A stretch of DNA of 64,000 nt from Gracilimonas sediminicola (lineage in GTDB: Bacteria > Bacteroidota > Rhodothermia > Balneolales > Balneolaceae): contig NZ_JANDBC010000001.1 in assembly GCF_024320785.1 (NCBI RefSeq), forward strand, positions 640,617 to 704,616, read 5' to 3'. The notes beneath the pieces are model-generated. The model had not been told where the DNA came from. It saw only the letters and a list, made by a program, of their open reading frames with translations, and made no database searches. Of this stretch, positions 1 through 64,000 are shown piece by piece. A program made the translations under genes and the position numbers. Each line of letters starts with the position of its first letter. Within the stretch, counting starts at the first letter, position 1.

Positions 1-145
1 TTGTTGGGAAAATATATAAATGCTATAAACAGTAATCACCCGTTCAAAATTTCATCAGGCTATAAATTCATCAATCTCTAAAGGTGTTAAACCCGTTTAT
101 TGTGCGAAATAAAAAAAGCCTCCCGAACTTAATCAGGAGGCTTTG
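1..145. other. Left chromosomal flank, no gene seen
   Basis: AT-rich sequence outside the element. The only structure I see is the terminator hairpin at 115-144. By the insertion model it was originally directly next to the tRNA-fMet gene now at 45839-45911. Confidence 0.6.
115..144 (-). terminator. Host terminator once downstream of tRNA-fMet
   Basis: A 9-bp perfect stem (115-123 with 136-144, arm AAAGCCTCC) is followed on the minus strand by a T run (complement of the A run at 111-117). It sits where the terminator of the minus-strand tRNA would have been before insertion; it now lies on the far side of the element, behind the attL tRNA fragment. Confidence 0.8.
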
Positions 146-193
146 GTAGTGGCGGGGGCAGGATTCGAACCTGCGACCTTCGGGTTATGAGCC
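146..193. repeat. attL: displaced 3' part of tRNA-fMet
   Basis: These 48 bp are identical to 45835-45882. On the minus strand they hold the tRNA from within the anticodon stem through the anticodon CAT, T arm and acceptor 3' strand. After 193 the match stops, so this copy lacks the tRNA 5' half and is not a functional gene. Confidence 0.93.
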
Positions 194-297
194 TTACCCA
201 TTCTGGCATGATATGGCCTCAAATGTATTCAAAATACCGTTTTACAGCTATTTAAAGCGCACTTGAAAACACACCATATCAAGTTAAACCGCCAAAT

Positions 298-318
298 GTT
301 TGACCTATGTTGTACCCA
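298..318 (+). repeat. 21-bp subterminal direct repeat, left copy
   Basis: The 21 bp here (containing GACCTATGTTGTACCCA) recur exactly at 45782-45802 in the same orientation. The copies are 104 bp inside attL and 32 bp inside attR. They are likely arm-type binding sites for the integrase or its directionality factor; the role is inferred from position only. Confidence 0.7.
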
Positions 319-373
319 TTTTAGAAAAAGAATCCTTATGTTGTCTCAGGCACTCATTAAAGCAACGTGACTT

Positions 374-1591
374 ATGGCTTCTTTAAAGGTACTACTGCGG
401 ACAAATAAACAAAAGAAAGACGGCACCTCTCCCCTCGTCTTGCGGATTACGCACAACCGTAAATCACGGTATATATATTTAGGTCAATATCTGGAAGAGA
501 AGTATTGGGACTTTGATAATCAGCGTGTCAAAAAATCCCATCCCAATTCTAAGCGTCTGAATAATCTTATTCTAAAGAAATTGTCAGAAGCGAACGATAC
601 TGTCCTTGAGCTTGAGACCAAAGATGATCCGGTCTCTGTTAAACAGATCAAGAATAAGGTCAAAAACAGTAATGCTGATATAAGCTTTTTTGATCTGGGT
701 GAGAAACGTATCAAAGAATATGAAGATAAAGGTACGTTCTCAGTAGCCCGTGCCGATCAGTCGATCTTGAACAATGTTGAAAAGTTTAATGGTGGCAAAG
801 ACCTATACTTCCATGAGATAACCGTTTCCTTCTTAGAGAGATTTAAAACCTACTGCCTAACGGAACTCAAACACAAGAAGCGTACGGCCACAAATCAACT
901 GATGCTGATACGCACTCTATATAATAGGGCTATTAAAGAAGGTATTGTGGATGAGAAGAACTATCCCTTCGGTGGTGATAACGTCTCGATTAAATTGAGT
1001 TCTGGAAACAAGATTGGATTAACCGAAGAAGAAATCAGAACTATTGAAGAGATGGAGTTCGAAAAAGATACATCCATCTGGCATACAAAAAATATCTGGC
1101 TCTTCTCATTCTACTTCGCCGGAGTGCGAATATCAGATGTTTTATCATTAAGATGGTCTGACATTAAGAATGACCGTCTCTACTATGAAATGAGTAAGAA
1201 CGAAAAGCCTGTCTCTTTAAAGATCCCGGATAAAGCCATTGAGATACTAGAGGCATATAAACCCGATAAACAGTCTAAGAACGATTACGTGTTTCCTTAC
1301 TTAAAGGAAGCCGATCAAGATGATGAAGAGGATATATTTCGAAAGTCACGGAATGCGGCTCGTCTATTTAATAAGTGGCTGAAAAGAATTGCTGAGCAAG
1401 CTGAGATAGATAAGAACTTATCCAACCATATCTCCCGTCATTCCTTTGGTAATATTGCTGGAGAGAAGATTCACCCGCTCATGCTTCAAAAACTTTACCG
1501 TCATTCCAACCTTAAAACGACAATTAATTACCAGGCTAACTTCATCAATAAAGAGGCGGATGACGCACTTGATAAGGTCATAGACTTCTAA
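374..1591 (+). CDS. int: Tyrosine recombinase (element integrase)
   Basis: This is a site-specific integrase of the Bacteroidota arm-domain/SAM-like-5 type, 405 residues. The N-terminal arm DNA-binding domain (about 1-90) is followed by a core-binding helical domain (about 105-200) and the catalytic domain. Catalytic residues are visible: R252 in AGVRISD, H352 and R355 in HISRHSF, H377 in LYRHSN and the nucleophile Y386 in TINYQ. It starts 180 bp inside attL and reads into the element, the usual place for the enzyme that made the insertion. The 194-373 gap holds the 21-bp subterminal repeat and presumably its promoter. Length is normal and the gene looks intact. Confidence 0.95.
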   Translation: MASLKVLLRTNKQKKDGTSPLVLRITHNRKSRYIYLGQYLEEKYWDFDNQRVKKSHPNSKRLNNLILKKLSEANDTVLELETKDDPVSVKQIKNKVKNSNADISFFDLGEKRIKEYEDKGTFSVARADQSILNNVEKFNGGKDLYFHEITVSFLERFKTYCLTELKHKKRTATNQLMLIRTLYNRAIKEGIVDEKNYPFGGDNVSIKLSSGNKIGLTEEEIRTIEEMEFEKDTSIWHTKNIWLFSFYFAGVRISDVLSLRWSDIKNDRLYYEMSKNEKPVSLKIPDKAIEILEAYKPDKQSKNDYVFPYLKEADQDDEEDIFRKSRNAARLFNKWLKRIAEQAEIDKNLSNHISRHSFGNIAGEKIHPLMLQKLYRHSNLKTTINYQANFINKEADDALDKVIDF

Positions 1592-1795
1592 AAAAAACTA
1601 CGACATTATTTAATCTTCAAATTGACATTTGCGCTTTATCGATATAGCTTTAAATAGGCTTTACAGGAGCCCGACACTCACCGTCTCGAAGCGCAAAGCA
1701 CTGTTTATGAGTAATATTCTAATTGTATTAACCTATTGATATGCGAATAGCATTTGGTGAGTGATGTTTGATGCTTATTAAAAAAAGGAAATACA

Positions 1796-2467
1796 ATGAA
1801 TTCCAATCTACTTCTCATAAAAAAGCTAGCCAAGAAAATAAACAAAGAAGAAGCTTTGCCCCACCATAAAGCTTTAGACAAAGCCTCAATAGAATACGGC
1901 TTTAATAATTGGAAGCATGCTCTGAATTCTCATGAATACAATGATGAAGTACCCAGTATACTCAAAAAAGGTACATTGGTATATCTCAAAGAGGCTGGCA
2001 TTGATGGTATTGTTTTTAATGACGATTCAAGTTTGATTGAATTATGCACCGATAGAGGTGGAAATGTGCTTGCCACTAGAAATGATATTAAAGTTTATAA
2101 GAATCAGTCTCGGGCAAAAAGCTTTATGCCACTCAGACTCTACTTGCCTTACGGAATTTGGTATAAAAAAGATGGCACAAAGGTCTTATTCAATAGAAAC
2201 TATAACCCAATTTGGTCAAAATCTCCGGATGGAGAAATCTCCAAGTCTGATCCAAAAATGTGGGTTGATTTCATTGACGATAAAATCTTTTATGAAGGTA
2301 CGAGCCTATATTGGGATCATCCTAAAATTATCGAGATCGCAAAAAAGGTGCTTTTGGATTGGGGAATTTCTCCAAAAGATAGTCCCATCAACTGCAACTC
2401 ATACAATGAAGCACTCAAATTAGGAGATTCATCTCTTATAAATGAAGCTTTTTATGGTGGTAGATAG
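1796..2467 (+). CDS. Hypothetical protein, glyoxalase-related-like N-terminus
   Basis: This 223-residue soluble protein has no signal peptide. The first 45 residues (LLIKKLAKKINKEEALPHHK... then YGFNNWKHAL) resemble the helical N-terminal segment of glyoxalase-related (Glyoxalase_8-like) proteins common on mobile elements, where a short LKxxAKxLR helix is followed by GFxxWN. The rest, including a tryptophan-rich middle (about 120-165) and an acidic C-terminus, is not recognised. It is preceded by an AAAGGAA ribosome site just before the ATG. It lies alone in the same direction as the integrase and is followed by a hairpin at 2500-2537. Function unknown. Confidence 0.7.
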   Translation: MNSNLLLIKKLAKKINKEEALPHHKALDKASIEYGFNNWKHALNSHEYNDEVPSILKKGTLVYLKEAGIDGIVFNDDSSLIELCTDRGGNVLATRNDIKVYKNQSRAKSFMPLRLYLPYGIWYKKDGTKVLFNRNYNPIWSKSPDGEISKSDPKMWVDFIDDKIFYEGTSLYWDHPKIIEIAKKVLLDWGISPKDSPINCNSYNEALKLGDSSLINEAFYGGR

Positions 2468-2499
2468 TAAAATAAGCACATTTAAATAGCTTAAAATTA

Positions 2500-2537
2500 A
2501 TTCCTTACAAAGTTTTTTGAGAAATTTTGTAAGGAAT
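2500..2537 (+). terminator. Perfect 12-bp hairpin after the 1796 gene
   Basis: Arms 2500-2511 (ATTCCTTACAAA) and 2526-2537 are perfect inverted repeats with a 14-base loop. No strong T run follows, so it may be a weak terminator or a protein-binding site. Confidence 0.5.
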
Positions 2538-2632
2538 ACCATTCTCATCGCTCTAACTGTATAGGGGATACTATAGTTATTTCGGGTAGTTCTATACTCC
2601 ATTCATAATATTTATAATTAAGGTACAGACAT

Positions 2633-2884
2633 ATGGCAGATCGAAGAGTAAAGAAAACGGGCAAAGATAGTGACGGGGATATTACATCTCTTTGTGGCGA
2701 TTGGGGTGAAGCCACAAAAACACAAGCGATCAATCACATAGATGGAAAGATTCACACCTACTATGTTGAAGAAGCAGGCTATAGATCAGATGTTCATACC
2801 TATACTGAGAATGGTAAGAAGCACCTTAAAACCTATGCGGATGCCACGTCCGATAACAATCTGGACAATCTTCCAGACTGCTAA
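2633..2884 (+). CDS. DUF3892-like small protein
   Basis: An 83-residue soluble protein. The pattern of a basic start, a short beta segment (SLCGDWGEATKTQAINHI), then a GKIHTYYV strand and further short strands fits the DUF3892 family, small proteins of unknown function often carried on mobile elements. It lies 18 bp upstream of the excisionase-like gene and probably shares a transcript with it. The family call rests on pattern alone. Confidence 0.65.
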   Translation: MADRRVKKTGKDSDGDITSLCGDWGEATKTQAINHIDGKIHTYYVEEAGYRSDVHTYTENGKKHLKTYADATSDNNLDNLPDC

Positions 2885-2902
2885 TCAGCAAACAACTCTT
2901 AC

Positions 2903-3172
2903 ATGGAAGTCATCTGTCTTGAGACAGAGGCGTTTTATACTCTGATCGACACGGTCGTAGAGCGTCTTGAATCACAATCACCGGACATTGAGAATAAATG
3001 GATTGATACTGAAGAGGCCATGAGCCTCCTTGGTATCAAATCTAAAACCACGTTACAAAAGTATCGGGACAACGGGGATATACGTTTTACTCAGCCCCGT
3101 AAGAAGATCATACTGTATGATCGGGATTCCATCTTAGATTTTTTGGAGGGGAATGCGAAAGAGACCTTCTAA
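2903..3172 (+). CDS. HTH (excisionase-like) DNA-binding protein
   Basis: An 89-residue protein with a helix-turn-helix of the HTH_17/excisionase type in the C-terminal half: WIDTEEAMSLLGIKSKTTLQ then a wing with RFTQPRKKIILYDRDSI. Bacteroidota mobile elements commonly encode such a protein as the recombination directionality factor or a transfer regulator. It is 1.3 kb from the integrase, in the same direction, just downstream of the DUF3892-like gene. The role in excision is inferred; a plain regulator is the alternative. Confidence 0.8.
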   Translation: MEVICLETEAFYTLIDTVVERLESQSPDIENKWIDTEEAMSLLGIKSKTTLQKYRDNGDIRFTQPRKKIILYDRDSILDFLEGNAKETF

Positions 3173-3194
3173 AATATCGCTGAATTCACTGCAA

Positions 3195-3515
3195 TTAATG
3201 AACGGTGCGATCACTGTCGATAATATCCTCTGGCCGTTTCATTTTACGGTACCTGAAATTATGAAGCGATCTCGACGTCTCTTTGCTCATTTCAATGTTT
3301 CCCAAAACTTGTTGTCTGAGACTGTCGAATTCACTCCAAGTAATATCTCCCTGATCGGCTTCGGTCAAAAACTCAGCCAACATATGTGTGTACCACTCTT
3401 GGTCAATGTCATTAATAAAATATTCTGGGAACTCACCACCGAAATGCTCAAGCAACATTTTGTGTGCTCTTTCCATGTTCTTTTCTGGGATTTCTTCTGG
3501 TTTCAAATTCTTCAT
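3195..3515 (-). CDS. Hypothetical acidic protein
   Basis: A 106-residue soluble, acidic protein, starting at MKNLKPEEIP where an AAGGGGA ribosome site lies 6 bases upstream; a longer reading to 3536 would bury that site. It has no recognisable domain. It faces the excisionase-like gene (convergent, 22 bp apart) and is divergent from the gene at 3550. A plus-strand frame over the same bases encodes low-complexity aromatic residues and is taken as a shadow. Confidence 0.6.
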   Translation of the reverse strand: MKNLKPEEIPEKNMERAHKMLLEHFGGEFPEYFINDIDQEWYTHMLAEFLTEADQGDITWSEFDSLRQQVLGNIEMSKETSRSLHNFRYRKMKRPEDIIDSDRTVH

Positions 3516-3549
3516 AGTCGTCCCCTTAATTTTCATAATTATACCATAG

Positions 3550-4140
3550 ATGTCTGAACGTAATCAATACATATCCCTGCTAAGGCAACTCAAAGAGGAT
3601 GAGCAAAAAGCTATGAATAGGCTACTCCTGCGCCAAGAGGCTGAATATGAAGGTCGAGGCATACGCCCGGGTGAAGACGCATCATTGGATAACAAATTCA
3701 TTTCACAAATTGAGGCTTTAGAAGACACCTTTGATGAGAGACGATCATCTTTAAAAGATCACAGGAACCAAGATAAGCTCAATGAATTTTACCAAGAATT
3801 TATACAAGAGCCTGATCCCTACGGCTTAGGCCAAACTCCGGACGGGACTGACCGCCCTATCGAACCAGATGCAGAATCCGATTATTTCAAAGGCTTTACT
3901 CAAGGCTATAAACTTCAAGAGCTAGCCCCTGATATCAATGAAGCTTTTATCAATTCAGGTAATCCGAATGATGAGCGTATTCAGGGTATGAAAGATGGTC
4001 GTGAGCAACACGGCAAGGATAAGGATTTGGAGTCTAATATCTCACCTGAGATTTGGGATGAGTTGAATACCAATAAGGGTGAAATCGAAACTGGTCGCTC
4101 CCAAACTAAAGAGCCTGATAAGGGCAAGGATATAAACTAA
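3550..4140 (+). CDS. Hydrophilic protein upstream of coupling ATPase
   Basis: A 196-residue, strongly charged protein with no membrane segment. The first half is predicted helical or coiled-coil (QLKEDEQKAMNRLLLRQEAE, then ISQIEALEDTFDERRSSL); the second half has a YFKGFTQGYKLQE segment seen in relaxosome or mobilization accessory proteins of Bacteroidota elements, and an acidic tail. Its stop codon (4138-4140) runs directly into the coupling ATPase frame, one base out of phase. A role as accessory to the relaxase or coupling protein is inferred from position only. Family not recognised. Confidence 0.75.
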   Translation: MSERNQYISLLRQLKEDEQKAMNRLLLRQEAEYEGRGIRPGEDASLDNKFISQIEALEDTFDERRSSLKDHRNQDKLNEFYQEFIQEPDPYGLGQTPDGTDRPIEPDAESDYFKGFTQGYKLQELAPDINEAFINSGNPNDERIQGMKDGREQHGKDKDLESNISPEIWDELNTNKGEIETGRSQTKEPDKGKDIN

Positions 4141-4156
4141 TCTTAATTCTGACGTT

Positions 4157-5647
4157 ATTGATCTCGACACAACCATACTAACCTTTCCAAATTCTGGTAA
4201 CACACCGGATGATATCTGGACACTTCGCGATGCGGTTCAAGGTGTTCAGGTTTTTGGTGGTATTGGGTCTGGTAAGTCTTCGGGGTCTGGTGCAACACTG
4301 GCTAAAAAGTATCTCTCCCTTGGTCTTGGTGGATTGGTTTTAACGGTTAAGCCTGATGAGAAAAACACATGGGTTGAATACTGCACCCAAACCAACCGCT
4401 TAGATGATCTCATTATCTTAGAAAAGGATGGTGAATACCACTTCGACTTTCTTGATTATGAGTACAATCGGTCGGGTGATGGCTCCGGCATTACCGATAA
4501 TATTGTGAATGTTCTAAAGACGGTTATACATGCCGGAAAATCAGAACAAGGTCAGATGGCTAATGAAGGGTTCTGGGAAGATGCTCTTGATATGCTTTTA
4601 TTCAACGTGGTTGATCTGTGTGTGCTTGCTCATGGCAAGCTTAAGATTGATGATCTGTACATTGCGGTTCAAAACCTTCCTAAATCTAAATCTGATGTTG
4701 TCCTACCAACATCAGATGCTGATGATCCGTTTGCTCAACTACTCTATCAGGCCAAGCTGAATGTTGCTCGTCAGGCCGAACAAAGAAAGCAGATATTTAA
4801 GAAGAATAATCCTGATAAAAGTTTTGATGTTAAGTCCGATAAAGGCTTGGCCTCTTTTAAAAAGGTCATGCATTATTTCATGTCTGACTTTCCGGGCTTA
4901 AGTGATAAAACTCGCTCGGTGGTTGAACACTCTTTTTTCGGTTTACTGTTTCGTCTGATCCGTGAACCGATTAAAAGTTTAATCTGCTCCTCTACGCCTA
5001 ACTTTTCTCCCGATGATTGTTTTAACGGTAAGATCATCCTGATTAATCTACCGATTAAACAGTTCGACAAAGTCGGTCGAGATGCTCAAATATTATTTAA
5101 ATATGTCTGGCAAAGAGCGATGGAGCGCCGGACAACTAATAACAATAAGATGCCCGTTTTTCTCTGGGCTGATGAGGCTCAAAATTTCCTCCATGAACAT
5201 GACATTGATTATCAGGCCACCGCTAGAAGCTCAAAAGTTTGTACCGTCTATTTGACTCAAAATCTGCCGAATTATTTTGCGCATTTAGGAGGGCGTTCTG
5301 GTGAGTTTCAGGTCAAAAGTTTTCTGGGGACAATGGGGACTAAAATCTTCCATGCCAATGCCGACATGGAGACAAATAAATACGCTTCTGATTTAATCGG
5401 TCAACAAGAGATTTGGAAGGAGAATAAAGGCTCACAATTTGTCGGTGGATTTACGATGTCAGAAGGCACATCTCAGGACAGAGATTTTGTTATTCATCCC
5501 GAAGATTTTACAGCCATGAGAACGGGTGGACCGATCAACAAATATCTGGTCGATGCCAGGATTCACAGGCAAGGCATGCCGTGGTTTTCTACAACAAGAA
5601 ATGACAGAAAAATCTCCTTCAAACAATTTATCAATAACAATAAATAA
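4157..5647 (+). CDS. Conjugal coupling ATPase (TraD/TraG-type)
   Basis: This type IV coupling protein would deliver the relaxase-DNA complex to a secretion channel. It has a Walker A motif GGIGSGKSSG (codons 4256-4285), Walker B FLWADEAQ, and the C-terminal TraM-recognition-like end (MRTGGPINKYLVDARIHRQG). The reading frame is open from 4136, just after an in-frame stop at 4133-4135, but has no ATG, GTG or TTG before the Walker A; the first TTG is at 4334, after it. The conserved-looking N-terminus (IDLDTTILTF) begins at an ATT codon at 4157, used here as the likely start, giving 496 residues. Alternatives are a +1 frameshift out of the preceding 196-residue gene, or a natural one-base indel. 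No N-terminal membrane anchor is present; the membrane gene downstream may supply it. Confidence 0.85.
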   Translation: MDLDTTILTFPNSGNTPDDIWTLRDAVQGVQVFGGIGSGKSSGSGATLAKKYLSLGLGGLVLTVKPDEKNTWVEYCTQTNRLDDLIILEKDGEYHFDFLDYEYNRSGDGSGITDNIVNVLKTVIHAGKSEQGQMANEGFWEDALDMLLFNVVDLCVLAHGKLKIDDLYIAVQNLPKSKSDVVLPTSDADDPFAQLLYQAKLNVARQAEQRKQIFKKNNPDKSFDVKSDKGLASFKKVMHYFMSDFPGLSDKTRSVVEHSFFGLLFRLIREPIKSLICSSTPNFSPDDCFNGKIILINLPIKQFDKVGRDAQILFKYVWQRAMERRTTNNNKMPVFLWADEAQNFLHEHDIDYQATARSSKVCTVYLTQNLPNYFAHLGGRSGEFQVKSFLGTMGTKIFHANADMETNKYASDLIGQQEIWKENKGSQFVGGFTMSEGTSQDRDFVIHPEDFTAMRTGGPINKYLVDARIHRQGMPWFSTTRNDRKISFKQFINNNK

Positions 5648-5658
5648 CGAGGTACATC

Positions 5659-6420
5659 ATGAAGCAAAAATCATACTTCAAACAAGTGTTCAGACGGACA
5701 AACTTTAAACTTGGCTTTCTGTCATTTTTCTACAGCATATGTTCAGTTCCCCGACTTCTCCTTGAGGTCTTTATCCGAAAAAATATGGGGTCAAGATATT
5801 TCAGTTTTGGGCTAAGTATTATTCTCTTTTTACTCTTTCTCATCACGCTATTATTTAGTGCTTTCTCACAAGCGGCATCCTATTCAGCTCTTGGTAGTAA
5901 TGGCTACGGGCTTGGTATATTTGGGATACTCTTTTTTGTCTTTGCTAATAAACGTCGATCAGAAATCAACAGTGACCCGACGCATGTCAGCTTTGATGAA
6001 TTCAGTTTGTCCACAGGTGAATTGACGGGTTGGTTTAAGTCAAGAAAAGAGAATGGAACAAGTTTACGAAGGATTGAAATCTGGTTTGAGCCCCTTCCCT
6101 TTTTTATTGGTGGTTTGGTATTAATGTTTATTCCATTTACTCGAATACTTGGACTCCTTCTTCTCCTTTCCAGTGTGCTTTATTCACTGAGTTACATGGG
6201 CGCTTATGCGTTAGCCAGAGATTTTATCATGGATAAAATTGATGAGAAAATTGCCGGAGAAGAAATGGGACAAGCTCTTAAATCTGGTTTCGCCGGACAT
6301 GAAGCCAGAGGCTTTACAAATCGCTCCCCCATACCAACCGATCAAGAGCATAGAGATCAGCTCTACAATCTGATTTTAAAGCGAGATAAATCAGGTGAAC
6401 CAACAGCCGTTGCGCAATAA
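5659..6420 (+). CDS. Membrane protein of the mobilization module
   Basis: A 253-residue protein with about five hydrophobic stretches (around 15-30, 45-75, 78-95, 150-165 and 165-185) and a hydrophilic, charged C-terminal tail that ends with repeated basic and acidic residues. It starts 11 bp after the coupling ATPase, with a GAGG site just upstream of its ATG, so the two are almost certainly co-transcribed. Since the ATPase has no transmembrane anchor of its own, this protein may act as its membrane partner, as split coupling proteins do in some elements; that is inference. No domain name recognised. Confidence 0.75.
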   Translation: MKQKSYFKQVFRRTNFKLGFLSFFYSICSVPRLLLEVFIRKNMGSRYFSFGLSIILFLLFLITLLFSAFSQAASYSALGSNGYGLGIFGILFFVFANKRRSEINSDPTHVSFDEFSLSTGELTGWFKSRKENGTSLRRIEIWFEPLPFFIGGLVLMFIPFTRILGLLLLLSSVLYSLSYMGAYALARDFIMDKIDEKIAGEEMGQALKSGFAGHEARGFTNRSPIPTDQEHRDQLYNLILKRDKSGEPTAVAQ

Positions 6421-6645
6421 AAATTAAAGAGACATGACAGTGCGTAAACGCCTGTCTCATCTTTCCGAAGCACTGCTTAGGGGAGATGTCTGATAGAATT
6501 GCGCACTGCATAACCTTACGCACTGTCATAAGTCAATCTAACGCACTGCACGTTACGCACGAACACCGTATGAGCGTAGGAAACCTGTGATGTTTATCCC
6601 ATAAATAGACCTTCACTCTAGAGGGAATATCACCGAGAAAATATT
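6421..6645. other. oriT: Probable oriT / relaxase control region
   Basis: This non-coding stretch directly upstream of the MobF relaxase gene holds a perfect 14-bp inverted repeat, ATGACAGTGCGTAA at 6434-6447 and its complement at 6516-6529. It also has further CGCACTG copies at 6502, 6519 and 6542 and a TTACGCAC at 6553-6560. Inverted and direct repeats of this kind next to a relaxase gene are typical of origins of transfer. The nick site cannot be placed by eye. Confidence 0.65.
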
Positions 6646-9324
6646 ATGATACGAATGTTTCAAAGTCAAACTGTGGAGCAGGCTAAGACCTACTTTAACG
6701 AAGCTCTCAGTAAGGCGGATTATTACATTGATGACCAGGAATTGAACGGACGCTTTCATGGAAAGCTGTCCGCTCGTCTTGGTATTGAAAATGATATTGT
6801 TGAACGCACTGTCTTTCACAAACTGTGTGATAACATTCACCCCATCACGGGGGACAATCTAACACCTCGAACGGTTGATAATCGCCGGGTTGGATATGAC
6901 ATTTCGTTTCACTGTCCAAAGTCTGTCTCCATCCTTCACGCCTTCGGTGATGACGACAGAGTTTTGGATTCCTTTAGAAAAAGTGTTCATGAAACAATGC
7001 GAGAAATGGAAGCTGATATGCAGACCAGAGTTCGCATTGATGGACAAAATCATGACCGAGATACCGGGGAATTATTATGGACAGATTTTATTCATCAAAC
7101 GGCAAGACCGGTTGATGACCATCCCCCTGATCCGCATCTGCATTGTCACTGTTTTACCTTTAATGCGACATGGGATGAGACCGAACATCGTATTAAGGCC
7201 GGACAATTTCATAACATCAAAAGAGACATGCCGTGGTACCAAGCCAGGTTCCAAAAAAGGTTAGCCGATAAACTGTCTGAACTGGGTTATGGGATACGAA
7301 AAACGGGCAGAAGTTTTGAGGTGTCAATCGTTCCCCAAAAAGCGATTGAGCACTTCTCAAAACGCACCAATGCTATTGGTCAAACGGCTAAAGAATTAGG
7401 CATTACTGATCCAGAAGAACTCGATCAATTAGGGGCGCGCACCAGAGGCAAAAAACAATCCTCACGATCAATGCCTGAGCTTAAAAAATCATGGGTCGGG
7501 CAGCTGAAAAATGTCGGCATAGATCACCACCTAAATGAAGAGATTGAAACCACGCTCCCAGACCTGAATTCAGGTCAATGTATTGACCATGCTTTGAGTC
7601 ATTCATTTGCTAGAAAATCGGTTGAACGAGACCGTAGAATTTTGGCTGAAGGATACCTGCATGGTATCGATTCAAAAGCCGTGTCATTGGATGACATTGA
7701 CCAAGCATTTGAACAAGATGATCGGGTATTCAAAGTCCCTGATGGGAAAGATAAATTATGTACCACTATTCCCGTGCAAGCGGAAGAAAAACGCATGGTT
7801 AAATTGGCAAAGGATATGCGAGGCACTGTCAATCCAATCAGCCCGATTATGAATGAAACCGTATTCGAGAATTTAAATGATGAACAAGCGGTTGCCGTCA
7901 AACATATCCTCAAATCCAACGACCGTTTGATAATGGTACGTGGTGGTGCGGGAACGGGTAAGACCACCATGATGAAATCGGCTGTCAAGCTCATAGAAGA
8001 GACTGAGAGACGTGTCTATGCCTTTGCCCCGACTGCGGACGCCTCACGGGACATGTTGCGCTCTGAGGGCTTTGAAAAGGCTGATACCGTTGCTCGGCTT
8101 TTAAAAGATGACAAGCTACAATCAGAGATTAAAGATCAAGTCATTTGGATTGATGAGGCCGGAATGCTTGGTACAAAAGATATGGGTGATATTTTAGAGT
8201 TAGCTGATGATCTGAATGCCCGGGTGATACTGACCGGGGATACTCGTCAGCACACGTCAGTCCAACGTGGTGATGCCATGCGTATCCTAAGACAGGTGGC
8301 AGGGATTCCAATCCCCTCTGTAAACCGTATCTATCGCCAAAAAGGAAAAGAATATCGTGAAGCTGTTGAGGCCATCAGTTCAGGGGATATATCAGGGGGA
8401 TTTGATAAACTGGAGTCATTGGGATGTATTGAAGAAATTGAAACCAATGACGTCTCAAAACAATTGGCCAATGATTATTTACAAGCCCAAAAAGAAAAGC
8501 GTTCTGCACTGGTGATCTCTCCCACCAATGAACAAGCTCAACTGGTAACGGATGGCATAAGACAAGGATTAAAAAACAGTGGTGAATTAGAAGACAAAGA
8601 TCGCCCCTACTCTCGATTGAAAAACCTCTACTATTCGAATGCACAAAAGAAAGACTGGCGTTCTTACTCTAAAGGTCAAGTTGTTCAGCTTCATCAGAAT
8701 ATGCCGGGATTGAAAAAGGGATCACAAGCCACAGTCAGTTATGTCGATGATAAGAACGTTAAGATCGCCCAAGATGGTCAGACGCATTCACTCGATTTAT
8801 TCCGCCCTGATGATTTCGATGTTTATAAATCTTTTGAGATTAATCTCTCTAAAGGTGACCGTATTCGCATTACCAAGAATGGCTTTGATAACAATGGCCG
8901 TCGCTTGAATAATGGTAAGATTTTGGAAGTGGACAGCTTTAGCCGTCAGGGTGATATTCGATTAAAGACGCCAAATCGCAGAAATGGCACTGTGTATGAA
9001 ATTGATAAAGGTTTTGGCAATTTCAATCATGCCTATTGTATTACTTCCTATGCCTCCCAGGGCAAGACAGTAGATCGGGTATTGATTGCTCAACCCTCTG
9101 CCACCTTCCCGGCCTCCAACATGAAACAGTTCTATGTTTCAGTCTCTCGTGGCCGTGAGGCTGTCAAAATCTATACCGATGATAAAAAGGATCTTCTGCA
9201 AACGATCCACAAAGAAGGTGACCGTATGTCAGTCCATGAACTTGAAGAGTTAGATCAAGGTCGTACCCAATCCAAAACAAAAACCATCACACCTAATAAA
9301 GGAGATTATGAACCGGATATCTAA
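6646..9324 (+). CDS. MobF relaxase-helicase (TrwC/TraI type)
   Basis: The protein nicks one strand at oriT and unwinds it for transfer. The N-terminal relaxase domain (about 1-310) has catalytic tyrosine candidates Y26/Y27 in ADYYIDD and the metal-binding three-histidine motif PHLHCH (H164, H166, H168). The C-terminal superfamily-1 helicase has Walker A GGAGTGKTT (433-441), a Walker B IDEAG and later motifs such as TGDTRQ and a VSVSRGRE motif VI. At 892 residues it is near the size of TrwC-type relaxases. An alternative start at M4 is possible. The oriT-like region lies immediately upstream. The element has this relaxase and a coupling ATPase but no visible mating-channel genes. Confidence 0.93.
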   Translation: MIRMFQSQTVEQAKTYFNEALSKADYYIDDQELNGRFHGKLSARLGIENDIVERTVFHKLCDNIHPITGDNLTPRTVDNRRVGYDISFHCPKSVSILHAFGDDDRVLDSFRKSVHETMREMEADMQTRVRIDGQNHDRDTGELLWTDFIHQTARPVDDHPPDPHLHCHCFTFNATWDETEHRIKAGQFHNIKRDMPWYQARFQKRLADKLSELGYGIRKTGRSFEVSIVPQKAIEHFSKRTNAIGQTAKELGITDPEELDQLGARTRGKKQSSRSMPELKKSWVGQLKNVGIDHHLNEEIETTLPDLNSGQCIDHALSHSFARKSVERDRRILAEGYLHGIDSKAVSLDDIDQAFEQDDRVFKVPDGKDKLCTTIPVQAEEKRMVKLAKDMRGTVNPISPIMNETVFENLNDEQAVAVKHILKSNDRLIMVRGGAGTGKTTMMKSAVKLIEETERRVYAFAPTADASRDMLRSEGFEKADTVARLLKDDKLQSEIKDQVIWIDEAGMLGTKDMGDILELADDLNARVILTGDTRQHTSVQRGDAMRILRQVAGIPIPSVNRIYRQKGKEYREAVEAISSGDISGGFDKLESLGCIEEIETNDVSKQLANDYLQAQKEKRSALVISPTNEQAQLVTDGIRQGLKNSGELEDKDRPYSRLKNLYYSNAQKKDWRSYSKGQVVQLHQNMPGLKKGSQATVSYVDDKNVKIAQDGQTHSLDLFRPDDFDVYKSFEINLSKGDRIRITKNGFDNNGRRLNNGKILEVDSFSRQGDIRLKTPNRRNGTVYEIDKGFGNFNHAYCITSYASQGKTVDRVLIAQPSATFPASNMKQFYVSVSRGREAVKIYTDDKKDLLQTIHKEGDRMSVHELEELDQGRTQSKTKTITPNKGDYEPDI

Positions 9325-9685
9325 AGAAATACTGGCCGAATTGGATGGTCAGGATAAAGAAGAGTTAGAAGAAAAGGGTTTTAAGTCCGGTGATGTCGGA
9401 ACCATAGATTTTATCAAACAAGATGGCACTCGCCAGATGTTTCCTTACTCTCAACTCATCACAACTTGGACAGAAAAGTCAGATGAGCATAATCTTATAA
9501 AGTTATTCTTTTCCACCCACCACGTATCATTAAAAGGTTTCAATCTAAGCACTCTTTATGAACTTATCAGACAGCAGAACTTGGAAATATTGATTGCCAG
9601 AGATGAACGGTATTTGAATACTTCAAAAGACAGTCAGCCATATGTTATTGGCATTGAGATTGAATGGAAAGGAGAGAAAGAGTGA
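9308..9685 (+). CDS. Hypothetical protein overlapping relaxase gene
   Basis: A 125-residue soluble protein. Its ATG overlaps the last 17 bases of the relaxase gene, preceded by an AAAGGAG site inside the relaxase coding sequence, so the two are translationally linked. It is rich in charged residues with a mixed alpha/beta look and no motif I recognise. Its position as the last gene of the mobilization operon suggests an accessory role in transfer, or an unrelated passenger. Confidence 0.7.
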   Translation: MNRISKEILAELDGQDKEELEEKGFKSGDVGTIDFIKQDGTRQMFPYSQLITTWTEKSDEHNLIKLFFSTHHVSLKGFNLSTLYELIRQQNLEILIARDERYLNTSKDSQPYVIGIEIEWKGEKE

Positions 9686-9688
9686 GTA

Positions 9689-9967
9689 TTATTGAGGAAA
9701 AAAGCTTTTGATAAATTTTGAAACCTTACCTTTGCCTGTATTAGAGCTTTTAGGCAAATGCATTTTACTCCCATGTAAATTTGCTAAATAGTATAAAATC
9801 CTTTTTGCATTTCTATGCTTTTGAAGCAACAAGATATGATCGTCTGGTAAAACCGCACCATATCTTCTTTCTTTTTGAAGGTCTGATAGATCAGAAATTT
9901 CTTCCTCTGTTAAAATAAGCTCCTCAGGATCAATAGGTTTTTCTAACTCTTTTCTATTCTTCTTCAT
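9689..9967 (-). CDS. Small basic partner of GAF membrane protein
   Basis: A 92-residue protein starting at MKKNRKELEK, whose ATG overlaps the stop of the upstream gene as ATGA (9964-9967). A longer frame to 10054 runs inside that gene and is less likely. The N-terminus is acidic (PIDPEELILTEEEISDLSDL), the C-terminus strongly basic (about 65-92). No domain recognised. The 4-base overlap makes it a translationally coupled partner of the membrane GAF protein. Confidence 0.6.
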   Translation of the reverse strand: MKKNRKELEKPIDPEELILTEEEISDLSDLQKERRYGAVLPDDHILLLQKHRNAKRILYYLANLHGSKMHLPKSSNTGKGKVSKFIKSFFPQ

Positions 9968-11151
9968 TCTTCTTCTTGTTTTGAAGTGCTCGGTAATTCT
10001 TCTTCCGGTTTCGAGGAAACATGCGAAGAAATTGCTTCTTTTTCTACTTCGCATTTTAGAAGATTCCTTTCAATCATCCGTTTATATATGATTGCATGGT
10101 TGGCAAACACATATGAAATATTACACATAATAAATATGATAAAGTTGCGAACTCGTTTGTCAATTACTAAGCCGTCCTTAATTAACTCAATATTTAAAAC
10201 TCCAATAAATTCGTCTTTATCAATTATTGGAATACTTATAATGCCAGTTATTGTTTCTCCTATTTCATTAAAATAGTTAATTACTCGTTCTGATGGAGGA
10301 TCAAACAAGGTAATATGATCGTTTTCTTCGACGTATTCTTTTGTTTTAATAGATACATCATCAAAACGTTTATGAAAGGCATTACGATCCAAATCTTTCA
10401 GGTTTGAGTAATATCTTGCATAATGTCCGATAGATTTAAATAGATTATCTCTGACTGTAAAACCATTTTTAATAATTTGAAATGCTATTTTAGGCGCAAT
10501 AGGAAGAACATTTTCGATCTTCTTTGCAACATTCAGATATATTGATTTGTATTCTTCTGGTCGGTCATATCCCCCCAGACCAACAAGTAATAATCTTCCA
10601 AATATTGACTCCTTACCTGAGTAATGGTCAGCCCCACTGACTGGATTGTAAGGTTCATCAGCTTTAGCATTACTGTATTCTAAAATTCTTGATATATCTT
10701 CTTCTGAAAATTCCGAACTGTAATAAATCATTAGATTACTTGAAACGGAAATGTTTGAATAAAGTTCTGAGTCGATACTTTGAAAAAGCTGCTTTAAACT
10801 GACTTCTAAAGTGGTTGCTGTTTGAGTAAAATTTTCACGCCACTTTTCTGGAGTAATGTCATACTGCTCGATTGGGCTAGTTTCATTCAAGGCTACGTAA
10901 AACTCAAAAGCTTTTCTTGAATAATAAGGGTGATCCGCCTTTTCTTGTTGTGATCTCCATAGACATAGTAATCCGCAACCAACGACCACAGCGGATATAG
11001 AAAACAATATTGTATCATTAGCAATAATATCCTTAAACACACCTAAAACAGGTATAAGGATGAAATAGCTACTTGATAAGAATTTGTAATATAATATCTC
11101 CCTATCTCGGTCCTCCTGCTCTTTTGAATTCCACTCAATAAAGTCAGCCAT
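9964..11151 (-). CDS. Membrane-anchored GAF-like sensor protein
   Basis: A 395-residue protein. Two closely spaced hydrophobic segments near the N-terminus (about 26-42 and 47-65) would form a membrane hairpin. After a helical middle region comes a GAF-like domain (about 230-360: FFKS-like helix, a TGIISIPIIDKDEFIGVLNIEL strand pair, then a VRNFIIFIMCNIS helix). The tail is Ser/Glu-rich. GAF domains bind small molecules or nucleotides; no output domain is visible here. It forms a two-gene operon with the 92-residue basic protein and lies between the relaxase and the antirestriction genes, convergent with the mobilization operon. Function unknown; a signalling or defence role is possible. Confidence 0.65.
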   Translation of the reverse strand: MADFIEWNSKEQEDRDREILYYKFLSSSYFILIPVLGVFKDIIANDTILFSISAVVVGCGLLCLWRSQQEKADHPYYSRKAFEFYVALNETSPIEQYDITPEKWRENFTQTATTLEVSLKQLFQSIDSELYSNISVSSNLMIYYSSEFSEEDISRILEYSNAKADEPYNPVSGADHYSGKESIFGRLLLVGLGGYDRPEEYKSIYLNVAKKIENVLPIAPKIAFQIIKNGFTVRDNLFKSIGHYARYYSNLKDLDRNAFHKRFDDVSIKTKEYVEENDHITLFDPPSERVINYFNEIGETITGIISIPIIDKDEFIGVLNIELIKDGLVIDKRVRNFIIFIMCNISYVFANHAIIYKRMIERNLLKCEVEKEAISSHVSSKPEEELPSTSKQEEE

Positions 11152-11288
11152 AGTTTATAATAATAGAAAATTTACTATCTCAATTTATTGGAAGTAAGCA
11201 CCTAATAAAAATTCATTTTTTTCGTGACATACAGCTAATAGATGCACTAGCATGAACTATGTAAATATATACCAAGGTTGTTGAGCGA

Positions 11289-11579
11289 ATGTCTGTAGGA
11301 AATCAAATAAATCAATTTTTTAAGAATCTGAAAGAGTTAGTGAAGCCAAAATTAAGCTCCCAAAAACAGATAAATAGTAGCCAAATAGACAATGACTCTC
11401 TTACTCTAAGAGAAAAAATTCAAAGAGATAGAGCAAGAGGTGTAAGCACTATTGGTCATTACAGAAAACGTTCCGAATTTATTGTTGAAAAAACTGAACG
11501 CTTTCTTGATGAAGAGGCACGACAAAGAGGCTTTAAAAGAAACCGTGATCTTAAACCTCTCTCAAACAGCCACAATTAA
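11289..11579 (+). CDS. Hypothetical basic protein
   Basis: A 96-residue, strongly charged protein without membrane segments, rich in Lys, Arg and Ser, likely largely helical. It lies divergent from the GAF gene and overlaps the 3' end of the converging 72-residue gene by 18 bp. No clear ribosome site and no recognised domain; it may be a small nucleic-acid-binding protein. Confidence 0.5.
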   Translation: MSVGNQINQFFKNLKELVKPKLSSQKQINSSQIDNDSLTLREKIQRDRARGVSTIGHYRKRSEFIVEKTERFLDEEARQRGFKRNRDLKPLSNSHN

Positions 11580-11780
11580 AGTAATCAATAGCCCCATCTG
11601 AACAGCAAAGGCCATATAAATTCTATTGAGAATTCTTACTTCCAACTTTGCCAGAGCAGTTTCTAAATCTTCATTATCCAAAAGACCATTAGTCCGAGCC
11701 TCAATAACTCGGACAATGGCTTTGATCTGTTTTTGAGAAAACTTGGCGTTTCTCAGAATATGTTCTGGTGAATAACTCAC
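11562..11780 (-). CDS. Small tail-anchored DUF1640-like protein
   Basis: A 72-residue protein with an amphipathic or coiled-coil segment (FSQKQIKAIVRVIEARTNG, then LETALAKLEVRI) and a C-terminal hydrophobic anchor (YMAFAVQMGLLITLIVAV). This layout resembles the DUF1640/CCDC90-like small proteins found on bacterial mobile elements. Its ATG overlaps the stop of the upstream 78-residue gene as ATGA (11777-11780), so the two form an operon. Confidence 0.65.
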   Translation of the reverse strand: MSYSPEHILRNAKFSQKQIKAIVRVIEARTNGLLDNEDLETALAKLEVRILNRIYMAFAVQMGLLITLIVAV

Positions 11781-12013
11781 GGTCTCATTTCTTGGCTTTT
11801 CACTGATTTTGAAGTCTTATTACTTTGTTCATCAGCTTCACGCACAACCAATTCGACATTGAATCCAAAGAATTCAATTTTCTGGGTCAAACCTTTTTCA
11901 TCTTTGTGTTCCCAAGCGGCTCCGACCTTTTGCCAGAACTGCTCACCGTCTTTGTTGTCCTTTATAAAAAAGACATTGTGCGTTGGTTGTTTACTCTGTC
12001 CATTATCAGACAT
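11777..12013 (-). CDS. Small conserved element protein, paralogue A
   Basis: A 78-residue soluble protein: KQPTHNVFFIKDNKDGEQFW, then a WEHKDEKGL segment and a FNVELVVRE strand. It is clearly related to the 66-residue product of 12647-12847 (PTHTIY, KVGVAWTHKDQKGL, TKLVVRE), so the two are paralogues on either side of ardA. The shared pattern of strand, Trp-x-K-V-G-x-A-W and H-K-D looks like a small beta-rich fold. Function unknown. A TGTGCGTA motif lies about 60 bp upstream of the start. Confidence 0.75.
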   Translation of the reverse strand: MSDNGQSKQPTHNVFFIKDNKDGEQFWQKVGAAWEHKDEKGLTQKIEFFGFNVELVVREADEQSNKTSKSVKSQEMRP

Positions 12014-12083
12014 ATTTCACTCCTTTGTTTGTGGGTAGATGCGAAATATGTCACAGAGCGTCATAGTTGACTACGCACATAGA

Positions 12084-12108
12084 AAAAGCCCGGTTTCCCG
12101 AGCTTTTA
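12084..12108 (-). terminator. Terminator downstream of ardA
   Basis: On the minus strand an AAAGCTCGG arm, a GAAA loop and CCGGGCTTT arm are followed by a short T run. One G-T wobble interrupts the stem. It begins within a few bases of the ardA stop codon. Confidence 0.75.
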
Positions 12109-12109
12109 T

Positions 12110-12613
12110 CTAATTGATGAACAGATGATGTTCATCATGTTCTGTTTGAATGGAATAAAACTCACCATTGAGTTCCATGTCTTGAGCCATAGAGTCATAG
12201 TCGATATAGTATTCCAAGCATCGGGGAATATCATAGCATCCAGATGTTAGCTCTTCTGCATAATCAGAGAGGCTTTCATAGCAACCAAGATAGTTGTCTT
12301 CCAATACCTCTTTCGCTTTATCAATATCACCATGAATATCTAAAAGCTCTGCGCCAAGGATATCATGCTCTTCAATGAACAGTGCAAATTGGCTGAGTTT
12401 CTCTGGCGGATAACCACTTGGATCAAAACCACAGAAATATTCAAAGTCATGGATTTGCCACTCTTCAGCCATTTCAATCGGTGAGGCTTTTAGCATCTTT
12501 TGGATATCTGTTTCGATATCCTCCGGATCATTTGCACAATCAATCCATGAACCATGAAGTATGCCGTTATTGTAAGAGGCTAAACAGGCTACATAAACAC
12601 AAGGTGTATTCAT
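12110..12613 (-). CDS. ardA: ArdA-type antirestriction protein
   Basis: A 167-residue acidic DNA mimic that protects incoming element DNA from type I restriction enzymes during transfer. Hallmarks visible are the N-terminal VYVACLASYNNGILHGSWID, a very acidic composition throughout, and the YLGCYESLSDYAEEL segment near the C-terminal third that is typical of ArdA. Length is as usual for the family. It is flanked by the two related small genes (12013 and 12847 starts) and followed by a good terminator. ArdA is a classic early-transfer gene on conjugative and mobilizable elements. Confidence 0.95.
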   Translation of the reverse strand: MNTPCVYVACLASYNNGILHGSWIDCANDPEDIETDIQKMLKASPIEMAEEWQIHDFEYFCGFDPSGYPPEKLSQFALFIEEHDILGAELLDIHGDIDKAKEVLEDNYLGCYESLSDYAEELTSGCYDIPRCLEYYIDYDSMAQDMELNGEFYSIQTEHDEHHLFIN

Positions 12614-12631
12614 CGTTTTATCCTTTCTTGA

Positions 12632-12660
12632 AAAAGGAAGAGAGCACTAAGCTCTCTCCT
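12632..12660 (-). terminator. Terminator between 12847-start gene and ardA
   Basis: On the minus strand an AGAGAGC arm, short loop and GCTCTCT arm are followed by TCCTTTTTC. It overlaps the last codons of the 66-residue gene and would reduce read-through into ardA. Confidence 0.6.
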
Positions 12661-12847
12661 GTTTATTGTTGTTTTCACGGACAACCAATTTGGTTTCTAA
12701 TCCAAGTAGGCTAATACTTTGATTTAACCCTTTCTGATCTTTGTGAGTCCAAGCAACGCCAACTTTATTCCAGATGGCATTATCACCTTCACCGGATACG
12801 GTATAGATAGTGTGCGTAGGTTTTTTAGTTTGATCGACTGATTTCAT
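12647..12847 (-). CDS. Small conserved element protein, paralogue B
   Basis: A 66-residue protein related over most of its length to the product of 11777-12013 (shared PTHxxxx, KVGxAWxHKDxKGL and xxLVVRE). An AAAGGAG site lies 5 bases before the ATG, so the start is firm. It is the first gene of the ardA group on the minus strand. Function unknown; duplication on both sides of ardA suggests a role early in transfer. Confidence 0.75.
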   Translation of the reverse strand: MKSVDQTKKPTHTIYTVSGEGDNAIWNKVGVAWTHKDQKGLNQSISLLGLETKLVVRENNNKQERA

Positions 12848-13166
12848 AATAAACTCCTTTTCTGTTATTGGTTTCGAAATCGAGAAATGACCAATCCAAA
12901 ATTAGAGACGAGATGTCATGAGCCACACGTTTAAGCGGGCAAGCGTATTGACATGGAGTCGATTTGGATAAATTGACCCGATTCAGAGAAACCAATGCAC
13001 AAAAGGACTATCAGAGTCGATCTTGAAAAAATACGCACAGACTAAGGAGATAATAGTGATAAGAGCATCGTCTGTGAATTAATTCATATCACCACTTGAC
13101 TCTGTACCATACTACAACCCTTATATTGATGATGAGCAATAATCAGAACAGAAAAAAGGAGACATT
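12848..13166. promoter_or_regulatory. Divergent promoter region, ardA group / mer cluster
   Basis: About 320 bp with no gene. It must hold the minus-strand promoter for the 12847-start gene and the plus-strand MerR-type promoter at 13096-13126. A TGTGCGTA motif (minus strand, 13032-13039) lies on the ardA side. Confidence 0.6.
13096..13126 (+). promoter_or_regulatory. MerR-type promoter of the mercury cluster
   Basis: TTGACT (-35, 13096-13101) and TTATAT (-10, 13121-13126) are separated by 19 bp, the over-long spacing that MerR-family activators correct by twisting DNA. The spacer carries a TGTA...TACA dyad. It lies 40 bp upstream of the Cys-rich peptide gene, and a MerR regulator is encoded in the same cluster. 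Confidence 0.75.
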
Positions 13167-13313
13167 ATGCCATTTGTAAAAGGTGAAATTTATCAATGCC
13201 CAGACGATAATTGTGGTTGTGAAGTTACTGTTACCAAAGGAGCCCCGGCTTCTTGCAGTGGCAATCAAAACCCGACCTGTTGTTGTGGAAAAACGATGGA
13301 AAAGAAGAATTAG
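13167..13313 (+). CDS. 48-residue Cys-rich metal-binding peptide
   Basis: A short gene with a strong AAAAAAGGAG site 6 bases before its ATG, reading MPFVKGEIYQ... and ending in KTMEKKN. It has seven cysteines in 48 residues: C11, C16, C18, C30 and the triplet C38-C39-C40. The CxxxxCxC and CCC patterns suggest a small metallothionein-like or metal-chaperone peptide. It is the first gene behind the MerR-type promoter. A strong hairpin follows directly, so the peptide may be made in excess over the downstream genes. Family name not recognised; metal binding is inferred from the cysteines and context. Confidence 0.8.
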   Translation: MPFVKGEIYQCPDDNCGCEVTVTKGAPASCSGNQNPTCCCGKTMEKKN

Positions 13314-13318
13314 CATAA

Positions 13319-13349
13319 TGAAAGGGCACCGAATTCAGGTGCCCTTTCA
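13319..13349 (+). terminator. Strong 12-bp hairpin after the Cys-rich peptide
   Basis: Perfect 12-bp arms (13319-13330, TGAAAGGGCACC, and 13338-13349) with a 7-base loop, only 5 bp after the peptide stop. There is no long T run on the plus strand, so it may attenuate transcription or protect the short mRNA rather than fully stop it. Confidence 0.65.
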
Positions 13350-13383
13350 ATTATTAAGGCATAATATAAAAACAAGACTCAAT

Positions 13384-13779
13384 ATGGCTTATCATAAATG
13401 GCAACAAAACCTTTCATCGTTCCTTGCTCTTTTTACATCATCAGGAACCTTAATTTGTTGTGCAATACCTGCATTAGTTGCAACAGTTGCAGGGGGTGCT
13501 GCAGTTAGCTCAATGATTTCGACAATGCCGTGGTTGGTATCTTTTTCTCAATACAAAGAGTGGATTTTTTTGATAGCCGGAATTATGACTGCTTTAAGTG
13601 GCCTCCTGATTTTTTTTCCAAAAGGTAAGGTTGCCTGCTCGATAACAGGTGGACAAGGATGTGACGTTGCTGGGAGATATACCAAAGCACTCTTTTGGTT
13701 ATCAGTAACTATGATAACCATAGGGGCATTCTTTGCTTATGGATATTATCCCATCTTAAGAGTACTGGAGGGTTTATGA
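13384..13779 (+). CDS. MerT-like mercuric ion transporter
   Basis: A 131-residue inner-membrane protein with three hydrophobic segments (about 11-40, 58-78 and 103-122). Cysteines match the MerT pattern: an adjacent pair in the first membrane segment (C25-C26 in LICCAIPAL) and a second pair on the loop after the second segment (C85 and C93). In MerT these pairs relay Hg(II) inward from MerP. The start at the ATG at 13384 removes a longer frame that would run through the Cys-rich peptide gene. It overlaps the next gene by ATGA (13776-13779). The fit to MerT is by pattern; sequence is divergent. Confidence 0.7.
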   Translation: MAYHKWQQNLSSFLALFTSSGTLICCAIPALVATVAGGAAVSSMISTMPWLVSFSQYKEWIFLIAGIMTALSGLLIFFPKGKVACSITGGQGCDVAGRYTKALFWLSVTMITIGAFFAYGYYPILRVLEGL

Positions 13780-14618
13780 TAAAGCTAACAACTCCTTTTA
13801 TACTCATAATAGCGTTTATTATATCAACACCTGTACATGCTCAGGGTGGTCACGGCCCTGTTTTTACACTGGCAACACCTACCTTGGGACAAGGCGAATT
13901 GAGTTTTGATGCAATGGCTATGTCAACCAAACATGACAAACAAGCATGGATGCTTCGCCAAAATTGGCATTACGGGGTAACAGAAGATATTCAGCTAAAT
14001 CTGTCCATTCCAACAAGTTTAAGAAAAATTGCTGCCCCTCCTCATGGCCGTTTGGGAACGATGATGGGAAGTTATGGTGATTTGGAATTATCTGCCCTGT
14101 TTCGCTTCTTTAAAACATATCCTGGTGTTGGCAAACGATTTGAATCAACTGTTTTGCTTGGCGGATCAATACCCACAGATACCAAGAGAGGTGGTATAAA
14201 AGTAGGCCCAAGTGTAAACGCCGCACTTGTTACGGGATATGCCTCACGATCATTTTATTTTTGGCTCGGTGGCGGTTATCAATACTACGATAAGAGAGGA
14301 AGCGACCAGCTTGGCGATATTAAATATATCACTGGCGTTATCGGTTACCGCCCACCAACTTTTCAGCATGATTATCCCAAACCCGATTGGCGGGTATTTC
14401 TTGAGAGTGTCACAGAATGGGTCGGTAGCAGTCAATTGAATGGCAACAGTTTATCTGGTTCTGATGGTATGAAAACGCTGATCGGCCCAAGTGTACTTGG
14501 CTTGTTTGGAAAGTGGGGTGTCTCGACTGGAATTATGTTTCCGCTATATAACGATTTTAATAACGGAGCCAATAGAGAAGATTATCGCTTGTCTGTTGTT
14601 GTCTCCTATTGGTTCTAA
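13776..14618 (+). CDS. Predicted outer-membrane beta-barrel protein
   Basis: A 280-residue protein with an N-terminal signal peptide (hydrophobic MIKLTTPFILIIAFIISTPV then HAQGG). The mature part has many alternating strands and ends in an aromatic residue (VVVSYWF), the usual signature for outer-membrane insertion. It resembles the transporter-like porin proteins that accompany heavy-metal genes in Bacteroidota and Proteobacteria. Its ATG overlaps the MerT-like stop, so it belongs to the same operon. It could let metal or metal complexes cross the outer membrane; substrate is not known. Confidence 0.7.
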   Translation: MIKLTTPFILIIAFIISTPVHAQGGHGPVFTLATPTLGQGELSFDAMAMSTKHDKQAWMLRQNWHYGVTEDIQLNLSIPTSLRKIAAPPHGRLGTMMGSYGDLELSALFRFFKTYPGVGKRFESTVLLGGSIPTDTKRGGIKVGPSVNAALVTGYASRSFYFWLGGGYQYYDKRGSDQLGDIKYITGVIGYRPPTFQHDYPKPDWRVFLESVTEWVGSSQLNGNSLSGSDGMKTLIGPSVLGLFGKWGVSTGIMFPLYNDFNNGANREDYRLSVVVSYWF

Positions 14619-14637
14619 CATTTAATAAGGTGCTCTT

Positions 14638-15126
14638 ATGAAAAAACTCATTTTACTTTTACTTACCCTCATTCTGTCATTGCCAATTACCGCAAATGCT
14701 CAGCTTCTAAAGGTTGAGCAAACAGTATTTGGAATGGACTGTGCTCCATGCGCCTATGGCCTTGAAAAGCGGATACACAAACTTGATGGCGTTGCTAAGG
14801 CTAATGTTAGTTTGAATAAAGGGCTTCTCGAAATTTTCTTACTCGAGAATAATAGCCTTACTCTGTCGGTGATTAGAGACGCTGTTAAAGATAGTGGGTT
14901 CGAACCTCAATCTGCCGAAATTACAGCCAAAGGTGTATTAAGAAAAGACAACGAAGGCCGTTTTGTACTGAACGTCTCTGAACAAAGTCAGTTATTGCTT
15001 CATCATGACAGTTCATTATTTAATAAACTCAATGAAATGATTGGAAAGTCGATAGTTGTTTCTGGTGAGATAGGTGAAGATTCGAACTCTAAATTAAATG
15101 TATTAACCTATACGCTTAATGAGTGA
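14638..15126 (+). CDS. Exported HMA-domain protein (MerP-like)
   Basis: A 162-residue protein with a signal peptide (about 1-21, ending ANAQ) and an HMA metal-binding domain with GMDCAPC (C35, C38). MerP precursors carry the same GMxCxxC just after their signal peptide. It is about twice the usual MerP length: after the HMA domain (to about 90) there is an extra beta-rich C-terminal region with an LLLHHD segment (about 115-121). It lies 19 bp after the barrel gene. A periplasmic Hg(II) or other soft-metal scavenger feeding the MerT-like protein is the likely role. Confidence 0.8.
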   Translation: MKKLILLLLTLILSLPITANAQLLKVEQTVFGMDCAPCAYGLEKRIHKLDGVAKANVSLNKGLLEIFLLENNSLTLSVIRDAVKDSGFEPQSAEITAKGVLRKDNEGRFVLNVSEQSQLLLHHDSSLFNKLNEMIGKSIVVSGEIGEDSNSKLNVLTYTLNE

Positions 15127-15171
15127 CATTAGCTCCTGAATTTAGTGTGATTGGATAAAGAAAGACAAATT

Positions 15172-15630
15172 ATGTGGAATACCCCAGACAATAAATATAG
15201 TGATATCACGACCTTTAAAATTGGAGAGGTCGCACGTCGTGCAGATGTTAATAAAGAGACGGTTCGCTACTATGAAAAACGAGGGCTAATCCCTGAACCT
15301 GACCGCAGGCGTTCCGGTTATCGGATTTTCACGCAACGGCATATTGACCAGATTAAGTTTATAAAACGCTCCCAAGAGTTAGGCTTTACATTAAATGAAA
15401 TTCAGGAGCTGCTTGACCTTCGAATGGATGAAGAAACGACCTGTTCCCAAATTAAAACCGAAGCGGAAGAAAAATACCAGGATGTGGTATCAAAAATCAG
15501 AGATCTCAAAAGGATCAAAGCTACTTTGACTGAACTCATTGATTCCTGTTCGGGGCAAGGCCCCAAAGGGGATTGTCCGATATTAGAAGCATTGGAAGGT
15601 GATAGTGAGACAGGCAAAAAACTGAGATAG
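15172..15630 (+). CDS. merR: MerR, mercury-responsive regulator
   Basis: A MerR-family activator-repressor of 152 residues from the ATG at 15172; a TTG at 15151 is a weaker alternative. It has the N-terminal winged helix-turn-helix (FKIGEVARRADVNKETVRYY, about 16-35) and a dimerisation helix. It also has three cysteines, C91, C126 and C135 (TTCSQ, DSCSG, GDCPI). Their spacing of 35 and 9 equals that of C82, C117 and C126 in Tn501 MerR, which bind Hg(II). This makes mercury the best-supported effector. It is late in the cluster instead of divergent from it, and likely acts at the 13096-13126 promoter. Confidence 0.9.
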   Translation: MWNTPDNKYSDITTFKIGEVARRADVNKETVRYYEKRGLIPEPDRRRSGYRIFTQRHIDQIKFIKRSQELGFTLNEIQELLDLRMDEETTCSQIKTEAEEKYQDVVSKIRDLKRIKATLTELIDSCSGQGPKGDCPILEALEGDSETGKKLR

Positions 15631-15643
15631 ATTCTATACATAT

Positions 15644-15853
15644 ATGAAAGATATACTTCTGCTATCCACAATTACCTGCCCCACATGCGGTATCAAAAGA
15701 GAACTAAAAATGACGGATGATGCTTGCCAATTTTTTTGGGAATGCCCCAGTTGTAAATCGGTTATAAAACCAAATCAGGGTGACTGCTGTGTGTTTTGTT
15801 CTTATGGTGATGTACCCTGTCCTCCAATTCAAAAGAAGAAAAATTGCTGTTAA
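15644..15853 (+). CDS. GDCCVxC-domain protein
   Basis: A 69-residue Cys-rich protein of the GDCCVxC family, named for the motif seen here as GDCCVFC (about 46-52). It has CPTC near the start, CPSC in the middle and a KNCC end, ten cysteines in all. Family members lie beside mercury-resistance genes in many bacteria, some as selenoproteins; here the motif uses ordinary cysteine codons. It follows merR by 13 bp and probably closes the operon. Likely soft-metal binding; biochemical role not known. Confidence 0.88.
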   Translation: MKDILLLSTITCPTCGIKRELKMTDDACQFFWECPSCKSVIKPNQGDCCVFCSYGDVPCPPIQKKKNCC

Positions 15854-15857
15854 CAGG

Positions 15858-16289
15858 TCATGACCAATGCACCGCTACAATCATCCATTTGCCATTCTCA
15901 CGCTTTAAAACAGCAAGCTCGAGGCTTGTTCTATCAATTTCCCGGTCATTATAGGTTCCCGTCATCTTTGTTAGAGATGTAACCCAGGCTATATTGCCTT
16001 CGGTTTTAATCTTTTGTGACAATTGTTTTCTTTCAATTGCACTTAAAAAACGACCGTCAGAGTGAAAATGGTGAGATAAGTACTGCTCTTTGGTCTCGCT
16101 TCCTTGTCCTTCTAAGATCACAACCTCATCGTGAAGTAATTGGGACGCTGTTTCGGTATCGTTTGTAATGATAGCTGTCTTAAAATCGTTAAGTGTTTTT
16201 TTGATGGCTGCGTTTTGTGAACTGTCTTGAGCCAAGACTGTCATTGATGTTGAAACGAGTATGATGAGTAATAATGGTATCTTTTTCAT
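15858..16289 (-). CDS. Exported SnoaL/NTF2-like protein
   Basis: A 143-residue protein with a signal peptide (about 1-20, MKKIPLLLIILVSTSMTVLA then Q). The mature part has the NTF2-like layout: long helix, VVILEGQG strand, then long strands ending KWMIVAVHWS. No catalytic residues stand out. It is the last gene of the long minus-strand copper cluster, 11 bp after the DUF2231 gene, and converges with the mercury cluster with a 4-bp gap. Confidence 0.8.
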   Translation of the reverse strand: MKKIPLLLIILVSTSMTVLAQDSSQNAAIKKTLNDFKTAIITNDTETASQLLHDEVVILEGQGSETKEQYLSHHFHSDGRFLSAIERKQLSQKIKTEGNIAWVTSLTKMTGTYNDREIDRTSLELAVLKRENGKWMIVAVHWS

Positions 16290-16300
16290 GTGTTTATTAT

Positions 16301-17380
16301 TTAGAGTTGAGAAAATTCTATGTTTTGAATTTTGATTGTACCGCTTCCTTTAATTCTCAGACCGACATTACCCTTTTCAGGTGTATCACCATGTCCGTGC
16401 ACCGCCATTTCTTTATTGATATAACCTCTAAAATGGGTGCCATCGCCAACGGCTCTGATAAATTTTAAATCATCGTTTTGATATGCCTTATCAGCAAAGA
16501 TTTCGGTTTGGCCGTTCTCAATTCGCCCTTGCACAATCTCGCCGTTGGATGTAAGCGTTACAAAGTCATAGTTTTGGTCATCTTGAAGGTGATGGACAAG
16601 TTGTATCTCGCCATTAAAAGATGTGATATCAATATAAACATCAAGTTGGATGTTTTGATACGTAGAATGCGTTACGAACAGATTATCAATTTCTTGTTGA
16701 GCAGTAATAGTCAGATACGTTGTATTGTTTTCTATTGAGACAGTAGGATTTAACTGGTCGATATCCCCCTTAATCCAATGGAAGTTTTCTTCAAGATCAT
16801 TCACCGCACTGGCGCTCATATCCCATATCCAGTCTCCATTTTCTTTCTTGATAAAAGTTGACGTGATACTCGTATCTTGGGTGGCCACAGTTGGCTCAGG
16901 ATTTGATTTCTCAGCCTCTTCTAGGTACTGTCCGGTTCCTACTCCGTAACCATAGACCATAGTTGCTCCATGCTCTCCGGTTTGGAAGAGAAGAAATAGA
17001 CCTGGCAGAGCTAGAAGAAACATCAGCATTGGTGTGGCGCTTTGTTTCATTTTATCAACCCAATGCAAAATAAGGCGACAGCAAGAGTAGATAGAGAAAA
17101 ACAGAACAGTGTATAATGCCCAATCAGCATGATTTGTGAGCACTGACTGTGCTTGCGTTGGTAGAAAAACACTATCTGCTGCTGATTGGCCTGTGAAATA
17201 GGTGATAATGGCTGATAGTGAACCAAGGACATAAAGTAATGTTGTCTTTTTCTCATCCCACCATTTTTCAGGAAGAAAAAAAGCGATGAGGTTCAACCCA
17301 ATAGCCAGTATGAGTATGGCTATAGGAAAATGAACAATCATAGGATGAATATTGGGGGCGTAATCAAATAATTCATTCAT
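16301..17380 (-). CDS. DUF2231 membrane protein with C-terminal beta domain
   Basis: A 359-residue protein. The N-terminal half has the DUF2231 pattern, HPMIVHFPIAILI with conserved histidines in the first of four membrane segments (about 12-35, 44-62, 85-107 and 116-135), plus GEHGATMVYGYG. The C-terminal half (about 190-359) looks like a periplasmic beta-sandwich of the LamG/DUF1080 kind. The histidines hint at haem or metal contact. It follows the permease gene by 8 bp within the copper operon. The function of DUF2231 is not established. Confidence 0.85.
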   Translation of the reverse strand: MNELFDYAPNIHPMIVHFPIAILILAIGLNLIAFFLPEKWWDEKKTTLLYVLGSLSAIITYFTGQSAADSVFLPTQAQSVLTNHADWALYTVLFFSIYSCCRLILHWVDKMKQSATPMLMFLLALPGLFLLFQTGEHGATMVYGYGVGTGQYLEEAEKSNPEPTVATQDTSITSTFIKKENGDWIWDMSASAVNDLEENFHWIKGDIDQLNPTVSIENNTTYLTITAQQEIDNLFVTHSTYQNIQLDVYIDITSFNGEIQLVHHLQDDQNYDFVTLTSNGEIVQGRIENGQTEIFADKAYQNDDLKFIRAVGDGTHFRGYINKEMAVHGHGDTPEKGNVGLRIKGSGTIKIQNIEFSQL

Positions 17381-17388
17381 GGTAAGAC

Positions 17389-18603
17389 CTAGTTTATAAG
17401 AGTTGAGTAGCCGAAGGCGAGAATTCCGACTACATTGATGAGAATAAAGAGAGTAACGGCTGCTTTTTTAATCTTCCCACCACCGTCCATTTGCATATCC
17501 ATGCCTGAGCCATGATGTTTCTTATGTTGCTTATAGAGATAGATCATGCCCCCCGTTACAAATAGAAAGACCATATTCATCCAGAAAGTGTAGTCGATTT
17601 TAAATTGTGTGACATCTTGGACGGCTTTTGCTGAGTCGGGAATAATACCGAAGAAGCTAAAACCTGCGTTAAGGATAAGTGCAGTTGCCACAATACTGAC
17701 GAACATAATTCCTGCAATGTAAAGAGCCACCTTCCAACCATAGTATTTGGCATTGATATGAACCAGTGGCGGTACCATTAGATCGGAATAGATAAAGCCC
17801 ATGATCCCGGCAAATAGAACACCGTTTTCATTGAGAACTGTAGCGAGTGGAATATTCCCCATAGAACCAATGAATGTGGCTCCGGCGACGAAAGGTGCGA
17901 CTAAAGCATTTTCTAAGGTGACCAACCAATCGGGAATACCTGTTGCATCAACCAAAAATAAGCTTGACCAAAAACTTTCCGGTACGAGAACAGCGACAAA
18001 ACCCGCAATGGTAAAGCCGATCAGGATATCTTCCCATGCCATTTTCCAGTCATTAACAAATTTTTGACCAACCAGATGCCATCCCTTTTTACTGGTGATG
18101 CGCTCTTTCCAGTTAAAATCGTCTGACATAGCCTCATCTTCATCTTCCAATTTCTCCCGTGCGTGATGAATCCATTTTTGAGGATAGGTCAGCTTAATGA
18201 GAATACTACTGATGAGGATAAGAACCAATCCACCAATAATCTCGGCAAGCAGGAATTGCCATCCCAAGAAAATCATAATTAGAATGCCCAATTCAATGAC
18301 CAGATTGGTGGAAGCAAACATAAAAGCGACGGCTGCTACAAAATGAGCACCTTTTTTAACAAGTGATCGGGCTGCTGCCAAAGCTGCAAAAGAGCATGAG
18401 GAGCTGGCCGAACCAAATAATGTAGATAATGAAATGCTTTTGAAGTCCGCATCACCCATATATTTGGTCATTTTCCCTTTAGGCACGAAGGCTTGAATCA
18501 TCCCGGATACGAAATACCCTAAGATAAAAGCCCAGCCTGATTTCCAGAAAAACCCCAAGGCTGTCTTTGTAGACTCTCCATAAAGTTGAATAAATTCACT
18601 CAT
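17389..18603 (-). CDS. YraQ/DUF318-type permease
   Basis: A 404-residue integral membrane protein with about ten hydrophobic segments. The conserved GSASSSCSFAALAAARSL stretch (about 65-83) and a matching GSMGNIPLATVL in the second half are the repeated signature of the YraQ/ArsP permease family, members of which export metal or metalloid compounds. A hydrophilic loop (about 145-180) separates the two halves. A HHGSGMDMQMDGGG segment rich in His and Met near the C-terminus suggests copper or silver contact. It sits between the PII-like and DUF2231 genes. Confidence 0.88.
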   Translation of the reverse strand: MSEFIQLYGESTKTALGFFWKSGWAFILGYFVSGMIQAFVPKGKMTKYMGDADFKSISLSTLFGSASSSCSFAALAAARSLVKKGAHFVAAVAFMFASTNLVIELGILIMIFLGWQFLLAEIIGGLVLILISSILIKLTYPQKWIHHAREKLEDEDEAMSDDFNWKERITSKKGWHLVGQKFVNDWKMAWEDILIGFTIAGFVAVLVPESFWSSLFLVDATGIPDWLVTLENALVAPFVAGATFIGSMGNIPLATVLNENGVLFAGIMGFIYSDLMVPPLVHINAKYYGWKVALYIAGIMFVSIVATALILNAGFSFFGIIPDSAKAVQDVTQFKIDYTFWMNMVFLFVTGGMIYLYKQHKKHHGSGMDMQMDGGGKIKKAAVTLFILINVVGILAFGYSTLIN

Positions 18604-18630
18604 AATTTTTTATTGTCCTCATATTTTTAT

Positions 18631-18972
18631 TTATAAAAGTATCTCTGCGCCCTCTTTCCCGTCCCGAATGCGAAGTGCATATTCAATGGGCGAGACAAAA
18701 ATAATTCCGTCTCCAGATGATCCGGTTGAAGCGGATTGCTGTATAGTCTCTATAATGGGTTGAACGGAAGTTTCCTGAGCTGCAATTTCAATTTTTGTCA
18801 CTTTAGAATGCATGGCAGGAAATTCCAACGAGCCATGTTCTTTATCTGGGTCGGAGTATTGTCCGGCCCCTTCACCTTTAAAGACCGTGATACAACAATG
18901 TCCAGCTGCCCGGAGAGATTTGTAGACATCTTCAAGTAATATTGGGCGTATATAGGCTTTGATAAGTTTCAT
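18631..18972 (-). CDS. PII-like signalling protein
   Basis: A 113-residue member of the PII/GlnB fold family: KLIKAYIRPILLEDVYKSLR at the start, a T-loop region with GEGAGQYSDPDKEHGS (about 34-49), and SSGDGIIFVSPIEYALRIRDG at the end. It lacks the conserved uridylylated tyrosine motif of nitrogen-sensing GlnB. PII-like proteins paired with metal efflux genes are known and are thought to sense metal or nucleotides and control the neighbouring transporter. It lies between the P-type ATPase and the permease. Confidence 0.88.
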   Translation of the reverse strand: MKLIKAYIRPILLEDVYKSLRAAGHCCITVFKGEGAGQYSDPDKEHGSLEFPAMHSKVTKIEIAAQETSVQPIIETIQQSASTGSSGDGIIFVSPIEYALRIRDGKEGAEILL

Positions 18973-18988
18973 AACCTTTCTATTTAAG

Positions 18989-21046
18989 TTAATCTTGCAG
19001 TTTTAAAAGACGTGCATTAAAGGCGACAATTACGGTGCTCAACGACATCAACCCTGCGCCAAGTGCCGGGTTTAGGATAATGCCATAGGCATATAAAACC
19101 CCGGCAGCCAACGGAATGGCTAAAGCGTTATATCCTGTTGCCCACCATAGATTTTGAACCATTTTCTTATAGGTCAATTTCGCAAGTGCAACGAGTGCAG
19201 CTACATCTTTAGGGTTGCTTTTTGTGAGGATAATATCGCCCGTTTCTACAGCTACATCTGATCCTGCACCAATAGCAATTCCGACATCGGCCTGAGCAAG
19301 AGCGGGTGCATCATTCACACCGTCTCCGGTCATGGCAACTTTAAGGCCTCGGGATTGCACCTCTTTAATTTTGTCGGCTTTCTCGTTAGGCAGAACTTCG
19401 GCAAAGTAGTCATCCAGACCTAGCTCTTTGGCGACATAAGCGGCCGTTTGTTTGTTATCCCCGGTGAGCATAATGCATTGGATTCCCATCTCATGAAGTT
19501 GTTTAATAGCTGTCTTGGAGTCTTCTCTGATGGTATCACCAAGAGCTATCGCACCGACAAGGTTGTTTTCAATGATGATAAAGACGACCGTTTTACCTTG
19601 AGAGGATAAGCTTTGATACTGGTCATCGGGTTGTTCTATGTCTTGTTCTTCTAAATAGCCTGGACTGACAACTTTGATGGATAGCCCATCCACTTTGCCT
19701 TCAATCCCTTTTCCGGTAATGGAGTTAAAGTCCTCAATTTCCAATGATTCATCACTGGCTTTTACAATGCCTTGAGCAATGGGGTGTTCAGAATTTTGCT
19801 CTAAAGAGGCTGCCAATTGAAGCAGGCGTTCATCTTCATAATCATTGGTATAGTTCACGATATCAGTGACTTCGAACACACCCTTGGTGAGTGTTCCGGT
19901 CTTATCAAAAATAACTGCGCCAAGTTTTCTTGCCTCTTCAAAAGCTGTTCGGTTACGGATTAAAAATCCATTTTGAGCGGCTAAATTGGTTGATACGGCA
20001 ACAACCAACGGCACAGCTAATCCGAGAGCATGAGGGCAGGCAATCACCATCACCGTTACTGTTCTTTCCAACGCAAAAACAAAATCTTCTGTTGTAAAGG
20101 CTGTCCAAACGAAAAATGTCAAAAATCCTGCTCCAAGAGCAATTATGGTGAGCCAAAAAGCGGCACGGTTGGCCAGATCTTGGGTTTTGGATTTACTGTC
20201 TTGGGCTTGCTTTACCAGATCAATCACTTGGGATAAGAATGAATCCTTACCGGTACGATTGATCTCAATGGTCAGTGATCCTTCACCATTGAGTGAGCCA
20301 CCTATCACTTCATCATCCTTACTTTTAGAGACAGGTTTGGACTCTCCGGTCATCAACGATTCATTAACGGAGCTATTTCCCTTTATAACAACGCCATCAG
20401 CAGGGATTTTTTCACCGGGTTTGATAAGGACCCGATCCCCGGATTTAAGTTCTTTTAATGCAACATCTTTGGTTGAGCCGTCATCTTGAACCAAGTGTGC
20501 TTCAGAGGGCATGAGCTTGGCAAGCTCTTCCAAAGCTTTGGACGCACTCATGACCGATTTCATTTCGATATAATGTCCAATCAGCATGATATCGACCAGA
20601 GTGACAAGCTCCCAGAAGAATATTTTTCCCTCCACGACAAAAACAACCAGAGTGCTGTATAGATATGCCACACTAATGGCAATGGCGATTAACGTCATCA
20701 TCCCCGGTTGCTTTTTCTTAAGCTCGTCAATTAATCCCGTTAAGAACGGCCATCCACCATAAAAGAAGACAATACTAGAGAGCACAAAAGAGACGTAAAG
20801 ATCACCTGAAAATGATAGTACATCCCGTAAGCCCAGAAACTCTTGGATCATAGGTGAAAGGGCTATAATCGGCAAACTTAAAGCCAGAGATATCCAAAAC
20901 CGTTTTATAAAATCTTGGGCCATGTGTGCATGATGGTCATGATGATCGTGACCATTTGATTTATCATGTTTCATGTCTTTATGAGACATGTGTTCGCTGT
21001 GGTCATTGTTATGACTATGGTGCTCGTGATTATGTTCGTGTTCCAT
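18989..21046 (-). CDS. copB: CopB-type P1B ATPase
   Basis: A 685-residue copper or silver exporting P-type ATPase. The first 45 residues are a His-rich metal-binding tail (repeats such as HNHEHHSHNNDH). The membrane metal motif is CPH (VIACPHALGLAVP), which marks the CopB (P1B-3) group rather than CPC-type CopA. Other motifs are TGES, DKTGTLTKG (phosphorylated Asp) and TGDGVNDAPALAQ. Length and order are normal. It is downstream of the DUF3347 gene and upstream of the PII-like gene. Confidence 0.95.
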   Translation of the reverse strand: MEHEHNHEHHSHNNDHSEHMSHKDMKHDKSNGHDHHDHHAHMAQDFIKRFWISLALSLPIIALSPMIQEFLGLRDVLSFSGDLYVSFVLSSIVFFYGGWPFLTGLIDELKKKQPGMMTLIAIAISVAYLYSTLVVFVVEGKIFFWELVTLVDIMLIGHYIEMKSVMSASKALEELAKLMPSEAHLVQDDGSTKDVALKELKSGDRVLIKPGEKIPADGVVIKGNSSVNESLMTGESKPVSKSKDDEVIGGSLNGEGSLTIEINRTGKDSFLSQVIDLVKQAQDSKSKTQDLANRAAFWLTIIALGAGFLTFFVWTAFTTEDFVFALERTVTVMVIACPHALGLAVPLVVAVSTNLAAQNGFLIRNRTAFEEARKLGAVIFDKTGTLTKGVFEVTDIVNYTNDYEDERLLQLAASLEQNSEHPIAQGIVKASDESLEIEDFNSITGKGIEGKVDGLSIKVVSPGYLEEQDIEQPDDQYQSLSSQGKTVVFIIIENNLVGAIALGDTIREDSKTAIKQLHEMGIQCIMLTGDNKQTAAYVAKELGLDDYFAEVLPNEKADKIKEVQSRGLKVAMTGDGVNDAPALAQADVGIAIGAGSDVAVETGDIILTKSNPKDVAALVALAKLTYKKMVQNLWWATGYNALAIPLAAGVLYAYGIILNPALGAGLMSLSTVIVAFNARLLKLQD

Positions 21047-21061
21047 GGTTGTTGACTCTAT

Positions 21062-21577
21062 TTATTGGATGGTTTTGATAATGTCCCCACAGCCAAGCAT
21101 AGATTGACCGTAATAGGGATTTTCAATAGTTTTTTTCGTGCTGAGCCATTTGGACCCTTCTCCCTTATTAGCCATTGAACAAAACTGTACATAGATCGTT
21201 TGTTGTTTGTAGTCTTGATTTTCAATTGCTGAAAGTAACTCTATGCTGATTTCATCGAAGGCGTCTCGCAGCTGAGAAATTGATTGGGCTGACTCGGCTT
21301 GATTGAGTGCGTCCGCCATTTTATTGTGATGAGAGATGTGTTTGTCTGCATGAGAATGATGACTATTCATGTCATCATTGGTTTTTGCTTCTAAGGTGAA
21401 AGCAGCCAGATATTTTTTTGCTTGTTCAAAATCATCTTTTACCAAAGCCTCTTTGATTTTTACGTACTCGCTCACAAGTGTGTTTAAATGTTCATTGTGA
21501 GAATGATTGCTATGGTCTTGTGCAAATGCCGGAATACTTATCACCGTTGTAAGTATGAGTGTAAGTAGTGTTTTCAT
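21062..21577 (-). CDS. Exported DUF3347 protein
   Basis: A 171-residue exported protein with a signal peptide (about 1-19, ending PAFAQ). A His-rich start (DHSNHSHNEH) and a second His cluster (HHSHADKHISHH, about 72-83) suggest metal binding. The rest is the DUF3347 four-helix pattern ending in YVQFCSMANKGEGSKWLS and NPYYGQSMLGCG. The same ending occurs at the C-terminus of the neighbouring CusB protein, so this is a free-standing copy of that domain. It lies 15 bp downstream of cusB. Confidence 0.88.
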   Translation of the reverse strand: MKTLLTLILTTVISIPAFAQDHSNHSHNEHLNTLVSEYVKIKEALVKDDFEQAKKYLAAFTLEAKTNDDMNSHHSHADKHISHHNKMADALNQAESAQSISQLRDAFDEISIELLSAIENQDYKQQTIYVQFCSMANKGEGSKWLSTKKTIENPYYGQSMLGCGDIIKTIQ

Positions 21578-21592
21578 TGTGTCTCTCCTTGA

Positions 21593-23434
21593 TTATTGGT
21601 TTTCAATTCTTTCTATAGTTTCTCCGCAAGAGATCATCTGTTCTCCGAAATATGGATTATTGATGGTCTCTTTTTCACTGAGCCAGTAAGCTCCCTTACC
21701 ATTGCTTGCCATTGGACAAAACTGTTGGTAGTACACCCCTTCTATTTGGAATGTTTTGACAACATTGAGCATGACATTGGATAGATCCATCAATTGCTCT
21801 CGTTGTTTAGCCAAATCTTGAGTATTAACCAGTTGAGTAAGCGCTGTTTGTAGAGAGTCCAGTTGGTTCATCCAAATCATGTGCCCCTGTCCGTCCAACA
21901 AGCTCATATCGACTTGTTTTAGATCGTATTGCATGCTGTTTACTTCTTCACCTGCTAAATCAGGCTTAGAACTTACAAGTGCATTTTTAAAGTCAATGTA
22001 GCTTGCAACCAATTGCGCAACTTGGGATTTAAATGCTTGTGGCGCATTGATATTTGAGCTTTGTGTTCTTTGGCTAGATGAACTCATAGAGGACATTGAG
22101 CCCTCATCAGAACCATTCCCAGAACCCTCCATAGTGTGACCTTCATGGCCTGTTCTGACCGGGCGCCCGTCCGGGGTTTTGTTCATCATACTGGCTTTAC
22201 CTGCCAGTTGAGCAGCACTGTCAATTTTAAACGTACCGTTGGTGACAACTTCTTCTCCCTCTGAAAGCCCTGATTTCACGATATATTGATCGCCAACACG
22301 CTGACCGAGGACAACTTCTCTAAATTCAAAGGTGGGCTGAGTGGTATTCGGTTTTTTGACGTAAACCACAGAGCGTTCGCCCGTCCAAAGTACGGCCGAT
22401 TTTGGAACAAGAATTTGTTCACCTCGGGAGCTTAAATCAGACCGAATACGCCCTTGTGTAAGCATATTGGGTTTTAGTAATAAATCACTGTTTTCAGCTT
22501 CTGCTCTGACAGAGACTGTTCGGGACTGGGCATTTAAGACGGGATCAACGAATGTGATTTTGGCGCTAAATTGTTCTCCGGGTAAGGCTTCAACTGTAAA
22601 AGAGACATTATCTCCTACTTTGATATTTGCGACATCACTTTCATAGGCATCAAACATGACCCAGACTTTAGACAGGTCGGCCAACTTGAACATGGTTGAG
22701 CCTTGTTGAACATGACTGCCCACCTCGATCATTTTGTTGATGACATAACCATTCACCTTGGAAATGATATCGACATTGTTCATAACTGTTTGGGATGCTT
22801 CAATCTGATTGATCTGTGCCTCGGTAATGTCCCAATTGAGCAGTTTATTACGAGCTGCTTTATAGAGAGATGGGTTGCGCTCTTTATCTTTTGCAACTTC
22901 AAGCAGTTCTTTTTGAGCACTGACGAGTTCAGGAGAATAAATAGAGGCCACACGTTCACCTTGTGAGATATACTCACCTGTAAAATTGATATAGAGTTCT
23001 TCAATACGTCCGGGCACATGAGCGGGTAAGGTTTTAAGGCGTCGTTCATCGACCATGACTTTTCCGGGAAGAAGATGTGAAGTAACGGCAACATCTTTAA
23101 TCACTTTAGATGTTTGAACATCGGCTAGTTTAGTCGCTGCCTCAGACATTGTAAGTTCATAGGGGCTTTCTTCTCCGGCTCCATCTTCTGAGACGGGGAT
23201 AAGTTCCATACCACAAATTGGGCAGTTACCCGGTTCATTTTCACGGATACTTGGGTGCATGCTACATGTGTAGATGACATTCCCTTCTTCATCGGTATGC
23301 ACTTGTTCGATATGTTCATCGAGAGATTGAGGTTGGTCTGGGGCTCCACCAAAAAGCAACCAGCCAAGGCTCAATCCGATGAGTATAAGACCGGCTATTT
23401 TTGCAATACTTTTAATATCAAATTTATTATTCAT
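21593..23434 (-). CDS. cusB: CusB-type adaptor with DUF3347 tail
   Basis: The periplasmic adaptor joins the RND pump to its outer-membrane channel. This 613-residue form has an N-terminal membrane anchor (about 11-30), then a heavy-metal-binding domain with CSMHPSIRENEPGNCPICGM (C56 to M75). The adaptor core follows (barrel-sandwich, alpha-hairpin and beta-barrel, about 100-410), then a linker with GHEGHTMEG and a C-terminal DUF3347 domain (about 465-613). E. coli CusB has neither added domain and is near 400 residues. The ends thus hold two separate likely copper-binding modules. It is between cusC and the free DUF3347 gene. Confidence 0.93.
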   Translation of the reverse strand: MNNKFDIKSIAKIAGLILIGLSLGWLLFGGAPDQPQSLDEHIEQVHTDEEGNVIYTCSMHPSIRENEPGNCPICGMELIPVSEDGAGEESPYELTMSEAATKLADVQTSKVIKDVAVTSHLLPGKVMVDERRLKTLPAHVPGRIEELYINFTGEYISQGERVASIYSPELVSAQKELLEVAKDKERNPSLYKAARNKLLNWDITEAQINQIEASQTVMNNVDIISKVNGYVINKMIEVGSHVQQGSTMFKLADLSKVWVMFDAYESDVANIKVGDNVSFTVEALPGEQFSAKITFVDPVLNAQSRTVSVRAEAENSDLLLKPNMLTQGRIRSDLSSRGEQILVPKSAVLWTGERSVVYVKKPNTTQPTFEFREVVLGQRVGDQYIVKSGLSEGEEVVTNGTFKIDSAAQLAGKASMMNKTPDGRPVRTGHEGHTMEGSGNGSDEGSMSSMSSSSQRTQSSNINAPQAFKSQVAQLVASYIDFKNALVSSKPDLAGEEVNSMQYDLKQVDMSLLDGQGHMIWMNQLDSLQTALTQLVNTQDLAKQREQLMDLSNVMLNVVKTFQIEGVYYQQFCPMASNGKGAYWLSEKETINNPYFGEQMISCGETIERIENQ

Positions 23435-23445
23435 GATGACCTTGC

Positions 23446-24741
23446 TTAGTTTTTAACATTCATTTGTTCGGGCGTGGTGTTGTAAGAGCCGGATAAATAC
23501 TCCAGATAAGCCACAGCCGTGTTTTGATCGGCGATAGATTGCTCCTGAGCCAATTGAAACTTGAGTAGTTTTTGTTGAAGTCTGAGTAGTTCTTCAAAAT
23601 CGGCAGAGGATGAGGTGTATTCTTCTAGAAGAATATCTATTGCCTGGCGAGCTCTCCTGATCTGAATATCTTTGTAGAGTTTATTACGTCTTTCTGCGTC
23701 TTTTAAATCTGTCAGGGCTTTTTCTAAATCTGTTTTAAGACTGTTTTCAACGGCTTGTTGTTGATCTTGGATAGATCTGTAATTCAGTTTGGCCTGTTTT
23801 TCTTGGGCTTGGTATTTCCCTCTCCATAAAGGAATTTTTACACCTAATTTGACCATAAAAGCATCATCACCGTTACCGGAGGGGTTCATATCGGTTCTTT
23901 CATCGGTAAAGATATAGTCGAAGCCGACACCAAATTTTGGCATTCCGCTTTTTTGAGCAACATCAATTGATCGTTGTGCAGACAGTGCTTGATAATCAAG
24001 TTTTGACAATCTTGGATTTCTCGAGAGTATCTGTTGTGAAAGCTCCACTTCATTTACTGTAAATGGTGTTAATGCTAATCTATCAGAGACCTTGACTGGG
24101 CTACTCTTATCTTGGTTAAGAAGTTCATTGAAAGCAATCTCATTTGTTTTGAGTTGATCTTTCAAAAGCTCTAACTGGACTTGCAGATCTTCTTTTTCAA
24201 TTTGTACCCTTAATACATCAACCTGACTGACTTGACCTGTCTCATAGCGTTGTAAAGAGAGATTTTCAAAGGTTTGCAGGATGTCGATATTTTCTTCAAG
24301 AATGTCGATAGACTGATGTAGTAAATAAAGTTTATACCACTGCTGTTTCACTTGGAAAAAGAGCTTATTGCGTGCTTCTTCAAATACTTCGAATTGAGAT
24401 TTAGCAAGCTCAGTAGCGACATCGCCTTTGGCCGAGAGCGTACCGAACCATGGGAACATTTGGTTAAGACCGATACGGCTTTGTTGCGGTCCAACTCTGG
24501 TTTCAATGGGTGAGATGAAATATCCAAAAGATAAATCCGGGTCAGGCAGTGCCGTTACCTGTGGCACTTGCTCCAAAGATGCACGGTATTTTGTAAACTC
24601 AGTCTTTAAAGTGGGGTTGTTTTCCCCAGCTATGATGAGGTACTCATCTAGCGACTGACCATGTGATACTTCTGGTATCAGTATGATAAGTGCCAGAGCA
24701 AAACTGGTAATGATTGATGTTACAATTTGATTATATCTCAT
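23446..24741 (-). CDS. cusC: CusC/TolC-type outer-membrane channel
   Basis: A 431-residue TolC-family protein, the outer-membrane exit duct of the tripartite copper/silver pump. It has a signal peptide (about 1-28, ending VSHGQ) and two repeats of long helices and strands, with the usual QEQSIADQNTAVAYLEYLSG near the end. No lipobox cysteine is visible. Its ATG overlaps the cusA stop as ATGA (24738-24741). The adaptor gene follows 11 bp downstream. Confidence 0.93.
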   Translation of the reverse strand: MRYNQIVTSIITSFALALIILIPEVSHGQSLDEYLIIAGENNPTLKTEFTKYRASLEQVPQVTALPDPDLSFGYFISPIETRVGPQQSRIGLNQMFPWFGTLSAKGDVATELAKSQFEVFEEARNKLFFQVKQQWYKLYLLHQSIDILEENIDILQTFENLSLQRYETGQVSQVDVLRVQIEKEDLQVQLELLKDQLKTNEIAFNELLNQDKSSPVKVSDRLALTPFTVNEVELSQQILSRNPRLSKLDYQALSAQRSIDVAQKSGMPKFGVGFDYIFTDERTDMNPSGNGDDAFMVKLGVKIPLWRGKYQAQEKQAKLNYRSIQDQQQAVENSLKTDLEKALTDLKDAERRNKLYKDIQIRRARQAIDILLEEYTSSSADFEELLRLQQKLLKFQLAQEQSIADQNTAVAYLEYLSGSYNTTPEQMNVKN

Positions 24742-27700
24742 GATGGTAGACTCTTATTGAGTTGAAATTCTTTCCAGATAGCATAAAGCACTGGAACAAC
24801 AAATAGGGTTATGACTTGAAACAGCATACCTCCAACACTAGGAATAGCCATGGGCACCATAATATCTGCACCTCGTCCTGTTGATGTTAGCACAGGAATA
24901 AGAGCCAAAATAGTCGTGGCCGTGGTCATGAGGGTCGGGCGTATTCTTCTGGAGCTTGCCTCTACTACGGTTTCACGAACCTCTTCTATGGTTTTTGGCT
25001 TTCTTTTATCGAAAAGTTGGTCAAGGTAGGTTGCCATAACCACGCCCCCGTCTGAGGCTATTCCGAACAAAGCGATAAAGCCGACCCAGACAGCAACACT
25101 CAGATTGATGGTGCCCATCTGGAATAACTCACGCATATTTTGACCGAAGATGGAAAAGTCCATAAACCATGGTTGTCCGTAGAGCCAAATCAGTATAAAT
25201 CCGCCTGCCCAAGCCACAAATATGCTTGTAAAGATCATGCCTGTGGTGGCGGTTGATTTGAACTGGAAATACATGATGAGGAAAATCAGGAAAAGCGCTA
25301 TGGGCAAGATGATGGATAGTCTTTTTTCAGCTCTGACTTGGTTTTCATAGCTTCCGGCAAATTCATAGCTCACTGATGAAGGAACAACAAGGTTTCCGTC
25401 ATCAATTTGGCTCTCAAGATATGCCCGAACCCCTTCAACCACTTCAACTTCCGCCATACCATCGACTTTATCAAAGATGACATAGCTGACGAGGAAGGTA
25501 TCTTCACTTTTAATGGATTGGGCACCTTGACGGTAATCAATACTGGCCAATTGACCAAGAGGAACTTCTGCTCCTGTATTGGTTGGCACAAGCATTTCAG
25601 CAATCTTTTGGGGATCATCCCTGAATTCCCGGCCAAATCTGACACGTACCGGATAGCGTTCTCTGCCTTCCACGGTTGTTGTGAGCGGCATACCACCGAT
25701 ACCGACAGCAATGAACTCTTGAACATCTTGGATATTTAATCCGTAGCGGGCTAGCTGTTTTCTATTCCAGTTGATTTCAAGGTATGGTTTACCCACGATG
25801 CGGTCGGCAAATACTGATTGACTTTTAACACCCGGCGCTCCTTGAAGCTTTTCCTCAAGTTGCAGAGCAAAGCGGTCAATGGTTTGAAGATCGGGACCTT
25901 TAACTTTGATACCCATTGGTGCTCGCATACCTGATTGCAGCATGACTTGACGAGTTTGTATGGGCTGTAATTTAGGGGCGGATGTTGTCCCTGGAATACG
26001 TGTTGCTTTGACAATTTCTTCCCAGATATCATCGGTTGATTGAATATGATCCCGCCATTGACGGTAGTATTCTCCACCTGCATCAGGTATAAGCTCTCCC
26101 TTATCATCTCTGACGTACGTGCCATCATTATCCACTTTGAATCGAACACGACGACCGTTTTCATCAGTTTTATATTCAGATTTATACTGAATGAGATTTT
26201 CAAACATGGAGATGGGAGCCGGATCAAGCGCTGAGTTGGTACGACCACTTTTACCAACAGCTATTTTTACTTCAGGAATGGAACTCACGCGCATATCGAG
26301 TTTTTGCACGATATCTTTGACCTCTTCAATACCCGCATGAGGAAGTGTCGTTGGCATGAGTAAGAAGGCGCCTTCATCAAGGGCTGGCATAAACTCTTTA
26401 CCAAAACCGGGAAACGCATGGGTGGCTGATGACCATACAGACGTCGTTCTAATATTAACCCCTACTTTATCAAATCCTTTTGCCACAAAACCAAAGGTGG
26501 AGTTAAAGCCGAGCCAAGCAACAACGCCAAAGATGACCAAACTGGTCGGCAGCGCAAGGAATGATTTTTTATGTTCCAGACACCAACGTATAAGTTGGGC
26601 GTAGTATCTGATTACAAACCAAAAGAAAGCTAAGATGATAACAATGAGACCGACTACAAAGATAAGGTTTCCGGTCAATGAGACGCTTGGCCCAAACGGT
26701 AACCAGTATTTGGTCAAGAGCCATGTAACAATAGCCACCGTAAGCACATTATTGAGATAGGTCATGCGCTGTTGATGTGCATGTGAAACGAATAGACGAC
26801 CACCGTTTATGAGCCCAAAACCGATCAAAGCCAATCCAAGCCAAGGTGTAACAAAGGATAAAGACAGAATGCCTGTAAGAATAAGCAACGCATTCCAACC
26901 CAGTTTAACCTTTCGCTTATCAACTTTGATGGAGAACAGCCAGTGAGCAAATGGCGGAATGAGTGTAATAGCAATAATAATGGAGGCGACCAGGGCAAAT
27001 GTTTTAGTATAAGCGAGCGGCTTAAACAGTTTTCCTTCTGATGCAACCATCGTAAAGACTGGAAGAAAGCTTACAATCGTTGTTGTTACGGCTGTAAGAA
27101 CGGCTGAAGCAACTTCGGTGGTAGCATTGTAGATTACCTCTAATAGGGATTCATCATCGTCCATCTCTTCCATGTGCCGAAGCATATTTTCAGAAAGAAT
27201 AACGCCCATATCCACAATAGTACCAATCGCAATCGCAATACCGGACAGAGCAACAATATTGGCATCGACATTAAAATAGCGCATAGCAATAAAAGACATC
27301 AGAACGGCTATCGGTAACATCGCTGATATCAGTAATGATGTTCTCAAGTTGAGAACCATGACCACAATGACAATTATAGTTATCAGAATTTGTAGGGTGA
27401 GTGCCTCTTCTAGTGTGCCCAATGTTTCTTGAATCAGTTCACCTCTGTCGTAAAAGGGGACTACTTCTACTTTAGAAACAGTGCCATCCTGTAACGTTTT
27501 TGATGGTAACCCAGGCGATATTTCTTTTATCTTAGCTTTAACGTTATTGATAACCTGCATCGGGTTTGCACCTTGTCGGGCAACCACAACCCCTCCGACT
27601 GCTTCCGCCCCTCCTTTATCAAGCAGGCCTCGTCGCAGGCCTGGGCCTCTCGTTACAAATCCAACATCCTGAATTCTAATCGGAGTATTATCGCTGACTT

Positions 27701-28499
27701 TAACAACAGCTTGTTCTAAATCCTCAAGCTCTTTGATATATCCTAAACCTCTGACCAGATATTCAGCGTTATTGAGTTCCACTGTTCTGGCACCGACCTC
27801 ACTATTACTCTTTTTCACGGCATTAAAGACCTGAGGAAGCGTCACACCATAGACCTTCATGGAGTTTGGATTAAGCTCAATCTGATATTCTTGAATAAAC
27901 CCGCCGATGGAGGAAACCTCCGCAACGCCTTCAGCGCCGGAAAGCCCATATTCAACATAAAAGTCTTGAATACTTCTGAGTTCCTGAGGGTCCCATCCAG
28001 CTGCCGGGTTTCCCTCTTTATCTCGCCCTTCCAAAGTGTACCAAAAAATTTGTCCAAGCCCGGTAGCATCAGGGCCTAGTGTTGGTTTTGCATCAGCGGG
28101 AAGTGTTCCGGCAGGCAAAGCATTTAGTTTTTCGAGAATACGTGAGCGGCTCCAATAAAAATCGACATCCTCTTCAAAGATCACATAAATACTGGATGTC
28201 CCAATCATCGAACTGCTTCGGATGGTTTTAATACCCGGAACTGTTAATAATTCTGTTGTGAGCGGATAGGTAATCTGATCCTCAACATCCTGAGGAGAGC
28301 GTCCTGGCCATTCTGTGAAAACGATTTGTTGGTTTTCACCTAAATCAGGAATAGCATCAACGGGAACTGGGTCTCTGGGAATTGAATTAAGATTCCAATC
28401 AAATGGCGCTGTTGATAAACCCCACCCAACAAGCAGAGTGAGTAGCAAAACTGCCACCAATTTATTTTCAAGAAAAAATCTTATTGTTTTGTTTAACAT
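24738..28499 (-). CDS. cusA: CusA-type heavy-metal RND pump
   Basis: A 1253-residue inner-membrane proton-driven exporter of Cu(I)/Ag(I). RND marks are visible: N-terminal membrane helix, VDAIPDLGENQQIVFTEWPG, and membrane blocks with GIAIAIGTIVDMGVI (IDMG-like proton relay). It is about 200 residues longer than E. coli CusA. One insertion adds three or four membrane-like segments after helix 6 (about 530-650), another is a charged stretch after ISMFENLIQYK (about 745-790). Methionines and charged residues of the metal path cannot be assigned by eye. It opens the long minus-strand metal operon, whose promoter must lie in 28500-28659. Confidence 0.93.
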   Translation of the reverse strand: MLNKTIRFFLENKLVAVLLLTLLVGWGLSTAPFDWNLNSIPRDPVPVDAIPDLGENQQIVFTEWPGRSPQDVEDQITYPLTTELLTVPGIKTIRSSSMIGTSSIYVIFEEDVDFYWSRSRILEKLNALPAGTLPADAKPTLGPDATGLGQIFWYTLEGRDKEGNPAAGWDPQELRSIQDFYVEYGLSGAEGVAEVSSIGGFIQEYQIELNPNSMKVYGVTLPQVFNAVKKSNSEVGARTVELNNAEYLVRGLGYIKELEDLEQAVVKVSDNTPIRIQDVGFVTRGPGLRRGLLDKGGAEAVGGVVVARQGANPMQVINNVKAKIKEISPGLPSKTLQDGTVSKVEVVPFYDRGELIQETLGTLEEALTLQILITIIVIVVMVLNLRTSLLISAMLPIAVLMSFIAMRYFNVDANIVALSGIAIAIGTIVDMGVILSENMLRHMEEMDDDESLLEVIYNATTEVASAVLTAVTTTIVSFLPVFTMVASEGKLFKPLAYTKTFALVASIIIAITLIPPFAHWLFSIKVDKRKVKLGWNALLILTGILSLSFVTPWLGLALIGFGLINGGRLFVSHAHQQRMTYLNNVLTVAIVTWLLTKYWLPFGPSVSLTGNLIFVVGLIVIILAFFWFVIRYYAQLIRWCLEHKKSFLALPTSLVIFGVVAWLGFNSTFGFVAKGFDKVGVNIRTTSVWSSATHAFPGFGKEFMPALDEGAFLLMPTTLPHAGIEEVKDIVQKLDMRVSSIPEVKIAVGKSGRTNSALDPAPISMFENLIQYKSEYKTDENGRRVRFKVDNDGTYVRDDKGELIPDAGGEYYRQWRDHIQSTDDIWEEIVKATRIPGTTSAPKLQPIQTRQVMLQSGMRAPMGIKVKGPDLQTIDRFALQLEEKLQGAPGVKSQSVFADRIVGKPYLEINWNRKQLARYGLNIQDVQEFIAVGIGGMPLTTTVEGRERYPVRVRFGREFRDDPQKIAEMLVPTNTGAEVPLGQLASIDYRQGAQSIKSEDTFLVSYVIFDKVDGMAEVEVVEGVRAYLESQIDDGNLVVPSSVSYEFAGSYENQVRAEKRLSIILPIALFLIFLIMYFQFKSTATTGMIFTSIFVAWAGGFILIWLYGQPWFMDFSIFGQNMRELFQMGTINLSVAVWVGFIALFGIASDGGVVMATYLDQLFDKRKPKTIEEVRETVVEASSRRIRPTLMTTATTILALIPVLTSTGRGADIMVPMAIPSVGGMLFQVITLFVVPVLYAIWKEFQLNKSLPS

Positions 28500-28629
28500 C
28501 TATTTATTCGATTTAGGCTCACATGGTTTTCTGCGCTACGTATTACTATTTCGAGCGCAAAGTGATAATCGTTACTCTGATTTGTATAGTTTGCACCGTG
28601 TAAGTGCTTTGAGCAACGTTAAATAATTG

Positions 28630-28652
28630 TACCTCATAAGGGGTATGAGGTA
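28630..28652 (-). promoter_or_regulatory. Inverted repeat between 28660-29088 gene and cusA
   Basis: Perfect 9-bp arms (28630-28638 TACCTCATA, 28644-28652) with a 5-base loop. It is 7 bp after the stop of the upstream gene and 130 bp before cusA. It could be a terminator of the first gene or an operator for the metal regulator; the lack of a strong T run slightly favours an operator. Confidence 0.55.
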
Positions 28653-28659
28653 ACTTTTC

Positions 28660-29088
28660 CTAAATCAGAAAGGTCTCATTCGTCAAAAAGAGAGGCGGTG
28701 ACGAATAAAATTCGGGATGTAAGTAAGAGTAAAAATCTTTGTCGGTTTGGTCTGTAATTAAAATTTCAACAACGACTAGATCAGGTTGTGAAATTTCGAC
28801 TTTTGATATTAAAACAGTCTGTTCTTTTATAGAGTTGACCTCAAAAGAACAATCACAATTAATCATTGAATCACAATGATCCCTGAGATCATCCGGCAAC
28901 TGCTTATCCCCATGTTTTGTAGGGCAATCCGGCATCTCGCTGTGCTGTGATATAGGATTAGGCATGGACATATCGAGACATATTTTTTGAATTGTCCCTG
29001 ATGATCCAATTAAAAATAACATACCAATGACCACAACAATAATTTTGTTGTAAAAACGAGAGCTTGATATGAAGGTTTTTTTGTCCAC
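28660..29088 (-). CDS. Cys-containing exported protein of copper cluster
   Basis: A 142-residue protein with one N-terminal hydrophobic segment (about 14-30), likely a signal or anchor. The exported part starts with CLDMSMPNP and has MPDCPTKHGDKQ and CDSMINCDC, so Cys, Met and His are frequent, as in copper-responsive exported proteins. It resembles small proteins commonly beside cus genes in Balneolota/Bacteroidota, but I cannot name a family. It lies just upstream of cusA in the same direction and divergent from the HMA-AraC regulator. Confidence 0.65.
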   Translation of the reverse strand: MDKKTFISSSRFYNKIIVVVIGMLFLIGSSGTIQKICLDMSMPNPISQHSEMPDCPTKHGDKQLPDDLRDHCDSMINCDCSFEVNSIKEQTVLISKVEISQPDLVVVEILITDQTDKDFYSYLHPEFYSSPPLFLTNETFLI

Positions 29089-29274
29089 ATCAAATAATAT
29101 GGTTTTTTAGAGTTAAATGTAATCAGGTTCAGAGCAAACCGTAAATTCATTGACTCGATTCTAGTAAAAGACCTTTATTTTGTCATATATGGAGATATTG
29201 AGAAAAAATTAGATAAAATATTCTCATAATTTGATAAGCTTGTGAGAAATAAAATAAGTCGGAATGCTACACAT
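29089..29274. promoter_or_regulatory. Divergent promoter region of copper regulator
   Basis: About 185 bp of AT-rich DNA between the minus-strand exported-protein gene and the plus-strand HMA-AraC regulator. It must hold both promoters. I see no strong palindrome. Confidence 0.5.
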
Positions 29275-29850
29275 ATGGAAACAGTAGAGTTAAGAATTAA
29301 AAATATGGTCTGTGAGAGATGCTGTATGATGGTCGAATCACAGCTACAAGATATAGGACTTGAAGTATTAGATGTTGAACTGGGATCTGCAAAGATAAAA
29401 CTCCCTAATAAGCCACCTTCTTACGAAAAAATAAGTACTGCGCTAAACAAGCTTAAGTTTGAATTGGTCAGTAGCCGTGAAGAACAGTTGATTGAAGATA
29501 TTAAACATGCCCTTCTGGATTTACTTAAAAATGAGATTGATGAAGATCTAAGCTTATCAGAGTATTTGGGGAAACAAATAGCCAAAAACTACTCTCAAAT
29601 TTCCAAAACGTTTTCTGCCATACATGGTCAAACCATTGAACGGTTTTTTATCAATTTGAAAATTGAAAAAGCAACAGAGATGATAAGCTATGATGACAAA
29701 AATTTTAGTCAGATTGCTTATTACTTAGGCTATAAAAACTTACAGCATCTCTCACGCCAATTTAAGCAAGTAACCGGAATGACAATGAGCCAGTATAAAG
29801 CTGTTCAAAATTCTTCCAGAAAAGGAATAGATAAAGTTTGGGGTAATTAG
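29275..29850 (+). CDS. HMA-AraC fusion, metal-sensing regulator
   Basis: A 191-residue protein from the ATG at 29275 (METVELRIKN); an upstream in-frame ATG at 29242 would add 11 residues. The N-terminal 70 residues are an HMA-like fold with a metal site MVCERCC (C13, C16, C17). A linker leads to an AraC helix-turn-helix pair (about 95-182: YSQISKTFSAIHGQTIERF, then SQIAYYLGYKNLQHLSRQFK). Copper-chaperone-like HMA domains are usually on transporters, so here one seems to act as the sensor of a regulator. The divergent cus operon is the expected target. Confidence 0.85.
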   Translation: METVELRIKNMVCERCCMMVESQLQDIGLEVLDVELGSAKIKLPNKPPSYEKISTALNKLKFELVSSREEQLIEDIKHALLDLLKNEIDEDLSLSEYLGKQIAKNYSQISKTFSAIHGQTIERFFINLKIEKATEMISYDDKNFSQIAYYLGYKNLQHLSRQFKQVTGMTMSQYKAVQNSSRKGIDKVWGN

Positions 29851-29962
29851 GTTCTTTTACTAAACAGTCACTTTGTAAGATAAAAATGCAGAGATACACA
29901 TTCTTTTGGCGTTGGCTGTAGGGTGTATTCAACAGCCCTCTTTTCATTAAAATTTATTGCAT

Positions 29963-29983
29963 AAGTAAACTATAAGTTTACTT
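29963..29983 (+). promoter_or_regulatory. AbiE operator 1
   Basis: A 21-bp palindrome with 9-bp arms (AAGTAAACT, centre ATA, AGTTTACTT). It is part of a roughly 42-bp near-repeat that begins at 29941 and recurs 105 bp downstream. AbiEi antitoxins are known to repress their operon by binding inverted repeats in the promoter. Confidence 0.8.
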
Positions 29984-30067
29984 TTCAGACTAAAAATAAT
30001 GATATTCAGACTATTCGTTTATGTTGAAGACCTCTTTGGAGTGGCTTTTCATTAAAAATTATGATAT

Positions 30068-30088
30068 AAGTAAACTATGAGTTTACAA
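30068..30088 (+). promoter_or_regulatory. AbiE operator 2, spanning the start codon
   Basis: The second palindrome (arms AAGTAAACT and AGTTTACAA, seven inner bases of each arm pairing) lies exactly 105 bp after the first. Its 3-base centre is the ATG of the antitoxin gene, so a bound repressor would cover the start site. Confidence 0.8.
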
Positions 30089-30847
30089 AATGACAAAAAG
30101 ATAATGTCACTCGTTGACAATTGGCCTAGCGGCATGGTGGCCACATCCACATGGCTGAAAGAGCTTGGTATATCCAGACAGCTTGTACAAAAGTATAAGC
30201 AAGGTGGCTGGATAAGCTCTGTTGGTAGAGGTGCCTATAGAAGAACAAATGAACAGGTCAGTGTATATGGCGCAGTCTATGCCTTACAAAAGCAGTTAGA
30301 ACTCGCCATACATATAGGTGGTGTCTCAGCACTCGATCAACATGGGGTAAGCCATTATCTCCGGCTGAATGAGAAAACACTCTTTCTGTTTTCCAATCAC
30401 CAAGAAAAGCTTCCGACGTGGTTTCGGAAATATCATTGGTCTAAAGAGCCGAACCATGTCACAACAAATTTTCTACCCTTGGCTATGGGTATAAGAGAGT
30501 TGGAGATAAACGGTTTTGAATTAAAGGTATCATCCACAGAAAGAGCCATACTTGAAGCACTCTACCTCACCCCTAAGCAACTGGATCTAGTTGAAGTGTA
30601 TCAGATCATAGAAGGATTACAGACACTCCGCCCGTCTTTGGTTCAAGAGCTTTTAGAAAACTGTAACTCAATAAAGGTTAAACGGCTTTTTCTCTATATG
30701 GCAGAGAAGGCAAATTTACCAGTCTTAAAGCATTTGAAGACGGATAAGATAGATGTTGGCTCCGGTGATCGTACAATCGTTTCACAAGGTAAATATGTTT
30801 CAAAGTATGGCCTGACCCTACCACAGGAGTTAGTCGATTATGCTTGA
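30077..30847 (+). CDS. abiEi: AbiEi-type antitoxin
   Basis: The 256-residue antitoxin and autorepressor of a type IV toxin-antitoxin pair. The N-terminal winged helix-turn-helix (MVATSTWLKELGISRQLVQK, about 20-39, then GGWISSVGRGAYRR) binds operator DNA; the C-terminal part (about 80-256) matches the AbiEi antitoxin domain with IHIGGVSALDQHG and a SSTERAILEALYL segment. The start overlaps operator 2. It overlaps the toxin gene by 8 bp. The pair gives phage resistance by abortive infection and also stabilises mobile elements. Confidence 0.93.
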   Translation: MSLQNDKKIMSLVDNWPSGMVATSTWLKELGISRQLVQKYKQGGWISSVGRGAYRRTNEQVSVYGAVYALQKQLELAIHIGGVSALDQHGVSHYLRLNEKTLFLFSNHQEKLPTWFRKYHWSKEPNHVTTNFLPLAMGIRELEINGFELKVSSTERAILEALYLTPKQLDLVEVYQIIEGLQTLRPSLVQELLENCNSIKVKRLFLYMAEKANLPVLKHLKTDKIDVGSGDRTIVSQGKYVSKYGLTLPQELVDYA

Positions 30848-31757
30848 ATCAAAATACAAATACCAAGTTGATCTGTTGATTGACGTTCTTCCCTATGTCG
30901 ATCAAGAAAAGTGCTTTGCCTTAAAAGGTGGAACAGCCATCAATTTATTCATCCGTGACCTTCCCCGGTTGTCGGTTGATATTGACCTGACGTATTTGCC
31001 TTTTGATGATCGTAATAAGGCTCTTCAAAATATAACAGAGGCTTTAAAACGTATTAAAGATGCTATTGAGACATCAATACCAGATGCAACGGTTAATGAG
31101 GTGGCTGACAGCAATGGTGGTGTTGCAAAACTAACCGTCCAAAAAGATAGAGCCCAAATTAAAATTGAAGTGAATACGGTTTTGCGGGGACACTTATATG
31201 ATACACAACCCATGCAGCTATCGGAGACCGTCCAGGACAGCTTTGGAAAGTTCGCTGAGATGACTGTTGTGTCTAAAGCAGAATTATTCGGTGGAAAGAT
31301 TTGCGCTGCTTTAGACCGTCAACATCCAAGAGATTTATTCGATGTCCATTATTTACTAGAAAACGAAGGTATTACAGAGACAATCAAATATGGATTTCTA
31401 TCTGCCCTGCTCAGCCATGGCCGACCAGTCCATGAGGTTATTGCTCCAAATTTTAAAGATCAAAAAGAAGCTTTTGAAAGTCAGTTTGAGGGCATGACGG
31501 ATGTTGAATTTAGTTATGATGATTTTGAGAGTACCCGTGTTCGCCTTGTAAAGGAAGTTCAGGCATCCCTGACAGATAGTGATAAAGAACTTCTGATGAG
31601 TTTTGTTGATGGTGAGCCGAAATGGGACCTATTTCCCCATGAGCGATTAAAAGATCTTCCGGGGATAAAATGGAAGCTCCTTAACATCGCTAAATTGATT
31701 AAAAGTGATCCTGACAAGAACAAAGAAATGCGGGATGCATTGATTGATAAGCTGTAG
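30840..31757 (+). CDS. abiEii: AbiEii nucleotidyltransferase toxin
   Basis: A 305-residue nucleotidyltransferase-fold toxin of the AbiEii/AbiGii family. Key motifs are visible: KGGTAINLFIRDLPRLSVDIDLTY (about 28-51; G-S/T and D-x-D, with D46 and D48), and AELFGGKICAALDRQHPRDLFD (about 145-166) with the conserved K and D. Toxins of this family modify tRNA acceptor ends with nucleotides. It is translationally linked to the antitoxin and the operon is followed by an unrelated gene 42 bp downstream. Confidence 0.93.
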   Translation: MLESKYKYQVDLLIDVLPYVDQEKCFALKGGTAINLFIRDLPRLSVDIDLTYLPFDDRNKALQNITEALKRIKDAIETSIPDATVNEVADSNGGVAKLTVQKDRAQIKIEVNTVLRGHLYDTQPMQLSETVQDSFGKFAEMTVVSKAELFGGKICAALDRQHPRDLFDVHYLLENEGITETIKYGFLSALLSHGRPVHEVIAPNFKDQKEAFESQFEGMTDVEFSYDDFESTRVRLVKEVQASLTDSDKELLMSFVDGEPKWDLFPHERLKDLPGIKWKLLNIAKLIKSDPDKNKEMRDALIDKL

Positions 31758-31799
31758 TAAAAATTGACACGCTTTTAAGTAAGTAAGAAAGGCAAAAAA

Positions 31800-32378
31800 A
31801 TGAATGATAGAATTGTGATACTAGGTTGGGGCTCTCTTATTTATGAGCCTCGTGAACTATCAGAACAGATTATAGGCACCTGGATAGAGGATGGGCCCAA
31901 ACTCCCCATTGAGTTTTCAAGAGTTTCTTCATCTCGAAAAAAAGCACTAACACTCGTTATTGACCCCGATAATGGATCGAAAATAAAAACCTCATATATC
32001 ATTAGCAAGCGTGAGAAAATTAAAGATTGTGTGGAAGACCTACGTAAACGTGAAGGCACCTCAATAAATAGAATTGGTGTAATAGACCTAAAAGATCGAT
32101 ACGAAAAGAGATTTAAATACCCAAAGGTTGCTGAAAAGATCCAAGATTGGGCTGAGCATAAAAACATTGCAACTGTAGTATGGACAGACCTACCATCTAA
32201 TTTTGCAGAAGAAAGTAATAACGAAGAGACTTTCTCTGTTGAAAATGCAATTAAACACTTAAATAGTCTCAAACCAGACGGTTTACTTGAAGCAAAAAAA
32301 TACATTAAGAAAGCTCCCAGATTTGTAGCTACTCCTTTAAGAGCAAAACTCAATTCCACTAATTGGGTTGATCAGTAG
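31800..32378 (+). CDS. Gamma-glutamylcyclotransferase-like hypothetical
   Basis: A 192-residue soluble protein. The start RIVILGWGSLIYEPREL recalls the YGSL loop of the gamma-glutamylcyclotransferase (GGCT) fold, and the later acidic-basic alternation with FVATPLRAKL is compatible. The conserved catalytic Glu cannot be placed surely. An AAAGGCA site precedes the ATG. Similar proteins turn up within defence islands. It may be a small-molecule enzyme associated with the island; family assignment is tentative. Confidence 0.55.
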   Translation: MNDRIVILGWGSLIYEPRELSEQIIGTWIEDGPKLPIEFSRVSSSRKKALTLVIDPDNGSKIKTSYIISKREKIKDCVEDLRKREGTSINRIGVIDLKDRYEKRFKYPKVAEKIQDWAEHKNIATVVWTDLPSNFAEESNNEETFSVENAIKHLNSLKPDGLLEAKKYIKKAPRFVATPLRAKLNSTNWVDQ

Positions 32379-32502
32379 CTTCTATCATAGTTATCAGTCT
32401 TCCAGAGGATATTATTAATTTCAAAAACCAGTAATCCAATGAGATTGGTAAGTGTTTTAAGTAGAAATAGATGTATTTAGTACAAGGTAGCTTAATTTTA
32501 AA

Positions 32503-32721
32503 ATGATTTATAAACTCAAAGATATACCTCAACGGGGCACGCCTCTTAAAGATGAAGATATAACACTGGAACTGGCAGAGAAATGCCAACGTATTGTTGC
32601 AGAATTAGTCGTTAGTGAGGGACGTAAATACCTACCTTTATTTGAACGGGTCACCTCCGAACTTGAAAAGCTAAAAGAGCAAGATAGATTACTAAAATTA
32701 GCTCATCAGATTGCTTCCTAG
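32503..32721 (+). CDS. Small helical protein, integrase-associated copy 1
   Basis: A 72-residue helical protein with a YLPLFERVTSELEKLKEQDR segment. The next gene encodes a relative with the same YLPLFERVxxEl core. Such paired small proteins are common just upstream of integrases on proteobacterial elements; function unknown. The gap 32379-32502 holds nothing else I can name. Confidence 0.65.
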   Translation: MIYKLKDIPQRGTPLKDEDITLELAEKCQRIVAELVVSEGRKYLPLFERVTSELEKLKEQDRLLKLAHQIAS

Positions 32722-32833
32722 TATCAATTCCTTGATACGAAATTGGTATTACTCATTTCATAAATCCTTGTTGTAAAGCTACTGTGCGTAGCCATAAGAA
32801 ATTTATTTTGAGATAGTGCTCTGGGAGTTAATT

Positions 32834-33082
32834 ATGAACCAGAGAAATACCAAACATACTCATGCTGATGAACTAAGCATGGATGAGCTATATGATTGTT
32901 ATGAGACTCTTGCACGCATCGTAAAAAGATACGGCAAGGACTACTTACCCCTGTTTGAAAGAGTTCACAAAGAGATAGAATCAAGGAAAGCAGAAAACAG
33001 AATGGTTGACATAGCTCACCGAGTCGCAAAAAATAATGATAAAAGTGTTACACATTTTGGTACACAAAATGGTACACATTAA
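32834..33082 (+). CDS. Small helical protein, integrase-associated copy 2
   Basis: An 82-residue protein from the ATG at 32834 (MNQRNTKHTH), where an upstream ATG at 32816 would overlap a likely ribosome site. It shares KDYLPLFERVHKEIE with the 32503 product and is a tandem relative. Its last dozen residues (SVTHFGTQNGTH) are encoded by the 12-bp repeats at 33047-33082, so coding and DNA-binding-site functions overlap there. A TGTGCGTA motif lies 45 bp upstream. Confidence 0.7.
   Translation: MNQRNTKHTHADELSMDELYDCYETLARIVKRYGKDYLPLFERVHKEIESRKAENRMVDIAHRVAKNNDKSVTHFGTQNGTH
33047..33082 (+). repeat. Three 12-bp repeats, left cluster (GGTACACATTTT)
   Basis: Three consecutive 12-bp units (33047, 33059, 33071), all variants of GGTACACATTTT. 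The same cluster recurs at 33267-33302, each preceded by AAAAGTG. Likely arm-type binding sites of the downstream integrase. Confidence 0.85.
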
Positions 33083-33139
33083 AATTACCGAAAAAAATAA
33101 ACGTTATATATCAGATACTTAGTGTAAGTAATTTCCATA

Positions 33140-33162
33140 TTCGATTCCCTTCACCCGCTCCA
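33140..33162 (+). other. tRNA-Gly 3' end, likely core of second integrase att
   Basis: These 23 bases read as the 3' end of a glycine tRNA gene: T-loop TTCGATT, T-stem, acceptor strand CACCCGC, discriminator T and CCA. Nothing upstream forms the rest of a tRNA. It lies between the two 12-bp-repeat clusters and 150 bp before an integrase. The host tRNA-fMet nearby does not encode CCA, so this piece came from an organism whose tRNA genes do. Confidence 0.8.
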
Positions 33163-33266
33163 AAATTACGCACATATTTTTTTCAAAAATCCCACGTAAC
33201 ACCCTGAAATAAAAGTTTTTTCCCTTTAGCCTGTACACACACGGTGCGTTGTGTATTATCAAAAGT

Positions 33267-33302
33267 GGTACACATAATGGTACACATTTTGGTACACATG
33301 AA
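33267..33302 (+). repeat. Three 12-bp repeats, right cluster (GGTACACATTTT)
   Basis: Units at 33267, 33279 and 33291, 220 bp from the left cluster and in the same orientation. The last unit ends 12 bp before the integrase ATG, so integrase binding here could also repress its own gene. Confidence 0.85.
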
Positions 33303-33313
33303 AGGCTCAAGAG

Positions 33314-34591
33314 ATGAACCATTTGATAAAAAGAGGCGATAGATACTATTACAATCGACGAGTCCCAAAGGCTCTTTGGGATCAAATTGATAAGCAACTC
33401 ATTCGCATTTCTCTAAAAACAGACAGTAAAAAATTAGCTATTCGAAAAGCATCTAAAGTTAATGCTGAAATCGAGGCTTATTGGAACTCATTATTGAATA
33501 CAAATAAAACGCACAGTGATGAACGCTTTAAAGAAGCGGTGAACCTGGCCAAGCACGTCGGCTTTAATTATGCACCTGTAAATGATCTTGCATCAGGTAG
33601 TATTCGCGACATTGCAAAAAGAACTTCAGCAATTAAAAAACATGAGGGTAATCCAAAAGTAGTTAAAGCCGTTCTTGGCACAGTTAAGAAACCTGAGATT
33701 ACTCTAACACGTTGTTTAGAGATATTCTGGTCTATTACGAAAGACCGGGTCATGAATAAATCTGAAAAACAACTACGTGACTGGCGTAATACTAGGATTA
33801 GAGCGATTAATGATCTTAAATCACTGATTGGAGACAAAAGTATCGAGGCTCTAACTCGTCAGGATATGATTGAATTTAGAGACTGGTGGATTGACCGCAT
33901 CCAAAATGAGGGATTAAGAGCAAATACAGCCAATAAATATCTTGTCTTCATTAAGAATATTGTTGAGACCGTTTCAGATCATTTGAGCCTAAAAATTGAC
34001 CATCACCTGATTTTCAAGAAAATCACTTTAAAAGAAAAGAAGACAAAAAGCCGAAAGCCCTTTGATAAAGAATATATCAAGAGCGAATTGCTCAATAACA
34101 TTAAATCTGGTGACCTAAATGACCAAGCTAAAGCAATTGTGCTTATCATGGTAAACACAGGAGCAAGGCCTTCTGAAATTACTAATCTGGAAGAGGCTGA
34201 TATCAAACTTGACCATGAAATTCCTCATATTGTAATAAGAGAAAATTCACTACGTGAATTGAAGACGCAATATAGTGAACGACGTATTCCTCTTGTTGGA
34301 TGCTCTTTGGAAGCAATGAAAAAGTTTCCAAGAGGCTTCCCAAGATACAGAGGTAAGACTGACAGTTTTTCGAATTTAGTGAACAAATATCTGCGTCAAC
34401 ATGATTTATCGCCGACAGAGAGATATTCGTTATACTCATTACGTCATGGCTTCCAGGATCGACTAACTCGATCTGGTGTAAATGATAGAATGCAAGCTGA
34501 ACTTATGGGTCACAAATTCAATCGCCCTCTTTACGGAGATGGCCCTACTTTAGAAAACAAAGTCCAATGCCTTCAAAAAATTTGTATCTAA
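33314..34591 (+). CDS. Second tyrosine integrase (DUF6538-type)
   Basis: A 425-residue tyrosine recombinase of the kind common in Proteobacteria, starting MNHLIKRGDRYYYNRRVPKALW (DUF6538-like N-terminus). Visible catalytic elements are R in NTGARPSEI, the SLRHGF box (H-R), GHKF and the terminal Tyr in RPLYGDG. It differs from the left-end integrase in every domain and so has a separate origin. A presumed attachment core (tRNA-Gly 3' end) and arm repeats lie directly upstream. Its stop overlaps that of the convergent helicase gene by 4 bp. It looks intact and could act on tRNA-Gly. Confidence 0.92.
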   Translation: MNHLIKRGDRYYYNRRVPKALWDQIDKQLIRISLKTDSKKLAIRKASKVNAEIEAYWNSLLNTNKTHSDERFKEAVNLAKHVGFNYAPVNDLASGSIRDIAKRTSAIKKHEGNPKVVKAVLGTVKKPEITLTRCLEIFWSITKDRVMNKSEKQLRDWRNTRIRAINDLKSLIGDKSIEALTRQDMIEFRDWWIDRIQNEGLRANTANKYLVFIKNIVETVSDHLSLKIDHHLIFKKITLKEKKTKSRKPFDKEYIKSELLNNIKSGDLNDQAKAIVLIMVNTGARPSEITNLEEADIKLDHEIPHIVIRENSLRELKTQYSERRIPLVGCSLEAMKKFPRGFPRYRGKTDSFSNLVNKYLRQHDLSPTERYSLYSLRHGFQDRLTRSGVNDRMQAELMGHKFNRPLYGDGPTLENKVQCLQKICI

Positions 34592-36468
34592 TTATCAGCT
34601 GATAATTCAATAATTTCTTCTTCTGAGAACCATTCTTCGTTTAAGATATGCTCTTTTAAAGCCTCCGGTGCATTGGTGTAAGCAACAACAGCTAAGCTTT
34701 CTTTTGCTCTACTACACGTAACATAAAACAATCGTCGAGTTCTCTCTATACTGGTTTCTTTACCTTCCGACTCATTTCTGATATCCGTCCTCGTAGGTTC
34801 TTTTGCACCAAAAAGTTTCTCATAGCTAAACAAAAATCCTCTAGACTCTTCATCATCCATTATAACCATTACTCTAGGAAACTCTAATCCCTTAACACCC
34901 TGATGAGTACCGAATATTGCATCATCATTAATATAGATATGATAGTTTTCAAACTGACTAAAAGGTGATTCAATGGCACTAACAAATGCAAAAACATTTT
35001 TAAAGTCAACTGCCTCCGCTTCAATCTCTTCAGAGGATTCACTCCACTCAAAAGCTTGTTTCAATAATTCAGGGACATTGAATAGACCGGAATCTAGAAT
35101 TTTATTGATTATAGATTTCAATGTTGGGTCATTTCCCTCCTCCCATAGGGAGATAAGAGATTTGGTTTTTAAGTCCGCTTCTTCTAAGATATCGGTTTGA
35201 TTTTCCTTTTCTCGTATAATTTCAGGTTTAAAAAGTGGTGAGTTTCGTGTCACGACTCTCGATATTTTAAATGCATCATCGCTTCTGTGGCCTTTTACTA
35301 TTGGTAAAATAATGTCAGAAAAGAATCTCAACTCTGGAAGTGTGCCATCTAGAATTCCTGTTTTTAAACGGTCAGATGCATATAAGGGGTCAAAAAAATC
35401 TGAGAACCCCATTCTACTGGCCGCCATATGGTGCTCTAAAATTAAAGCCTTAACTTTAGCATCATTACCTGACCACAGCACATCTTCTGTAATGGAGGCC
35501 ATATCTTCCATTACTTTTTTCTCTATTTCTTGTTTATCGACATCTCCAGAAACAACAAAAAGCCTTACTATCCCATCGTTTGCTTCTTCGATCGCCTCTT
35601 GAATATGGTCATCATCATACGATCTTATTTTATTAATTAACTCGATTACCCTTTTAGGAGATCTGTAATTTATTTTCTTACTTGGTCTTTTCCAGTCTTG
35701 GGGTAACTGTTTCCCTAAGTCCTTTTTTCCATCCATATATATTCTTTGCATCATATCCCCAAATAGACCCAAAGAAAATTTTTTGCTTTTTTCTGATTGT
35801 ACCTTAAATAAAGCCTCAATCAGATCTTTATTAGTATCCTGACTTTCATCAATTAACAGAATTGGAAATTTCTGCGTTAGAATCTCTTTCATCATCTCAT
35901 TATCCGATAAGAAGTCGGAACACATTTTTATGACTTCAGTATGGTTTACGGAATCTCTTGAAAAATTATCTCCATTGGGGTTATAGCTGAACTTTTTTAT
36001 TGAGTTTAGATTTTCAAGTCTAACTCTTTTTGATTCAATTTTTTTAATTCTGTCAGCATGAGTTTTAGTTCCTTCTCTGCCTTTAGAAATCAATTCTTCT
36101 AGCTCTTCAATTCTAAGCTCAGTGTCTATTCTCAGCCACTCACGAATATCGTTTTGATATGACTGTATTAATGACCAGGCAAAACTATGAATAGTTGAGA
36201 CCGAGAAAAGGTTATCATATTCAAGTCGTGACAGGATCTCATCTCTTGCCCCATTTGTATAAGTTATAACTCCTATTCTTTGCCCTTTTAAAACCAACTT
36301 TTTCTTATAGCGATGTTTTAATGCATTTAATACTGAAACTAGAGAACGAGTTTTACCGGAACCAGCACCCGCAAAAAGGAAAAAGCTCTCTGGCTTATCT
36401 ATGCTCAGGTATCCTAAAAGTTCCGTATCCAATTCAGTTAATTCTGTTATGTTGAGTTTACTCATCAT
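34588..36468 (-). CDS. gajB: UvrD-like helicase (GajB-type)
   Basis: A 626-residue superfamily-1 helicase: Walker A AGAGSGKTR, motif II IDESQDTN, GLFGDMMQ, motif V THQGVKGLEFPRVMV, motif VI TRRLFYVTCSRAKE. In Gabija, GajB senses nucleic-acid ends made by phage or the GajA nuclease and depletes nucleotides. It is longer than the reference GajB (about 490 residues), with an inserted charged region (about 130-200). Its ATG lies 11 bp inside the GajA gene end, so it is expressed with it. Confidence 0.88.
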   Translation of the reverse strand: MMSKLNITELTELDTELLGYLSIDKPESFFLFAGAGSGKTRSLVSVLNALKHRYKKKLVLKGQRIGVITYTNGARDEILSRLEYDNLFSVSTIHSFAWSLIQSYQNDIREWLRIDTELRIEELEELISKGREGTKTHADRIKKIESKRVRLENLNSIKKFSYNPNGDNFSRDSVNHTEVIKMCSDFLSDNEMMKEILTQKFPILLIDESQDTNKDLIEALFKVQSEKSKKFSLGLFGDMMQRIYMDGKKDLGKQLPQDWKRPSKKINYRSPKRVIELINKIRSYDDDHIQEAIEEANDGIVRLFVVSGDVDKQEIEKKVMEDMASITEDVLWSGNDAKVKALILEHHMAASRMGFSDFFDPLYASDRLKTGILDGTLPELRFFSDIILPIVKGHRSDDAFKISRVVTRNSPLFKPEIIREKENQTDILEEADLKTKSLISLWEEGNDPTLKSIINKILDSGLFNVPELLKQAFEWSESSEEIEAEAVDFKNVFAFVSAIESPFSQFENYHIYINDDAIFGTHQGVKGLEFPRVMVIMDDEESRGFLFSYEKLFGAKEPTRTDIRNESEGKETSIERTRRLFYVTCSRAKESLAVVAYTNAPEALKEHILNEEWFSEEEIIELSADN

Positions 36469-38710
36469 TAGCCTCTGGTTTTATCGCTTCCTCAACAAAA
36501 TCCGTATTGCTAAGGCTAGTTTCGACCCAACTCAAACCATCTGAAATATAGTCAGGCACTTGTAATTCAGAAGGCTCTTGGTGAAAGAGTAAATCCAAGG
36601 CGAAATCACCTTTATTACCTTTTCTAAGAGAGTCGAATATCTCTTTACTCGTAGTTTCCAGGTCATCAAGGTCTAGTTGGTCTTTGAATTTCTTGATAAG
36701 TCCAACCCCGTCAATTTTTTGAAAGATTTCTACATTTTGATAAAGCAAAGAATCTTCGAATGTATATGGGATTATCTTTTTGGGGGCTTTTTTGGAACCA
36801 AGATTTATCCAAGTTTGATATGCTACTCTAACTAACTTGTCTTCAGATACTTTTCCATCATCTCCCAGATCAACCAACTCATCTACTTTCTGTAGTTCAG
36901 GTAACCAATTTTTTATTGTATAATTTTGGGTTTCTTGATCCTCTCCATGTTTTGGAACACATGCCTTCAATTTACCTTTCTCCCCCTTTTGACCGGAATC
37001 TAAATCAGTAATAATAAGAGTGATAATTCCTAAATTCTCAATCAATGGTCTCAATCTATGAGCATGGCTCCCTCCTATTTCCAAAATTGAAATATAAGCT
37101 GATGTCAATTTGGGAAAATGGTTTTCAATAAAATGTGGTAACAAGACTCTTTCAGCCGTTCCCTCAACTAAAATTACCGCATCAGCAAAGAATAGATCAG
37201 AATGAGTAGTTTTTAGATACCTAATCGCAAACTTTGGGGTCTCATCATCCTCCCCAAAAGTATCAGATAAATTGATAATGACTGAAATTGGTGCTTCACT
37301 TTTTGATTGTGATGGCAATCTCTTGAAGTATCGTAAGCTATTGAAGTCAATTTCATGAGCTATATGATTAGAGTGAGTACTTATTACCAACTGAGTACTA
37401 AAACCTTCCTTATCATTACCTTCATCATCTCTAAGATTCTCATTAAACCTAAGAACATCATACGCCTTCCTCACAAACACTTGCTGTACTTGTGCATGTA
37501 AATGTGCCTCTGGTTCTTCAATTAACACTAAATGTAGTGGTTCGTATTTTATCTCTTCGAGTGAGTTAAAATCTTCTGCCTCTATTTTACCAACCTTCAT
37601 CCAATCATCTCGGTATCTAATCAACTTGAATACCATTGATATTAAATTCTGATACCCAAGTCCGTTATATATCTCGGGTAAGCTGATTGGATTATCTTTA
37701 TCAGAATCATCCTCCATCAAACCAAATTGAACTGCTGACTTATGGTTAAGACTATCTATTGGTTTAACTTCGGATGATATATTGATATTTGGATTACCAA
37801 ATCCTGGATAGTTTAGCTCTTCTAGTTCAGTCAAAGATGAGTTAAAACTTTCTTTTAGAGTCTCATCAAATATTTTTTTCGCACTTTCTATAGTCTCTAA
37901 TGCTTTTATATCTGATACGTTTGGTTTGTCAGTCGGATTTAAATGTTTAGAAAAATATTCTCTTAATTGTGTTGATAAACTACCATAATTCTGTGCTGTA
38001 TCATTCGGATCTGAAAAGCCTCTTTGAGCATTTATTATATCTATTCTTATTAGTCCCTCAAAAGGATTGCTCTCTATCGGTGTACTATCTTCACTGAGCT
38101 TTTGAAGAACTGCATTGCCTTTATCAACCTTCTCTATTTTGTCTGGATCTAGCAAATATGCACTAACATTGAAGTGTGAAATTAACCCCTTCTTTTCTAG
38201 ATAATCCCAAATAGTAGCTGGCCAAAGCTTTAAATCTGATTTTGCTGACTCCTTTATCTTTTGAGCATCTTGATAACTGCTACGGTAGTCTTTATATAGC
38301 TTTTCTATATCTTTCGGCTCAATGACAAGCCTGACTCCCAATAGTCCACCTCTCCAACTCAGTTTAGGTATAAGGTTGCTGACATATTGTATTTCATTGC
38401 TTTTTACTTGAAGCCAAACATCTAATTTTGGCATTAATTCATGCCATTTATCCAATGAAAGGTCTGGCTCTTCCTCTTCTATATGAGTTGCCCAAGAAAT
38501 TCCTATTTCATTAATCTGTGACCAATTTGAAAGAGTAATATCCTTCGTTTTAAACCGGTTTTTATCTTTAAGGAAACTTATTAGTGCATCCATTGCAGAA
38601 GTTTTACCGCTATTATTAGCACCAACAAATAAAGTCTGTTTTTCAGAGAAGCTTAATCTGCATGATTTTAATTTTCTAAAGTTTTCTATTTCAATAAAAT
38701 CTATTTTCAC
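36458..38710 (-). CDS. gajA: OLD-family ATPase-TOPRIM nuclease (GajA-type)
   Basis: A 750-residue OLD-family protein: N-terminal ABC-type ATPase with GANNSGKTSAM (about 31-41), a long helical middle, EEPEAHLHAQ (Walker B, about 380) and STHSNHIAHEI (H-loop). The TOPRIM nuclease follows, with DAVILVEGTAERVLLPHF and LIITDLDSG as its metal-binding acidic residues. GajA of Gabija has this order but is about 580 residues; the extra length is in the helical middle and C-terminus. Paired with a UvrD helicase, it best fits a large Gabija-like system. Confidence 0.88.
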   Translation of the reverse strand: MKIDFIEIENFRKLKSCRLSFSEKQTLFVGANNSGKTSAMDALISFLKDKNRFKTKDITLSNWSQINEIGISWATHIEEEEPDLSLDKWHELMPKLDVWLQVKSNEIQYVSNLIPKLSWRGGLLGVRLVIEPKDIEKLYKDYRSSYQDAQKIKESAKSDLKLWPATIWDYLEKKGLISHFNVSAYLLDPDKIEKVDKGNAVLQKLSEDSTPIESNPFEGLIRIDIINAQRGFSDPNDTAQNYGSLSTQLREYFSKHLNPTDKPNVSDIKALETIESAKKIFDETLKESFNSSLTELEELNYPGFGNPNINISSEVKPIDSLNHKSAVQFGLMEDDSDKDNPISLPEIYNGLGYQNLISMVFKLIRYRDDWMKVGKIEAEDFNSLEEIKYEPLHLVLIEEPEAHLHAQVQQVFVRKAYDVLRFNENLRDDEGNDKEGFSTQLVISTHSNHIAHEIDFNSLRYFKRLPSQSKSEAPISVIINLSDTFGEDDETPKFAIRYLKTTHSDLFFADAVILVEGTAERVLLPHFIENHFPKLTSAYISILEIGGSHAHRLRPLIENLGIITLIITDLDSGQKGEKGKLKACVPKHGEDQETQNYTIKNWLPELQKVDELVDLGDDGKVSEDKLVRVAYQTWINLGSKKAPKKIIPYTFEDSLLYQNVEIFQKIDGVGLIKKFKDQLDLDDLETTSKEIFDSLRKGNKGDFALDLLFHQEPSELQVPDYISDGLSWVETSLSNTDFVEEAIKPEANDE

Positions 38711-38862
38711 TTCATATTCCCCGTTTAATTAAAAATCAGACGCTTCAACTTAATCGTCAGTAACACTATAGCTTTAAAGTCAAAATTTCATCCTCTCAGA
38801 CAATTTTATTTATAATTTAATGTTCATACCGCCATTGTTTAGGCAAATTAATTACAATTCTA

Positions 38863-38877
38863 TTGTGCAAAGCACCA
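38863..38877 (+). promoter_or_regulatory. Operator-like TTGTGC site 1
   Basis: TTGTGCAAAGCACCA, a near-palindrome (GTGC-AAA-GCAC centre) about 150 bp upstream of gajA. Similar sites are at 38919-38931 and 40252-40264. Confidence 0.55.
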
Positions 38878-38918
38878 TAAACAAAATATAGCAATGTCAG
38901 TATATTAGACCCTTATTA

Positions 38919-38931
38919 TTGCATAGCACAA
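38919..38931 (-). promoter_or_regulatory. Operator-like TTGTGC site 2
   Basis: On the minus strand this reads TTGTGCTATGCAA. It shares the TTGTGC half and a CAA half with the sites at 38863 and 40252. Confidence 0.55.
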
Positions 38932-39124
38932 TCTTTATAGCCCTATAAATACTGGGTTTTCGCTAGACAGGATATCTATTTTACATATATAATTCCTCTC
39001 AATCGCTACTCACTGAGTATGTTGATTGAGTAGTAAAACTCCTTTCACAAGCTGTGCGTAGCGATAGAGCGAAAAGCTCTTTAGAACGATAGATGGCAAC
39101 TATTCAGACAAAGGAGATGCAATT

Positions 39125-39469
39125 ATGAATAAGCCAGAAATCGTCTATAAGCCAAAATCCAGACAGGATTTTTTAGAAGATGTGGTCGGTGACCTTGTTC
39201 GACTTAGACACGACAAAGGTATGACCCAAGAAGATTTGAACCATAGGATCGGTGTAGCTGATCGTCTGGTAAGCAAATGGGAATGTGGTATCAGAACCCC
39301 CACGTCTTTTAACTTGTACTGTTGGGCTGATGCTTTGGACGGAAAACTAAAAGTAGTTCCTAACCCGGAACGTCCTATTAAATCAAAATCAGGACAAATG
39401 GGTTTTGTCGATTACAACGACACATATGAAATTACGGCTGATAAGAACCAAGTGGCTATGGCCGCTTAA
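39125..39469 (+). CDS. XRE-family helix-turn-helix regulator
   Basis: A 114-residue protein with a classic HTH_3 domain (LVRLRHDKGMTQEDLNHRIGV...SKWECGIRTPT, about 22-60) and a short C-terminal tail. The ATG follows an AAAGGAG site. It sits between the Gabija-like pair and the restriction-modification operon and is a good candidate for the repressor acting at the shared TTGTGC-type sites. A hairpin terminator (39508-39537) follows. Confidence 0.88.
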   Translation: MNKPEIVYKPKSRQDFLEDVVGDLVRLRHDKGMTQEDLNHRIGVADRLVSKWECGIRTPTSFNLYCWADALDGKLKVVPNPERPIKSKSGQMGFVDYNDTYEITADKNQVAMAA

Positions 39470-39507
39470 TCTAATATCCTAAAAACATTTTTTATCAGTT
39501 TAAGCAA

Positions 39508-39537
39508 TACGGGGCTGGATGATATCCAACCCCGTAT
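39508..39537 (+). terminator. Terminator after XRE gene
   Basis: Arms around ATACGGGG and CCCCGTAT with an inner TGGA/TCCA pair form a strong hairpin; the following TTTGCG is only a short T run. Confidence 0.65.
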
Positions 39538-39667
39538 TTGCGTTGCGGTAAAAATTTTAATGAGGGCAAGGCTGATATTCGGTGGGGAATCGCCCAGTCT
39601 GCACAAATGATAATGCGGAAGATTGGGGATACCGAATAGCACTTGTATAACCTTGCGGGAATGTTCT
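39538..39667. other. Gene-free GC-rich spacer
   Basis: About 130 bp between the XRE terminator and the RadC stop with a GGTGGGGAATCGCCC stretch and no ORF. It could encode a small structured RNA; I see nothing firm. Confidence 0.3.
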
Positions 39668-39675
39668 TTAGAATA

Positions 39676-40129
39676 ACCCCTTATTTCTCAACGATGTGTA
39701 GCCACCAGGTGTAAGTATTAAATGGTCATCAACCGGAATACCTAAAAGCTTTCCTCCCTCATTCAGTCGCTTTGTAAGGCTAATATCGGCACTACTTGGT
39801 TTTGTGTTACCGGACGGATGATTGTGAGCCAGTAAAATGCTATTGGCCGCCGATTTGATGGCGTAAGCAAATATCATTTTAGGATCAACAATTGTGGCTG
39901 TTGCCCCTCCTTTGGATATTTCAGCTAATCCCTTAACGCCTTTGGCATTATCAAGAAACATGACATAGAAGGACTCTACTAGCTCCATTGTCCCTTCTCG
40001 CCAATTCTCACGAAATATTTGATGGGCTAAATCTGGATTGGTTACAACCGGGCGATCAAAATCTCGTCTGTCGGTGATATACACCAATTCAACCTCAGTG
40101 ACTTTAAATAAATCTATTCTCTCTGACAT
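39676..40129 (-). CDS. RadC/JAB-domain protein
   Basis: A protein of about 150 residues with the RadC JAB metalloprotease-like motif: LAHNHPSGNTKPSSADISLT (H-x-H, S, D). It starts at MSERIDLFKV, where a near-perfect AAAGGAGG ribosome site lies upstream; an upstream in-frame ATG at 40174 is less likely. It lacks the N-terminal HhH region of chromosomal RadC, as is usual for the short forms on mobile and defence islands. The frame stays open to a stop near 39668. A TGTGCGTA motif is 60 bp upstream. The role of such proteins is unclear; it is often suggested to be in recombination or plasmid transfer. Confidence 0.88.
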
Positions 40130-40251
40130 AAAACCTCCTTTAATAGATTTGGAGGCATTTATATCCCTAATCATGGGGTATTAGTACGCACATTGCTCTT
40201 TAATTAATAGTATTGTAGGATGACACATCTTGACACTGTTTTTTATTATTA

Positions 40252-40264
40252 TTGTGCATAACAA
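40252..40264 (+). promoter_or_regulatory. Operator-like TTGTGC site 3
   Basis: TTGTGCATAACAA (inverted TTGT/ACAA) lies 36 bp upstream of the restriction-modification operon start. It matches the two sites upstream of gajA. Confidence 0.55.
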
Positions 40265-40299
40265 ATCAAACTCATTAATAACCCCGGTTTCCCTAAAAG

Positions 40300-43278
40300 A
40301 TGAATCTAAGCGAATTAGTAGAAAAATATGATGCTAAAAGAGATGAATATCTGAAATCAGATTATAATGAAACTCAAGTAAGAGCTGATTTTCTAGACCC
40401 TTTTTTCGAATTGCTTGGATGGGACATCAAAAATGAAAAAAACAAACCAACAAATGAAAGAGAAGTTCTTTTAGAAGAACCCTTGAAAGGAACAGCTTCT
40501 GAAAACACCAAAAAACCAGATTATACTTTTCGACTTTTTTCAGAAAGAAAGTTCTTTGTTGAGGCCAAAAAGCCAAATGTTAGTGTAGAAACCAATCCTG
40601 AAAATGCAAAACAAGTTCGTAGATATGGGTTCACGGCTAAGCTAAAAGTCTCGGTACTTACGAACTTTGAATATCTGTTGATTTATGATTGTTCTCATAA
40701 AGTTGAAAAAGACGATAGTCATGATAAAGCCCTCATTAAGACATATCACTATAAAGAATATGAAGATAAAATTGATGAGATTAGAGCGTTATTAGGCCAT
40801 GAATCTGTCTATTCAGGGCAATTTGACAAAGAGTGGCAAAGTATTGAAGAAAAAATAAATCGTTATAATGTCGATGATTTATTTCTAGACCAAATAAATG
40901 ACTGGCGAACAAAACTTGGTAAGGAAATTTTTGAACATGAACCGGACATAGAAGAAGAACGTCTAAACGATTATGTTCAAAGTTATATAAACCGAATTAT
41001 ATTTTTGCGTGTTTGTGAGGACAGAAACCTTGAAGAGTACCAAACTTTATTAGGATTTGCCGATAAGAAAGATTTTGAAGCTCTGATTAAAAAGTTTAAT
41101 CAAGCTGATAAAAGATATAATTCAGGGTTATTTGACCAGTTCCTCTCAGACAAAATTATTGGGAATGTTAGCTCAGTATTCTGGGATATTATTAAGCAAT
41201 TATACTACCCTGAAAGCCCCTATTCATTTTCTGTTTTTTCCTCGGATATACTTGGTAGTATTTATGAGATTTTCCTTACTGAAAAACTCACACTTAAAAA
41301 AGAAGGAATTGAACTAGTCACAAAACCTGAAAAAGTTGATCGTGACGTCGTTACTACTCCTGGCTTTATAATTAAATCTATTCTTAATCAGACTGTCGTT
41401 CCTTTTTGTAAAGACAAAAGTATTGATGAGATACTATCAAGCAAAATGGCTGATATTGCTTGTGGATCGGGAGCATTTCTTATCGAACTCTATCAGTTAC
41501 TAAACGATCAGTTGATTGACCTATTTTTAAAGGAAGACAAAGATAAACTAGTTCAAACCAACATAAACACCTTCAAGTTACCGTTTGAGACAAAGCAAGA
41601 AATACTACTCAATTGCATCTATGGTATAGATAAAGATTATAACGCAGTCGAAGCATCTAAGTTTGGGCTACTTCTCAAACTTCTCGAGGGAGAAGATAAT
41701 AAGTCTATTGCAGTTAATGAGCCAATACTACCTGATCTCAGCAACAACATAAAATATGGGAACTCTCTGATCTCTACAGATGACGTGGATGACAGAGAGG
41801 ATTTTGAAGAGATCAACCCCTTCAACTTTGAAGGTTTAAATTTTGATGTAATCGTAGGTAATCCACCTTACATGAAATCAGAAGACATGAAGGAGTTCAC
41901 CCCTAAAGAATATCCTCTTTATAAAACCAAATACCTCTCCTCCTATAAGCAATTTGATAAGTATTTCGTTTTCGTAGAGAGAGCAATAGAAGTCTTAAAA
42001 GATGGTGGTTATTTAGGGTATATAATACCAAGTAAGTTTTTGAAAGTCGGTGCCGGTAAGAAGTTGCGGGAATATTTACAAAATGAAGGTTATTTAGACA
42101 GACTACTCTCTTTTGGTGCAAACCAAGTCTTTAAAGAGACCACTACATATACATGTATTCTAATCATTGAAAAAACTAGTTCTGACTCTTTCGAATACAA
42201 TGAGATTCAAAGTCTAACTGATTGGAAAGTTTCAAAGGATGAAATTGAGTATCAGCAAATAAATACAAGTGATCTTGACGAAGAGGTTTGGATCTTGGTT
42301 CCACCATATCTTATTGATGTTTACGAACAAATAAATTCACAAAGTTCATCACTTGAACAGATAGTTGGCAGTGATGGTGTTTTTAATGGAATTCAAACAA
42401 GTGCTAATAGAATATATATTTTCCAACCAGAACGTGAAGACGATAATTACTATTACTTCACTAAGAATGATAGAGAATGGACAATTGAAAAAGAATTGAC
42501 CAAACCTTATTTCAAAACATCAAGAGGGGATGATAGCCTACACACCTATAGACCATTTAAACCTAATGCTCGGGTCTTTTACCCCTATAGAAAAACAGAT
42601 ACTGGAGTAAGTCTTGTAGATTTAGACGAAATTGAAGATAGATTCCCTAAAGCCTTTGAATATATATCCCATTATAAAGAAGACTTGGAAGACAGAGATA
42701 TTAAGCCTGAGCCTGAAACAGACAACGAATGGTATAGATATGGGAGACATCAAAGCTTAGATAAATGTGGTCTCCCTCAAAAAATTATTGTTGGTGTTCT
42801 TTCTCAGGGAGATAAGTATGCAATAGATTATCATGGAACATTAATATCTTCTGGTGGAACTGCTGGTTACTGTGTTGTGTCATTACCAGAAGAATCAAAT
42901 TATTCAATTTACTACATACAAGCCCTTTTAAACTCAAAGTATCTAGAATGGTATTCAGCGCTCATCGGCGAAGTATTTAGAGGGGGATTTATTGCCCGGG
43001 GTACAAAGGTTTTAAACAAACTACCTATTAGAAATATTAACTTTGATGATGAAAATGAAAAAGAATTACACGACAAAATTGTAGAGTTACAGGAAGACTT
43101 AATAAAGATATTCACTAAGATAGATGAGAATTCACGAAATCCTAGACAACTAGACCAACACAGAAGAAAATTTGCAGTAGTAAAAGCCGAACTTGATAAG
43201 AAACTTGAAGAGCTTTATCAATTAGGAGACGAAGATTCACTCATACCTATGATACAAGATATTTATGCAACTGATTAA
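40300..43278 (+). CDS. Type IIG restriction-modification enzyme (Eco57I-like)
   Basis: A 992-residue single-chain enzyme that both cuts and methylates DNA. The N-terminal nuclease has a PD-(D/E)XK motif, with PD at 73-74 and E88-A-K90. The adenine methyltransferase follows, with SAM motif DIACGSGAFL (about 384-393) and catalytic NPPY in VIVGNPPYMK (about 518). The C-terminal part (about 640-940) is the likely target-recognition region. Its length is very near that of Eco57I (about 997), and the next gene matches the separate methyltransferase of that system. Its end overlaps the next gene by 14 bp. Confidence 0.9.
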   Translation: MNLSELVEKYDAKRDEYLKSDYNETQVRADFLDPFFELLGWDIKNEKNKPTNEREVLLEEPLKGTASENTKKPDYTFRLFSERKFFVEAKKPNVSVETNPENAKQVRRYGFTAKLKVSVLTNFEYLLIYDCSHKVEKDDSHDKALIKTYHYKEYEDKIDEIRALLGHESVYSGQFDKEWQSIEEKINRYNVDDLFLDQINDWRTKLGKEIFEHEPDIEEERLNDYVQSYINRIIFLRVCEDRNLEEYQTLLGFADKKDFEALIKKFNQADKRYNSGLFDQFLSDKIIGNVSSVFWDIIKQLYYPESPYSFSVFSSDILGSIYEIFLTEKLTLKKEGIELVTKPEKVDRDVVTTPGFIIKSILNQTVVPFCKDKSIDEILSSKMADIACGSGAFLIELYQLLNDQLIDLFLKEDKDKLVQTNINTFKLPFETKQEILLNCIYGIDKDYNAVEASKFGLLLKLLEGEDNKSIAVNEPILPDLSNNIKYGNSLISTDDVDDREDFEEINPFNFEGLNFDVIVGNPPYMKSEDMKEFTPKEYPLYKTKYLSSYKQFDKYFVFVERAIEVLKDGGYLGYIIPSKFLKVGAGKKLREYLQNEGYLDRLLSFGANQVFKETTTYTCILIIEKTSSDSFEYNEIQSLTDWKVSKDEIEYQQINTSDLDEEVWILVPPYLIDVYEQINSQSSSLEQIVGSDGVFNGIQTSANRIYIFQPEREDDNYYYFTKNDREWTIEKELTKPYFKTSRGDDSLHTYRPFKPNARVFYPYRKTDTGVSLVDLDEIEDRFPKAFEYISHYKEDLEDRDIKPEPETDNEWYRYGRHQSLDKCGLPQKIIVGVLSQGDKYAIDYHGTLISSGGTAGYCVVSLPEESNYSIYYIQALLNSKYLEWYSALIGEVFRGGFIARGTKVLNKLPIRNINFDDENEKELHDKIVELQEDLIKIFTKIDENSRNPRQLDQHRRKFAVVKAELDKKLEELYQLGDEDSLIPMIQDIYATD

Positions 43279-44872
43279 AAACGCATCTGAGGAAAAGCTT
43301 AGAGGTGGTTTTTATACCCCGGAAGAAATTGCTTCATTTATTTTAAAATGGGCAATGAACGGTAGTGACAATTATTCAATACTAGAGCCAAGTTGTGGGG
43401 ACGGTGTTTTTCTTAAATGCTTGCTAAAGGATTCCTATCAATTTGAAAACATCACAGCGGTTGAATTTAATCCCTCAGAAGCAGAAAAAGCCGCAAAAAT
43501 TGAGTTGCCAAATAAAGAAGTTATAAATGAAGACTTCCATGTTTTTTGTAATGAAACAAAAGATAAATATGATTTGGTAATAGGCAATCCACCATACATA
43601 CGCTACCAATACTTCGCTGAAGAGCAGCAAAAGCAAGCAGAAAAGATATTCACAAAAGCAGGGCTTAAGTATTCTAAGTTAACAAATGCTTGGGTCTCAT
43701 TTGTTGTAGGATCTACACTCTTGTTAAAAGATGAGGGTAAGATTGCTTTTGTAGTTCCTGCTGAACTTCTGCAAGTATCATATGCCCAGCAACTAAGAGA
43801 ATTCCTAGCACGTGAATACAACAAAATAAATATAGTTTCATTTGAGAAGCTTGTCTTTCCAGATATTCAGCAAGAAGTATTGTTGCTGTTATGTGAGAAA
43901 AACAAAACTGACAAACATAGAATAGAGCATCTTGAAGTAAAAGACGCTTCTTCTTTGGCCAAATTAGATGTCAAACGATTAAAAAGTCCAAAAAAGAAAA
44001 TTGATTTTGAGAATAATAAATGGACTTTCTATTTCCTTGACCAAGAAGAGATCGACTTCTTAGAAAATGTAGCGAGCTCAAAAAAAATCCCAAAAATTGG
44101 TGATTATGCAAAAGTCCAGGTTGGGATTACTACAGGCGCAAATTCTTATTTTACTGTCCCACTCGATACAGTCCAAAAATATGATCTTCATGATTTCGCA
44201 AAACCAATGGTGGGAAGAAGTGTCCAAGTTGATAGTGTAATATTTAATACTGTTGATTGGAATAAAAATAGAGAAAAGGACGTAAGAGCTCATCTATTAG
44301 TATTTCCACCAGAGAAACAATTGAATGGCCATGATGGGGCTAGAGAGTATATTAAAAAAGGTGAGTCAGATGATGTTCACACAGGTTACAAAACAAGTAT
44401 AAGAGATGATTGGTTTGTTATCCCATCGGTGAAACTTTCAGATGCATTGTTCATAAGAAGGAACCATCTATTCCCGAGATTGATAGCCAATCAAGCCAAA
44501 GCATACACAACAGATACTATGCATCGTGTTTTTTTAGATAAAAAAACGAAGATTAAACCCTTTGTCGCTAGTTTTTATAATTCATTATCTCTTGCTTTTT
44601 CTGAAATTTCTGGTCGTTCGCATGGTGGGGGTGTTCTTGAACTAATGCCTAGTGAAACTGAAAGTGTTCTATTGCCCTATGATGAGTCACATGAAGAATT
44701 TCTAGACAAAATCGACTCAATGATGAGATCAGATGCTTCTATTGATTCCATTTTAGAGTTTACTGATAAGAAAATTCTTCATGATGGATACGGCCTTAGT
44801 AAAAAGGAAATCAAGTTGGCCAATAGTATTTGGAAGAAGCTTTCTAACAGAAGATTGAACAGGAAACATTAA
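43265..44872 (+). CDS. Separate adenine methyltransferase of type IIG system
   Basis: A 535-residue N6-adenine methyltransferase with motif I LEPSCGDGVFLK (about 41-52) and catalytic NPPY in LVIGNPPYIRY (about 104-114); the C-terminal half is likely the target-recognition domain. M.Eco57I (about 544) has the same size and gene order relative to its nuclease-methylase, so this enzyme probably protects both strands of the site. It starts 14 bp before the end of the first gene, and its stop TAA shares its last A with the ATG of the next gene, a tight operon. Confidence 0.92.
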   Translation: MQLIKNASEEKLRGGFYTPEEIASFILKWAMNGSDNYSILEPSCGDGVFLKCLLKDSYQFENITAVEFNPSEAEKAAKIELPNKEVINEDFHVFCNETKDKYDLVIGNPPYIRYQYFAEEQQKQAEKIFTKAGLKYSKLTNAWVSFVVGSTLLLKDEGKIAFVVPAELLQVSYAQQLREFLAREYNKINIVSFEKLVFPDIQQEVLLLLCEKNKTDKHRIEHLEVKDASSLAKLDVKRLKSPKKKIDFENNKWTFYFLDQEEIDFLENVASSKKIPKIGDYAKVQVGITTGANSYFTVPLDTVQKYDLHDFAKPMVGRSVQVDSVIFNTVDWNKNREKDVRAHLLVFPPEKQLNGHDGAREYIKKGESDDVHTGYKTSIRDDWFVIPSVKLSDALFIRRNHLFPRLIANQAKAYTTDTMHRVFLDKKTKIKPFVASFYNSLSLAFSEISGRSHGGGVLELMPSETESVLLPYDESHEEFLDKIDSMMRSDASIDSILEFTDKKILHDGYGLSKKEIKLANSIWKKLSNRRLNRKH

Positions 44873-45771
44873 TGTCGGATATAAAATTATTCAAATTAGA
44901 TGGTGACAAGGCTGTTGAACTAGAGGGTACATCAGCAAAGGTAGAAAAGTCTCTGCAAGCAAGAATGGAGACTAACTTGGATACTTATCTCGGGGTAAGT
45001 TATTTAGAGACTGAATATTCAACAGGATCAAATCATGGTGGAAGAATTGACACCCTGGGCATTGATGAAAATGGAAGTCCTGTAATTATTGAGTATAAAA
45101 GATCAATGAATGAAAATGTCATTAATCAAGGTCTCTTCTATTTAGATTGGTTACTCGATCACAAGGCTGAATTTGAGTTGTTGGTTATGAATAAGCTTGG
45201 TAACAAGTATTCGGAAAATATTGACTGGTCAAGCCCCCGATTATTATGTATCGCAGGTGATTTTACTAAGTATGATGAGCATGCAGTAAAACAAATGAAT
45301 AGAAATATCGAACTAATTAGATATAAGAATTTTGGAGATAACCTACTCTTATTAGAATTAGTGAATGTGGCCGAGGCCAATAATAAAGCTACTTCATCAA
45401 ATCGAAGTGTAACTCAAAAGAATGTCTCAGATTATTTGAGTGAAGCCGATTCTGAATTAAGTGACCTCTATCACTCTTTAAGGGACTATATGCTGAATTT
45501 AGGTGATGATGTCCAAGAAAAGACTTTAAAGCATTATGTAGCCTACAAGAGAATTAAAAACTTTGCATGCGTAGAAGTTCATCCACAAAGCAAAAAGCTT
45601 TATGTGTATATAAAAATAAACCCGGATGAAGTTGAGTTACAAGATGGTTTTTCAAGAGACGTGAGAGAGATTGGCCACTATGGTACAGGTGATTTAGAGA
45701 TCACTTTGAGAAAACAAGATGATCTTGAACGTGCCCAATCTCTCATATTCAAGAGCTACGAGCTAAGTTAA
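44872..45771 (+). CDS. PD-(D/E)XK nuclease with DUF5655 domain
   Basis: A 299-residue protein and third gene of the restriction-modification operon. The N-terminal part (about 30-160) fits a PD-(D/E)XK nuclease: D60, E74-Y-K76 in GGRIDTLGID...VIIEYKRS. The C-terminal part (about 205-299) matches the DUF5655 pattern (YVYIKINPDEVEL, then VREIGHYGTGDLEITLR). Classic Eco57I-type systems need only two genes, so this may be an extra effector or specificity partner. The ATG overlaps the methyltransferase stop by one base. It is the last gene before attR. Confidence 0.85.
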   Translation: MSDIKLFKLDGDKAVELEGTSAKVEKSLQARMETNLDTYLGVSYLETEYSTGSNHGGRIDTLGIDENGSPVIIEYKRSMNENVINQGLFYLDWLLDHKAEFELLVMNKLGNKYSENIDWSSPRLLCIAGDFTKYDEHAVKQMNRNIELIRYKNFGDNLLLLELVNVAEANNKATSSNRSVTQKNVSDYLSEADSELSDLYHSLRDYMLNLGDDVQEKTLKHYVAYKRIKNFACVEVHPQSKKLYVYIKINPDEVELQDGFSRDVREIGHYGTGDLEITLRKQDDLERAQSLIFKSYELS

Positions 45772-45781
45772 ATCCCTTAAA

Positions 45782-45802
45782 GTTTGACCTATGTTGTACC
45801 CA
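45782..45802 (+). repeat. 21-bp subterminal direct repeat, right copy
   Basis: Identical to 298-318, same orientation, 11 bp after the last element gene and 32 bp before attR. Confidence 0.7.
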
Positions 45803-45809
45803 AAATAAA

Positions 45810-45832
45810 AAAGGCCGCTAAAAGCGGCCTTT
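45810..45832 (-). terminator. Element-borne terminator for tRNA-fMet
   Basis: A perfect 9-bp stem (45810-45818 AAAGGCCGC, 45824-45832) with a 5-base loop; on the minus strand a T run follows. It lies 7 bp beyond the 3' end of the tRNA, inside the element, and replaces the host terminator moved to 115-144. It can also stop the plus-strand restriction operon. Confidence 0.85.
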
Positions 45833-45834
45833 AA

Positions 45835-45911
<77 letters not shown>

Positions 45912-46029
45912 GTGAAGGCTTTCAATATACGACTTTTACCTAACCGATATCAAGAGATTTTTTAGATTTCTTGTTAATCTTTCAGTGTTCGATTTTGTAA
46001 TTTTCAGGAAACTCGAATTAAAGGAATTT

Positions 46030-47298
46030 ATGATAGACAGCAAGCAAGCGATAGCACTGGAAAATGAATACGGAGCACATAATTATCACCCCCTGCCGGT
46101 AGTGTTATCGAAGGGAAAGGGTGTGCATGTCTGGGACCCTGAAGGAAACAAGTATTATGATTTTTTATCGGCCTATTCTGCTGTCAACCAGGGTCACAGC
46201 CATCCTAAAATAATCCAGGCTTTAACCGAGCAGGCTAACACGCTCAGCCTCACCTCCCGCGCTTTCTACAATAATGTGCTTGGAGAATATGAGAAGTACA
46301 TCACCGACTATTTTGGGTTCGATAAGGTACTTCCCATGAACACCGGTGCCGAGGGAGTTGAGACGGCTATCAAAATTTGTCGGAAATGGGCCTATGAGAA
46401 AAAGGGGATTCCCGAGCAGGAAGCTCAAATCATTGTATTGGAGAATAACTTCCATGGGCGGACTACCACGGTCATCTCTTTTTCCAATGATCCGGATGCC
46501 CGTAAAAATTTCGGCCCTTATACTCCCGGCTTTATCAAGATACCTTATAATGATATAGATGCACTGCAAGAGGCTTTAAAACAACCGAATATTGCCGGCT
46601 TGCTGGCCGAGCCGATTCAGGGAGAAGCCGGAGTCGTGGTACCTGATGATGGTTACATCTCGAAAACAGCCGCCCTTTGTAAAGAAAACAATGTGCTTTT
46701 TATCGCTGATGAAATTCAGACCGGTATTGCACGAACCGGAAGCTTACTTGCCGTGTGCGGGGATTGCACCTGCGCCGGTAATTGCGAGCGACAGCCTACC
46801 TACACCAAGCCCGATATGCTCATTTTAGGAAAGGCCTTATCCGGAGGCGCTTATCCGGTTTCAGCGGTGCTGGCTGATGATCATATTATGGAAGTCATCA
46901 AACCCGGGCAGCACGGCTCTACTTATGGTGGAAACCCGCTGGCATGTAAAGTTGCCATCGCCGCTTTAGATGTAGTGCAGGATGAGAAACTGGCTCAGAA
47001 TGCACGCAAGCTGGGCAACATCTTCCGGGATGAGATGAATAAACTGGTTGAAGAATTTGACCTGTTTGTGAAGGTGCGCGGCAAAGGATTACTGAATGCC
47101 GTCATTATCAACGACTCTCCTGATAGTGATACCGCGTGGAGATTTTGTGTAGCCCTTAAGGACAACGGACTACTCGCAAAACCAACGCATGGTAACATCA
47201 TTCGCTTTGCGCCACCTTTGGTTATGACTGAAGAAGAGCTGATGGATTGTGTCGAGATCATCAGAAAAACCGTTACTCAGTTTAAAGAAAGTAAGTAG
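46030..47298 (+). CDS. rocD: Ornithine aminotransferase
   Basis: A PLP enzyme converting ornithine and 2-oxoglutarate to glutamate semialdehyde and glutamate, for arginine/proline metabolism. The start at [10 protein letters not shown] has an AAAGGAA site; an upstream ATG at 45985 lacks one. Features are [20 protein letters not shown] and the PLP lysine in [13 protein letters not shown]. An odd insertion holds four cysteines (C243, C246, C248, C252 in [10 protein letters not shown]) between the DEIQTG motif and the lysine. Length (422) is normal otherwise. It is the first chromosomal gene beyond the element. Confidence 0.92.
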
Positions 47299-47302
47299 TT
47301 CC

Positions 47303-48055
47303 TTAAACCCCGAGCCATTCTTTCAGTTCGGGAGTTTTATTGCGGCTGATGATGATTTCATACTCCACCGGCGGGGTGAGGTTTACCGTAACTTGTCCTT
47401 TGAAGTAAGGCTCCAGATCCTTCACAGAATTAATATGTGCAATAAACTGACGGTTCAGCCTGAAAAACAGTTCAGGGTTCAGCATCTCTTCAAGTTCGGC
47501 AAGGGTGAAATTGATGATATACTTTTTCTTTTGGTTCGTTACCAGCCAAACCAATTTATCGCTGGCCATAAAATAGGCGATTTCATCTACCTTCAGCGGA
47601 AACAACTTCCGGCCCAGTTTAACCAGGAAACGATCTTTGTAGTTATCTTCATTCAGTATCTCTTTCGCAAATTTAAAAGCAGGCCCCTTTTCAAAGGTCT
47701 TTTTAACCCGTTTATATTTCTCTAATCCTTTGGCAATATCATCGCGGGTAATGGGCTTCACCAGGTAATCGATACTGTTTAGCTTAAATGCTTTAAGTGC
47801 ATATTCATCGTAAGCCGTAGTGAAAATAATGGGCGTATTTATCTCAATGTTGTCCAGCGTTTCGAAGCAGGGCCCGTCTGCCAATTCCACATCCATAAAA
47901 ATTAAATCCAGGTCATGCTTTCTGATTTCAGATAATGCTTCCTCGCCGGTTTCAACGGCAGCCACAATCTCTGCATCTTTCTGTACGGCCTTTATATGTT
48001 TTGAAATCTGCTTGCTGGCGGGAGCCTCATCCTCACAAATAAGAATTTTCATCAC
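47303..48055 (-). CDS. LytTR-family response regulator
   Basis: A 250-residue response regulator. The receiver domain (1-120) has acidic EDE near the start, the phospho-acceptor Asp in LIFMDVEL and K in DYLVKPI. The C-terminal LytTR DNA-binding domain (about 145-248) has FFRLNRQFIAHINSV. Its ATG overlaps the histidine kinase stop by 4 bp. It likely pairs with that kinase. Confidence 0.93.
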   Translation of the reverse strand: MMKILICEDEAPASKQISKHIKAVQKDAEIVAAVETGEEALSEIRKHDLDLIFMDVELADGPCFETLDNIEINTPIIFTTAYDEYALKAFKLNSIDYLVKPITRDDIAKGLEKYKRVKKTFEKGPAFKFAKEILNEDNYKDRFLVKLGRKLFPLKVDEIAYFMASDKLVWLVTNQKKKYIINFTLAELEEMLNPELFFRLNRQFIAHINSVKDLEPYFKGQVTVNLTPPVEYEIIISRNKTPELKEWLGV

Positions 48056-49083
48056 ACATTCATTTTTAGTATTGGTATCCGAACCACAAACTCGTGCTCG
48101 TTCTTTTCAATATGCACCGGTTTATTCGTAAAGTATTTATACCGATCGGAAATATTTTTCAGCCCTACTTCCGTGCTTTTAACCGAACTCTTTTTGGGTT
48201 GAAGGTTATTTCGGACTTCAAGTTGATCATCTCCCTTTACCTTAATTGAAATCTCCATCGGGTGCCGGGAGGAAATCTCATTATGTTTCACTGCATTTTC
48301 AACCAATATTTGCAGCGTTGCCGATGGCACCCTGTAATCTCCGTGTCCGTTTGCAGAAATATTGCAGGTCAGCTTTTCATTGAACCTGATTCGGAGTAAG
48401 AACAGGTAGTTTTTTATGAATTCAATTTCATCCCGCAGTAATACCAGCTCTTCGTTTTTTTGGTTGAGTACATACCGGTAAATGTCACTCAGCGTATCCA
48501 GATATTTTTGAGCCAGTTTAGGGTCTTCGTCAATTAAGGCGTTCAATACGTTAAAATTGTTGAACAGAAAATGAGGACTTATCTGAGCCTGAAGCACACT
48601 CAGCCTTGCTTTTGCGTTCTCCTTTTCAAGGATCTCATTTTCCAGTAACGACTTTTTCCACTCTTTAATAATTACATCAGCATTCACAAAAGCGGCAATG
48701 GAAAGCGAAAAGCTGAGGGCAAAAAGATTGTACTCTATCATTCCGGGAAACCAAACGCTCATATCCCACAAGGTTTGATATAACAGCACCATTACCGGGG
48801 TTACGATAGCGGGAGTCAGTATTGCCGTACACCCGATTTCGGCCCAAAGCCGCTGTGGTACTTTTTGCTGCCAGGGGATCCACCTTTCCAGCCACTGGCT
48901 TTTCAGGGTATGAACCTCGAATAACGCAATCAGAATAATAAAAACGGCTATGGAATACTCCACGTGTGAGTACAGGGTCATGTCCGCAAAATCATACCCC
49001 CTGATCAAATACAAAAGCGTGTACGAGGGCATGGCCAGCGTAAAAGAAATAATGAGTCTGTTTTTAAGGGTGTTAAACCTCAT
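48052..49083 (-). CDS. LytS-type sensor histidine kinase
   Basis: A 343-residue membrane kinase. Four hydrophobic segments (about 12-30, 40-60, 85-110 and 125-145) are followed by the His_kinase box QAQISPHFLFNNFNVLNALI (phospho-His in SPHFLFN) and an ATPase with VENAVKHN (N box). It is co-transcribed with the regulator. Stimulus unknown. Confidence 0.92.
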   Translation of the reverse strand: MRFNTLKNRLIISFTLAMPSYTLLYLIRGYDFADMTLYSHVEYSIAVFIILIALFEVHTLKSQWLERWIPWQQKVPQRLWAEIGCTAILTPAIVTPVMVLLYQTLWDMSVWFPGMIEYNLFALSFSLSIAAFVNADVIIKEWKKSLLENEILEKENAKARLSVLQAQISPHFLFNNFNVLNALIDEDPKLAQKYLDTLSDIYRYVLNQKNEELVLLRDEIEFIKNYLFLLRIRFNEKLTCNISANGHGDYRVPSATLQILVENAVKHNEISSRHPMEISIKVKGDDQLEVRNNLQPKKSSVKSTEVGLKNISDRYKYFTNKPVHIEKNEHEFVVRIPILKMNV

Positions 49084-50363
49084 GGGCTTTCCCGATGTGT
49101 ATTCAATTTAAAAATCTTCAGTTTCGGCCATTTATCCAGTACAGGTTCTCTGTCTTCCCCATAAAAGCCCCAGGGGCTGTTTCCAATATAGAACAAATCA
49201 CCATTTACCCAAGTGCCCAACGTGGGTTCATTTAAATCTGCTCTGGCCTGGTCGGGAAAAGTAAGAGTTTCAGCCATTGCACGGCCGGCGTTATCCAAAC
49301 GGATTTGAGCCACTCTTTTTGGGGTGGTTCCATTCTGGAGAATAGTCAGAATGCCGCCCTTCTGGTAAATACCATCTCCTCCTCTCAGCCATTCATTGTC
49401 TTCCATCAAACGTTGAATTTTTCCGGTACCCATTTCAATGCTATACACTCCTGTAATATAGTCGGACAGGTATAAATACCTTTCGTCATCCGATAAAGCC
49501 AACCCCTGCAGGTTCCACCATTTCTCATGTTGAAAAGCTACTTTCAGTACATCATTATTAGCAATGGTAAATACCACAGGGTTTCGGCTATCTGATATAT
49601 ATACTTCTCCGCCTTTTGTTATCGTGAGGTCTCCGAATATGCGATCCCCCTCAGCCCGGTAACTGTTAATAATTTGCCCGGTTTTCTTGTTGATTTTCAA
49701 AACGGCTGATTTCCCGTCTATCTCCTCTTTGTACTCCGAAAATTGAGGCATCACGGCCGTGGTCACCCACAGGATATCCGGCTCAACAGGATCAACGGAT
49801 ATACCTAACGCCGACCAAAACCCCGATGCTTTTAAATCCGCAAACAATACAAGTTCTGCTTCTTTTGGATTGAATCTATAAATCAACCCTTCTCTGATAT
49901 CCGTCAGGTAAAATTCTCCGGTTTCCTTGTCATAGGCCATTCCTTCGGGATGAAAACCCGGCTTATCAAACTCAAAGGCTACCTCACTGGTGCTATTTGT
50001 TCTCTGTATATCGGACACGGTTTCTACCAGCTTATCCCATTCCGGTAAGGTTCTCAGAACACCAAAATCTGAAGTATCCAACACCGCCGGAGAAGCATAA
50101 AAGTGCAGCAGCACTTCAAGCGTTTGAAGGGCTTGATCGCTTTCGTTATTCATCATGTATCCTTTGGCAAGATTATACATGATCACCGGATGATTTGGGC
50201 GGAGTTCATTTGCCCGTACCATGCTTTCTCTGAATGTCAGCACATCCCCTTTCTTTAAAGCCTCCTGCCCTTCGCTGTAAACCTGTATATACGATTGTGC
50301 TGATAAATTCACCGACAACAGTGAAAAAGTGACAACAGTAAAGAGCTTCAGTGATTTTAGCAT
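49080..50363 (-). CDS. Exported TPR and beta-propeller protein
   Basis: A 427-residue exported protein with a signal peptide (about 1-22, ending NLSAQ). TPR-like helices (about 25-85: YSEGQEALKKGD, then ELRPNHPVIMYNLAKGYM) precede a six-bladed propeller of the SMP-30/gluconolactonase-like kind (about 130-427: HPEGMAYDKETGEFYLTD, ISDSRNPVV, NLQGLALSDDERYLYLSDY). Its stop overlaps the kinase start by 4 bp, so it is the first gene of the three-gene signalling operon and may provide the kinase input. That link is inference. Confidence 0.85.
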   Translation of the reverse strand: MLKSLKLFTVVTFSLLSVNLSAQSYIQVYSEGQEALKKGDVLTFRESMVRANELRPNHPVIMYNLAKGYMMNNESDQALQTLEVLLHFYASPAVLDTSDFGVLRTLPEWDKLVETVSDIQRTNSTSEVAFEFDKPGFHPEGMAYDKETGEFYLTDIREGLIYRFNPKEAELVLFADLKASGFWSALGISVDPVEPDILWVTTAVMPQFSEYKEEIDGKSAVLKINKKTGQIINSYRAEGDRIFGDLTITKGGEVYISDSRNPVVFTIANNDVLKVAFQHEKWWNLQGLALSDDERYLYLSDYITGVYSIEMGTGKIQRLMEDNEWLRGGDGIYQKGGILTILQNGTTPKRVAQIRLDNAGRAMAETLTFPDQARADLNEPTLGTWVNGDLFYIGNSPWGFYGEDREPVLDKWPKLKIFKLNTHRESP

Positions 50364-50634
50364 CGCAATAAGTTTGTATAATTTTTCGGCAAGTTAAATG
50401 TACCCTGCTATTAGTTATTTTTTTTCTGGATGAACATTCACCTTCAGCTGATGAAGTTATCGACCTGATGAGTATAGTCGTTAAGAATTATGCTTAGATG
50501 CATTTCTTCTTTGGGAATCCCTTTTCATCCATAAAAAATGTCATTCCACTTTTGCGCATGAGCTAAGATTGCCGGTCTTCATTAACATGTACACTGAATA
50601 CATTTAATTTCATTCTGCCCAAATCAATACTGCT
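50364..50634. other. Gene-free divergent spacer
   Basis: About 270 bp between divergent genes, presumably two promoters. I see no clear palindrome or RNA. Confidence 0.4.
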
Positions 50635-51729
50635 ATGTTGCCTATACCTTCAACTTTAATACTTTCTCTTTGTTTGTTAATCGTCACACTCGGGTGCACT
50701 ACACCGTCTTCAACAGATCGAAAAGAGCAACCGGGGTCATCATGGGATAAGAAATTTCGGTTAAGCAACGGAATGGTAATTGAGGTTTTTGTACCTGAAG
50801 ATTACGATCCGGATTCAACGTATCCATTGCTGTTACTTAACGATGGTGAGGACATGTTTGGTGGCGGTTCCTGGGGAATGGACCGGGTGCTTCAGAGATT
50901 AATTTCGGATCAGAAAATCAAACCTGTGATTGCAGCCGCTATTTACAATCAGGGGCAACGAATGAATTGGTACATCCCCTACGAAGACCGTTGGATTACC
51001 ACTAACTGGGGGCCTTATACCCCAAGTGCATCCGGCTATGCACAAGACATTTTTGATTATGTGATTCCTTATATGGATGAACACTTTTCTGTGGATACCA
51101 GCGAAGTCGCAATAATGGGAGCTTCTTTAGGGGGACTAATCTCAACCTGGATGGGGCTTAAATTTCCTGAAAAAATAAAATACTCAGCAGGACTGTCCGG
51201 TTCTCTTTGGGTAGCTGATTACAGCATCTTCTCGGAAGTGGAAGGCTCGTACGATTCCGGACAAAAATTCTGGTTCGATATCGGCACCACCGAATGGAAC
51301 TACTATGTTCCCCTATATACTGAACTTGACAAGCATGGTGTTACACCCGGCGAGAACAGTTTTTATTATGAAGTACCAAATGCAGCTCATGTTCCATCAG
51401 ACTGGCTCCAACGCATACACCTGCCTTTATTAGCTTTCTTCAGTCCCAAAACAAACCCTGTTCCGGAATCACTTGAGGTTGTTCTTGAGTGTATTCCCAG
51501 CCAGTCTACTCCGGGAAGACACTTCAGAAGGCTTAACCCAATCATTACGCTGACTAATGGAGTTGAATATTCGCTTGCCCACACCGCTTCTTACTCAGTG
51601 TTAAGTGGCGATGCAGAACTGGGTTCAGAGGGCAGCTTCAGAAATAATCCCCAAACTGAAATTGAGATATTAGTAGAATATGACTCCTTTTCAGAAGCCG
51701 TAGATATACCGGTGGGCTGGTGTCCATAA
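50635..51729 (+). CDS. Esterase-family lipoprotein
   Basis: A 364-residue lipoprotein (lipobox VTLGC, Cys about 21). The alpha/beta-hydrolase resembles the esterase D/Fes family: PLLLLNDGEDMFGGG, nucleophile elbow GASLGGL (about 160), and a late His in PNAAHVPSDW (about 258). The C-terminal 90 residues are an added beta-rich region with LECIPSQSTPG and a CP end. Substrate unknown. Confidence 0.85.
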   Translation: MLPIPSTLILSLCLLIVTLGCTTPSSTDRKEQPGSSWDKKFRLSNGMVIEVFVPEDYDPDSTYPLLLLNDGEDMFGGGSWGMDRVLQRLISDQKIKPVIAAAIYNQGQRMNWYIPYEDRWITTNWGPYTPSASGYAQDIFDYVIPYMDEHFSVDTSEVAIMGASLGGLISTWMGLKFPEKIKYSAGLSGSLWVADYSIFSEVEGSYDSGQKFWFDIGTTEWNYYVPLYTELDKHGVTPGENSFYYEVPNAAHVPSDWLQRIHLPLLAFFSPKTNPVPESLEVVLECIPSQSTPGRHFRRLNPIITLTNGVEYSLAHTASYSVLSGDAELGSEGSFRNNPQTEIEILVEYDSFSEAVDIPVGWCP

Positions 51730-51861
51730 CATCTCTATCACTCGCTCCGAGCACAACCTGAAATACGCTCATTTTAACTTTAGTGAATTTAAACGCTATT
51801 GAGAGGTCAATACCTATTTGGTAGCTTCCAAGAAACAGTAAATTTATTGCAGGAGCTAACA

Positions 51862-53211
51862 ATGCGAGATAGTATGACAATTACCCCTGATCAGGTTCGA
51901 TCTGTGTTAAGTAAACATATGCTTACCGATGGTTATGAGATGGTACTCGACCTTGAGGAAAGCGAAGGACCTTATCTTTACGACTCCAAGTCGGGTAAAC
52001 GCTATCTCGATTTCTTTACTTTTTTTGCTTCTAATCCATTGGGGATGAACCACCCGAAACTGGCTCAGGATGATGATTTTATTGCCAAATTAGGTCGTGT
52101 AGCCATTAACAAACCGTCCAATTCCGACATCTACACGAAGGACATGGCCGAGTTTATGGAATCATTCGACCGTGTGGGAATTCCCGATTACATGCCCTAT
52201 TCCTTTTTCATTTCCGGTGGAGCGTTAGCTGTTGAAAACGCCATGAAAGTTGCCTTTGACTGGAAGGTGCAGAAGAATTTCGAAAAAGGATACCGGGAAG
52301 AGAAAGGGCATAAGGTGCTTCATTTTGAAAAAGCATTTCACGGGCGTTCGGGCTACACGTTGTCGGTCACCAATACGGTTCCCAACAAAGTAAAATACTT
52401 TCCAAAATTTGACTGGCCCCGTGTAATCAGCCCTGCTATGACCTACCCTGCCACCAAAGAAAATGTACAACATACGGCCGCTCAGGAGCAATTAGCTCTT
52501 GCTCAGGCCGAACGATATTTCGAGCAGTTTAAAGATGACATCGCCTGCATTCTGATTGAACCTATACAGGGAGAAGGTGGCGACCGTCACTTCCGACAGG
52601 AATTCCATCAGGCGCTCAGAGATTTAGCTGATAAACACGAAGCCTTACTGATCTACGATGAAGTTCAAACCGGAGTTGGCATGACAGGTAAATTCTGGGC
52701 TCATGAGCATTATGTTAAACCCGACATCCTCGCGTTTGGTAAGAAGGCGCAGGTATGTGGCATCCTGGCCGGCAAGCGTGTAGATGAAGTTGAAACCAAT
52801 TGCTTTCATGTTTCATCCCGTATTAATTCTACCTGGGGTGGAAACTTAGTGGATATGGTTCGCTTCGGCCGTATTCTGGATGTAATCGAAGAAGAGAACC
52901 TGGTTGATAATGCGGCTAAAGTAGGGAACTATCTGCAAACCAGACTGGAAGCCCTGGCCGACCAGCACGAGTATTTTACCAATCCTCGAGGTAAAGGATT
53001 ATTCTGCGCCATCGACCTGCCCGATGGCCACTCCCGCGATGCCGTGATCAAAGAATGCGTGAATAACGGGCTGATGATCCTTTCCTGTGGTCCGAACACC
53101 GTGCGTTTCCGTCCGCCGCTTACTATTACGCAAGATCAGATTGATGAGGGGCTGGATATACTTGAGAAGGCATACAAAACTTCGCTGGATAAATGCCCGG
53201 TTGCTGATTAA
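51862..53211 (+). CDS. lat: L-lysine 6-transaminase
   Basis: A 449-residue class III aminotransferase converting L-lysine and 2-oxoglutarate to aminoadipate semialdehyde and glutamate. Start chosen at MRDSMTITPDQ, where AGGAG precedes the ATG. Visible marks are FISGGALAVENAMK, KAFHGRSGYTLS, LIYDEVQTG and FGKKAQVCGI (PLP lysine). These fit lysine epsilon-aminotransferase better than ornithine aminotransferase. Confidence 0.9.
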   Translation: MRDSMTITPDQVRSVLSKHMLTDGYEMVLDLEESEGPYLYDSKSGKRYLDFFTFFASNPLGMNHPKLAQDDDFIAKLGRVAINKPSNSDIYTKDMAEFMESFDRVGIPDYMPYSFFISGGALAVENAMKVAFDWKVQKNFEKGYREEKGHKVLHFEKAFHGRSGYTLSVTNTVPNKVKYFPKFDWPRVISPAMTYPATKENVQHTAAQEQLALAQAERYFEQFKDDIACILIEPIQGEGGDRHFRQEFHQALRDLADKHEALLIYDEVQTGVGMTGKFWAHEHYVKPDILAFGKKAQVCGILAGKRVDEVETNCFHVSSRINSTWGGNLVDMVRFGRILDVIEEENLVDNAAKVGNYLQTRLEALADQHEYFTNPRGKGLFCAIDLPDGHSRDAVIKECVNNGLMILSCGPNTVRFRPPLTITQDQIDEGLDILEKAYKTSLDKCPVAD

Positions 53212-53229
53212 CGGCTTGTGAAATCTCTT

Positions 53230-53625
53230 TTACTTGATCGAAAGAACTTTACTTCCATTAAACAGCAAGTATAAAGAACCAGCAAGCATCACTATGGCAG
53301 GAAACATTCCGGGATAGCTGTCTCCGATATGAACCATAATTATGGCAACAATAAAATTTAAAACCATAATCAAAGCGGCTACCCGGACATGAAACCCTAC
53401 TATATACATTATCCCGCAAAAGAACTGAGCATACACGGATACTACCGCTGAAACTATCGGAAAAGGAAATCCAAATCCTTCCAGGAAAGAGGAAAATTCC
53501 AACATTCGGTCCCATGAAAATACATTGTCTTGGGTACCATAAATGAGATGGAAACCAAGCATAATTCGTATGAATATTTCACCAAACTTTGAGTGCTTAT
53601 TTAAAAACTCGTTTAGTTTTTTCAT
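53230..53625 (-). CDS. DoxX-family membrane protein
   Basis: A 131-residue membrane protein with four hydrophobic segments (about 15-33, 45-70, 73-95 and 103-123) and the DoxX-like opening FGEIFIRIMLGFHLIYG. Related proteins are oxidoreductase membrane subunits, but the function of this one is not known. It converges with the lysine transaminase gene. Confidence 0.85.
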   Translation of the reverse strand: MKKLNEFLNKHSKFGEIFIRIMLGFHLIYGTQDNVFSWDRMLEFSSFLEGFGFPFPIVSAVVSVYAQFFCGIMYIVGFHVRVAALIMVLNFIVAIIMVHIGDSYPGMFPAIVMLAGSLYLLFNGSKVLSIK

Positions 53626-53870
53626 CCCTTTTTTTTGATTCCCTGGCTATTCCGATAGTACTCAAAAACAGGTTTGGTTGAAAACGGTGTTTTAAAAAAC
53701 CGCCCGTTTCTCGTTAGAAAAGATAAAGTCAATACGAGAAAATCTGTACCCTCGGCTTTTTACTCAGTGAAAATTCAGACTACCGTAAATTTAAGCGCAG
53801 GGAAATCCGATTAAAAACTCAGATGAGCTCACAATTTTACAGGTAAATGCAAAAGTCTTGAGTTCCACAT
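53626..53870. other. Gene-free spacer
   Basis: About 245 bp between same-direction genes. No ORF or strong hairpin stands out. Confidence 0.4.
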
Positions 53871-54590
53871 CTACACCAACTGATGACTTTCCGGCTGAAT
53901 CACCACCTCATTCATAACCGAACCGGAGGGTTGGTTTACGGCATAGAAAACAGCTTCAGCTACTTCATCTGGGGTAAGCATCATGTCTTTTTTGACTTTC
54001 ATGTTTACCCTGTCATCGTCCCAGAAAGGGGTATCCACACCACCCAGATATAGTAGAGAAAATCTTGTATTGCCCCTTCGTTGCTCTTCAACCAAGGCTT
54101 TGGTGAAACCCTGAATGGCGAATTTGGAAGCCGCATATACAGAAGCGTTCTTCATTACATATTTACCCATGGTTCCCGGAAACATAACTACCGAAGTACG
54201 TTCGTCTTCTTTCATATTCTTCATCACCGTTTGGGTAACCAGAAACGTTCCATACACATTGGTATCGATGATTTCTTTGGCATCGGCCGGATTGATATCC
54301 ATGAAAGGTTGTATGATTCCCTGACCAAATGCATTAATCAGTACATCGATTTTTCCAAGCTGATTGGCAATTTCTTCCGTCATTTTTTTAACGGAGGCTT
54401 CATCGGTAGCATCCACTTCAATGGCAAAAGCCTCTCCCCCGTTGTCATTAATATCTTTGGCTACTTTTTCTACGTTGGCTTTATTGCGTGAGGCAAGTAT
54501 AACTTTAGCGTTCTCTTTAGCAAATCGCTTTGCCGTTGCGCTTCCGATTCCACCTGATCCGCCTACAATGAGTACAATTTTATTTTCCAT
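53871..54590 (-). CDS. SDR-family oxidoreductase
   Basis: A 239-residue short-chain dehydrogenase. The NAD(P) site VGGSGGIGSATAKRF (about 8-22), NAFGQG (about 85) and catalytic YAASK (about 151-155) are present, with the C-terminal substrate loop. Substrate unknown. Confidence 0.92.
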   Translation of the reverse strand: MENKIVLIVGGSGGIGSATAKRFAKENAKVILASRNKANVEKVAKDINDNGGEAFAIEVDATDEASVKKMTEEIANQLGKIDVLINAFGQGIIQPFMDINPADAKEIIDTNVYGTFLVTQTVMKNMKEDERTSVVMFPGTMGKYVMKNASVYAASKFAIQGFTKALVEEQRRGNTRFSLLYLGGVDTPFWDDDRVNMKVKKDMMLTPDEVAEAVFYAVNQPSGSVMNEVVIQPESHQLV

Positions 54591-54655
54591 GATGTGATCT
54601 TCTTTCTTGATAAATAGTCAACATGGAAAAGTGGAAAACAAGAATATTCGTTCCG

Positions 54656-55420
54656 TTAATTGTCGGACAGATCCTTCAAAATCACATCACTCCCTCTGTA
54701 TTCCCCGCTCTCCTGATGATACCAGTGCCGGAACCTCGGAATCGTGATTTCTCCAACCTTATACTCCCCGTCAAACATGAGGATTTCATCAGGGCGGCTT
54801 GAATCTTCAGAGTGATCAAATTTCAAAGCAGCTAAGGAATAATCGCTCTTATCGAAATAAAGTACCCAGTGCTTGCTTATCATCGCTTCCTTCAGCTCAA
54901 TCCTCACTCCGTAAACTTCCTGTCCTTCCAGGGATAAAAGTCCGCCCTCCTCAATGCCTGCCAGCTTATCTTCACTTACCGACATCGGCAATCCATACAT
55001 CAATTCATAAAACGAACGATAGCCTGCGTTTCGATCTTCACCCAGCCGATATTCATTTACTGTAGCTTCATCAATTTGGGTTGAACCATTTACCAATACC
55101 ACGGGAGCCCCTTCTTCATCGATTATACGTTCAACCTTTCCAACCTCAGAATCCCGAATTAAACTGAAATAGCCTGTCTTATTATTTAATGTCAGAACGG
55201 AATAGCGCTGAGGATTCTGCAACCTGGGTTCCTGAATGCGAATATTTAAAATGGCATCACCCCATTCATTGTCAGGATCATGAGCATTTTTGCTTTGCTT
55301 CAATATGTATTCACTATTCTCGCAAAAAGCACCTGAGGTATCACTACTGTTAGAAATTAATCCAATAGTTGTAATCAGTAAAATTAATGTATAGTTCATA
55401 GTTAAAGCTATATAGTTCAT
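54656..55420 (-). CDS. Exported DUF6503-like protein
   Basis: A 254-residue exported protein: signal peptide (about 8-27), then a beta-rich domain with repeated strand pairs (RYSVLTLNNKTGYFSL, WVLYFDKSDYSLAALKFDH, EITIPRFRHWYHQESG). The layout resembles DUF6503 proteins of Bacteroidota. A second in-frame ATG at 55399 is an alternative start. It is in line with two other exported-protein genes. Confidence 0.65.
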   Translation of the reverse strand: MNYIALTMNYTLILLITTIGLISNSSDTSGAFCENSEYILKQSKNAHDPDNEWGDAILNIRIQEPRLQNPQRYSVLTLNNKTGYFSLIRDSEVGKVERIIDEEGAPVVLVNGSTQIDEATVNEYRLGEDRNAGYRSFYELMYGLPMSVSEDKLAGIEEGGLLSLEGQEVYGVRIELKEAMISKHWVLYFDKSDYSLAALKFDHSEDSSRPDEILMFDGEYKVGEITIPRFRHWYHQESGEYRGSDVILKDLSDN

Positions 55421-55439
55421 TTACCTTTAATATATACTA

Positions 55440-56225
55440 TCAGTTATCCTGGTTTGTAATTTCTGAAATGAAATTCAGGATTATATTCCAGTTCTCTTCT
55501 ACATCATTACCTACCCTTTCTTCTACCAGCAATGAGGATCCATGAACTCCATTTTCAGCCAGGTAATACTGATGTCCGCTTTCATATACTATTCTCAATT
55601 GATCCTTAACACTTTCAATTTCTGCTTCACTTTTTGGTCTCACTACCAATACAGGCGTTTCCATGTTTGTCAAATATTCATCCGGCTTACAGGGTGCCAT
55701 CGGACCTCCCGAAGCCGGTGAGAATGCAATGACTCCTTTAATGGATGAACTGTTTTTTGATCCTAACTGAATAGCCAATGAGCCACTGTAACTGCTTCCC
55801 CATGCAATTATATCACCTGAAAATCGTGAGGTATTCTTAGCGTAATTAAGCGTAGCTTCAAGATCTTTGTAAGCATCACAATAGGTATAGGGGTTAGTCT
55901 CAAACTCGGCAATTGTTCGGTTATACTTACCATATGTTTGCCCGCCCATACATTGGTCTATTGCCAGAATATTATAGCCTTCCTTCAGTAAATCAGGGAT
56001 GATTGGATTGTACTCTGCCCTTGAATTTGAACCACCCTGATGAAATAATAGAATCAATGGAGAAGTGGAATCTTCTATATAAAGGTTACCATAGATTTTG
56101 ACTGAATCAGAAGTTGAAAAACTCACTTCTGTAAATGATCTGTTATCTCCCTTATTAACTGAACAGCTATATAAAAACACAGTTAGCAAAGCCAGAGTTA
56201 CTATTTTGAATTTAGTTGTGTTCAT
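55440..56225 (-). CDS. Alpha/beta-hydrolase lipoprotein
   Basis: A 261-residue lipoprotein (lipobox LYSCS, Cys 16). It has an alpha/beta-hydrolase fold: PLILLFHQGGSNSRAEYN (oxyanion region), nucleophile elbow WGSSYSGSLA (about 143), Asp/Glu strand PVLVVRPKSE and a late His (about 228, ENGVHGSS). Similar to the dienelactone-hydrolase group. It overlaps the upstream gene by ATGA. Confidence 0.88.
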   Translation of the reverse strand: MNTTKFKIVTLALLTVFLYSCSVNKGDNRSFTEVSFSTSDSVKIYGNLYIEDSTSPLILLFHQGGSNSRAEYNPIIPDLLKEGYNILAIDQCMGGQTYGKYNRTIAEFETNPYTYCDAYKDLEATLNYAKNTSRFSGDIIAWGSSYSGSLAIQLGSKNSSSIKGVIAFSPASGGPMAPCKPDEYLTNMETPVLVVRPKSEAEIESVKDQLRIVYESGHQYYLAENGVHGSSLLVEERVGNDVEENWNIILNFISEITNQDN

Positions 56226-56746
56226 TTCACCCTTTGATACAATATTCTCCAGTTAAGCGACCAGCTCTCCCCACCATCCTGTGAAGACTCCCAGTCCCAG
56301 GTAAAAGAGTCTTTTTCAATATCATAAAATACCATACGACTGATGATGGTACCTCCTTGTGGACCCGGCCTTTCTGCTGTTTGAAAAATTCTTTTATCTC
56401 CATCAACCGATCCTTTCAGGTCGATATAGCCGCCCTGATTATCTACCCAAGCCTGATGCCATGATTGAAGCTGCGGATTATAAACCGAAACGCTCCTGCC
56501 TTTATATCCTTCCAGGGCTCCTCGGGTGGCCTCAAAATTTTCCTGAATAACCACACCGTCCAGAATTTTCTCAATGGTGTTTGTTCCTTCCCCTGCATTC
56601 CCCTGATTGTCAGTCCACGACAATTCCCATTCTCCAACCCAGAAATCGAAGTATGCTTCCGGTTCTAAATCAGAGATACTTGTTTGAGCATACGATGTAG
56701 TGTTAACAGCCAAAGCCATCACAATTAGAATCATAATTAATTTCAT
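56222..56746 (-). CDS. Exported DUF1579-like protein
   Basis: A 174-residue exported protein with signal peptide (about 1-20, ending TTSYAQ). YFDFWVGEWELSW, EGTNTIEKILDGVVIQENFE and GYKGRSVSVYNPQLQSWHQAW match the lipocalin-like DUF1579 pattern of proteins of unknown function. Its stop overlaps the hydrolase start. Confidence 0.8.
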   Translation of the reverse strand: MKLIMILIVMALAVNTTSYAQTSISDLEPEAYFDFWVGEWELSWTDNQGNAGEGTNTIEKILDGVVIQENFEATRGALEGYKGRSVSVYNPQLQSWHQAWVDNQGGYIDLKGSVDGDKRIFQTAERPGPQGGTIISRMVFYDIEKDSFTWDWESSQDGGESWSLNWRILYQRVK

Positions 56747-56886
56747 AGCAGAACCATTAGTTGAAGGTTGACTGAATCATACAGAATCTGGCTGATAGTA
56801 CCCTTGTAAAAAAGACGAATTTCTGGCTAACATTCACTATTATTTTGCGTTGAAAGACACGAACAGCATAGGAGGAGTCACATTTT

Positions 56887-57738
56887 ATGGATTATGTTGA
56901 ATATTCGGCGCCGGTTTCTGTCAGCCATCTTGTAGAATCTTATTGGGTAAGCACGCTCCATCCTGATGATTTTGAACAGGATTTTGACTTCATAATTCCT
57001 GACGGCAGCACGGATGTTATCTTTATGCTGAATGGGAATTATTTGAGAGACGATGAGGAAAACAATGAAAAGCATTTAGTCGAGTATTGCAGCTTGGTCC
57101 CGGCATTCAGAAAAGCCGTGAAGGTATATCAAAAACCGTTTACAAAATGCCTGGGAATGCGATTTAAGCCCGGGGCTATTCAACAACTAACCGGAATTAG
57201 CCTGCAAGAATTAAGCGAAGTGGGATACCCCCTTCAGCAGCTAATGCCGGAATTAGCCGATCTCGCTATGGATGAGGCGTTAAAAAAGACACCAGCTCCA
57301 AAAATTATTGATCAGATTAACTCGTGGTTGGTCACTCAGGTTAAAGAACCAAGACAGGATCATGTAATTTCAGCTTTTATTGCCGAAGTGATAAAAAGAC
57401 AGGGCGGTGTTACCATCTCTGCATTCTGTGAGTCTTTCGGGATGCATAAATCTACCCTTGAAAAGAATTTTAAGCACGCCACCGGACTTTCACCCAAACA
57501 ATATGCCAACCTGATCCGCTTTAATTATTTGCTTAATCAGTTAATTTTTTCCGGGGCCAGCCTCACCGAAACGGGGTATGATTTAGGCTATTTTGATCAA
57601 AGCCATATGATCAAAGACTTCAAAAAAGTGATTGGAATCACTCCTAAAGAGTTTTTGGACAAGAATTTCACCGTACCCAAGCTGGCGGCTCTATCTATTT
57701 CAAATAAACGAGCTCATTTCCGATCGGCTCAAATCTGA
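56887..57738 (+). CDS. AraC-family regulator
   Basis: A 283-residue regulator with an N-terminal DUF6597-like ligand domain (FIIPDGSTDVIFMLNG, CLGMRFKPGAIQQL) and two C-terminal helix-turn-helix motifs (about 175-265: ISAFCESFGMHKSTLEKNFK, then ETGYDLGYFDQSHMIKDFKK). A strong AGGAGG site lies upstream. It is convergent with purL, with no gap. Confidence 0.9.
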   Translation: MDYVEYSAPVSVSHLVESYWVSTLHPDDFEQDFDFIIPDGSTDVIFMLNGNYLRDDEENNEKHLVEYCSLVPAFRKAVKVYQKPFTKCLGMRFKPGAIQQLTGISLQELSEVGYPLQQLMPELADLAMDEALKKTPAPKIIDQINSWLVTQVKEPRQDHVISAFIAEVIKRQGGVTISAFCESFGMHKSTLEKNFKHATGLSPKQYANLIRFNYLLNQLIFSGASLTETGYDLGYFDQSHMIKDFKKVIGITPKEFLDKNFTVPKLAALSISNKRAHFRSAQI

Positions 57739-59976
57739 TCAGGCTTCCATTGCTTTAGGGATCACGCTTTCATAAGTCTTCTCGGCGGCATCTACGTTCA
57801 GTGAAACCAAATTTTTGATTTCGAGGGAATCCCCTTTAACCACGCCTAATTCAAACATGGGCACGTTGGCTTTTTCAAAGTGGTGTTTGGCCGTCTGCAA
57901 TTCTGCTGCCGGAATAGTAATGACCACTCCTGACTGAGCTTCACTAAACAGAATTTCATGGGTTGATCCTTTCATCGTTTCCACAGAAACTTCTGCTCCT
58001 TTCTTCCCGAAGATAGCCATTTCTGCCAGGGCAATGGCCAAACCGCCATCAGATACATCATGGGCGGCGGTAATCAATCCGGTTTGAATGGCAGTCAATA
58101 ATGCCTGCTGAAGGTTTGCTTCGAACTTAAGATCTATTTCAGGTGCGTCACCGGTGGTGAGTTCATGGATGGTCTTCAGGTATTCACTTCCACCCAGCCC
58201 TTTTCGGTCAGCTCCTATATAAAGGACGATATCACCTTCTTTTTTGAAGCCGGGCGTCATCAGGTGTTTCTCCACATCTTCAATCACCCCTAACATCCCG
58301 ATGATAGGCGACGGGAAAATAGCTCCGTTCGGGTTTTCATTATAGAAACTCACGTTTCCACCGGTTACCGGAGTGTTGAGTGTACGGCAGGCATCGGCCA
58401 TTCCGCCTAATGCTTCTTTGAAAGTCCAGTACACTTCCGGCTTATACGGGTTTCCAAAATTCAGGCAGTTGGTGATGGCCATGGGTTTGGCGCCGGAACA
58501 AACTACATTTCGTGCCGATTCAGCCACCGCGATTTGCCCTCCTTTACGAGGATTCAGATATACATACCGGCCATTACAATCGGTTTTGGCCACCAATCCT
58601 TTGTTACTTCCTTTGATGCGAATCACCCCGGAATCAGAAGCTCCGGGACCGGTTACGGTATTGGTGCGAACCATGGTGTCGTACTGCTCATGCACCCAGC
58701 GCTTGGATGCAATATTCGGCGAGCCAAGCAACCGGGTTACCGTTTCCGAATAATTATCATGATGCTCCAGGGAATCAATATCAAAGTTCTGAACTTCATC
58801 AAGGTAAGCCGGCTTCTTCGTTTCCCGGATATACTGAGGAGCTCCTCCTCCCAGCACCAGGTGTTCCGCCGGAATGTCGGCTTTAATCTCGCCGTCTTTC
58901 CAGTAGGTTACATTCTCGGTATCCACAACTTCACCGATCACTACTCCGTGCAGGTCCCATTTTTCATATACATCAATGACCTCCTGCTCACGTCCTTTCT
59001 CGGCAACAATGAGCATGCGCTCCTGACTTTCTGAAAGCAGTAACTCATAAGCCGTCATACCATCTTCACGGGCTGGCACTTTGTCCAGATCAATTTTCAT
59101 TCCCTGTCCGCCTTTGGCTGTCATCTCGGACGTTGAGCACGCGATTCCAGCCGCCCCCATATCCTGCATACCAATTACAGCCCCGGTTTTCAGCACTTCC
59201 AGGCTGGCTTCAAGTAATAGCTTTTCGGTAAAAGGATCGCCTACCTGAACGCTCGGTCGTTTGGCTTCACTTTCTTCACTGATTTCTTCGGAAGCAAAAG
59301 TGGCACCGTGAATACCATCCCGGCCGGTACTTGCCCCTACAATAATTACCGGGTTTCCAAGTCCTTTTGAAATGGCGGATGCGGTCTCTCCCTCTTTCAC
59401 CAGTCCGATACTCATGGCGTTAACCAGCGGATTGCCTTCATAGCTTTCGTCAAAGCAAACTTCTCCTGCAATGACCGGTACGCCGAATGAATTTCCGTAA
59501 TCTCCGATTCCCCGAACCACACCGTCCAGCAGATAACGAACGCGGGGGTTTTCCATCGAACCAAACCGCAGAGAATTCAGGCTTGCCACCGGGCGGGCTC
59601 CCATCGTGAAGATATCGCGATGAATACCACCCACTCCCGTTGCCGCTCCCTGATAGGGTTCAATAGCCGACGGGTGATTATGACTCTCAATCTTGAAGGC
59701 GCAACCGAGTCCATCACCTAAATCCACCAATCCGGCATTTTCTTCACCGGCTCCAACCAACAGGTTTTCACCTTCGCTCGGTAGTTTTTTTAGCTCAACG
59801 ATGGAATTTTTATACGAACAATGTTCACTCCACATCACCGAATAAACGCCCAGTTCCGTAAACGTTGGTACCCGACCTAACCGGGTTTTTATCATTTCAA
59901 ATTCTTCTGCATTCAGGCCATGTTCCTCGGCCAGTTCGAGCGTTACTTCCGGTTCTTGAATCGTTGTTTGCGACAT
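57739..59976 (-). CDS. purL: Phosphoribosylformylglycinamidine synthase PurL
   Basis: A 745-residue small-type PurL that makes FGAM from FGAR in purine synthesis with PurQ and PurS. Motifs include [11 protein letters not shown] (catalytic His), [21 protein letters not shown] and [11 protein letters not shown]. The short length excludes the fused, 1300-residue form. No purQ or purS is in view. Confidence 0.97.
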
Positions 59977-60063
59977 TCCGATGGAGTGATTGAAGCGTTA
60001 TGGTTTCAGAAAGTCCAAAGGTACGATTATTTGTGAAAAGGCTCTAACTCACTTGCCGCCTTT

Positions 60064-61338
60064 CTATTTTTTATTGAACCGTTCGTGGATCGCTTTCTCC
60101 AGTTCTTCACGGTGATCGGGATGCGCAATTCCGGTCAAAGCTTTTGCACGCTGGCATAGATTCTTTCCATACAAATTGGCCACTCCATATTCTGTTACCA
60201 CGTAGTGAACGTGTGCCCGGGTTGTTACTACTCCGGCTCCCTGCTTTAAAAAAGGAACAATTCGGCTGATTCCTTTATTCGTTGTTGATGGCAGCGCAAT
60301 GATGGGCTTACCTCCCGGCGAAAGTGAAGCTCCCCGTATGAAATCCATTTGTCCGCCAACCCCTGAGTAATGATAGGTTCCGATAGAATCTGCACATACC
60401 TGTCCCGTTAAGTCCACCTCTACCGCGCTGTTGATGGCCGTCACTTTTGGATTTCGGCGAATCACAGCGGTATCATTGATATAGGCGATATCGAGCATGG
60501 CCACGGCCGGATTATCATCTATAAAATCGTAGGTTTTTTTGGATCCCATCACAAAGCCGCTTACAATTTTACCGGGGTGAATTTTCTTCTTTCTACCGTT
60601 AATGATTCCTTTTTCAACCAGCTCTATCACTCCGTCCGAAAACATTTCTGTGTGTACGCCGAGGTCCTTATGATTCGTCAGGCTTTTTAATACCGCATTA
60701 GGGATGGCTCCAATCCCCATTTGCATCGTTGCGCCATCGTCAATCAGTTCTGCACAATACTTCCCGATTTTGAGTTCAGCCTCGTTGGGTTCCGGTGCCA
60801 CTTGTTCGGGTAGTGGATCGTTGGTTTGTACCAAAGCATCAATTTCGTTTACGTGTATCAGGCCATCACCATGCGTTCGTGGCATATTGGGATTCACCTG
60901 TGCTATTACATACCGAGCCGACTGAACCGCAGCCACCGCTGCATCCACCGAAACCCCAAGCGAACAATAACCATGGCTATCCGGTGGGGAAACGTGAACC
61001 AAAGCTACATCCAGTGGTAATATGTTATTTCGGAACAGGTTTGGAACCTCACTCAGAAATACCGGAACGTAATCCCCGCGCCCTTCATTAACAGCCTTCC
61101 TTACATTGGCCCCAACGAAAAGTGCATTTACAAAAAAGCTGTCTTTGTATTCGGGATCAGAGTACGGGGCCGGACCTTCGGTGTGTAAATGAATTACTTC
61201 CACATCTTTGAGCTCGCTGTGGCGGTTGGTCATTGCTTTTACTAAAGGTACCGGCGTGGCTGATACCCCATGTACAAATACACGGTCTCCTGAATTAATA
61301 GCCTTTACTGCTTCGTCTGCTATCTGATATTCGATCAT
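60064..61338 (-). CDS. Acetyl-CoA hydrolase / CoA-transferase
   Basis: A 424-residue enzyme of the acetyl-CoA hydrolase/4-hydroxybutyrate CoA-transferase family: HTEGPAPY, QMGIGAIPNAVL, GVHTEMFSDGVIEL (E in the catalytic loop) and GVGGQMDFIRGA. It swaps CoA between short acids; the exact substrates cannot be read from sequence. It is divergent from rrf2. Confidence 0.9.
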   Translation of the reverse strand: MIEYQIADEAVKAINSGDRVFVHGVSATPVPLVKAMTNRHSELKDVEVIHLHTEGPAPYSDPEYKDSFFVNALFVGANVRKAVNEGRGDYVPVFLSEVPNLFRNNILPLDVALVHVSPPDSHGYCSLGVSVDAAVAAVQSARYVIAQVNPNMPRTHGDGLIHVNEIDALVQTNDPLPEQVAPEPNEAELKIGKYCAELIDDGATMQMGIGAIPNAVLKSLTNHKDLGVHTEMFSDGVIELVEKGIINGRKKKIHPGKIVSGFVMGSKKTYDFIDDNPAVAMLDIAYINDTAVIRRNPKVTAINSAVEVDLTGQVCADSIGTYHYSGVGGQMDFIRGASLSPGGKPIIALPSTTNKGISRIVPFLKQGAGVVTTRAHVHYVVTEYGVANLYGKNLCQRAKALTGIAHPDHREELEKAIHERFNKK

Positions 61339-61478
61339 AGGTAATGCCTTAAATTTTAATTTCGCTTATGATAATCATCAAATGTGAATATTCTTTTAAG
61401 AGATCCGGTGTTTAAAAAAATTCTAAATACAAAAATTACTCCTTCACTTGTTGATCGGCATCTGAAAACTTCTTAAAA

Positions 61479-61510
61479 TCTAATATTGATATTAGAATAT
61501 GAATATTCAT
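61479..61510 (+). promoter_or_regulatory. Palindromes upstream of rrf2
   Basis: Two neighbouring palindromes: TCTAATATTGATATTAGA (61479-61496, 8-bp arms) and ATGAATATTCAT (61499-61510, perfect 12-bp). They end 14 bp before the rrf2 ATG and are likely regulator sites; autoregulation by Rrf2 is inferred. Confidence 0.65.
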
Positions 61511-61523
61511 TTAATAATCTCCT

Positions 61524-61991
61524 ATGCGGTTAATATCACAGGGGGCTCAATATGCCATCTCGGCCATCATAGCGATATCTAAAAGTTCGGATGATGAGGG
61601 TGTGGTGTCGGCTTCCCATTTATCAAAATCTCTGAACTGCCCAACGGCCTATCTTTCTCAGATACTGGCCAAGCTCAAAGAACCTGGCATCCTTAACTCC
61701 CGAAGAGGACTAAACGGTGGGGTGTATTTAGCCAGGCCGGTGGATCAAATAACACTTATGGATGTAATCGCTGCCATCGATGGAGTCGAGTTTTTTAATA
61801 AATGCTTTATGGGAATTGAGGGGTGCGGCCATGTCGAACCCTGCCCTTTTCATGCATTCTGGTCGAAGGAACGAAAGAAAATAGAACAGTGGCTTAAAGA
61901 CACCACCTTCGATGAGGTTGATAAGCAGATGTCACAGAATTGGTTTGACTTGCGTTTGCAATTTTCTAACGGAGTTCCTTCTTTGAAATAA
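61524..61991 (+). CDS. Rrf2-family regulator with three Cys
   Basis: A 155-residue Rrf2-type regulator with N-terminal winged helix (QYAISAIIAIS, VSASHLSKSLNCPTAYLSQIL) and the cluster-binding cysteines in CFMGIEGCGHVEPCPFH (C94, C101, C107). Such proteins sense iron-sulphur state, nitric oxide or oxygen. It overlaps the copper ATPase start by one base, so they are co-expressed. Confidence 0.93.
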   Translation: MRLISQGAQYAISAIIAISKSSDDEGVVSASHLSKSLNCPTAYLSQILAKLKEPGILNSRRGLNGGVYLARPVDQITLMDVIAAIDGVEFFNKCFMGIEGCGHVEPCPFHAFWSKERKKIEQWLKDTTFDEVDKQMSQNWFDLRLQFSNGVPSLK

Positions 61992-64000
61992 TGGTAAAGG
62001 CGGCTCCAACCATATCAACTACAGAAGTATGCTACCACTGCGGAGAAGTATGTCATGAATCAACAGTACGCTCTCAGGACAAGCCCTTTTGTTGTACCGG
62101 CTGCCGGACGGCCTTCCAAATTCTGGACGAAAGCGGACTCTGCTCCTACTACGACCTTGAAAGCAATCCCGGCATCAACCTCCGAAATACCCGCTCCCGC
62201 ACCCGGTTTGATTATCTGGAAGATGAAGAGGTGATTTCACGGATAGCCGATTTTCAAAACCAGCAGCAGCTCTCTGTTTCTTTATACATCCCGAATATTC
62301 ACTGCACCTCTTGTGTTTGGCTGCTTGAAAATCTGCAAAAACTGGATTCCGGCATTCTGCAAACCAAAGTCAATTTTCTAAAGCGTGAGCTGGATGTACT
62401 TATTGATACCGAATCTACGTCCCTGCGTAAAGTTGTTGAGCAATTAACCACTATTGGGTACGAGCCGGAAATCCGGCTCGACAAGCTGGATGCCACAACC
62501 TCCAAATCGCACCAAAATCGATCGTTGTGGCTGAAGCTGGGAGTAGCGGGCTTCGCCTTCGGAAACATTATGCTCTTCAGTTTCCCGGATTACCTGGATG
62601 TGGGCAACAGCGGACTTGGCGGGCAGTTTCATGTCTTTTTTGGGGTTTTGAATATCATACTCGCCCTGCCGGTGCTTATTTATAGCAGCAGCGATTACCT
62701 GAAATCCGCATTTGCGGCTTTGAGTCAGCGAGGGGTGAACCTGGACGTTCCTATTTCCATAGGTATCATCGCTCTTTTTGGAAGAAGTGTCTATGAGATT
62801 GTGACCGGCACCGGAACCGGCTACATGGATTCTTTTACCGGACTCATTTTCTTTTTATTGATCGGGAAATTGGTTCAGCAGAAAACGTTTAACCGCCTGT
62901 CATTCAACCGCGACTATAAATCCTACCTTCCCATTGCCGTGAACGTTACCGACACTTTCGGTGCTGAGAAATCAGTTTCGCTGGATAAGCTGGTTCCCGG
63001 AATGGAAATCAGACTACGTAATCAGGAACTGGTGCCTTGCGACTCCACCCTGCTATCCGAAAAAGCTTATGTGGATTACAGTTTTATTACCGGTGAGTCC
63101 GACCCGGTTGAAGTTTCACAAGGCGAGTTGATCTATGCCGGGGCTAAATTGATTGGCACTTCTGCATCGTTCAAAACCGAAGAAGAAGTTGAAAACAGCT
63201 ATCTCACCAAGCTGTGGAACCATGATGCCTTCACCAACAATGAGAAAGAGCTCAAGCTTACAAGCTTTGCCGACCGAATCAGTCCCTATTTTACAGTATC
63301 TGTTTTGGGGATTTCTGCATTTGCAGGAATGTATTGGCTGCAGGCTGCAGGCATGGAAATGGCCCTCTCGGTTTTTACAGCCGTATTGATTATTGCCTGC
63401 CCCTGTGCCCTCGCGCTATCCACTCCGTTCACATTAGGATCGGCTTTAAATGTATTGTCACTGAACGGTCTTTTCGTCAAAAACCACCTTTTGCTCGAAA
63501 ATCTATCCAAAGCCGGTGCTGTGGTATTTGACAAGACCGGCACGCTTACCAATAAAGAAGAAGCCAATGTAGTATTCAGAGGGATGAACTTAACTGAAAC
63601 TGAAAAGGCGCTGATATATTCTACCTGTAAACAATCGGTTCACCCCATAAGCCGAAAAATTACTGATTTCATCGGGAAGAACGCTCAGAATTCCCTGAAA
63701 CCTGAGAGCTTTTATGAAGTATCCGGGAAGGGAATTTTTGCTTGTGTTGATGGGCGATTTATTTGCATTGGCTCTCGCGCATTTCTGGCTGAACAGACTA
63801 AAACTCCCCTGTCCGAAATTCCGGAATCAGATTTCAACGGTTCGGTTGCACATGCCTCCATTGACGGTGAATATCTTGGATACTTTGGGATTAGAGCCGG
63901 GTTCAGGGTGGGTGTATCTGATCTCCTTCAATCTCTGAAGACGAGATTTCTCACTTATCTCATTTCCGGTGATAACGAAACCCAGAAAGAAGAATTTGAA
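61991..64000 (+). CDS. ccoI: CcoI/FixI-type copper P-type ATPase, partial
   Basis: The frame is open from the ATG at 61991 to the window end (670 codons), so the C-terminus is missing. The N-terminus has a Cys cluster CYHCGEVCHES and CCTGCRTAF, then an HMA-like region with HCTSC. The membrane copper motif is CPC in IIACPCALALSTPF, TGES lies at the actuator and DKTGTLTNK is the phosphorylation site. The N-terminal Cys cluster marks the CcoI/FixI copper pumps needed for cbb3 oxidase assembly in Bacteroidota. The ATG overlaps the rrf2 stop TAA by one base. Confidence 0.92.
   Translation, partial: MVKAAPTISTTEVCYHCGEVCHESTVRSQDKPFCCTGCRTAFQILDESGLCSYYDLESNPGINLRNTRSRTRFDYLEDEEVISRIADFQNQQQLSVSLYIPNIHCTSCVWLLENLQKLDSGILQTKVNFLKRELDVLIDTESTSLRKVVEQLTTIGYEPEIRLDKLDATTSKSHQNRSLWLKLGVAGFAFGNIMLFSFPDYLDVGNSGLGGQFHVFFGVLNIILALPVLIYSSSDYLKSAFAALSQRGVNLDVPISIGIIALFGRSVYEIVTGTGTGYMDSFTGLIFFLLIGKLVQQKTFNRLSFNRDYKSYLPIAVNVTDTFGAEKSVSLDKLVPGMEIRLRNQELVPCDSTLLSEKAYVDYSFITGESDPVEVSQGELIYAGAKLIGTSASFKTEEEVENSYLTKLWNHDAFTNNEKELKLTSFADRISPYFTVSVLGISAFAGMYWLQAAGMEMALSVFTAVLIIACPCALALSTPFTLGSALNVLSLNGLFVKNHLLLENLSKAGAVVFDKTGTLTNKEEANVVFRGMNLTETEKALIYSTCKQSVHPISRKITDFIGKNAQNSLKPESFYEVSGKGIFACVDGRFICIGSRAFLAEQTKTPLSEIPESDFNGSVAHASIDGEYLGYFGIRAGFRVGVSDLLQSLKTRFLTYLISGDNETQKEEFE

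Follow-up and report, generated by a model that had tools for sequence, protein, structure and literature searches.

In the 64-kb window of Gracilimonas sediminicola DNA that was analysed (the whole stretch, not only the features under study), a tyrosine integrase gene, int2, is preceded by what looks like a complete attachment site, attP2, and both lie inside a 45.7-kb element integrated at tRNA-fMet by a different integrase, int1. The question arises what role a second, unsplit attachment site could play within an element that is already integrated elsewhere. From our point of view, an intact phage-type attP, its cognate DUF6538 integrase and small partner genes probably make up the locus and form, together with a Gabija defence system, unsplit cargo of a mobilizable element at tRNA-fMet; this module would have come from outside the phylum, would be idle here and might offer a potential second route of insertion.

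The element at tRNA-fMet

A preliminary description of this DNA had proposed that a larger element at tRNA-fMet carries the second site, and the borders bear this out, as 48-bp repeats are found at both ends and the element possesses its own integrase (Table 1). Since one arm site, of a type other than that of attP2, lies just inward of each end of the element, the system of int1 (system 1) is split and in use, whereas that of int2 (system 2) is unsplit cargo. With border repeats, a border integrase and a relaxase, the nearest relative of which stems from Runella, the element is an integrative mobilizable element; it is called mobilizable because both a coupling protein and a MOBF relaxase are present. 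No VirB4-like match was found among the ORFs searched, which were a subset of those of the element.

Table 1. Features of the tRNA-fMet element and of the block around attP2 (positions in the window)
Feature	Position	Strand	Remarks
Left 48-bp repeat of the tRNA-fMet 3' part	146..193		one element end
System 1 arm site (TTTGACCTATGTTGTACCCA)	299..318	+	left end
int1, tRNA-fMet integrase	374..1591	+	Arm-DNA-bind_5 / SAM_5 domains
TraD/TraG-like coupling protein	4334..5647	+	
MOBF (TrwC) relaxase	6646..9324	+	with helicase domain
sORF1	32503..32721	+	72 aa; small helical protein family neighbouring this integrase family
sORF2	32816..33082	+	paralogue of sORF1; likely start 32834; 3' end contains left arms
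attP2 left arm cluster	33046..33079	+	three TGKTACACA repeats, 12-bp spacing, inside sORF2 3' end
attP2 core	33140..33162	+	identical to the 3' end, including CCA, of tRNA-Gly(CCC/TCC) of other bacteria
attP2 right arm cluster	33266..33299	+	three TGGTACACA repeats, 12-bp spacing
int2	33314..34591	+	DUF6538-type tyrosine integrase, 425 aa; catalytic residues present
GajB	34588..36468	-	Gabija defence helicase; tail-to-tail with int2
GajA	36458..38710	-	Gabija ATPase-TOPRIM nuclease
XRE-type regulator	39125..39469	+	last gene of the block common to the sister element
System 1 arm site	45783..45802	+	right end; system 1 properly split
Right 48-bp repeat within tRNA-fMet	45835..45882		other element end; gene 45838-45911, minus strand

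attP2 and its integrase

Two clusters of three 12-bp repeats around a tRNA-Gly 3' end with CCA had been described upstream of an integrase, and they were found again exactly there. The left arms read, in order, TGTTACACAT, TGGTACACAA and TGGTACACAT at a spacing of 12 bp, the 23-bp core is TTCGATTCCCTTCACCCGCTCCA, and the right cluster consists of three copies of TGGTACACAT, with the start of int2 15 bp downstream of its end. Relative to the core, the arms stand at -94/-82/-70 and +103/+115/+127. No further triplet clusters of 9-mers with a period of 12 exist in the 64-kb window, and 40 simulated first-order Markov sequences, each as long as the window, contained none. The site combines arm-type repeats on both sides, a cognate integrase nearby and a core that matches a tRNA gene's 3' end in every position. 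The C-terminus of sORF2 consists of the translated left arm repeats, as in the phage fragment L345, so that the end of this gene overlaps the attP arm.

The int2 product joins a DUF6538 N-terminus (PF20172) to a Phage_integrase catalytic domain (PF00589), and these domains together with the conserved R/K/R/H/H/Y residues identify it as a DUF6538 tyrosine integrase. R285, K317, R377, H378, H400 and Y407 are invariant across seven relatives, and we take them to have the catalytic roles that are familiar from tyrosine recombinases in general. The named relatives derive mostly from alphaproteobacterial plasmids and phages (~22-40% identity) and include some Microcystis and Pseudomonas phages; the integrases of a Roseicitreum plasmid and a Dinoroseobacter phage are among the closest known DUF6538 tyrosine integrases. 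From viral contigs, 80 homologues were kept. Among 244 genomes of the class and 395 sampled genomes of the phylum, int2 occurs only in the host genome and in one congener (G005), and a search of genome contigs with int2 returned a single distant relative. The earlier label of a proteobacterial-type integrase consequently holds in the sense of an affinity and no further, given the alphaproteobacterial relatives and the absence of int2 from the 395 phylum genomes otherwise.

An intact attP rather than a half site

Many int2 homologues have a period-12 array ~40-150 bp 5' of the integrase, the motif of which differs between members. In the related attP sites of viral contigs, the left arms lie ~66-101 bp before the core and the right arms start ~89-135 bp after it, and the arm-to-core distances of attP2 agree with those in the congener (-95/+101), the phage L345 (-98/+98) and L364 (-95/+110). 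What such a site looks like upon integration can be seen in the prophage contig 3300029924_000028, one end of which (L072) holds a complete tRNA-Ser(GCT) and three arms followed by the integrase, and the other end (L084) three arms followed by a partial tRNA end. As three arms are found at each end, integration splits them 3+3. L345, a fragment with tail-fibre and other phage genes, holds all six arms around one core, with the small gene before and the integrase after them, and its left arms are located inside the 3' end of the small gene as they are here; L310, L356 and L364 are likewise unsplit. In view of the 3+3 split in the integrated tRNA-Ser relative, the unsplit arms of attP2 argue for an intact attP and not for a half site, in line with what the preliminary description had suggested.

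The attP sites of DUF6538 integrases in viral contigs (L345, L105/L112, L364, L072/L084) share with attP2 the 12-bp arms, usually three per side, the tRNA 3' end as core and the conserved spacing, and the modules share with int2 the integrase family and in many cases the small partner gene. The difference lies in their location, as such phage or satellite sites are found in phage genomes or split at element ends, whereas attP2 is unsplit inside another integrated element.

It could be argued that the repeats mainly serve as operators for int2 and the small genes, or as a decoy for phage integrases, and that recombination is no longer their purpose. Some integrases control their own promoter, and the right cluster is positioned 15 bp 5' of int2 while the left cluster falls within sORF2. 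Given that the tRNA core and the phage-like geometry have been retained, however, and that the arms are divided between both ends in an integrated relative, we regard this as very improbable. Arms on both sides of one core would also be expected at the junction of two like elements integrated in a nested or tandem fashion, in which case the site would not be an attP at all. Such an arrangement needs outer copies of the core, however, and neither the window nor the whole genome contains a second copy with up to three mismatches; moreover, the sister element of the congener combines this layout with another core. With no second core in the genome, a nested or tandem insertion, to which hardly any chance can be given, is dismissed.

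The target of attP2

tRNA-Gly genes with the 3' end ascribed to the core do exist elsewhere: the exact 23-mer closes a complete tRNA-Gly gene in 43 of the 120 viral contigs that hold it, and the anticodon of these genes is mostly CCC or TCC. The tRNA-Gly genes of the host, with GCC and TCC anticodons, both lack the CCA, and their 3' ends differ from the core in at least 4 of 23 positions, which rules them out as the target of attP2. When one mismatch was allowed, the core turned up among the 244 genomes of the host class at this site only, apart from a CTCCG variant in a single genome, so that it is essentially without a target among the searched relatives.

We most likely deal with a phage- or satellite-type integration module that was captured from outside the phylum and would have arrived as a circle or in phage form. 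Lacking an attB, the int2 module would be unable to act in this host and hence idle. The fMet integrase, in turn, would excise the element as a circle, and int2 might insert this circle at tRNA-Gly(CCC/TCC) in another host, which would amount to a second, host-dependent route. As such, the complete module could provide the element with another way of insertion; no copy of the element integrated at tRNA-Gly was found.

The block around attP2 and its counterpart in a congener

The congener carries a sister element at the same tRNA-fMet (C6, ~260,970-336,600), and int1 is found in exactly two of the 244 class genomes, the same two as int2. Between the two elements, int1 is 98% and the relaxase 95% identical, and the backbone DNA 90-93%. 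The sister block follows the same order, from the small gene through arms, core and second arms to int2, GajB and GajA, with XRE at some distance beyond them, and shows amino acid identities of 56% for int2, 62-63% for GajB and GajA, 65% for sORF1 and 77% for XRE. Its arms read TGGGTTACA, and its core likewise differs from that of attP2. Since the identity within the block (56-77% of amino acids) is far below that of the backbone, the comparison suggests that each of the two elements acquired its block, or had it replaced, separately (n = 2); it is also conceivable that an ancestral block diverged fast instead of being acquired independently.

For the sister core (..CTCGTACGGGGCACCA), no convincing tRNA counterpart was found: viral contigs and plasmids gave nothing, and class genomes only sequences that deviate at 2-3 positions. 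None of the contigs with the sister arm motif held an int2 relative, and the gene downstream of the sister block, used to seek an empty site, is absent from congeners. A RadC gene of the sister element (G005 C6:330717-333645) is 93-95% identical to window positions 39668-40174, and a second, partial RadC copy is present there as well; RadC marks the backbone beside the cargo zone.

The block in the window has a G+C content of 35.7%, compared to 42.0% in the element backbone and 44.2% in the host flank, and that of the sister block is 35.1%. Adjacent GajA and GajB genes make up its Gabija system (PADLOC E values of 4.3e-281 and 1.1e-246), and the nearest plasmid relatives of GajA are alphaproteobacterial (45%). 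No Gabija system adjoining this integrase was found in viral contigs. Direct repeats of at least 11 bp are missing at the block flanks of either element, and inverted repeats were not detected at the block borders in the window.

The main alternative is that the Gabija cassette reached the fMet element through recombination, be it illegitimate or homologous, and brought along a piece of phage or satellite DNA carrying int and attP, so that int2 and attP2 would now be without a role and bound to decay. Gabija alone could maintain the block, which shares its cargo zone with genes for AbiE, restriction-modification and metal efflux, and both the absence of the target tRNA from the genome, and essentially from the class, and the repeat-free flanks would fit such a passive uptake. 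However, the integrase is intact, six arms are present and the spacing is phage-like in both elements, and the block is the only cargo seen to be common to both sisters in the variable zone. We therefore consider this alternative possible, but rather unlikely.

Relation to known integrative elements

Multi-integrase elements (PMC5882170) and integrative plasmids that keep an intact attP (PMC4739549) are already known. The tripartite ICE3 of Mesorhizobium has three integrases and three attachment sites (PMC5882170) and, like the present element, unites several integrases and attP sites for different chromosomal sites. ICE3 has its targets available in the host and separates into three dispersed parts (PMC5882170), whereas only one of the two systems described here has a target, the element stays in one piece and the second module strongly differs between the sisters. 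Consequently, not all integrases have used host sites as in ICE3, since attP2 remains unsplit and the genome offers no target for it. The integrative plasmid pHS87b is circular, also exists integrated and resembles our case in that an intact tRNA-matched attP adjoins int (PMC4739549). Unlike here, it has one integrase and one target, and this target is present in its host (PMC4739549). The present element hence stands apart in that its second module is complete and foreign, has no target in the host and has strongly diverged between sister elements.

If the preferred reading of a captured, complete module is followed, the two elements suggest that islands of this kind acquire reserve integration systems from phages or from distantly related bacteria. 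Mobile islands are usually classed by one integrase and one target. An element in which a constant first integrase is combined with a swapped, foreign and complete second attP-integrase module would illustrate by what means islands alter or extend their range of hosts and sites, and it would tie a defence system, Gabija, to that exchangeable block as well. One could further speculate, and tentatively so, about a family of two-key islands with a constant integrase for the near-universal tRNA-fMet and an exchangeable int-attP cassette that stems from phages or satellites associated with other phyla. By means of this second key, the whole excised island would dock at tRNA-Gly or another tRNA in hosts of other phyla, and the fMet attP would stay intact there.

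Accompanying genes

sORF1 and sORF2 belong to a family of proteins of 55-85 aa with the motif YLPLFERL that are encoded beside DUF6538 integrases, usually convergently downstream of the integrase and sometimes upstream of attP. Pfam, PHROGs and NCBIfam returned no match for the family members tested, and homologues of the small gene were absent from plasmid and phage collections and present beside int2 relatives in viral contigs. A function of the small gene product as excisionase was considered; this label is unsupported because the predicted fold is a two-helix hairpin without HTH.

A hairpin without an Rfam match lies 3' of the XRE gene in both sister elements (39563-39660 in the window, ~6820-6920 in L058), and its structure is conserved while the sequence of the stem is altered between the sisters. 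Large cargo of the metal-efflux type, comprising a CusA/AcrB-like pump, a CusB-like protein, a P-type ATPase and an ArsP permease, occupies positions 15858-28499. An AbiE toxin-antitoxin pair and an Eco57I-like restriction-modification set (30077-31757 and 40300-45771) adjoin the Gabija block, and the end of the element that carries these three systems is rich in defence genes.
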